Part shown: positions 1 through 25,075 of the stretch, piece after piece
Layout: each line of letters opens with the position of its first letter
Position numbering within the stretch: position 1 is the first letter of the stretch
From: a virus
Direction: 5' to 3' (one strand)
DNA: 25,075 nucleotides
IMG/VR virus record: IMGVR_UViG_3300025120_000501
Span: 1-25,075 of that record
Translations under genes and position numbers: made by a program
The notes under the pieces: generated by a model
Told to the model about the DNA's origin: nothing
What the model saw: only the letters and a program-made list of their open reading frames with translations
Database searches by the model: none

Positions 1-868
1 CGGGGTTGGCTTGCCACAAAGCCTTGGCCTCATCCCCTATCTTGCCGTTATACGGGCACGGAGTACCTGCATACATCATGCTTGACCAGACGCGGTAGTC
101 TTGACACATCAAAGATACTGCCGCTACACGCATACCCATATCGTACATTGTCTTTGACAGCTTAATTCTCTCACAGTTAGTGTCACGAACAGACTTTCCC
201 GCAGAGAAGCCCAGAATCTGTGTCTGTACTGCGCCTGAAATGCCTGTAGTGCATAGGTCTTGTGAATAAGAAGCCCCAATAGATGGAGCGATAGCACTAG
301 GTGGTGGTGACTCAATCTTCTGGGTTACTCGTTGGCTAGAGTCGCTAGTGCTACTGTTGGTATTGGTGTTGACGTTGTTGTTCTGATTCATAGCCGTTAT
401 ATCAGACACAGAGTTTGTTGTTTGATAGCTAGTGCTTTCAGAGGTTGAGGTGTTAACGCTTCTGCTGTTATTGGTGTTTTGGTTAACGCTAGTAGAGTCG
501 CTAGTGCTACTGTTGGTATTGGTGTTGACGTTTGTATTGGTGTTGACGTTTGTATTGGTGTTGTCAATTGTTCCAGTATAATTAGTTGTGTTTACGTTGT
601 TGTTGGTATTGGTGTTGTTTGAAACCGAACTTGAAGAAGAATTAACCGTACTCGTATTGGTGTTTACGTTGGTATTGTTGTTGGTGTTAGTGTTTGTAGA
701 CGTTCCAGTGTAAGTAGTCGCGTTTACATTAGTGTTATTGTTGGTATTTGTAGACGTAGAAGTGGACGCTGCGTTGCTAGTCGCAGTTGTGTTTATATTA
801 GTAGTGGTGTCCTGCCCAAAGACAGGAAAAGCCATGAGAAACATGGCGGTGCATATACAGCGTTTCAT
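1..868 (-). CDS. Secreted Asn/Thr/Ser-rich protein with Cys-containing C-terminal domain (partial, 3' end outside window)
   Basis: My own translation of the minus strand from the ATG at 868 stays open for 289 codons to the window edge, so the C-terminus is missing. Residues 1-18 look like a Sec signal peptide: MKRC, then a hydrophobic run ending in PVFG before Q19. Residues ~20-165 are low complexity, built from N-T-N-N-N-V-N-T units with Ser stretches, and include an exact 40 bp DNA repeat. The following ~105 residues form a denser domain with Cys (LCTTG, TNCERI, LMCQDYRVW, GTPCPYNGKIG), which suggests disulphides and an extracytoplasmic location. A GGAAGGAC site lies just upstream, 25 bp after the preceding oxygenase stop. 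The function is unknown. A secreted or envelope role, such as surface modification or a lysis accessory, fits the signal peptide but is inference. The apparent ORF on the opposite strand here is a shadow of the repeats. Confidence 0.8.
   Translation of the reverse strand, partial: MKRCICTAMFLMAFPVFGQDTTTNINTTATSNAASTSTSTNTNNNTNVNATTYTGTSTNTNTNNNTNVNTNTSTVNSSSSSVSNNTNTNNNVNTTNYTGTIDNTNTNVNTNTNVNTNTNSSTSDSTSVNQNTNNSRSVNTSTSESTSYQTTNSVSDITAMNQNNNVNTNTNSSTSDSSQRVTQKIESPPPSAIAPSIGASYSQDLCTTGISGAVQTQILGFSAGKSVRDTNCERIKLSKTMYDMGMRVAAVSLMCQDYRVWSSMMYAGTPCPYNGKIGDEAKALWQANP
337..552. repeat. Coding repeats in the Asn/Thr-rich segment: a 40 bp direct repeat and 18 bp tandem units
   Basis: The 40 bp at 337-376 recurs exactly at 493-532 and encodes the same N-V-N-T-N-T-N-S-S-T-S-D-S segment in frame. 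Two perfect 18 bp units follow at 517-534 and 535-552, with a partial third copy after them. All are multiples of three in spacing or in frame, so they are protein-coding repeats, probably prone to slippage or recombination. Confidence 0.85.
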
Positions 869-893
869 TTCTCATAGTCCTTCCGTTTTTAAG

Positions 894-1499
894 TTACTCG
901 CAGTATGCTTTACCTTGATTCCAAATAAAATGCGCTATTGACACCCTACATGAATCTTCTGTTCCACCTATGCTTTCACTTGAATGTTCAGCACAAGACG
1001 GAAACACTATTGTACGCCCCTGCTTAAATTCTACCTTTACATCTTGCTCAGGAAAACAAAGTCCTCCCCCAGTAAATTCGCCCCACCCAAGCAAAGTTAT
1101 AGCTGTAATATTACAAGTATCTTTATGCGCTTTATAAACTTGTCCCGGCGTATAATAGTTTATTAGCATAGTGTCTATATTGGACTGACAGATAAAAGAA
1201 AACACTACATCAAACTTTTCTAGCGCAAGGCATAATTCATTGTTAAATATTTTTTGTCCCGCACAAAGTGTGGGAGAAGCGTTTCTATTGTTTGTGTATA
1301 GGTTGTCTAAAAAAACTCCAGTTCCCGTTTTTTTATATTCTCCGTTTTCGTATTTTGCCGAATCCGTTATCTCTGAATTTGCCGAAAGTCTTTTTAAGTC
1401 TTTACTTTCCGATAAAACCGCTTCATATTCTTGGCCCGTTATATAATCGTCTATTACTACGTAGCTTAAATTTTTTTCTCTATAGCAAGTTACTTGCAT
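894..1499 (-). CDS. 2OG-Fe(II) oxygenase-like protein (complete HxD...H...R)
   Basis: 201 residues, a typical size for a single double-stranded beta-helix dioxygenase. The metal and cosubstrate residues are recognisable: H125-K-D127, then a GGGLCFPE strand at 145-152, H172, and R185 in CRVSIAHF. Family knowledge says such enzymes use Fe(II), O2 and 2-oxoglutarate to hydroxylate a protein, nucleic acid or small molecule. The substrate cannot be read from the sequence. The ATG at 1499 overlaps the stop of the preceding gene (stop at 1490), indicating translational coupling. It is the last of six oxygenase-like genes in this block and lies just before the secreted Asn/Thr-rich gene. It has more Cys than its neighbours. 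The fold call is firm; the biological role is open. Confidence 0.85.
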   Translation of the reverse strand: MQVTCYREKNLSYVVIDDYITGQEYEAVLSESKDLKRLSANSEITDSAKYENGEYKKTGTGVFLDNLYTNNRNASPTLCAGQKIFNNELCLALEKFDVVFSFICQSNIDTMLINYYTPGQVYKAHKDTCNITAITLLGWGEFTGGGLCFPEQDVKVEFKQGRTIVFPSCAEHSSESIGGTEDSCRVSIAHFIWNQGKAYCE

Positions 1500-1711
1500 A
1501 TAACTGCCGTGTCCGTGTCTGTAAAAAACATTAAATTTCCTTCACAAACTATATTCCAATCAAGCCCTTCTTGCTCGCTATAAGAAGGGACCTCAAGTAT
1601 TACATGCCTTGCCAACCACTCTGTTTCATTATGCAGGACTCGCCACACATGTTCGGAAGTACCTCTACCCTCTTGCCCTTTTGATTTATTAAACCGTATT
1701 CGGTATTTCAC
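1490..1711 (-). CDS. Conserved small phage protein of unknown function
   Basis: 73 residues, starting with GTG at 1711 that overlaps the TGA of the upstream oxygenase (GTGA). It begins MKYRIRFNKSKGQEGRG, followed by SEHVWRVL and an EVPSYSEQEGLDWNIVCEG segment. I recognise this pattern from short hypothetical proteins in cyanophages and other marine phages, where it has no assigned function. No membrane segment, signal peptide or metal motif is visible. The basic N-terminus and alternating hydrophobic residues suggest a small beta-rich domain. It lies between two oxygenase-like genes and overlaps both, so it is probably co-translated with them; it could be a partner or substrate, which is inference. 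Confidence 0.75.
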   Translation of the reverse strand: MKYRIRFNKSKGQEGRGTSEHVWRVLHNETEWLARHVILEVPSYSEQEGLDWNIVCEGNLMFFTDTDTAVICK

Positions 1712-2241
1712 TCATAGCTGCCCACGTTAAAATTTACGTTAAAAGACAAGATCAACTTGCTGTCTTGCGTTTTATTTATTGGCGCTTTATGGTGCAAAAA
1801 AGAAGGGAACGTAATTATGTCTCCTTCTTCAACAGGGACCGCATACTCTTTCCCGTTCCACTTAAACAAAATTTTAGGGTGATCGCCGTTTAGCTTAACG
1901 TAATACACTCCGACAAACATGCAGTTACCGTGAACATGCCAGTCGTGGAAGTCTCCTTCCTTATAATATTGATACCAATTATCCCCTATACTCCATTCCG
2001 CAAAGTTTAAATCAACTGCCACTTGACTAACGTGATCATATATATCGCTTTGACTGTATTTCCAATATTCTTTTTTTGCGTCAATTACATGCCAGTCGCA
2101 GCTAGTTAAATTTATTCCTTTAGAGCGGATACCATACATAGCCCCTTTTTCCACGCAGTCGATTATCTTTAGCTTAGACTCCGCGTGATCAGGGGCTTTT
2201 GTTTTAAATAACGGAAGACCAAAATCTAAAGTTTTGTCCAT
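1708..2241 (-). CDS. 2OG-Fe(II) oxygenase-like protein of the HxH type (PF13759/TIGR02466-like)
   Basis: 177 residues. The core runs from about residue 98 to 170: WHVHGNCMFVGVYYVK supplies H102 and H104, FPSFLHHKAP supplies H150/H151, and SKLILSFNVNF puts Lys162 where most relatives have the 2-oxoglutarate-anchoring Arg. The HxHxN...SGVYY-type signature is typical of the TIGR02466 group of putative 2OG-Fe(II) oxygenases, common in marine phages. Substrate unknown. The ATG at 2241 follows the tail assembly chaperone stop (2245) by three bases, and the end overlaps the next gene by 4 bp. It resembles the 6415-5840 protein more than the other oxygenases in the block, both sharing the HxHxN motif. 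Active-site divergence leaves open whether it is catalytic. Confidence 0.82.
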   Translation of the reverse strand: MDKTLDFGLPLFKTKAPDHAESKLKIIDCVEKGAMYGIRSKGINLTSCDWHVIDAKKEYWKYSQSDIYDHVSQVAVDLNFAEWSIGDNWYQYYKEGDFHDWHVHGNCMFVGVYYVKLNGDHPKILFKWNGKEYAVPVEEGDIITFPSFLHHKAPINKTQDSKLILSFNVNFNVGSYE

Positions 2242-2244
2242 AAC

Positions 2245-2619
2245 CTATTCTGGCTTTACAGGCCAAGTAACTTCTGGAAAGCCTGCCTGTTGCCTAATGT
2301 TACGCAACTCTGCACGATATGTTATCCAAGCTTGTTTTTCTCCAACCGTCATTGGAACATCAGATAACATTGTCCAATCAGTTTGACGCAGCAAGTCTTT
2401 AGCTTTGGCCCAAACTAATTCAGAAGGAGTAGCTGTAGCAGGTGACTCCCCCTCTACCTGTACCCAACCTTGATCAGCGTATGCCTCACCCAACCAAGAC
2501 AGATCCCCAAGCTTTTCTTCGATTCCAGACATACCAAAAATCGGCCCCCAGTTCTCAGGAAGATTTCCGGCTTCGTTTAGTGCTTCGTTTGTTGACAGTT
2601 TTTTTAATTGCCACAGCAT
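2245..2619 (-). CDS. Phage tail assembly chaperone-like protein (Phage_tail_APC type)
   Basis: 124 residues from the ATG at 2619, chosen because an AAGGAG site lies 7 bases upstream (2627-2632); the longer reading from 2655 has no such support. The C-terminal ~45 residues carry the hallmark of this family: DWTMLSDVPMTVGEKQAW, then YRAELRNIR and GFPEVTWPVKP. Family members are small helper proteins encoded beside tail fibre or tail tip genes and assist fibre assembly. The N-terminal half (LWQLKKLSTNEALNEAG) is variable, as expected. The first 65 bp overlap the end of the upstream gene in another frame, so the two are probably translationally linked. The likely client is the Gly-rich adhesin two genes upstream, by position only. 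Confidence 0.8.
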   Translation of the reverse strand: MLWQLKKLSTNEALNEAGNLPENWGPIFGMSGIEEKLGDLSWLGEAYADQGWVQVEGESPATATPSELVWAKAKDLLRQTDWTMLSDVPMTVGEKQAWITYRAELRNIRQQAGFPEVTWPVKPE

Positions 2620-3094
2620 TTTCTTTCTCCTTCTCTTTAATTTGTAAAGGCACACCTGCTTGTACTTCAGTTGCCGGAAGCACTCCTCCGCCTACATCGT
2701 GATGCACCGCCATATCATTAGAATGAGGTGGATGCCCGACACCCGGAAGCGCTTGATTGCCACGATAATGCGCTAACTCTTCTTCTGTAAGCTGCCAATC
2801 TCTCCAACTAGAAAAATCTTTTCTAGGTAGTAGTTTCAGGTGGCAACCTACGTTTGCAGAAAGCTGATGTATAAGCTCTATGACTTCTACCGGCTGTAGT
2901 AAACAGAATAAATTTTGTCCTGCATTACCTCGCATAGATATCTCAGTAGTCCCTCCAAATGCAGTGCCTATTGTAAAACCTCTAGCCCTATTCGCTTGGT
3001 CAGCCTTCATGTTAGCTAAATGAAGTTCTTCTCTAGCCTTTATCTCAGAGATTTCCGCTTCTTCTTTTACTTTCTGTAATTTACTTTTTGCCAT
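2555..3094 (-). CDS. Conserved phage protein with N-terminal coiled coil, unknown function
   Basis: 179 residues from the ATG at 3094, which shares its A with the TAA of the Gly-rich gene (TAATG); a reading from 3109 would start inside that gene. Residues 2-40 are strongly charged and helical (KLQKVKEEAEISEIKAREEL), a likely coiled coil. The middle is a conserved-looking core: FTIGTAFGGTTEISMRGN, then LLQPVEVIELIHQLSANVGC and SSWRDWQLTEEELAHYRG. The tail is Lys/Arg-rich and its last 65 bp overlap the tail assembly chaperone gene. I recall similar cores in marine phage hypothetical proteins beside tail genes. No catalytic motif is visible. A structural or assembly role is inferred from position only. 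Confidence 0.75.
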   Translation of the reverse strand: MAKSKLQKVKEEAEISEIKAREELHLANMKADQANRARGFTIGTAFGGTTEISMRGNAGQNLFCLLQPVEVIELIHQLSANVGCHLKLLPRKDFSSWRDWQLTEEELAHYRGNQALPGVGHPPHSNDMAVHHDVGGGVLPATEVQAGVPLQIKEKEKENAVAIKKTVNKRSTKRSRKSS

Positions 3095-4086
3095 TATTGA
3101 GGGTTCCAACTAACAACAATTTGACCGCCCGTTGCTACTGTTACTGGATACGCACTACCACTACATACTGTAACGCCATTGGACGTAGAAGGGGTTGCCG
3201 AACCTCCGGGATTTCCGGCTTGGCCACTACCGCCAGTGTTTCCACGACCACCTCCGCCGCCTCCAGAAGAGAAAAATCCTACTGCATTCTGTGCTTGGTA
3301 ACGACCGACACCACCACCGCCACCGCCACCGCCTGCTCTTGAAACACTACCTGCTGTACCGGACTGGGCGTTAGCCGGGCCAGAAGGAAGGTTAGAAGCA
3401 CCATTACCACTTGCCCCGCCTCCGCAAGTGCCTCCACTACGAGCGCCACGGTCAGTTGCGTCTTGTCCCGAATTGACTGTACCTGCTCCACCGCCGCCAC
3501 CGCCACCAACCCCGTAACCATCTGGCGTAGCAGGGAAGCCTGTGCCTCCACGACCACCACCTTGGTTAGTAAACCCTCCCGTGTTTCCTTGGCCTGATGG
3601 AGCGGAGTTTGTATTACCGGGAGAACCGATATTTGCAGAGCAGCTAAAAGCACTCGTCCCTGTATTCCCTTCATTACCCGCAGCGCCGCCATTGCCTGCA
3701 TTTCCACCTGCAAAGTTTATAGAGAAAACAGAAGACGCTGCACCAGAATTTCCTGCGTTACCTGCGTTACCTGCGCTTCCACCCGGCCCACCGGGCGCTC
3801 CACCTCCGGGGTTTCTTTGGTTCGGCCCAATCCAAAAACTGGGGTTTACTACCACAGGAGAGCTGCTTTGATTCTGTACGTTTTTGCCGCTACCGCCGCC
3901 ACCACCACCCCCATCGGCCCCGGGATTTCCGGCGTTGCCTGCGTTACCCGCACCCCCAACTCCTGTAACGCTGACACAAGTAACCCCGACAGGGACGTTG
4001 AAAGTTCCAGATGCGTTAAAAGTTTCACTACCACCGGGGACTACTCCGGCCCCTAAAACCCCTGATTTAGATGATCCTATGGGCAT
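3094..4086 (-). CDS. Glycine-rich tail-tip adhesin-like protein
   Basis: 330 residues, of which a very large share is glycine. Residues 18-43 (SETFNASGTFNVPVGV...VSVTGVGGAG) match the opening beta strand seen in phage Gly-rich tail proteins. Long G runs alternate with G-N-A triplets (46-58, 106-116, 127-142), and the end TVCSGSAYPVTVATGG...VVSWNPQ is the closing strand of the same class. These proteins resemble polyglycine-sandwich adhesins such as gp38 of T4-like phages, which bind host receptors at the fibre tip. GAGG sits 5 bases before the ATG, directly after an oxygenase stop at 4089. The collagen-like G-x-x stretches flanked by hydroxylase-type genes make it a candidate modification substrate (inference). 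Four Cys are present. Confidence 0.82.
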   Translation of the reverse strand: MPIGSSKSGVLGAGVVPGGSETFNASGTFNVPVGVTCVSVTGVGGAGNAGNAGNPGADGGGGGGGSGKNVQNQSSSPVVVNPSFWIGPNQRNPGGGAPGGPGGSAGNAGNAGNSGAASSVFSINFAGGNAGNGGAAGNEGNTGTSAFSCSANIGSPGNTNSAPSGQGNTGGFTNQGGGRGGTGFPATPDGYGVGGGGGGGAGTVNSGQDATDRGARSGGTCGGGASGNGASNLPSGPANAQSGTAGSVSRAGGGGGGGGVGRYQAQNAVGFFSSGGGGGGRGNTGGSGQAGNPGGSATPSTSNGVTVCSGSAYPVTVATGGQIVVSWNPQ

Positions 4087-4088
4087 AA

Positions 4089-4676
4089 TTACCTCACTTT
4101 AGCTGTGCTGCTTAATCCTAATTTTGGCCTACCGTCCCATTTACAAATACTGTAAGGGCCTGTTTTATCTACATAATGAAGCATAAATTGAGCGTTTAGT
4201 TTAGTTTTTGTTTCATTCATTGGTTTTCGCCAATGTAAGAGATCGCATCCTCTATATACTAACGCATCGCCTGCATTCAAAACAATTGCATTGTCGTTTC
4301 CGTCTATGTCTTTTATTCCTATAGGCCAATCTTCACCTACCTTAGCCACATGTACTGTAACCGAGTATTCACACTCTGGACGGTCTGTATGCGCCTTTAA
4401 TTCATCCTTATCCATATAAACTCTCATATAAGAATAAGTAGGATATAAAGACCTCCCTACTGTTTTTCCAATAGAGTCAGCCTTATCTTCTAAAAAAAGC
4501 TCTATTAATGGGTCGGCGTAACAAAAAAAGGTACTGGTTAAATCTTGATTAAATCCTTTTTCATCACAAAAACGCCTGTTTATTGCGTTTTCAAAATACC
4601 TTGATACTCGACTTACTTCAGTTGGAAGTAAAAATTCTTTAATAACATGGTAGCCTTTTTCTTCAAAGCTACTCAT
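4089..4676 (-). CDS. 2OG-Fe(II) oxygenase-like protein with HxD and Lys in place of Arg
   Basis: 195 residues from the ATG at 4676, which overlaps the upstream stop as ATGAGTAG; the longer reading from 4697 uses TTG and lacks support. The core shows H96-T-D98 in LKAHTDRPECEY, a GDALVYRGCDLLHW segment with H148, and Lys157/Lys159 in ETKTKLNAQFMLHYVD where an Arg usually binds 2-oxoglutarate. The N-terminus (FEEKGYHVIKEFLLPTEV) resembles the 'nonheme oxygenase' start of phytanoyl-CoA hydroxylase-like and prolyl-hydroxylase-like proteins. The stop is 2 bases before the Gly-rich adhesin ATG, the tightest link between an oxygenase and a plausible substrate in the window. Substrate not determinable. 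Confidence 0.82.
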   Translation of the reverse strand: MSSFEEKGYHVIKEFLLPTEVSRVSRYFENAINRRFCDEKGFNQDLTSTFFCYADPLIELFLEDKADSIGKTVGRSLYPTYSYMRVYMDKDELKAHTDRPECEYSVTVHVAKVGEDWPIGIKDIDGNDNAIVLNAGDALVYRGCDLLHWRKPMNETKTKLNAQFMLHYVDKTGPYSICKWDGRPKLGLSSTAKVR

Positions 4677-5259
4677 AGTAAAACCAACCCGTTGCAATAT
4701 ATTTATCTGTATTGCCTAACGGAGGGTTACCTCTATGTACATGAGTATAGTCAGCAGGCCAAATAATCACGGTGTTTTTCTTAGGCTTAACGCGAAGTTT
4801 TTGGTATAAGAATTCTGTTTCCCCACCATCTTGCTCAGGCAAATCGTTTAAGTACAAAGAATATACAATAACTCGGTCTCGGTCTCTGCCGTGAGCGCGT
4901 TCAGAATGCCAAACGTGATACCCTTCTGCCGGAGAAGTTTTTTGCACTTTCATATAAGTTGCATTTACTTTTACATTTTTTAATTGAGCAAAAGTTTCTG
5001 CATAAGATTCAAAACATTTTTGCAAACCAGAGAAAAAAACGCTCTCCATAGTCGTATCATTAAACATTGTAGTAGCGTGGTTTAATATGTTTAAAGCTTT
5101 GTCTGCTTTTTCTAATCGAGTTGATGGCTCTGATTCTTGTCTAGTCCAACCCGCACCAGTGACTTTAATTCTTTCAAACTCTGCAATTACATACTCACAA
5201 AACCCTTCTGGGTAAACATCTTCGTATGTGGCTATAAAATCATTGTATGTGTTTTTCAT
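4669..5259 (-). CDS. 2OG-Fe(II) oxygenase-like protein (HxE variant, PF13640-like)
   Basis: 196 residues. The core is clear: WHSE at 117-120 gives H118 and E120, an acidic variant of HxD, DGGETEF at 144-150, then IIWPADYTHVHRGNPP with H173/H175 and DKYIATGWF with Lys186 in the usual Arg position. The GGETEF...THVHRGNPP pattern is shared by phage-encoded prolyl 4-hydroxylase-like oxygenases. The N-terminal ~110 residues would form the supporting helices and first strands. ATG at 5259 overlaps the previous gene's TGA as ATGA, and the end overlaps the next oxygenase start by 8 bp, so three oxygenases in a row appear translationally coupled. Activity with HxE is possible but should not be assumed. 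Confidence 0.83.
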   Translation of the reverse strand: MKNTYNDFIATYEDVYPEGFCEYVIAEFERIKVTGAGWTRQESEPSTRLEKADKALNILNHATTMFNDTTMESVFFSGLQKCFESYAETFAQLKNVKVNATYMKVQKTSPAEGYHVWHSERAHGRDRDRVIVYSLYLNDLPEQDGGETEFLYQKLRVKPKKNTVIIWPADYTHVHRGNPPLGNTDKYIATGWFYYE

Positions 5260-5840
5260 CTAAATAAAGGCCCTGAGACCCAAGTAACCAAAGAAGCCCT
5301 TTCCCCTTGCACTACAGGAGTAACTTGGTGAAGAGTGTAAGAAGGAAAAACTGCTATTAATCCTTTTTCTCTAGGAATAGTTTTCGGCTCTTGAGAAGTT
5401 TTTATTTCTAAATTACCACCTTCATATTCTAAGGGGTCACTAAGCTGAACGGATAAAGAAAGTTTTCGGTTAGGCGCTCCCCCTTTGCCACTATCTTGAT
5501 GCCACCCGTACATTCCTTGCTCAGACATTTGATATCTAGTTAGCTGCAAAGGTTCCGCAAAACCCGTTAAGTCAAATCCATAATATTGAGCATTAAGAGA
5601 AGATACAACATGACCAAGTTTGTTATAAATCCACTCTGTTTCAGCATTACATTCAAGCCAAGATATTTTTGACCTTCTTACTTTTAGAACACTTTCACTA
5701 TCGTGGTTCCCTGCTGATGCCCTGTCTTCTGCCGCAGATGCTATTTTATTTAAATATTTTAGCTCGTCATCAGTAAAAGCACCTCTCCACCAAGCATAGG
5801 GTTCTATACTTTGAGAGTAAGGAGTTACAAGAAACTGCAC
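5256..5840 (-). CDS. PKHD-type 2OG-Fe(II) hydroxylase
   Basis: 194 residues with the most canonical active site of the cluster: YGWHQDSG (H114, D116), RKLSLSVQLSD, YEGGNLEI, then FPSYTLHQVTPV (H171) and GERASLVTWVSGP (R181). This order matches the PKHD hydroxylase family (YbiX/PiuC-like, prolyl-4-hydroxylase superfamily). It probably hydroxylates a protein side chain, but the substrate is unknown. The start is GTG at 5840, sharing one base with the preceding TAG (TAGTG), and the stop overlaps the next gene as ATGA. With complete HxD/H/R residues it is the best candidate for an active enzyme, together with the 1499-894 protein. Confidence 0.9.
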   Translation of the reverse strand: MQFLVTPYSQSIEPYAWWRGAFTDDELKYLNKIASAAEDRASAGNHDSESVLKVRRSKISWLECNAETEWIYNKLGHVVSSLNAQYYGFDLTGFAEPLQLTRYQMSEQGMYGWHQDSGKGGAPNRKLSLSVQLSDPLEYEGGNLEIKTSQEPKTIPREKGLIAVFPSYTLHQVTPVVQGERASLVTWVSGPLFR

Positions 5841-6415
5841 TATTTAGCCTCGCTTGAAATAATAAAATGTAGGCATGTAGTGGGAAGTTCGTTTCTATTC
5901 TCTGTTAGTTCGTGTTCAAGCCAAGAGCTGCTAATTAAAACAGTGCCGGGGCATATCCCGCTAAAATGTATCGAGCCAGTAGATTCTGTGACGTCGCTAC
6001 TATGAGCCGATTCTAGTTCTACCATGCTTTTTCTAACTCTAGGGTCATGGTAAACCGGATACGAGCTATTAGTAGGAGGTGTATCCAGAAACATCCACCC
6101 ACAAAGTTGGCTATTTTTATGGGTATGCACGTTTGTTTTATCCCCCTTATAAACATCTTGCGCCCACACGCTAACTTTTAAGGTATACTTTTCTACTGCA
6201 TACCCTTGCTCGCTAAGTATTTTTGCGGACTGCTCTAAGAGATATTTTTTAAAAGTGCTTAACTCAGGTGCGCCTGAAATATCCGCCGTTTGAATGAACG
6301 AACCTTGCTCCAGAACTTCCCCGGAGTATTCGCTCACATACTTTTTTAGCGCGTACAACCACTCTGGTTTTTCATCTCTGTAAACCAAAGTGGGAAAATA
6401 CGAAAACGTATTCAC
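5840..6415 (-). CDS. Divergent 2OG-Fe(II) oxygenase-like protein (HxHxN, no clear Arg)
   Basis: 191 residues, starting at GTG 6415 that shares a base with the upstream TAG. The opening MNTFSYFPTLVYRDE is typical of the TIGR02466/PF13759 group. Residues 95-106 (NVHTHKNSQLCG) give H97/H99/N101, and SSWLEHEL gives H168. The C-terminal strand is NELPTTCLHFIISSE, where relatives have an Arg, so the 2-oxoglutarate anchor seems lost or shifted. It may be catalytically altered or inactive. It is the first of the six oxygenase-like genes in transcription order and directly follows a short fibre-associated protein. The fold assignment rests on the N-terminal motif and HxH region and is less certain than for its neighbours. 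Confidence 0.72.
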   Translation of the reverse strand: MNTFSYFPTLVYRDEKPEWLYALKKYVSEYSGEVLEQGSFIQTADISGAPELSTFKKYLLEQSAKILSEQGYAVEKYTLKVSVWAQDVYKGDKTNVHTHKNSQLCGWMFLDTPPTNSSYPVYHDPRVRKSMVELESAHSSDVTESTGSIHFSGICPGTVLISSSWLEHELTENRNELPTTCLHFIISSEAK

Positions 6416-6648
6416 TAACTTTCAATATATGTAACTAAAGTATCCGCAAAAGCCGTAACTTCTGAAGCAGTTATTTCTCTGCTTCCCGCCGCTTGATCCA
6501 AACGATTGTGAACAAGCATATTAGTCGCTATTTGAACTGCGCTTAGTTTGCCCCTTCTGGATTCCAAACGAAGTTGTTCATCTGTGCGAGAATTTTCCAT
6601 TGCCGCTTGTAGTTCAAGTTCTGCTTGCTGTTCTGCTGTTAATGCCAT
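6415..6648 (-). CDS. Small helical fibre-associated protein, unknown function
   Basis: 77 residues, with ATG at 6648 and a strong AGGAGG at 6657-6662. It starts MALTAEQQAELELQAAMENS and ends EITASEVTAFADTLVTYIES; nearly all of it looks alpha-helical and amphipathic. I recall short proteins with this N-terminus and an EITAxxxxxFADxLVxY ending next to tail fibre genes in marine phages. No function is established. Position between the fibre gene and the oxygenase block suggests a fibre chaperone or minor tail component (inference). Confidence 0.75.
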   Translation of the reverse strand: MALTAEQQAELELQAAMENSRTDEQLRLESRRGKLSAVQIATNMLVHNRLDQAAGSREITASEVTAFADTLVTYIES

Positions 6649-6656
6649 GTTAGTAG

Positions 6657-6662
6657 CCTCCT
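6657..6662 (-). promoter_or_regulatory. Strong ribosome binding site AGGAGG
   Basis: A perfect AGGAGG on the minus strand, 8 bases before the ATG at 6648. It lies in a small inverted repeat (AGCC TAGGA GGCT), which could modulate access. Confidence 0.7.
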
Positions 6663-6675
6663 AGGCTTTCTTAAA

Positions 6676-7749
6676 TTAAGTGGTTAGATTTTTCATAGGT
6701 AATGTTACATACCAAGTTGTTCCACCATCGGGCGAAAAGAAAAACCATATATCGACTGCATTTGCCGTGGTTGTCCTAGAAATAGACCCACCCGGATATT
6801 TGAACGTACCGCCCGCTAAAGCTACAGTCCTAGACGGCGTACCGTCATTAGTGAGCACCAAAGTAAACGAGGTTGCTCGGTTAGCCGTGCTGTTAGGTGT
6901 AGCCAAAGTAATAGTGGCATTACCGTTCAAGGTCGCAGTAAATACGTTACCGTCGTCACAGTCAATAGTTACGGCTGTTCCAGTATTACCTAGGGCGGTC
7001 ACTCCGTCAGAGAACACACCCGAGAAAAACACACTGGAGTCCATCGAAAGCACAGTATTTGCACTAGCGTTTTGAATTCCTGTAGTAATCTTAGGAGTAG
7101 TAAGCGCGGGGCTTACGTTAAGAACTGTAGCGCCTGTACCCGTAGAAGTTGTAACTCCTGTACCGCCGTTAGCAACTGGGAGGGTTCCTGTAATTTGCGA
7201 AGTAAGGTCAACACTGCCAAGAGTGCCGCCAAGTGTAAGGTTGCCCGAGCTAGTGACTGTACCCGTCAGAGTAATTCCATTAACTGTGCCTGTGCCGCCT
7301 ACACTTGTTACCGTACCACCAGTTTCAGTGGGGTTAGCGTTAAGTACCGCAGCGCCTGCGCCTGCACCGTCTGTGACGACCATGACTTTAGAGCCGTTGG
7401 CGACGTTAACCGTAGCGCCTGAACCCTGCTTGATCGTGATGATCTGGCTGCCAGTAGTCGCGTTCTCGATTAGCCACACTTTAGATACTGTATTCGGACC
7501 GAGTGTTACTTCGCGTGTAGCTGTTAGCGACGCCGCAGAGGTGATCTTTAAGTAAAACCCACGAGTCGCATCTGTCGTAGCGTCCGGCATGGTGAAGGTT
7601 TCGTTGGCGTCAGCCGCCATTTGCTTCGTGCCGTAGCTAAAACCGTCAGTAATCAACTCAAGGTTAGTATTGGTGCTAGTCCCCCAAGTGCCACTTTCAT
7701 CGCCTGTGGCGATTTCTTTAAGCCGTAAATTGTTTACATAAGTAGCCAT
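6676..7749 (-). CDS. Tail fibre-like protein with NGGTG motif
   Basis: 357 residues rich in Thr, Ser, Gly, Asn and Val, typical of beta-structured trimeric fibres. The N-terminus YVNNLRLKEIATGDESGTWG is a recurrent start of fibre proteins in marine phages and may dock to the virion. A second segment, GTLPVANGGTGVTT (188-201), is a classic repeat motif of phage tail fibres. The end, WFFFSPDGGTTWYVTLP, would be a receptor-facing or trimer-closing domain. GGAG lies about 8 bases before ATG 7749. It is followed by a small helical protein and then the oxygenases. Exact virion position is unknown. Confidence 0.82.
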   Translation of the reverse strand: MATYVNNLRLKEIATGDESGTWGTSTNTNLELITDGFSYGTKQMAADANETFTMPDATTDATRGFYLKITSAASLTATREVTLGPNTVSKVWLIENATTGSQIITIKQGSGATVNVANGSKVMVVTDGAGAGAAVLNANPTETGGTVTSVGGTGTVNGITLTGTVTSSGNLTLGGTLGSVDLTSQITGTLPVANGGTGVTTSTGTGATVLNVSPALTTPKITTGIQNASANTVLSMDSSVFFSGVFSDGVTALGNTGTAVTIDCDDGNVFTATLNGNATITLATPNSTANRATSFTLVLTNDGTPSRTVALAGGTFKYPGGSISRTTTANAVDIWFFFSPDGGTTWYVTLPMKNLTT

Positions 7750-7766
7750 TTAATTATCTCCAGTCC

Positions 7767-7979
7767 TTAACTTAAGGTGCTGCCACCGGCAGCAGGGACG
7801 CTTGTCGCGTAAATCGTTGTATTCTGACGCAAGTTTAGTGCTTCGCCGCAATCCGAGCAAGTATCGGCGGTTAATTCAGCCTCGTTCACATCATACCCGC
7901 AGTTGCCACATAACACTTCAATTTCATGCTTCGGGTCTATTGCGCTCCCCAAGTTTTTGGCTTCGTTTACTGTTTTCAT
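7767..7979 (-). CDS. Small zinc-ribbon protein
   Basis: 70 residues from ATG 7979, chosen for the TAGGAA site just upstream; the alternative at 8009 uses TTG and overlaps the upstream gene by 22 bp. Two CxxC pairs, C24-G-N-C27 and C41-S-D-C44, form a textbook zinc ribbon (CGNCGYD...CSDCGEAL). The C-terminal ~20 residues (NTTIYATSVPAAGGSTLS) look flexible. The role is unknown. Small zinc-ribbon proteins near phage tail genes may be minor structural or assembly factors. Confidence 0.75.
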   Translation of the reverse strand: MKTVNEAKNLGSAIDPKHEIEVLCGNCGYDVNEAELTADTCSDCGEALNLRQNTTIYATSVPAAGGSTLS

Positions 7980-7987
7980 GTGTTTTC

Positions 7988-8860
7988 CTACGCTGCAATT
8001 TTTTTCCAAGTAGTCCCCGGATCGGGAACTATTCTACTCCAAACCAGTACATTCCCGACTTCACCCGTGGCCTGTACACCAATGGGATTAACTACGGCAG
8101 CGGCTGTCTCGGTTGTCTCGCCTAGAGCTGTAGTACCCTGAACTCCCGTAACAGGGACATCAAGAACTAGCTCTACTGTTACGCTACCTAGTGCAGACGT
8201 TGCTTGCAGTCCGGTTTCCGTGACTATTGCGTCTGCTGTGACGCTTACCGTGCCTAGAGCGGTAGTGCCTACAACGCCCGTAGCATTAACAATTGCGTCA
8301 CTTTGCACCCCGGCAGTGCCTAGAGCGGTAGTGCCTACAACGCCCGTTACAGCTACTATAGCGGCGGCTTCTATCTCTACCGTCCCAATTTCTCCGGTAG
8401 CGGCATTACCAAGAGCGCTTATCGCTCCATCGCCGTTAACTGCAATATTGCCAAGAGCTGTTGTGCCCACGACCCCAGTTACGGTGGCCGAAGTACCTTC
8501 TTGGACTGTAACCGAGCCTACTTCACCTGTGGCCTGCAAGCCTAAGGACTGACCCCAAGAACCTTGCCCCCAAGAACCGCGACCCCAACCACCCAACAGA
8601 ACTTCCACATCGAACCTAAGCGTACCTAGTTCACCTGTGGCGCTAAGCCCTGTAACCGAAACGCTTTGGTTAATCGTAACGGAAGTAGAGCCTAGTCCCG
8701 CAGTGCCTGATACACCACTAACACTTACAACTGCACTTGCAGCCACCGTTACCGAACCTACTGCTCCCGTAGCAGACGGAACGACAGGACTTTCATCCCA
8801 CCCATCTGTTCCCCAAGTGCTGTAGCCCCATCCGGTGATGGGGACGATAACATCAGCCAT
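7988..8860 (-). CDS. WG-motif and 22-residue-repeat tail/structural protein
   Basis: 290 residues. Residues 10-25 (GWGYSTWGTDGWDE) and a central GGWGRGSWGQGSWGQ are tryptophan-glycine motifs common in marine phage structural proteins. The rest is a series of about ten degenerate 22-residue repeats of the form TGVVGTTALGTVSVTADAIV, predicted to be beta strands. Two DNA units share an exact 31 bp match (8251-8281 and 8317-8347, offset 66 bp). AAGG precedes ATG 8860. Likely a fibre or decoration protein that varies by repeat number, inferred from composition and position between a minor structural protein and the fibre gene. Confidence 0.75.
   Translation of the reverse strand: MADVIVPITGWGYSTWGTDGWDESPVVPSATGAVGSVTVAASAVVSVSGVSGTAGLGSTSVTINQSVSVTGLSATGELGTLRFDVEVLLGGWGRGSWGQGSWGQSLGLQATGEVGSVTVQEGTSATVTGVVGTTALGNIAVNGDGAISALGNAATGEIGTVEIEAAAIVAVTGVVGTTALGTAGVQSDAIVNATGVVGTTALGTVSVTADAIVTETGLQATSALGSVTVELVLDVPVTGVQGTTALGETTETAAAVVNPIGVQATGEVGNVLVWSRIVPDPGTTWKKIAA
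8060..8810. repeat. 66 bp coding repeat array
   Basis: Degenerate repeat units of about 66 bp (22 codons) fill the WG-repeat gene, interrupted by the WG segment near 8530-8610. The best-conserved pair is an exact 31-mer at 8251-8281 and 8317-8347. Related copies are seen near 8119-8150 and 8450-8482. The reading frame is kept throughout. Confidence 0.75.
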
Positions 8861-8869
8861 CTAAGTACC

Positions 8870-9304
8870 TTAAGCGATACGTATGATCGCGTTGCTCGCA
8901 TCAGCAGCAGGGAAGACAATAGTAAAGTCGCCCGCAGTAGAGGTCTTATCCGAACCGAAATCCAGAACTGCGACAGCAGGGTTAGTGCCGCCGTTCGCTA
9001 AGTAGATCAAAGCGCCACGAGCAGTAATAGTTGCCGTAGAAAACGTCAAGTCAGCAAAGTCCAAGAACGCTGTAGTGCCAGTTGAAGCAGGGTTTGCTGA
9101 GATAGTCAGCGTGCCGCCGCCCGCACTGTAGCCTGTGCCTGAAACTTCGTTAGTTGCGCTGTATGCAGTAGTGGTTGCACCTAGCGTAGCTGAAGACGTA
9201 TACAGCGCCAGTTTAAAGACCTGTGATGTGCCTGAAGCAAAGTCAAAGTCTCCACCAAGGATTTGAACTTTAAACGATGTAGCCATAGCTTGTGAAATAG
9301 CCAT
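8870..9304 (-). CDS. Conserved phage structural protein (beta-rich)
   Basis: 144 residues. It carries the series FKLALYTSSATLGATTTAYS, NEVSGTGYSAGGGTL, FLDFADLTFSTATITARGAL and VAVLDFGSDKTSTAGDFT, a pattern I recognise from a very widespread phage structural protein found beside tail genes. It is beta-rich with no charged helices. GAGG lies about 8 bases before ATG 9304. No precise function is assigned; a virion component near the tail tip or fibre base is likely. Confidence 0.82.
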   Translation of the reverse strand: MAISQAMATSFKVQILGGDFDFASGTSQVFKLALYTSSATLGATTTAYSATNEVSGTGYSAGGGTLTISANPASTGTTAFLDFADLTFSTATITARGALIYLANGGTNPAVAVLDFGSDKTSTAGDFTIVFPAADASNAIIRIA

Positions 9305-9324
9305 TTGTGTTTCCTCTTAGAATA

Positions 9325-9981
9325 TTATGGGCCGGGTGATTCCGATTTAATTGGCAATCTAATCATGCCATCTCTAAATTCATCACGACGACGGCGACCC
9401 TGCTGCTCGATGCCGAGACCTTGTATTGCCTGCTTATAGCTGTCTTCAAAATATTTCAGCATTTCGAGCGGACCTTTGGTGTAACTGTATGCCTGAATAA
9501 GGCACGCATATAAAAGCGCTTCGGGGGCGTCAGTGCTTACCCACGTTGTCGTATTTGTAGATGACAACTGTTGCGGCTTATATATGTATCCTAACTGAAC
9601 TTCGTAGTTAGCGTCTGGTGTAGGCGCTATATAAAACGTGTTTTGGTCCCATACTGAATAATATTTTGGGGTCCCAGTTTGGGAGTAATTAGGCCAATAC
9701 TCTTTCATAAAAGAGGTGTCCCTAAACTCCAGAAAAGTTTGATTTCCACTTAACGTCGCCATAATGTAGCGGTGAGTAAGTATATCGCTTGGTGCAACTA
9801 CAAAACGATTACCTTGAGTCATATTTGCAGTGGCTTCAATTTTAAAAACATCAAGATCAATGTCCCTAAGAATTCTGTTCTCAGCCATTGTTATGAAGGT
9901 ATCTATAACCGAATTGGGGAACACATTAGCGTCCACCTCGGTGTAATTACGAATGTTTGTTACTAACTCATCATAGGTCAT
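9325..9981 (-). CDS. SU10-type adaptor (head-tail connector) protein
   Basis: 218 residues beginning MTYDELVTNIRNYTEV, followed by FITMAENRILRDIDLDVFK and a DILTHRYIMATLSGN region, then YYSVWDQNTFYIAPTPDANY and YKPQQLSSTNTTTW. This matches the adaptor family named from phage SU10, functionally like T7 gp11 or the P22 gp4 ring, which joins the portal to the tail nozzle. The end is Arg-rich (QQGRRRRDEFRDG), perhaps for DNA or portal contacts. ATG 9981 overlaps the upstream TGA (ATGA). Together with the other adaptor at 10984-10319 it suggests a short-tailed virion. Confidence 0.82.
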   Translation of the reverse strand: MTYDELVTNIRNYTEVDANVFPNSVIDTFITMAENRILRDIDLDVFKIEATANMTQGNRFVVAPSDILTHRYIMATLSGNQTFLEFRDTSFMKEYWPNYSQTGTPKYYSVWDQNTFYIAPTPDANYEVQLGYIYKPQQLSSTNTTTWVSTDAPEALLYACLIQAYSYTKGPLEMLKYFEDSYKQAIQGLGIEQQGRRRRDEFRDGMIRLPIKSESPGP

Positions 9982-10316
9982 GTAATTACCACCGTGACTG
10001 CTCCAAGTGTACCTACGCCTTCAACTGCAATCGCAGCGGGGGCAGGTTGCATAGAACTCGGCACTGTCTCAAAAGGCGTATCGCCACCCGCGTTATTTAC
10101 AAAAACGCTCAACGGCTCTGTTCTATCTGGGCGAGGATTCTCAAGTGCAATCGCATCGCCCCTGTACTTTAACGGGTCTAACTGCGGCTCTTTCGGCTCG
10201 TAATCCTCAGGGCACACCATAAAGCCCTTCCAATTTTTTTTCAGGGTCTGATAAGGATATCGCTGCCCGCAATAATCACAAAGGCCATAAGAATATTTAC
10301 CCGTTGCCTGACTCAT
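9978..10316 (-). CDS. Small phage protein with partial zinc-finger motif
   Basis: 112 residues. The start has C13-D-Y-C16 and a third Cys at 35 in FMVCPEDYEPKEP; a fourth Cys is absent, so the zinc site is incomplete or uses another ligand. The next segment, LDPLKYRGDAIALENPRPDR, is familiar from short proteins located between adaptor genes of marine phages. The C-terminal ~30 residues (AIAVEGVGTLGAVTVVIT) look beta-like. The gene is 2 bp from the upstream stop and overlaps the downstream adaptor by 4 bp, so a connector or tail assembly role is plausible but not proven. Confidence 0.75.
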   Translation of the reverse strand: MSQATGKYSYGLCDYCGQRYPYQTLKKNWKGFMVCPEDYEPKEPQLDPLKYRGDAIALENPRPDRTEPLSVFVNNAGGDTPFETVPSSMQPAPAAIAVEGVGTLGAVTVVIT

Positions 10317-10318
10317 TT

Positions 10319-10984
10319 TTAAAAGCCTACGTCAGGCAGTATATAAGTACTGGCTGTGTCCCTGTCTTCCTGTGCCGCTCGATCAAAATCCTGCTCGTAC
10401 ATTTGCTGCAATGCTCCAGTTCTATCCGGCGCATACTTTAAAGACAACATATAGGCTAAACCCGATGCTAAACAAGGGAGAAACCTGAAATTTACGTCGG
10501 TAGTGTTAGTGTAATCTCCGGCGTCTTCCATGCGACGTATGCGGTAATAAACCAATGTATAGGCCTTGTCGGCAGCAGGGTACAGGTAGGCTTTCGGCGC
10601 ACTTGTGCGCTCGACGTATATCTGAGACGGCCTTGCCTGTGTAAGCTTATCCGGCACGTTAAGGTATTCTTGGCGTCCAATACGCTCTATGTTTATATCC
10701 TGTTGTTGACCGTTGGTGGTTTGACGAATAACAGCAGTCAACACGTTTACCGTGTCTGTGGGCAGGTCAACCACAGAATCCCCTTGGACCAGTGCTTTAG
10801 TAGCTTGCTCAATGGTCCAAAGGTTTAAGCCTCTGTTTGCCCAGTCCAAAAACAACAAATTTAAGGACCGACGAGCCGAGTTTAGCTGATAGCCTGCAGT
10901 CATCTGCATGCCACAACGCTCGAACGCCTCTTCTACGAGGTCGTCAATCGATAAATTAAAGTCTGTTGTTCCTGAAGTAGCCAT
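10319..10984 (-). CDS. Head-tail connector (P22 gp4/T7 gp11-like adaptor)
   Basis: 221 residues. FNLSIDDLVEEAFERCGMQ, then LNLLFLDWANRGLNLWTIEQ and a VVDLPTDTVNVLTAVIR segment form the pattern of podoviral adaptor proteins that attach below the portal. Further on, YPAADKAYTLVYYRIRRMED and FLPCLASGLAYMLSLKYAPD continue the family pattern. The ATG at 10984 shares its A with the stop of the EF-hand-like gene (TAATG). It is distinct in sequence from the second adaptor at 9981-9325, so the phage probably builds a two-layer connector. Confidence 0.82.
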   Translation of the reverse strand: MATSGTTDFNLSIDDLVEEAFERCGMQMTAGYQLNSARRSLNLLFLDWANRGLNLWTIEQATKALVQGDSVVDLPTDTVNVLTAVIRQTTNGQQQDINIERIGRQEYLNVPDKLTQARPSQIYVERTSAPKAYLYPAADKAYTLVYYRIRRMEDAGDYTNTTDVNFRFLPCLASGLAYMLSLKYAPDRTGALQQMYEQDFDRAAQEDRDTASTYILPDVGF

Positions 10985-11229
10985 TACTTATACATCATCC
11001 CGCCGCGCATTTTCTTTTTGACACCACGGCCCATAAGAACGTCAGCTTGAGTCACTTTGCCGTCTTTGTTCATGTCAGGGAAGCTTTTCTTACTGTTTGC
11101 CATGCCCCCTTTGTTCATCATGACGGGGTCGCCCACCTTACGGCTAGGCTTAGATTCAACTTTATTTCTAGGACCTGTTCCTACGCATCCTCCGCCTCTG
11201 GTAGCGGCACCCATTCCACGTCCGGCCAT
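10984..11229 (-). CDS. Small basic protein with EF-hand/dockerin-like calcium loop
   Basis: 81 residues, rich in Gly, Lys and Met. Residues 52-63 read DMNKDGKVTQAD, a near-perfect 12-residue EF-hand or dockerin-type loop (D, N, D, G, V and D at expected positions), preceded by SFP and followed by VLMGRG. The N-terminal half is Gly-rich and the end is KKKMRGGMMYK. It lies one base after the preceding stop and overlaps the adaptor start. Ca2+ binding is inferred from the motif. Similar loops with a GDGKVTQAD core occur in small proteins of marine phage structural modules. Confidence 0.72.
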   Translation of the reverse strand: MAGRGMGAATRGGGCVGTGPRNKVESKPSRKVGDPVMMNKGGMANSKKSFPDMNKDGKVTQADVLMGRGVKKKMRGGMMYK

Positions 11230-11230
11230 G

Positions 11231-11488
11231 TTACTTACCTCGTTTGGTTGTACGGCCCTTATGAGCCGAATTTTTCATAATCGTGCCATCAGGCATGCGG
11301 TGTAAGCCCTTCTTGACTATTCCCCCATCCTTCTTGGCTACGGGCTTGGCAGTTTTAGCGGCTTGCTTAAAAGCGCCTGCAGTAGGTGCCCCTTTACTGC
11401 CGACCTTCCGCATTTTCTCGCCTGAACCCGCTGCAATACGCGCTTTTTTGGCCGCGATATTCGCATATAAACCTTTTTTAGCTACCAT
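11231..11488 (-). CDS. Small Lys-rich basic phage protein
   Basis: 85 residues, mostly Lys, Ala and Gly. It opens MVAKKGLYANIAAKKARIAAGSGEKMRK and continues KGAPTAGAFKQAAKTAK, a recurrent N-terminus of small basic phage proteins. The end is HKGRTTKRGK. The charge suggests nucleic acid or capsid binding, perhaps a packaged DNA-associated protein, but this is inference. ATG 11488 overlaps the stop of the preceding gene by 7 bp. Confidence 0.75.
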   Translation of the reverse strand: MVAKKGLYANIAAKKARIAAGSGEKMRKVGSKGAPTAGAFKQAAKTAKPVAKKDGGIVKKGLHRMPDGTIMKNSAHKGRTTKRGK

Positions 11489-11766
11489 TTTTTACAGCTC
11501 CAGTATCGTGCCGAAAATTTATCTTTTGCAGTGTCGCAGTTGTGGCGCGCTCTAAAACTAGCTCGCCGCTCTGGTATAGATTTTTTGATCGTCATATTCG
11601 GATCGCCAAACCTAACCAGTTTTACGTCGTCGCCTTTCTTGGCTAAGACAGCGAACTTCTTGCTGCCTCCTGAGGTTCTTTTAGGCTTGTTATAACCTGA
11701 AAAAGTCTCGCCTCGATAAGCTACACGCCCAGAGGGCGTGCGTTTAACTGACTTCGTAGAGGCCAT
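11482..11766 (-). CDS. Conserved basic phage protein with RARHNC...ARYWSCK motif
   Basis: 94 residues. The C-terminal half has VRFGDPNMTIKKSIPERRAS, FRARHNCDTAKDKFSARYW and SCKKW. I recognise this Cys/His/Trp-containing signature from small proteins in many phage structural modules. Two Cys and one His (HNC...SC) could bind metal. The first 40 residues are basic and look disordered. The ATG at 11766 shares its A with the upstream TAA. No function is established; a minor capsid or DNA-binding role is possible. Confidence 0.78.
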   Translation of the reverse strand: MASTKSVKRTPSGRVAYRGETFSGYNKPKRTSGGSKKFAVLAKKGDDVKLVRFGDPNMTIKKSIPERRASFRARHNCDTAKDKFSARYWSCKKW

Positions 11767-12086
11767 TAGGCCGCCACTCCGCCCGCGTATACCAAAGTCA
11801 CACTGGTTATCTGGACATCGGTTGCGTCAATAAAAGCACCTGAATCGAACAAGGCTCCGCCGTCTGGGATATCTATCTCATACTGTCCGGCCGCTGCAGG
11901 GGTATGAATAGTGATCAAAGACGTAGCCGAGTCTGCTGCACCGTTTCTAATTTCAAAAGAAGAAGCAGTAGCAGTACAGGTGTAATAAATGCCATATAGA
12001 CGAGTTCGACCAGATACGGCCGCCACACTGATAGCGTTTCCACCCACAGGTATTTTGGTTACTAGCTCAATATTGCTTGCGCTCAT
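11766..12086 (-). CDS. Small beta-rich structural protein
   Basis: 106 residues with SGRTRLYGIYYTCTATASSF and FEIRNGAADSATSLITIHTP, then a YEIDIPDGGALFDSGAFIDA strand-loop region. This resembles small decoration-type proteins that follow the capsid gene in marine phages. No hydrophobic helix or signal is seen. AGGGG precedes ATG 12086. A virion surface role is inferred from composition and position. Confidence 0.7.
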   Translation of the reverse strand: MSASNIELVTKIPVGGNAISVAAVSGRTRLYGIYYTCTATASSFEIRNGAADSATSLITIHTPAAAGQYEIDIPDGGALFDSGAFIDATDVQITSVTLVYAGGVAA

Positions 12087-12111
12087 AAGTTACCCCTATT
12101 AAATGAGAAAC

Positions 12112-12564
12112 TTAGGATAGGTTGTTGTTTTGGAGATACATAACAGTAACCGTTCCGGCGCCCGTGCCATCACCACTAGCCCCTGTGAAATCCGCAAGAA
12201 CTTCTAGGTCAGTAGTGCCAACATTAGTGGCTTCTGTGTCCAATGTGCCGTGAGTTGTACCCAAAGCTTTGACATTTACCACGTCCAGAAAAGCATTGGC
12301 ATCTGCGGCGGTACCTACCGATACAGTAGCCGCACCCGAGTCAGTATTAGCAGTGGTGACGTTTAAGATAACGTCAATTATTTGAGAGTTTGCAGGGACT
12401 ATGGCAACTCTTTGGTTTAAAGCACTGGCGCCTGTAATATCTACGATAATAGACTGAGCCATTGTTACAAAACCAGTATTGGCGACGTTTGTGCCAACTG
12501 TAGTGCCTATAGTGTCTTTGATAGTTCCGGCTTTAATAGGGCCTGAAAAAGTAGTTGTAGCCAT
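12112..12564 (-). CDS. Structural protein, first gene after the terminators
   Basis: 150 residues beginning MATTTFSGPIKAGTIKDTIG, then VTMAQSIIVDITGASALNQRV, ending with an acidic and Gly-rich TVTVMYLQNNNLS. I recall this N-terminal motif (TTFSGPxKAGT) in phage structural proteins just downstream of the major capsid gene. Beta-rich with no Cys. It is the first gene after the two terminators and candidate promoter, so it may begin a separate transcript. Likely decoration or head-fibre component, not proven. Confidence 0.72.
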   Translation of the reverse strand: MATTTFSGPIKAGTIKDTIGTTVGTNVANTGFVTMAQSIIVDITGASALNQRVAIVPANSQIIDVILNVTTANTDSGAATVSVGTAADANAFLDVVNVKALGTTHGTLDTEATNVGTTDLEVLADFTGASGDGTGAGTVTVMYLQNNNLS

Positions 12565-12659
12565 TAGGAGAACCTCACATGCGAGTTAATTTGGGGTGCA
12601 TCTGTCTGCATGTCGTCAGCCGGAACTGTCAGATACACCGAATGAGTCCGGTATACTGG

Positions 12660-12690
12660 ATTATATAACACTTATTTGCGTAACGCACAA
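12660..12690 (-). promoter_or_regulatory. Candidate sigma70-like promoter for the connector module
   Basis: On the minus strand, TTGTGC (12685-12690) is followed 17-19 bases later by TATATAAT (-10 core TATAAT at 12660-12665). It lies just after the second terminator and directs transcription toward the 12564 gene. The -35 is weak and overlaps the terminator's T-rich tail. Confidence 0.45.
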
Positions 12691-12692
12691 AT

Positions 12693-12720
12693 AAAAAAGG
12701 CCCGTCTGTGGGGACGGGCC
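12693..12720 (-). terminator. Rho-independent terminator 2
   Basis: On the minus strand an 8 bp GC-rich stem (GGCCCGTC / GACGGGCC, loop of 6) is followed immediately by TTTTTTATTTG. There is no T run on the other side of the stem in the plus direction, so it acts leftward. Confidence 0.88.
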
Positions 12721-12771
12721 AACTTCTCAAGGGATACTGCAATTTAAATCTAACACTAAATCCGAAACAAA

Positions 12772-12797
12772 AGAAAGGGGGCCGAAGCCCCCTTTCT
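12772..12797 (-). terminator. Rho-independent terminator 1, with UUCG loop, after the capsid gene
   Basis: An 11 bp perfect stem (AGAAAGGGGGC / GCCCCCTTTCT) with a TTCG tetraloop, then TTTGTTTC on the minus strand. It begins 17 bases after the major capsid stop. The UUCG loop is unusually stable. Confidence 0.9.
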
Positions 12798-12813
12798 AGT
12801 TCCTACCACTCCG

Positions 12814-13722
12814 TTATGGAGTGCCCGGCGATCCGAAGATGCCACGTGGGTCGCTGAAGCCAAAGCTGTAGCGCTCACGAGCCTTGTAACGAACATTGCC
12901 GGTGTCGAAGTCGCCTTCAAAACCAGTTTTGATCCCTACACGGTTAAACATCTTCATGCCGTTAGGCGCGTCAGTCATGATAAAGAACGCATCAGGGTCT
13001 GTGAGGTAATGGTTTACCTTGTAGCCCTGTGGAACCATACCCATGTTACGCACGGCGTTGATGTCGTTATCAGCAGTGCCGACACGAAGAGTAGACTTCA
13101 TGATGCGGTCTGCTGTGAACTGAAGCTCCTTAGGGATAATCAGCTTAGTACCTTGAACAGCAATCTTCAGGCCGCGCTCGTCAGTGAACGCTGCGATGTC
13201 GATAAGAGCCTGCTCAAGAGAAGCCTCGCTAAGGTCTGCCGCAACAGCCAACTCGTTTGCAAGATCAGGTCCACCTAAAGTGGGGTGATCTGTCGCACAG
13301 AGAGGCTTGCCGTCACCGCCAATAGAGGTAGTGAAAGCGTTGTTGAGGATAGAAGCAGCTTTAATCTGCTTTGTTGTCGCCATTGAACGAGCGAGCGCCT
13401 TTGTGTAACGAGCCGATAGTCGGTCGTACAGGTTGTCTTCCACTGCCTCTTCAGTCAGTGAGAAGGCCAAAGCCACTGTTTCGTGAGTGTAGCGAGCAGT
13501 GTAAACCTCTTGGGCTTGATCGAATGCAACACCCGAACCCTCTGATTTAACTGGCGCTTCGCCAAACCCGGATAACATCACCTCCTCTTCAAAGGCTCGG
13601 TCCGAAGACTCTGTCTCGTAGATTTCAGTATGCTCGTTGTCGTAAGAACTATATTCGAGGCCAAACAAAGCGTTTAGACCCGGCTCTAGCTCTTTTACTA
13701 GTTGTGAACGTGATATAGCCAT
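12814..13722 (-). CDS. Major capsid protein
   Basis: 302 residues. An ATG at 13722 follows AGGAGA. The middle contains LCATDHPTLGG (141-151), a signature of phage Mu gpT-like major head subunits, followed by LEQALIDIAAFTDERGLKIA and KLIIPKELQFTADRIM, typical of HK97-fold major capsid proteins. The order co-chaperonin, scaffold, decoration, capsid upstream agrees. The N-terminal ~70 residues are acidic, but no protease is visible, so whether they are cleaved is unknown. A strong terminator follows directly, consistent with a high-level transcript ending here. Confidence 0.9.
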   Translation of the reverse strand: MAISRSQLVKELEPGLNALFGLEYSSYDNEHTEIYETESSDRAFEEEVMLSGFGEAPVKSEGSGVAFDQAQEVYTARYTHETVALAFSLTEEAVEDNLYDRLSARYTKALARSMATTKQIKAASILNNAFTTSIGGDGKPLCATDHPTLGGPDLANELAVAADLSEASLEQALIDIAAFTDERGLKIAVQGTKLIIPKELQFTADRIMKSTLRVGTADNDINAVRNMGMVPQGYKVNHYLTDPDAFFIMTDAPNGMKMFNRVGIKTGFEGDFDTGNVRYKARERYSFGFSDPRGIFGSPGTP

Positions 13723-13734
13723 GACCTAAGTCTC

Positions 13735-14310
13735 CTATTGACCTGCAACACCGGCAGAACCGTAAAGGTGCTCGTTAATTTTAACTACAACCACCGCGTT
13801 TGCGCCGACTGCGTTGTTAGGCACGTCCCAAAGACCAATGACCTTAAGGTTAAGTGCTGCAGTAGTAGCAATGCTTGATGTATCCAACTCGTTCGCTGAA
13901 ACACCTGTTGTAGTGCTGCCCGTTCCAATAACGATGTCTGCATTTTTACCGTAATCGGTTACAGCAGAAGTGCCATCGTTTTGGATAAGGAACATCTGGC
14001 TAGGATCATCAAGTACGTCTGCGGTGATCTTACCCTGAGTGATGTTCACTGAACCGGGATAGTAGTTTGAGAACGTGGGTTTGCCAGTGGTTGGGTCTGT
14101 GTAGAAACAACCATTGAACACGCCGACCGCCGCTGTGTGAGACGAAGGGTCGAATTGGAGAATGTAACCATCTTTCAATGTGACTAGGTCACCTTGAAAA
14201 ATAGCTCCTGCTTGGTTGTCCGCAATTTCGTAACCGTACTGCTTCTGGCTACCAGTGCCAGAAAGGTTACCAAGCGGACGTAAGCCAAAGGCTTTGTCTG
14301 CATTTGCCAT
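13735..14310 (-). CDS. Capsid decoration-like structural protein
   Basis: 191 residues. The start MANADKAFGLRPLGNLSGTG and the continuation YGYEIADNQAGAIFQGDLVT, then GVFNGCFYTDPTTGKPTFSN, match a protein commonly found directly upstream of the major capsid gene in marine phages and usually called structural. Mostly beta strands and loops, one Cys. AGAGGAC lies 7 bases before ATG 14310. A head decoration or stabilising role is inferred from context. Confidence 0.78.
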   Translation of the reverse strand: MANADKAFGLRPLGNLSGTGSQKQYGYEIADNQAGAIFQGDLVTLKDGYILQFDPSSHTAAVGVFNGCFYTDPTTGKPTFSNYYPGSVNITQGKITADVLDDPSQMFLIQNDGTSAVTDYGKNADIVIGTGSTTTGVSANELDTSSIATTAALNLKVIGLWDVPNNAVGANAVVVVKINEHLYGSAGVAGQ

Positions 14311-14334
14311 GATAAATGTCCTCTAGAATTAAGA

Positions 14335-14820
14335 TTACTCGGAACCCGATCTTGGGCCACCGAGGCTTACTTTGGACTGTCTTTCCGGCGAGTTGATCTT
14401 CATTGACGAGTGTGCATTCGTCTTCAACATGTCGTTATCGACTGCCCTTATCTGATCATGGGTCCGTGAAGAATAAAATTGTCGACGCTCTTCTGCTGTT
14501 TCATCGGGTATTCTAGCTAACAACAATCCGCCCACAGAGATTACCCCTGCATGCTTGCCGTCATCTTGAACACCTGAGTCAAAGTCAGGGTGCTCGTCCG
14601 CTCTAACCAGTTCATACCCCTCTCGGAGCTTTCCTGCGATGTTAGTACGGTCGTCTACCCCGCCTGATTCAGCCCTGATCCAACGGTGCTTGTAGCCCGC
14701 AGGCGCAGGAGGCGCGTCTAATCGTGAAGGAGGTGCCCAAGGTTTACGGCGCGTAGTGGTCTCACGGGTATCCGAATCACGAACACTACGATTAAGTTTT
14801 GGCACGTTTTTCTCAGTCAT
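14335..14820 (-). CDS. Conserved capsid-adjacent hypothetical protein
   Basis: 161 residues, charged and Pro-rich near the start: TRRKPWAPPSRLDAPPAPAG, then YKHRWIRAESGGVDDRTNIA and KLREGYELVRADEHPDF. I recognise this arrangement (KPWxPPSxLxxPxxPxGY...HRWIR...NIxxxLREGYE) from phage proteins between scaffold and capsid genes; function not established. The second half is polar and ends with LGGPRSGSE. AAGGAG upstream overlaps the scaffold stop codon. Probably a minor head protein or assembly factor. Confidence 0.78.
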   Translation of the reverse strand: MTEKNVPKLNRSVRDSDTRETTTRRKPWAPPSRLDAPPAPAGYKHRWIRAESGGVDDRTNIAGKLREGYELVRADEHPDFDSGVQDDGKHAGVISVGGLLLARIPDETAEERRQFYSSRTHDQIRAVDNDMLKTNAHSSMKINSPERQSKVSLGGPRSGSE

Positions 14821-14825
14821 TTAAA

Positions 14826-15755
14826 TTACTCCTTAACGTATTTGGCATATTCTTCAAGTGGGACCCCAAGTTTTTTTGCTATCGCAACCTGACTGGGACT
14901 CAACCTTACAGAGCGGCGTGCTGAGTTGTTTACTCCCGAAGATCGGGTTGCAGGGGCTACCGTTTGCACGGGTCGGTTAGTCCTGTTGTTTTGTTGCGTA
15001 GGCTCAATGCCATATTCACTAGGAAATATTTGGCTCATCCTACGGTCGATCTCACTATAGTACTCGTCGGTGCTTGGGTCAAACCCTTCTTTTTGGATTA
15101 AATCCATGTGAATGCCCCTAACTGTGTGGGTCATTACCGTATTTTGACCAAACCAAGTATTTTTTTCTGCCCAGTCCTCAGCCTTCATATCTGGCTCAGG
15201 CATTCTTGGGCGTAGTATTTCGGGTTCTTCCTTTGGCTGTCTAGGGGCTTGAGCTTCTTGCTGACGCCGATTTGTCGTCTCATTAAGCTTGTTTTGTTCC
15301 CAGACCATAGACGTAAGACGTTGTTGAGCCTCTGTTTCAGTGTCTATGTCGCCCTCTTCACGAGCTTTTTTGATTACCTGTTTAAGGGCTATAAGATGGC
15401 TGTCAACACGGCCTTGGGCTTCTTGCAGCCTTTCCGTGTCCGTCTTCCTATACTGCTCTTCGAGAGTTTCGTTTTGCTGTTTTACGTTGCGCGCATAATC
15501 AAGAGCAGCTTCTTCTCGGCGCTGTGTTTCTCTCAAACGAGCAGTAAGCTTGTCTATTCGCTTCTTAACTTTATCTGAATAGTTATCTAATTCTTCTTCT
15601 GCGGGGGCCGCTTTTTTAGCCTCCTCCTGTACTACTTCCGCCTCTTCTTCTACCGCTAATTTAGCGTCAGAGCCGTCCTCATTCATCTCAATGGTGGCTT
15701 CCTGCTCATCTTCGCCAACATTAAAGTCTAACTCTTCTGTCATTGATTCACTCAT
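14826..15755 (-). CDS. Scaffolding protein
   Basis: 309 residues. The first 50 are very acidic. Residues 60-175 form a long predicted coiled coil with many Glu, Lys, Arg and Gln, interrupted near 130-140. The C-terminus has SARRSVRLSPSQVAIAKKLG followed by VPLEEYAKYVKE, the short conserved end of scaffold-like proteins beside capsid genes. Position between co-chaperonin and capsid genes supports this. It would guide procapsid assembly and leave before DNA packaging. AAGGAGG lies 6 bases before ATG 15755. No fused protease is evident. Confidence 0.83.
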   Translation of the reverse strand: MSESMTEELDFNVGEDEQEATIEMNEDGSDAKLAVEEEAEVVQEEAKKAAPAEEELDNYSDKVKKRIDKLTARLRETQRREEAALDYARNVKQQNETLEEQYRKTDTERLQEAQGRVDSHLIALKQVIKKAREEGDIDTETEAQQRLTSMVWEQNKLNETTNRRQQEAQAPRQPKEEPEILRPRMPEPDMKAEDWAEKNTWFGQNTVMTHTVRGIHMDLIQKEGFDPSTDEYYSEIDRRMSQIFPSEYGIEPTQQNNRTNRPVQTVAPATRSSGVNNSARRSVRLSPSQVAIAKKLGVPLEEYAKYVKE

Positions 15756-15761
15756 AAAAAG

Positions 15762-15768
15762 CCTCCTT
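15762..15768 (-). promoter_or_regulatory. Strong ribosome binding site AAGGAGG for the scaffold gene
   Basis: Seven-base Shine-Dalgarno match on the minus strand, 6 bases from ATG 15755; it overlaps the stop of the co-chaperonin gene, linking the two. Confidence 0.75.
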
Positions 15769-16246
15769 ACATGTGTAGAATGTCTTCAGGATCATTTACT
15801 AGCCCTAAAATTTCATCGTCGTTTAACAGACGAATCTCGCCACCATCTATCTGAATCCGAGACCCTGCGTATCGACCAAATATTACCCAGTCGCCTGCTT
15901 TACACCACGGGCCGTAGGGGAATTTAGACTCGTCAGCATAAGATAGGTCACCCACCTTCAACACGTACCCGACATTAGTTGCCAGTTGTGTTCGTTGACG
16001 GGTCTCATCCGCAAGCACAATTCCGCCTTTAGTGGTTTTAGCGCCACGATAAGGCAGGATAGCTAGTCGCCATCCAGTGGGTTGCGGAATAAGGTTTAAA
16101 ACAGAGTCGGAAAGGCCATGTTCGGCAACTTTCCCTTCATCGGTGTACGCATCGTCAAGGGTTAGCTTGGTGCTTTTGGCTGCGTTATCTTCAGCCTCCG
16201 CTTTCCACTTTTCCTCTAGGGGCGTAAGTTTCTTTTCAGATTCCAT
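15767..16246 (-). CDS. GroES-like co-chaperonin
   Basis: 159 residues: an acidic ~50-residue N-terminal extension followed by a Cpn10-type barrel from about residue 55. PTGWRLAILPYRGAKTTKGG leads into the GroEL-binding mobile loop GGIVLADETRQR (74-85), with the IVL tripeptide at 76-78. NVGYVLKVG, WCKAGDWVIFGRYAGSRIQI and LLNDDEILGLVNDPEDI complete the barrel and its C-terminal strand. Phage co-chaperonins such as T4 gp31 replace host GroES to fold the capsid protein, which fits this location in the head operon. AGAGAG precedes ATG 16246. The acidic extension is longer than bacterial GroES, whose usual length is near 97. Confidence 0.9.
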   Translation of the reverse strand: MESEKKLTPLEEKWKAEAEDNAAKSTKLTLDDAYTDEGKVAEHGLSDSVLNLIPQPTGWRLAILPYRGAKTTKGGIVLADETRQRTQLATNVGYVLKVGDLSYADESKFPYGPWCKAGDWVIFGRYAGSRIQIDGGEIRLLNDDEILGLVNDPEDILHM

Positions 16247-16264
16247 ATAAGTCTCTCTGGTAGG

Positions 16265-16453
16265 TTAAAATTCTTCTGAATGTTTATCCAATTTGTCTCG
16301 GATAATCTGATCCACAAGCTTTATGCCTTCCAGACGGCCCATAAGGAAACGGTAGCGTTCCATGTCGGTAATAGTGCCATTGAGCACTAGTGCCTCGGAG
16401 TCTTCCTGTAACTTCCTAACTTCTTTCAATACGCTTTCAGCGAATTCAAGCAT
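16265..16453 (-). CDS. Small helical protein, unknown function
   Basis: 62 residues (MLEFAESVLKEVRKLQEDSE..., then GRLEGIKLVDQIIRDKLDKH), almost entirely alpha-helical and amphipathic, likely a dimeric coiled coil. It lies between two small genes of the head module. The ribosome binding site is weak, a GGA about 10 bases before ATG 16453. I do not recognise a family with certainty; similar small helical proteins precede co-chaperonins or scaffolds in marine phages. Confidence 0.65.
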   Translation of the reverse strand: MLEFAESVLKEVRKLQEDSEALVLNGTITDMERYRFLMGRLEGIKLVDQIIRDKLDKHSEEF

Positions 16454-16505
16454 GGTCGTTTTTCCATGAGAGCAGACAGTTTAAAGCCACCGTCTGGGGG
16501 CATAC

Positions 16506-16745
16506 TTAGTAAATCTTTACTGGGCGGTTCCCGTCACGTTTTTTAACGGTCCTAACTGCCCCACCAGACTTCATCTTGTTAGATTTGCCTGCTGTATTCA
16601 GAGCAATGGCTACAGCTTGTTTTTGAGCTGCAGCTTTGTTCTTAGGTTTACTGGCGCCTATTTTACCCTTTTTTGCGTAAGTTCCAACCAGTTCACCTAC
16701 ATTTTTACTGATTATTTTACTACTAGAGCCTTTTTTAAGCGGCAT
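16506..16745 (-). CDS. Small basic protein (DUF6496-like)
   Basis: 79 residues, Lys-rich: MPLKKGSSSKIISKNVGELV, then KKGKIGASKPKNKAAAQKQA and VAIALNTAGKS. The KAAAQKQAxAIALxxAGKS pattern occurs in DUF6496-type small phage proteins. Likely binds nucleic acid or other capsid parts, but function is not established. ATG 16745 shares one base with the portal stop (TAATG), so its translation is linked to the portal. Confidence 0.72.
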   Translation of the reverse strand: MPLKKGSSSKIISKNVGELVGTYAKKGKIGASKPKNKAAAQKQAVAIALNTAGKSNKMKSGGAVRTVKKRDGNRPVKIY

Positions 16746-19099
16746 TATCTTTTTCCTTGGTTAGAGGCGTCAATTCTTTCTCTGGCAACATTCGCTCTTT
16801 CCTGCGCTATTTTCTGCTGAGACTCTATTCGGGCTTGGTTGGCTTCCGCATTTTGAACAATTCTAGCCTCATCAAGCTTAACACCTTCTTGTTTGAGTGC
16901 TATGTCCGCTTGGTCTTTAGCAGCACGCTGCTCTAGCTCCTTGGCCTTCAATGCTACTACGGGGTCTTCGCCTGTTCCCTCGCCTGAGAGTTGGCCTTGG
17001 ACGTTTTTCATTTCCATCATGCCCTCGGCAACCTTGATCGAGATCATTGCTTCACGCTGAAGGTCAGAAACCATGTTGTCAGGGTCCGCACCGTACTCAG
17101 TAAACAGCTCTGCTTCCGTGGCCTCCTCTGCCTTTAATCGTACATGGTCTAAAATATGCTTTTGGAGTTCTGCTGATCCCAAAGGATTAGCCTGCATAAG
17201 AGGCGACATGCCCATCATTAGGTGAGCTGCAATATGTGCGTCGTGTTGTTGTCCGGCGAAAGCCTTCAACGACTTGTTGTCCGCCGCATCAGCGTTCTCG
17301 CTTGCAGGGTCTTTAGGCAACTGATTAGTTTCCATCTTCAAAATGCCATCAATGTCTCGGACGTTCATGGCCTGATAGACGCGGTGGTAAGCTTCGTACA
17401 TGTTGTGCATTTGAGGCGCACTTTGCGCTAATTGCAACTGAGCCTGCGCTAAGGTAATCCGTTGAGCCGCAGAGAATACATTTGGGTCTGCTATGGGCAA
17501 TATAGCGACCATATGGGTAAAATCTTCTCTTTTTACACATCTAGACGCTCCGGGAACGTCATATGGGTATTCATCGGGTAGAAATTGCCCGAATCCTGCC
17601 GCTAACATCTCGAATTCTTGCGTCTGAGCGTAGTAAAGGCGTTTGTGTATGGCAGAGGTCACTATCGAACCGCGTTCCAACAGCGCAAGCGTAGTGCCCA
17701 CAGCGGCCTGTTGGTTAGAATCGCCAACTTGCATGTCTGCAGTGCTTGCAAGGCGCTTTCCGGCGTCTACGGTGAATCCTAGAAGCGTAAATAGCGTCTG
17801 ACTTGGCTCTTTGTAGGGTAGAGGCAGCAGTGAACCACTTAACTCGGCGCCACCGGCGTCAATATCCCGCCATTCGCCCGGCTGAATAGGGTTGTCATCG
17901 TCAGCAATCCGCGCACCCTTCGCTTTAAAGCCTGCAGGGAGGTTGGATAGCGTGCCTGCGTCAAGAAGTTGACGCAAAGCGGCTGTTGCAGTTTTACTTA
18001 GGCCACCAATCAGGTGAACAAAGCCCAAACCGTAAGCGCCGGGGCCTTCAATCAGCACATAATGCACGAAATACTCGCGTCGACACTTGTATTCGTCGTC
18101 CTCTAGCCAGTTTCTGCGTACTCCGACCACTTGTCCGCTGTTTTCGTCAATCGTAACGACGTAAGGCAGCTTGATTCCCGTCTCTTTCTTCTTGTCGTCT
18201 AGGTCTTCAAAGCCCATAAGGTCCAAATCGACTTGGAACTCAAGCAAAAAGACTTCTTCAGGCTCGCCGCTTGAAGTTAGGCCTGTCACTCGATCTATTG
18301 CGTATCTGATCTGATCCCCGCCGACAGGGTTATTTTCTGGATCGACCACTACGTCGAGGTATTCACCTGCAACAACGCGCTTTCTGAACTCATTTGAGTC
18401 CATAGATATACGGTGGGTAATTCTTGGGCACTGAGAGATGACACTCGACCCGTTGTAAGGAATATAGAGGTCGTCAGGAAGAACCAGACGACTAACCATA
18501 CGACCCAATTGTTCATCATAATAGACCTTCTTGAATGCGGAGCCGCCGTATCCAACGTAAAATAGTAATTGATCGAACTCCGGCGTGTATTCTTTCATCA
18601 CCGACGTGATTTGGTAGTTCATAAAGTCCTGCACGCGCGAAGCCTGTTGGACCTTGTCGATAGTTTCTTTGCCTAGAGTCTCAGTGCGGACAGGGCCGCC
18701 TGCGGGCATAAGCTCTTTAAACGCCTGCGACTGGAACTGGATTACCGCTTCAGTCAGCATTGGGTGTACTGCGCCTGCAGCACCACGGAACGGTCGCGTG
18801 CGGTCCTCAATTTTAAGGCCTAGCAAGTCCATTCCCTTGGCGTACATCTGCTCCCAGTCCTGCCTAGAGGCTTTGTCTGCTTCAAACAAAGCAAGTAGGT
18901 CAGAGGAGATATCATTCAACTCGGTTTCGTCAATGACCTCGGCAAGGTTACTGTAGAACTCAACGTCGTCTTCCTCGTTAACTTCAATAACGGCGCTGCC
19001 ATCATCCTCTAAGATGATCTCAATATCAGGCTCTTGTTCACCCATCATTTCCATGATGTCAGTTACTGGGGCCAGATTAACGACTTTATCTACAGGCAT
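16745..19099 (-). CDS. Portal protein
   Basis: 784 residues, at the large end for podoviral portals. Key segments: LFEADKASRQDWEQMYAKGM, then FRGAAGAVHPMLTEAVIQF (104-122) and FKELMPAGGPVRT, a signature of portals in marine podovirus-like phages. A central wing and stem region includes SKTATAALRQLLDAGTLSNL and later GDSNQQAAVGTTLALLERGS. The C-terminal ~100 residues form a Gln/Ala/Arg-rich coiled coil (AKDQADIALKQEGVK...QKIAQERANVARERID), comparable to the barrel helix of long portals. The first ~50 residues are highly acidic. AGGA lies 7 bases before ATG 19099. It forms the DNA-entry vertex of the head. Confidence 0.88.
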   Translation of the reverse strand: MPVDKVVNLAPVTDIMEMMGEQEPDIEIILEDDGSAVIEVNEEDDVEFYSNLAEVIDETELNDISSDLLALFEADKASRQDWEQMYAKGMDLLGLKIEDRTRPFRGAAGAVHPMLTEAVIQFQSQAFKELMPAGGPVRTETLGKETIDKVQQASRVQDFMNYQITSVMKEYTPEFDQLLFYVGYGGSAFKKVYYDEQLGRMVSRLVLPDDLYIPYNGSSVISQCPRITHRISMDSNEFRKRVVAGEYLDVVVDPENNPVGGDQIRYAIDRVTGLTSSGEPEEVFLLEFQVDLDLMGFEDLDDKKKETGIKLPYVVTIDENSGQVVGVRRNWLEDDEYKCRREYFVHYVLIEGPGAYGLGFVHLIGGLSKTATAALRQLLDAGTLSNLPAGFKAKGARIADDDNPIQPGEWRDIDAGGAELSGSLLPLPYKEPSQTLFTLLGFTVDAGKRLASTADMQVGDSNQQAAVGTTLALLERGSIVTSAIHKRLYYAQTQEFEMLAAGFGQFLPDEYPYDVPGASRCVKREDFTHMVAILPIADPNVFSAAQRITLAQAQLQLAQSAPQMHNMYEAYHRVYQAMNVRDIDGILKMETNQLPKDPASENADAADNKSLKAFAGQQHDAHIAAHLMMGMSPLMQANPLGSAELQKHILDHVRLKAEEATEAELFTEYGADPDNMVSDLQREAMISIKVAEGMMEMKNVQGQLSGEGTGEDPVVALKAKELEQRAAKDQADIALKQEGVKLDEARIVQNAEANQARIESQQKIAQERANVARERIDASNQGKR

Positions 19100-19108
19100 G
19101 ACTTTGTC

Positions 19109-22100
19109 CTATTTGTATGTTCGGTTGTCATTGTACACGCGCTCTACTGATCCGCCACTTTTGAAATAGTCAGGCTCGCCTTTTTTACGCTTTTTAGGGT
19201 CTAGTGCGTGCTCTGGACTTTCTAGTGGCCTAGTCTTAACGTCTTTGGCAAGAACTAGCGGCCCAATCTGGATTACTTCTTTTGCTGAGCCAACGGGTTG
19301 TCCCGTGGCCTTGTCATAAAAGAACGAATGGCGATAGGGGTTCATTCCTACCTGCGTCCAGTTTGGATCGTTAATAAACTTTTCGGCTTGTTCTTTGGCG
19401 ACTTCAGGATCAACATTACGCCACTTGCCGTTCATTCTAGCAAACGAAGCCTTAGGTTTCTTGCCCGTGGCAACCCCAAAGGCCGATTTAGCGTTACTGT
19501 TGAATTGAACGTCATCAAGGACGGCTATTTTGCCATAGCCTAGTGAACTTCCAGAAACGCCTGCGCCTTCATGCACGGATACTACCCACGTGTTGTAGCT
19601 GTTGTAAGCAGGGATGTCTAATCTTGAACCCACCATAGTGCCGTCGGCAATCTTTGTGTCTAAGCCAATAATGCCTTTAGCCACCTTGTTTGCGTCTAGG
19701 GCAGAAGCAATCTCTTCAAACGAAGCTATTCGGGGGACTTCCGTGAGGGAAGTAATAGGGCGAAGGCGGTCTACTTCTTTCGAGTAGTCCGAAATAGATA
19801 TCTCCCCCCTGCCAAGCTTTTCTGCCGCTTGGGAAAGTTCGGGGGTTTGTTCCTGCTTAAAATCGCCTTTATTAGCTTCACGCCAATCTTTGCGCTGCTG
19901 CTCGGTTACTACTTGATTCCCTTGCTCGAGTTTAGGCTCATCGCTTGCATTCCGGGCAGTGTCATCTTTAGGAGCTTGTCTCTGCGTGCTTTCTGGGCGG
20001 GGCTGAGAGTTGCCTTTGGTGGCGAGGTAGATGGATTCGCTGATTTTTCCTTGTTCATATGCGTCCTCTAATGCTTGGGTGATCTTGGGTAAAGACGTAT
20101 TGTAATCCATTTCACTAATTTTATCCACAGTGGTGAGGAACTGTTTTCCTTCCGCGCCGTGGTTGTTGACTATTTGGATGGCTACCCTGTCGTCGTTTTT
20201 GTATTTGTTTTCGATTTTCTTAATGCTTTCGCGGGCGTCTCTGTGTGCGCCCAAGAAGATATCAAGCGGAACTGTTCGTCCTGAGCCTAGCTCATTTTCC
20301 ATTTTGTTTGCTCGGCCTAGCAACAAAGGCAAAGCTTTTTCCGGCGGACGATCTACATAGATAATGGTTACGGCTTTACCTGAATCCAAAGCTTGGTCTA
20401 TCTGGGCTGAAGATTTTTCAAAGTTAGCTAGGGTTCCGTCTACGACTAGGTCGTAGGAATCTATCATGTCGTCAGGCAGCCCTGCGGTCTTACCGGAGGC
20501 CGCTCCACCGCCCGTGAACACCCATTGGCCATCTTGGCCCATAGTGTCACGAAGTGCTCTTTGGTACATAAGTTGATTTAACGCCGTAGAGGTGTCGTGG
20601 ACATTTTGAGAAAGATTCCTATCATTACGGTAGTCCGGGCTTAGCTCCCTAAAGAAGTCCGTGTTAAGGACCTTTCCACCCTTGGAATCAGGGAGTTGTC
20701 GGTATTGGGCTATGGCAGCCTCGGGGTCGGCCCCTACCTGCTCATTAAACCGTTCCGCCACAGGGTCATTAACGACTCGCGGTAGCTTGGCTATCTTTTC
20801 TGCGTCATAGCCAAGAGCTTGGGGCGCGTTTGTAGGTAAAGAGCCTATGCCTTGGGCTTCTTGTACGACCCCGTCAGGTACATCTGTTGAAAGCTTTGTC
20901 CCGACTTCTTCGCCGCTATTTGATTGCGGATCATTTGCGCCACGGGAGAGTTCTCCCCCCGCTCCGCTATTTCCCTTTTTAACTGTTCTGCTAAGTTGCT
21001 CATCGTAGTCATCCCTAAAATAAACTTCAGTATCATAGTAGGTTATTCTTGCATCAGACACATTTCCGTCACCAACTGTATCATTAATTACACTTCGGAA
21101 CAAGTCTTCTGCCTTATTGTAGCTTTCTGTAGCATTTTGCGGGTCAAAAGCGTCGTCAAACTCAGGCACATACTGGAACCTTAGCCCTGTTAGGCCTGCT
21201 GTTTCAGGGTCTCCTGACCTTGTCTGCCTGTTTATGCGGTCGTTGAATCGCATGTCCGTTACATAGGTAAACCCGTCTACACCTTTTTCTCGAAGCCTTT
21301 CCGTAACCTTAGCCATTTGCTCTGGGGTTATGGTCTCTCTAAAGTATATTTCAACGCCGGGCCTTGCATTCGGCGTGCCATCAGGCACCACACGAGACAT
21401 AAATACCGCGTCTTGGTCATAGGCCTTGCCTTGCTCGATCAGTCGAGTTCTCAACGGCTGCATGTCAAAGTTGTCTCTGACAATAAACTCTGCGTTTAAG
21501 GCCCTTTCCGTGTCGCCCATGAAGGAACCGTAAGTATTGGCTAGGTTATAGGTCAATACCGAGGGGTCGTCTCTTACGACATCGTCAAATTCTGCTGCCA
21601 ATTCGGCTTGTGCGTAGCCGCTCATGGGCTGATTAGGCCTTTCGCCCGCTACACCTAACTGAACCCTAGATAAAGGTGCCGCCAATGACGCTAATTCGTC
21701 CTGAGCTGCGCGTCTTGTTCCCTCAAACGCAGTTCTTGCGTCCATTACACGGAGGTCATACGCAGAATCCGTCTCGTTTTTACGCTGCTTGGGCTGCTTA
21801 AAGCCTGCATTAACCTCACGGCGCAATTCAGCTACACGTTCAGGCGACTGAGAACCGGCAAGCGACATCTCATACTCTAGCGAGCCGCCTTCACCGCTCT
21901 TAGTAGTCCACCCGTTCTTGGCCCAACGCTCTTTTTCCATGAACCATGCGATAGCTTGCAGGTCATCTGGACCCAAAGCGCCAAGGTCAGGGTTTACGCG
22001 CTGAACAGAACCGGATTGGTTTACGCGGTTTGCCGCATCACGGAAAACTTCCTGCCCAAATCCAAATTCTCCACCCACTTTAGGCTCGAACAGGGTAGAA

Positions 22101-25072
22101 CCTACTCGGTGCGTCCCTGTTACGCCCTGTTCTGCGGCAGGGGGAATGCGATCTTGACCTGATAGCCTGCGGAGCATACGCGCTGCCCACACATCAACAG
22201 TGGCCTCATTGGTCAAACCGATCAAATTACCCGTAAAGTTAGGTGTTTTAGGTGCTGCACCTGCTTTCACTGTGCGGAACATGTCTAGCAACGCGCCCAT
22301 TGAAGACGGGCTGTTGGTATTAAATAATGCGCCTGAATCTTTAGTGATTAACGGGAACTCGCCTGCTTTGTGCATAGCAGTTAGCGTTTTACCGTCTACC
22401 CGCTCTCCGGCATCAACACGCTTCTGGTACGCAGCAAGCTCCGCGTCATAGTCACCACGGCTGTACTTGCGGAGTATTTCCACTGCGTTATTAAAGTTCT
22501 GTTCGACGTTAGTCTGAGCGCTTGTTGTGCCAAGAATGTCAGCGAAAACATCTCCTAGTCCGCCAAATTCCGAACGTAACTGGTCCCGCATGCCACGATA
22601 CCAGTTAGCCTGAGCCAGAATGTCTAGAGCCGCTTGATCTCCGGCCTCGGCACGCTGAACAATAGTTTCTACTTCGTTAACAATTCCATCAGATAGCTGT
22701 TGTTGCCACTGTTGTGGCTCCATTCCTTCCGGTGGATTTTGGAAACCGTAAGGAATCTTCTTGGTTTTTATTTTGGCCGTGTTGCCTTTAAACTCCGCGC
22801 CCAATATCGTAACCGGCGCCCATCCTTGATCCGGCCCATAGTTGGTTTTAAACGCTTCCCCCACGGACCTAGCAAGTTCCCTTTTTTTAGGGTTGCGCCC
22901 TGCGCTTTTATTTAGCGCAGCTTTTTCTGTCTTGTCTAAGTTCTCAAGTGGAAGAGGGATAGCGTCCACGTCGTCCAACATCTTACCTGATTCGCTTTGA
23001 TCCGAGATTCCTAAAACCGTGCCCTCCGGCTCGCCCTCTGGGAGAGGTCCGTCGTCAATAGGAGGCTCGTCGCCCGTTATTCGACGCACATTACGAGCAT
23101 CTAACGAATCCATAATGCCTCTAGCGGACATGTCGCCAGATACCGCCCCCGCAAGCTGCGCGGCCATAGAATCAGGGAACTGTGTGGCAGCTACCTGCGC
23201 GCCGCCTTCTCCGGCAAGGTACGCCATTGCCTCTCTGTATGCTGCGGGACCCGCCGCAAGAGCTTTCTGTAGTCTTGCAAAAGGGAGTATTTGAGTAGCC
23301 ATGTAGGCGGGGTTTAACGGGCTTACGTCATCCGCGCCAACGCTTGCCTTTATGTTTTCACCAACAGGAACAAACGGCTTAGTCTCAATGCCCATTTTGT
23401 TTGCGACGGCCTTTGTACCCATCTGGGCTAAGTCACCAAGGCCAACAGTCATGTCCGTAGCGGCTGCAACAACGGGCTGCGTAACCTGAGACATTGCACG
23501 ATTAAGATTGTCGAGCATGCTTTGGCTTTCAGTCTGCACTTGATCCGTGGGCCGTGGTTCTTGAACAGGGGCCGGAGCCTCTTCAGTATCCATCGCCATT
23601 AACTGAGCAGTAAGCTCGTCAGCCGTCATCGAGTCCGCAGGACCACCGTCCGCGAACCCTTCAGGCTTTTTTACAAGGCCGCCCTCCGCGAATATCAGCG
23701 CCCCACCTGCCGGTCCGAGGTCCCTAGCGAGTAGCTCATTGTCGTAGCCTCGAGTAGTGAAGTTAGACTGGCGGCTCTCCTCGTCGCCCTCGCCAAACCG
23801 AGCTATCGGCGGCATGCCCGGCGGCAATGTTTTACCAGTACCTTGCGCTAACGTAAACGGCGTTCGCGTGCCTGCCGCTATCTCAGAACGACCGTAGGTG
23901 TTGTAGTGGTTAAGCGCAAAACCTTCTGGAGTAGTGCCTGCAGGAAGCTCTCCTGCCGCCTTAGCGCGAGCGTAGTCCACCCCGACATCCGGGTTTAATC
24001 GAAGATAGTCAGAAATAGTTCCCGTGCTTTCCTCTTGTTTGGCTCTTGCTCGCTGTGAGTCCTGCTGACGGGTCAACGCATAGAGCTGCGAGCGAGACAG
24101 TCCGCCGCCGTAGCTTCCAGTGTTATTCAGAAGGCCGCTGTATCGGTCGTATCTTTCTTGGTCGCCGCCGGTTAATTGACGAAGGTCCTGTGCCGAGCGG
24201 CCTTGGGTATAACGATTAAGCGTATTGGTATCCATCAGAGACCGAGGTCGGCTCGTGACAGAAGGAGGAGTAAAGCTGAAGCCTGATCCGGTGGCCGAGA
24301 GCAACTTAGCAGCAGGCGTGTAGTCAAAACCCGTTAGCTGCTGTGTGCCCATCACATCTTCGGTGACCTCGGTCCGTGGGGCGCTGTCCCTGAACTCACG
24401 GTCGAGTGCTTCCTCGCCCGGCGCATAAATATCAGGCTGAGGTGCAATCGGCTGATAGACCGTAGGGGCGACGTACTCGGGCTGCGTGTTCACAAACCTA
24501 TCCACGGAATCCTGTACTTGTTTTTCCTTCGCTATTTCTTCAGGTGTCTTTGTCACGTTGAACAGGATGCTTGGGTCCACGCCCGCCGCTGCAAAGTCTT
24601 GGAATGTAAAACCTCCCTCAGTAGCAAGGGTCTGCGCTTCACGTCGCTCAGCCTCGTCTATTACGCCGTCGGCCATAAGCCCTGTGACGTAATCCTGTGC
24701 CTGAGTGTAGAAAGGCTGCAGGTCCTGCCCCGCGTAAGGAGCCGCTGCAAATCCAGAGGTTACAGTAGACGGAGTAGAGAAAGTTTCAGGGAGTGGCGCG
24801 CCAGAGGTAAAGATCGCGTCGATAGTGGACTGCTGCACGCCTGCGGCTAGTGCGTCCTCTACAGTAACGCCGCTTTCAAGAATTGCGTTATAAGCAGTGG
24901 CCACGTCCCATGTGTCAGGACTCGCGGCTATCTCGCCAAGGATACGTTGTTCCGCTGCCAAAAGGTCGGCTGCCGTAGCACCCTTGCCATAAACAGGCTC
25001 ACCTGACGGGGTGTGTACTGGGCCTCCGTGGGCCATTCTAAGGAGCATGTCTCTAGCAGAATAATTAGGCAT
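19109..25072 (-). CDS. Giant polyvalent virion protein with zeta-toxin-like P-loop domain
   Basis: 1987 residues, open from ATG 25072 (only three bases upstream are visible, so the true start may lie outside). In order: N-terminal low-complexity part with a YLRLNPDVG...HYNTYGRSE segment near 355-400; a FAEGGLVKKPEGFADGG motif near 461-478; a middle domain (~680-1000) with NSPSSMGALLDMFRTVKAG and ATVDVWAARMLRRLSG, typical of phage polyvalent proteins; a domain near 1100-1340; a linker (1357-1410) with an embedded ORF; a zeta-toxin-like kinase at ~1500-1640 with Walker A GGGAASGKT (K1528) and DGTLANF; and a C-terminal domain from ~1775. Such proteins are probably ejected with DNA to act against host defences; that role is inferred. 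Confidence 0.82.
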   Translation of the reverse strand: MPNYSARDMLLRMAHGGPVHTPSGEPVYGKGATAADLLAAEQRILGEIAASPDTWDVATAYNAILESGVTVEDALAAGVQQSTIDAIFTSGAPLPETFSTPSTVTSGFAAAPYAGQDLQPFYTQAQDYVTGLMADGVIDEAERREAQTLATEGGFTFQDFAAAGVDPSILFNVTKTPEEIAKEKQVQDSVDRFVNTQPEYVAPTVYQPIAPQPDIYAPGEEALDREFRDSAPRTEVTEDVMGTQQLTGFDYTPAAKLLSATGSGFSFTPPSVTSRPRSLMDTNTLNRYTQGRSAQDLRQLTGGDQERYDRYSGLLNNTGSYGGGLSRSQLYALTRQQDSQRARAKQEESTGTISDYLRLNPDVGVDYARAKAAGELPAGTTPEGFALNHYNTYGRSEIAAGTRTPFTLAQGTGKTLPPGMPPIARFGEGDEESRQSNFTTRGYDNELLARDLGPAGGALIFAEGGLVKKPEGFADGGPADSMTADELTAQLMAMDTEEAPAPVQEPRPTDQVQTESQSMLDNLNRAMSQVTQPVVAAATDMTVGLGDLAQMGTKAVANKMGIETKPFVPVGENIKASVGADDVSPLNPAYMATQILPFARLQKALAAGPAAYREAMAYLAGEGGAQVAATQFPDSMAAQLAGAVSGDMSARGIMDSLDARNVRRITGDEPPIDDGPLPEGEPEGTVLGISDQSESGKMLDDVDAIPLPLENLDKTEKAALNKSAGRNPKKRELARSVGEAFKTNYGPDQGWAPVTILGAEFKGNTAKIKTKKIPYGFQNPPEGMEPQQWQQQLSDGIVNEVETIVQRAEAGDQAALDILAQANWYRGMRDQLRSEFGGLGDVFADILGTTSAQTNVEQNFNNAVEILRKYSRGDYDAELAAYQKRVDAGERVDGKTLTAMHKAGEFPLITKDSGALFNTNSPSSMGALLDMFRTVKAGAAPKTPNFTGNLIGLTNEATVDVWAARMLRRLSGQDRIPPAAEQGVTGTHRVGSTLFEPKVGGEFGFGQEVFRDAANRVNQSGSVQRVNPDLGALGPDDLQAIAWFMEKERWAKNGWTTKSGEGGSLEYEMSLAGSQSPERVAELRREVNAGFKQPKQRKNETDSAYDLRVMDARTAFEGTRRAAQDELASLAAPLSRVQLGVAGERPNQPMSGYAQAELAAEFDDVVRDDPSVLTYNLANTYGSFMGDTERALNAEFIVRDNFDMQPLRTRLIEQGKAYDQDAVFMSRVVPDGTPNARPGVEIYFRETITPEQMAKVTERLREKGVDGFTYVTDMRFNDRINRQTRSGDPETAGLTGLRFQYVPEFDDAFDPQNATESYNKAEDLFRSVINDTVGDGNVSDARITYYDTEVYFRDDYDEQLSRTVKKGNSGAGGELSRGANDPQSNSGEEVGTKLSTDVPDGVVQEAQGIGSLPTNAPQALGYDAEKIAKLPRVVNDPVAERFNEQVGADPEAAIAQYRQLPDSKGGKVLNTDFFRELSPDYRNDRNLSQNVHDTSTALNQLMYQRALRDTMGQDGQWVFTGGGAASGKTAGLPDDMIDSYDLVVDGTLANFEKSSAQIDQALDSGKAVTIIYVDRPPEKALPLLLGRANKMENELGSGRTVPLDIFLGAHRDARESIKKIENKYKNDDRVAIQIVNNHGAEGKQFLTTVDKISEMDYNTSLPKITQALEDAYEQGKISESIYLATKGNSQPRPESTQRQAPKDDTARNASDEPKLEQGNQVVTEQQRKDWREANKGDFKQEQTPELSQAAEKLGRGEISISDYSKEVDRLRPITSLTEVPRIASFEEIASALDANKVAKGIIGLDTKIADGTMVGSRLDIPAYNSYNTWVVSVHEGAGVSGSSLGYGKIAVLDDVQFNSNAKSAFGVATGKKPKASFARMNGKWRNVDPEVAKEQAEKFINDPNWTQVGMNPYRHSFFYDKATGQPVGSAKEVIQIGPLVLAKDVKTRPLESPEHALDPKKRKKGEPDYFKSGGSVERVYNDNRTYK
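20845..21003 (-). CDS. Possible overprinted small gene inside the giant ORF
   Basis: 52 residues in another frame of the giant gene, on the same strand. The sequence starts MSNLAEQLKREIAERGENSP, then VAQMIRNQIAAKKSGQ and MYLTGSYKK. It looks like a genuine helical protein rather than random: charged heptads, and SPxAQxxRNQIAA...MYLTG resembles small phage proteins I have seen. AGGGA (21012-21016) lies 8 bases before the ATG. The giant frame over the same bases (residues 1357-1410) is a low-complexity Gly/Ser/Asp/Asn linker, consistent with it tolerating constraint from the second frame. Not proven to be expressed. Confidence 0.5.
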   Translation of the reverse strand: MSNLAEQLKREIAERGENSPVAQMIRNQIAAKKSGQSFQQMYLTGSYKKPKA

Positions 25073-25075
25073 GGG

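Follow-up and report, generated by a model that had tools for sequence, protein, structure and literature searches.

The window is a 25,075-nucleotide stretch of viral DNA (IMGVR_UViG_3300025120_000501, positions 1–25,075), and the genes of the block studied here all lie on its minus strand (Table 1). The first-pass annotation had placed six oxygenase-like genes with ends at 894, 1708, 4089, 4669, 5256 and 5840; all six were confirmed as minus-strand open reading frames (ORFs), here named A–F, and the genes interleaved with them were also as described, namely a Gly-rich protein, a PF16778 tail chaperone and two conserved unknowns. Nearly all junctions had been said to overlap, and the ORF coordinates show that 8 of 11 do, with gaps of 2–3 nt at two more. 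The complete gene order of the block is kept in other contigs, so the arrangement is not due to chance, and relatives retain the block rather than carrying its genes scattered away from tail genes. None of the loci surveyed had a 2OG domain fused to a tail protein. The small protein x73 had no PHROG match and no meaningful Pfam match, and the tail-fibre-like protein had no Pfam match.

Table 1 Genes and sites of the oxygenase–tail block.
Feature	Position	Strand	Details
2OG gene A	894..1499	-	201 aa; optional member; PF13640 1.7e-6
x73, conserved unknown	1490..1711	-	73 aa; homologues hold equivalent position in many loci
2OG gene B	1708..2241	-	177 aa; optional; HxH motif; PF13759 4.7e-10; PDB 3bvc 5.9e-7
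Tail (fibre) assembly chaperone	2245..2619	-	PF16778 1.7e-16; phrog_4912
x184, conserved unknown	2555..3094	-	adjoins Gly-rich gene; unrelated anchor of locus survey
Gly-rich putative tip adhesin	3094..4086	-	330 aa; proposed substrate; Gly-X-Y triplets; 5 G-X-P-G sites; AF2
GNPG site	3919..3930	-	Gly-rich protein residues 53-56
GNPG site	3205..3216	-	Gly-rich protein residues 291-294
2OG gene C	4089..4676	-	195 aa; PHROG 2954; AF2 + Foldseek; HxD..H conserved
2OG gene D, P4H-like	4669..5259	-	196 aa; obligatory core; PF13640 3.9e-13; PDB prolyl 4-hydroxylases
2OG gene E, PKHD/PiuC-like	5256..5840	-	194 aa; obligatory core; PF13640 5.7e-15; PDB 3dkq 4.1e-11
2OG gene F	5840..6415	-	191 aa; HxH motif; PF13759 5.4e-10; PDB 3bvc profile match 1.3e-10
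x77, small conserved protein	6415..6648	-	between tail fibre and F; seen in relatives
Tail-fibre-like protein	6676..7749	-	opens block; position kept in relatives

By homology and one structural model, A–F are divergent 2OG/Fe(II) oxygenase-like genes with the predicted folds and metal sites of that superfamily. They are not close copies, as had been proposed, and share 12–24% identity with one another. Five of the six passed the curated Pfam cut-off (A, D and E for PF13640; B and F for PF13759), and C fell below it and was placed by its AF2 model. The double-stranded beta-helix is thus assigned from AF2 and Foldseek for C, from homology to the solved structures 3bvc and 2rg4 for B and F, from homology to solved hydroxylases for D and E, and from Pfam alone for A, for which a PDB sequence search gave no match. 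The motifs noted earlier, an HxD, HxE or HxH site plus a distal His, proved nearly invariant in relatives. The HxD/E..H metal triad is present in A (H125xD127..H172 with R185 in 11/11 relatives), C (H96xD98..H148 in 84–85 of 86), D (H118xE120..H175 in 120–121 of 121) and E (H114xD116..H171 with R181 in 108–109 of 109). B (H102xH104..H151, 50/50) and F (H97xH99..H168, 58/58) have HxH..H, which matches the aligned stretch of 3bvc and 2rg4. The position after the distal His that usually holds a basic residue for 2OG is Arg or Lys in A, B, D and E, Gln163 in C and His183 in F. The chemistry of C, B and F is therefore uncertain, given Q163 in C at the usual Arg/Lys position and HxH in B and F. A hypervariable tail region could in principle serve as a parking place for genes that encode AlkB-like enzymes of nucleic-acid oxidation or repair, or a non-catalytic structural fold, and C and its S-PM2 relative do give weak PF13532/AlkB-like scores. 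We regard this as very improbable: metal ligands this close to invariant indicate that the fold is not degenerate, and the strict gene order is unlike a parking lot.

Gene C carries a misleading name. It belongs to PHROG 2954 (5e-48), which, like PHROG 3531, is labelled 'ferrochelatase', yet its predicted fold and motifs are those of a 2OG oxygenase. Its only Pfam match was PF13532 (E=0.2, below the curated cut-off). The AF2 model (pLDDT 94.6) gave the double-stranded beta-helix, and its best listed PDB matches in Foldseek are 2OG/Fe(II) oxygenases. Pfam ferrochelatase models matched neither C nor its 'ferrochelatase'-labelled homologues in S-PM2, S-SM2 and HTVC008M, and NCBIfam ferrochelatase models matched neither C nor the S-PM2 homologue. 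These absent matches, together with the fold, rule out a ferrochelatase, and profile searches and fold likewise led us to reject DNA endonuclease V or AlkB as the identity of C and its relatives. On profiles and a predicted structure, then, the naming of PHROG 2954 as ferrochelatase in databases and papers is a misannotation. This correction is important in its own right, given the seasonal signal reported under that name for PHROG 2954 (PMC11561400, 2024). A single degenerate copy of C was seen, at locus L011.

The Gly-rich protein next to C gave an AF2 model with pLDDT 81.5. Foldseek found no significant match for it (best E 0.3), with the Pam3 fibre second (E 0.5); the sole result of a profile search of the PDB was a chance match to collagen (E 0.55). 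BLAST of the Gly-rich tips against cultured phages gave no matches, probably owing to low-complexity masking. In tip proteins of this type the building unit is a Gly-X-Y triplet that places Asn at X and Pro at Y, giving Gly-Asn-Pro-Gly. Among D-linked tips, Pro occupied Y at a frequency of 0.148 versus 0.016 at X, Asn occupied X at 0.304, and GNPG occurred 383 times against 36 expected. Pro at Y might stem from extended-strand packing alone. Tips from loci with and without A, B, C or F hardly differed in Pro and Asn content.

We surveyed the linkage from both sides. In a survey anchored on x184, a gene unrelated to the oxygenases, E and D lay just upstream of the Gly-rich tip gene in all 35 testable loci, C was present in 27/35 and F in 32/35; as these loci are related by descent, neither these counts nor those that follow are independent. 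E–D is obligatory beside this tip type, with C and F as usual companions and A and B as optional ones, so the earlier idea of all six as a single system goes too far. The reverse scan used the pattern GNPGN[PA]GN, chosen without reference to oxygenases, although the GNPG string was first noticed in D-linked tips. It took Gly-rich ORFs with at least two GNPG and at least 1.5 kb on each side, and scored 2OG genes on the same strand within 3 kb. Among the matches listed, 31 of 34 GNPG Gly-rich phage ORFs had a 2OG gene nearby (within 100 bp in 26), and E was a member of all 31 oxygenase sets. Poly-Gly ORFs without GNPG had such a neighbour in 1/16 of the matches listed (Fisher 5e-9 versus 31/34), and Pro at Y was 0.188 in the pattern-retrieved set versus 0.031 in these controls, again among the matches listed. 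Other listed collagen-like G-X-P ORFs had no 2OG neighbour (0/4, or 0/9 when flanks were ignored). We also rejected the notion that GNPG as a string draws 2OG genes anywhere, since cellular GNPG linkers had none (0/103 loci among the matches listed). E lies upstream of the tip in one context and downstream in others, which favours function over mere co-inheritance. At locus L036, a second, Pro-rich (18%) tip-like protein is followed 6 bp downstream by an E gene of its own. The x184 and chaperone types had no match in cultured phages, and the search therefore yielded no isolate carrying the full module.

What D and E resemble bears on their possible substrate. E best matches PKHD-type hydroxylases in the PDB (4e-11), and D matches the prolyl 4-hydroxylases (P4Hs) 5c5t, 3itq and 5hv0, weakly (E 4e-4 to 3e-3). 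Collagen P4Hs are known to act on substrates of the form X-Pro-Gly, and Gly-Asn-Pro-Gly is, by analogy, of the same site form. We consider the best reading, at a probability of about one half, to be a tail-tip hydroxylation or maturation module in which E and D would act on tip prolines. Strict linkage and a site-like triplet signature are shown, as are enzyme folds and metal sites through homology and one model; for the substrate, residue, timing and effect of the hydroxyls, we infer the following. The Gly-X-Y stretches of the receptor-binding tip protein would probably form extended, polyproline-II-like strands, with the PF16778 chaperone dedicated to its handling. Before or during folding, the oxygenase set would modify the tip, consuming host 2-oxoglutarate, O2 and iron. 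E and D would most likely hydroxylate Pro in X-Pro-Gly, foremost in Gly-Asn-Pro-Gly, and C, F, A and B would probably modify other residues of the tip protein or of its partners. The hydroxyls might stiffen the strands, alter receptor contacts or serve as handles.

The enzymes might instead modify other virion parts of the module (the tail fibre at 6676–7749, x184 or the chaperone), the link to the tip reflecting merely a shared tail location. A tail-fibre-like gene does open the block in relatives, and in the T4-like cyanophage Syn1, gp12 and a tail chaperone flank D, E follows, and the stretch read contains no GNPG tip. Indeed, many relatives of D, E and C, such as those in Syn1, S-SM2 and HTVC023P, occur in tail regions, and the stretches read there contain no GNPG protein; these families therefore have further substrates. 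We nevertheless judge this unlikely as an account of the present block, as it offers no reason why the reverse search should be specific to GNPG. A role in auxiliary metabolism, with host metabolites, the 2-oxoglutarate/iron balance or host surface molecules as targets, is somewhat less likely still. This is the published view (PMC9602691, PMC9599517, PMC11561400), and the small-molecule enzymes EctD and Sno are among the structural matches of C; the genes, however, overlap inside a tail operon, keep their order in many contigs beside one tip type, and include D and E, which resemble protein hydroxylases. Among virion proteins, host surface molecules and small molecules, the three substrates suggested in the first-pass annotation, a virion protein, the Gly-rich tip, is best supported, and the linkage lends good support to its proposal of a hydroxylation system in the receptor-binding module.

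Genes for 2OG-Fe(II) oxygenases are often found among the 'auxiliary metabolic genes' that aquatic phages carry. A broader and more tentative claim, again drawn from sequence, is that collagen-like (Gly-Asn-Pro) adhesins of these phages may be decorated by two to six residue-specific hydroxylases of their own, altering rigidity or host recognition, and that the widely reported '2OG oxygenase + ferrochelatase' metabolic genes may be largely tail-modifying. If so, enzymatic hydroxylation would be a factor in phage host recognition, and many ecological readings of phage 2OG genes (iron, haem and nitrogen metabolism) would need revision. The claim is testable by mass spectrometry, as substrate, residues and enzymes are all named.

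The literature already describes clusters of such genes in aquatic phages; what is new here is the oxygenase–tip linkage. PMC9602691 gives 1–5 2OG genes for T4-like cyanophages and 24 for S-SCSM1, so an earlier estimate of one or two per phage was too low; PMC9599517 gives eight non-orthologous 2OG kinds for HTVC023P-type pelagiphages. In HTVC023P, HTVC008M, S-SM2 and Syn1, homologous C, D, E, B and F families are adjacent in tail modules, as here; the passages available on the published pelagiphage and cyanophage clusters describe them as metabolic or without an assigned role and draw no link to a GNPG tip. Salmonella phage S16 gp38 and cyanophage Pam3 gp24 are comparable Gly-rich tip adhesins, with a distal Gly-rich domain of stacked extended motifs that in Pam3 is chaperone-assisted (PMC9608196); the Pam3 paper mentions no oxygenase. 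Collagen-type P4Hs (PDB 5c5t; Bacillus P4H 3itq/5hv0) share the PF13640 fold and are the closest solved relatives of D, but the similarity is weak and the D motif is HxE, not HxD. In animal P4H systems the substrate is collagen, whereas here it would be the Gly-Asn-Pro triplets of a phage tail protein.

The window is an entire 25,075-base IMG/VR virus record; among its products are GroES, a capsid protein and SU10-type adaptors. The portal protein shares 70% identity with that of Phage DSL-LC04 and 38–47% with those of pelagiphages HTVC023P/027P, 023Pt_psg01 and Roseobacter phages CRP-901/902. A 1,987-aa protein with a P-loop-like stretch (GGGAASGKTAG) near its C end adjoins the portal (19109–25072, minus strand). 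The oxygenase block lies in the tail region on the minus strand, where open reading frames were found for all six 2OG/Fe(II) oxygenase-like genes (A–F) of the first-pass annotation. The proposed HxD, HxE or HxH motif with distal His was confirmed in each, with triads invariant or nearly so across relatives; solved PF13759 proteins 3bvc and 2rg4 also have the HxH form of B and F. Pairwise identity is 12–24%, so the genes are not recent copies, as claimed. Profile searches placed A, D and E in PF13640 and B and F in PF13759, but C passed no model. Junctions, described as nearly all overlapping, do so in 8/11 cases by ORF coordinates, and two more have gaps of 2–3 nt. Among solved structures, D comes closest to collagen prolyl 4-hydroxylases, with weak similarity, and E to PKHD-type hydroxylases. 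Directly after A starts a repeat protein rich in Asn and Thr, whose N end resembles a signal peptide (2–868, minus strand), and a 290-aa tandem-repeat protein (GVVGTTALGTVSV type; 7988–8860, minus strand) upstream of the tail fibre is kept in relatives.

Oxygenase genes of the window and phage homologues of C annotated as ferrochelatase
Gene	Position	Strand	Assignment
A	894-1499	-	PF13640 above cut-off; HxD..H
B	1708-2241	-	PF13759 above cut-off; HxH..H
C	4089-4676	-	no Pfam model passed; HxD..H
D	4669-5259	-	PF13640 above cut-off; HxE..H
E	5256-5840	-	PF13640 above cut-off; HxD..H
F	5840-6415	-	PF13759 above cut-off; HxH..H
S-PM2p237	L188:5989-6597		'ferrochelatase', C homologue
S-SM2_036	L189:7923-8654		'ferrochelatase', C homologue
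HTVC008M gp068	L190:9998-10639		'ferrochelatase', C homologue

To survey linkage, we used as bait x184, a conserved gene unrelated to oxygenases, and retained 35 non-redundant loci that included the Gly-rich gene (a putative tip adhesin) and at least 2.6 kb upstream. In these loci, which are related by descent so that counts share kinship, and with oxygenases detected by profiles derived from the same locus set, D and E were present in 35/35, F in 32/35 and C in 27/35; D, or D then C, directly preceded the Gly-rich gene in all 35. A and B each occurred in 3 of the 24 loci with enough downstream sequence. The reported coupling to tail-tip genes extends to relatives, with D and E constant. Four 2OG genes are most often present, two loci have six, and besides the window two further contigs were seen to have the complete set. 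Other phages have a second order, fibre-D-Gly-rich-x184-chaperone-E-C, and yet others have B-D-E-B-C runs in tail regions. One C-type copy (L011:14109-14696) has NxQ and Cys in place of the HxD..H ligands and is probably a dead enzyme.

Collagen prolyl 4-hydroxylases act on X-Pro-Gly. In triplet runs of 93 non-redundant Gly-rich proteins of the window tip's family, Asn occupies X in 30%, and Pro accounts for 15% at Y versus 1.6% at X. GNPG was counted 383 times, whereas shuffling of the non-Gly letters gave an expectation of 36, and 92/93 proteins have at least one; the window protein has two, besides GAPG, GGPG and GSPG. Structures were predicted for two proteins, this one and C. In the model of the Gly-rich protein (pLDDT 81.5) the ends are well predicted and the Gly parts mostly lack regular secondary structure; Foldseek returned no significant match. 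The model is compatible with, though not proof of, stacked extended Gly-rich motifs like those of Pam3 gp24 and S16 gp38 (PMC9608196). Elsewhere, a tail fibre just upstream of D (L005:7632-9986) has a run of 47 collagen-like triplets (GIQGTQ repeats). The 33%-Gly tail protein of DSL-LC04, the nearest named relative (L086:6605-9202), has one G-X-P-G only, and only a B-type oxygenase adjoins it.

We also searched in reverse, with a DNA pattern for GNPGN[PA]GN over viral contigs and oxygenases not consulted. At least 65 Gly-rich in-frame ORFs carried the pattern, and for at least 54 of them the DNA fetched around the ORF included a 2OG gene. Under a strict filter (at least two GNPG, and flanks of 1.5 kb or more on each side), a same-strand 2OG gene lay within 3 kb in 31/34 among the matches listed, within 100 bp in 26, and all 31 positive loci had E. 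Of the exceptions, L207 had 2OG genes in the fetched DNA but none listed for the same strand; the one in L215 lay at a distance of 3.5 kb; and the L249 protein starts like a secreted one. Among the matches listed, controls gave 2OG neighbours for 1/16 poly-Gly ORFs without GNPG (2/28 with a looser filter), 0/4 collagen-like G-X-P ORFs with flanks (0/9 with flanks not required) and 0/103 bacterial GNPG repeats, mostly plain linkers. GNPG and Gly-richness together in a phage tip-like protein therefore predict the enzyme, and neither does alone. One locus has a second, Pro-rich tip-like protein (L036:2188-3123; 18% Pro, PGNPTP-type repeats) with an E-type oxygenase of its own 6 bp downstream.

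C matches PHROGs 2954 (5e-48) and 3531. Both bear the name ferrochelatase, which is also given to the C homologues of S-PM2, S-SM2 and HTVC008M. No ferrochelatase model matched these four proteins in Pfam, nor C or the S-PM2 protein, the two scanned, in NCBIfam. Structure prediction, suggested as a check of the 2OG fold, bore it out for C: by Foldseek, the AF2 model (48-sequence alignment; mean pLDDT 94.6) matched 2OG oxygenases and prolyl hydroxylases in the PDB (SnoN, SnoK, P. putida P4H, EctD and PHD, 1e-8 to 1e-6) and, among viral models, both 'Ferrochelatase [S-SM1]' and numerous entries for phage prolyl-4-hydroxylases. Motif, fold and the lack of a model match rule out ferrochelatase as the identity of C; the same motif and fold place the phage 'ferrochelatase' of PHROG 2954/3531 among proteins of the 2OG/Fe(II) oxygenase type. 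In published work it is labelled ferrochelatase (PMC9599517, PMC11561400). Phage 'DNA endonuclease V' proteins (PHROG 274/2297) are likely another misannotation of PF13640 oxygenases; S-PM2p230 (L188:1795-2304) and Syn1_042 (L191:10226-10741) score above the PF13640 cut-off.

The block brings together enzymes of these families with intact metal sites, a strict linkage and site-like repeats. We propose that E and D would hydroxylate prolines of the tip protein, that C, F, A and B may have other residues or partner proteins as targets, and that tip hydroxylation could affect the virion. The families must have further targets, because no GNPG tip occurs in the stretches read of Syn1, S-SM2, HTVC023P and HTVC027P, all cultured phages that encode related enzymes. 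Phage 2OG clusters are already known, and the T4-like cyanophage Syn1 has its own order, gp12-D-chaperone-E; the literature searched neither ties such clusters to a GNPG tip protein, nor proposes such a substrate, nor corrects the ferrochelatase label.

Follow-up and report, generated by a model that had tools for sequence, protein, structure and literature searches.

Is a 52-codon open reading frame (ORF) that lies wholly inside a giant phage gene a gene in its own right and, if so, which of the two reading frames was written over the other? The window analysed here (the whole stretch of 25,075 nt) is a portion of a phage genome with its genes on the − strand, in the order giant ORF, portal, and GroES and capsid genes. 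Because the giant frame is open up to the contig end, its true start may lie outside the contig. We class its product as a polyvalent protein on the basis of a PF06414 match in the window, ART-PolyVal (PF18760) in the related locus L123, PcfJ in L111 and the adjoining portal gene. Gene callers such as Prodigal limit same-strand overlap and would miss a nested small gene, and the arrangement described below is likely to be missed by ordinary gene finders. A first-pass annotation, made from the letters alone, had proposed that the small gene is overprinted inside the giant gene, and that two genes flanking it may have been fused by reading through it in another frame. The features that bear on these proposals are:

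19109–25072, − strand: giant polyvalent ORF, 1,987 aa counted from the first ATG
21002–21715, − strand: conserved globular domain of the giant protein, with a double ferredoxin-like prediction, ending where the small ORF starts
21012–21016, − strand: AGGGA ribosome-binding-like site, read from the sequence, 8 nt 5' of the small ORF ATG
20845–21003, − strand: small gene, 52 aa (MSNLAEQL...KKPKA), wholly nested in the giant ORF and read in the +1 frame with respect to it
20159–20458, − strand: zeta-toxin-like kinase (PF06414), the first cargo 3' of the small gene, in the giant frame
19112–19942, − strand: second cargo module in the giant frame, with a weak L5 gp82-like match, common to relatives at 45–92% identity
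19112–19156, − strand: C-terminal tail GGSVERVYNDNRTYK of the giant protein, found unchanged in the cargo-free relatives L008 and L017
16745–19099, − strand: portal protein gene (phrog_1216, E 7.6e-35), 3' of the pair in the window's clade

Two further ORFs were seen in passing. The GroES-like co-chaperonin gene lies within the structural module (15767–16246, −) and is also present in phage DSL-LC04 and in Pelagibacter phages HTVC023P and HTVC027P. An antisense ORF of 91 aa (23019–23294, +) lies within the giant gene and is open in eight of nine mapped relatives.

Results

A conserved small gene and its constant neighbour

The small ORF runs from an ATG at 21003 to a stop codon at 20845–20847 and spans residues 1357–1410 of the giant protein; its position, its 52 residues and the AGGGA word at a suitable distance from its ATG, all as first annotated, were borne out by a sequence check. 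Two additional in-frame ATGs lie 5' of its start, at 21012 and 21036. Length by itself is no evidence for a gene, because 21 ORFs of 45 aa or more occupy alternative frames within the giant ORF; we accept the small ORF as real because it is conserved. Among 70 unique sequences the ribosome-site words were AGGAG (30), AGGG (26), AGGA (3), GAGG (2), AAGG (1) and GAG (8). The small ATG is formed by a giant-frame Asp codon that reads GAT in 69 of the 70, compared with 59% of upstream Asp codons, and the sole non-GAT case (L034) has an in-frame ATG one codon further upstream.

A first scan with the small ORF as query returned 10 viral contigs at 62–88% identity, and a profile scan returned 79 loci. 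The search of the 52-residue protein against phage proteins that had been suggested at first pass therefore had a divided outcome: homologues exist in viral contigs, and searches of phage records with the window's 52 aa, a typed 57-aa sequence and the L083 version gave no match. Because no annotated phage record holds the small ORF, no cultivated relative supports the gene. It was counted open in 11 of 12 mapped relatives; the one stop counted, in L069, was set aside, since the small ORF there is intact and the stop can be put down to the mapping or to the use of a longer, 63-codon version.

As a guard against circularity, loci were also sought with the upstream domain of the giant protein alone. 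These searches found the small ORF in 90 of 91 non-redundant loci and absent in none, the remaining locus (L215) ending at that point; the opposite end of the L215 contig carries a small ORF plus the end of a domain (L259). The small ORF was present in 14 of 15 new domain-found loci (L126 is cut by the contig end) and in 37 of 38 of a further set (L215 is cut). Conversely, with an outgroup small-ORF profile, the upstream domain adjoined the small ORF in 49 of 49 checked loci, which were drawn from the best 80 of 98 loci, the other 31 being on contigs taken as already examined and left out; 20 of the 49 lie on contigs new to all scans, and the rest had been met in the upstream-domain scan. The small gene and the upstream gene are thus adjacent in every locus that could be examined. 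This conservation marks the small ORF as a true gene kept across these phages.

A graded overlap

The position of the upstream stop codon forms a graded series. In L250 it precedes the small gene by 7 nt; in L083 and L170 it falls on the small gene's ATG (a 4-nt ATGA overlap, with the upstream gene in the other frame there). In many loci it is 26–152 nt into the small gene, in L188, L174 and the set adjoining internal virion genes (phrog_6651) 20–38 nt beyond it, and in most of the portal-linked set 68–3,827 nt beyond it. L250, L083 and L170 show that the small ORF is a gene outside the giant frame as well. With same-strand neighbours in different frames and a non-overlapping relative (L250), the pair has the arrangement expected of an overlap by stop-codon loss. 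A 97-sequence tree rooted with L083/L170 places the portal-linked clade (support 0.999) inside the full-overlap group; the direction of change rests on that rooting, whose branch is long (0.82) and which is the weak point, and on homology. We infer a progressive C-terminal extension of the upstream gene, with occasional retreat of the stop (L012, L026).

Selection in the two frames

Across the full overlap the small frame is under purifying selection, with a dNN/dSN of 0.16 (0.09–0.25, bootstrap over codons), and the giant frame has a dNN/dNS of 2.65 (1.61–5.06), both ratios coming from 718 pairs of 68 unique fully overlapped sequences with few sites in the SS class. The pairwise test dropped L012, L013, L026 and L027, which have a giant-frame stop inside the small ORF, and excluded L063, L066, L087, L062 and L083 as cut or gapped. 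The portal-linked set alone, which holds the window (23 sequences), gave 0.27 (0.13–0.50) for the small frame and 3.11 for the giant frame; the other set (45 sequences) gave 0.13 and 2.40. The giant-frame value of 2.65 means that no amino-acid constraint is visible in that frame across the overlap, and its excess over 1 is not read as positive selection, because the site numbers of the classes are unequal and the region is bound to the small frame. When the window is compared with L014 across the overlap, the small proteins share 88% identity and the giant proteins 69%. The first-pass annotation had named codon variation preserving only the giant frame as the outcome that would speak against a small gene; the relatives show the reverse, their variation preserving the small frame and not the giant one.

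The sliding upstream stop, taken with selection on the small frame, indicates that it was the giant frame that came to overprint the small gene, through C-terminal extension, and not the other way round. On these comparisons the small gene came first and the giant frame was written over it, which goes against the direction proposed at first pass. A small ORF newly born inside the giant gene would explain why it lies wholly within the larger frame in the window and in most first-scan relatives, but the constrained frame is the small one, and the expectation that such a gene has no homologue outside the overlap fails at the three stand-alone loci (L250, L083, L170), which refute new birth unless all three lost an ancestral overlap; we regard it as very improbable. 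We give equally little credence to a programmed ribosomal frameshift that would make the small frame an alternative C-terminus of the giant protein. Adjacent frames and a globular domain whose end is close to the small ORF start are what it would predict, but the small ORF has its own start codon and a ribosome-site-like word, both conserved, and the relative frame is not fixed, being the other one in L083 and L170, with the upstream gene of L250 ending 7 nt short. Still less plausible, to the point of near-exclusion, is a chance ORF whose conservation reflects only the giant protein or an RNA element: ORFs this long are indeed common in the giant gene, yet amino-acid selection acts on the small frame and was not seen on the giant one, homologues exist outside any overlap, and the insertions found, for example, in L156 and L083 are codon-sized and keep the small frame.

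The giant frame appears to be kept open

In the overlap the giant frame seems to avoid stop codons, and so to be kept open, while its residues are free to change. On a 70-sequence tree with 467 synonymous steps in the small frame, ~34 stops in the giant frame would be expected from those steps; seven stop-creating steps, five of them synonymous, were reconstructed by parsimony, and only two of the 70 tips carry a stop (L012, L026). T-ending codons account for 8.7% of small-ORF codons in overlapped stretches (289/3,332) and for 25% in non-overlapped tails (215/855). The count of T-ending codons before stop-prone codons, 0 of 934, is zero by construction, only sequences with an open giant frame having been counted, and the tree is the fairer test because it takes in L012 and L026. 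Of 51 rows in the non-portal set, 48 have a giant stop that shares 1 or 4 nt with the start of the following gene; in the other three the remaining contig is too short to judge. The small gene's own codon usage gives a mean P of 0.55 of an open giant frame per single sequence, so the case for a maintained frame rests on the family: the tree count, the composition contrast and the stop–start coupling.

Predicted structures and a candidate role

AlphaFold2 models of the giant protein have pLDDT mostly >90 up to about the small ORF start and <40 across the overlap, in line with the change in character that had been noticed in the letters at this point, and the low values predict a disordered linker. 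For the upstream domain, the best fold-search hit had E 3e-4 with a TM-score of 0.16 (double-ferredoxin-like, weak or middling). The domain also matches AcrB-type pumps (Z up to 10.2) and the phage SAM lyase 6zm9 (Z 7.3, middling), matches that we took as a shared arrangement only, reading no function from them. The small protein is predicted to form three helices (mean pLDDT 74). It found no credible family in PHROGs or Pfam (best E 0.12 and 0.084), only helical look-alikes in a PDB profile search (best E 0.0074, a designed repeat protein) and nothing better than E 2.6 in a viral structure library. Because the pair stays together both beside internal virion protein genes and beside portal genes, its genomic setting suggests that the small protein is a dedicated partner (an assembly or packaging factor, a chaperone or an inhibitor) of a polyvalent, probably packaged protein.

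Exchangeable cargo behind the small gene

In 31 portal-linked loci that were compared, exchangeable cargo makes a mosaic of the giant frame 3' of the small ORF. The kinase match of the window lies above the curated cut-off (PF06414, E 1.4e-12 and 1.3e-14), and the module after the kinase is 92% identical to that of L003, which has the same arrangement without the kinase. Cargo in other relatives includes ART-PolyVal, PcfJ and weak ASCH or L5 gp82-like matches, the last two below the curated cut-off. The last residues of the small protein vary with the cargo, which puts the joint at the 3' end of the small gene. Among side observations, a pretoxin HINT domain (PT-HINT, PF07591, E 1.7e-6) occurs in the N-terminal half of L036:3-3602, a giant ORF related to the window's, and short [FY]-x-x-GG-x-V motifs (for example FAEGGLV and YFKSGGSV) recur in the giant frame, including in 19112–19156, and also lie close to module joints in relatives; they are possibly processing or joint signals.

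A fusion, in which the upstream gene read through the small gene into a downstream gene, was one explanation offered at first pass. It draws on the downstream part of the window's giant protein having modules of its own and on its last ~250 residues matching parts of multi-domain genes elsewhere in other phages. Against this, the modules were seen only in the giant frame: among the loci returned by the scans, neither the 31 portal-linked ones nor those with early stops include a case in which the downstream module is an independent gene separating the small ORF from the gene after it, and in the early-stop relatives L012, L013, L026 and L027 the portal follows directly with nothing between. 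In the cargo-free relatives L008, L017 and L030 the giant frame stops 68 nt past the small ORF and ends in GGSVERVYNDNRTYK or a one-residue variant. Since cargo-free relatives share the window's own tail, and L003 is the window's arrangement minus the kinase, C-terminal extension followed by cargo insertion fits the sequences better than fusion of two flanking genes, which we consider improbable. The cargo-free loci may themselves have arisen by cargo loss.

Discussion

The account that we favour, and hold to be very probable as a whole, starts from an old two-gene unit of uncultivated phages, in which a multi-domain polyvalent-type gene would have been followed directly by the gene of a small three-helix protein (~50–65 residues). 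Repeated loss or movement of the upstream stop codon would have led to read-through of the small neighbour in another frame, presumably with the read-through stretch as a disordered linker. Exchangeable effector domains would later have entered the portal-linked clade as DNA inserted between the last codons of the small gene and the conserved tail peptide. The small protein is predicted to be translated separately, with its own ATG and ribosome site within the coding region of the giant gene, and most likely acts as the partner.

More tentatively, and a little short of what we would call probable, the nested gene may be the fixed hinge of a cargo-loading site, with a constant core and an essential small partner and with effectors exchanged just behind them. 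If this holds, the recombination joint would lie in the dispensable last codons of the small gene, and new effectors could join a packaged protein while the partner gene stays unbroken. The locus also brings to light a conserved family of phage genes, concealed next to exchangeable effector cargo, and a natural series, inside a single family, that leads from genes lying apart to one gene engulfed completely by its neighbour. Through that series the origin of an overlap, the maintenance of a second frame and the role of overprinted residues become testable.

Searches of the literature on overlapping or overprinted phage genes and on polyvalent proteins, judged by title and opening abstract, did not find this pair. 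Phage DSL-LC04, of the proposed family Dishuiviridae (PMC10611076), has a portal 69.8% identical to the window's and shares the order of portal, GroES and capsid genes; it differs in having a PcfJ-like gene between the large terminase subunit and portal genes, and a small-ORF match was not found in the phage collection. A link to T7-type internal virion (ejection) proteins lies in the place of the non-portal pair, directly upstream of a phrog_6651 internal virion protein match, but no match to such a family came from the small protein or from the polyvalent protein itself.

Gene overlap by stop-codon loss between neighbours in different frames is a described route (class a in PMC2268670). As in that class, the 3' end of the upstream gene extends into the next gene and relatives show both separate and overlapping states. 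Unlike the class as outlined there, the entire neighbour is covered here, with up to 3.8 kb beyond it and effector cargo on the far side, and overlap length changes by degrees among members of a single family. Also described are the polyvalent proteins of phages and conjugative elements, with packaging and injection inferred by the authors (PMC5512222). The giant protein resembles them in being multi-domain, in lying beside portal or terminase genes and in carrying a zeta-toxin-like kinase, ART and similar effector domains; it differs in its nested constant partner gene with a cargo site, and the available text of that source contains neither 'overlap' nor 'small ORF'. As far as these excerpts extend, overlap by stop loss and polyvalent proteins are known, and what is new is a nested, constant partner gene with exchangeable cargo behind it.
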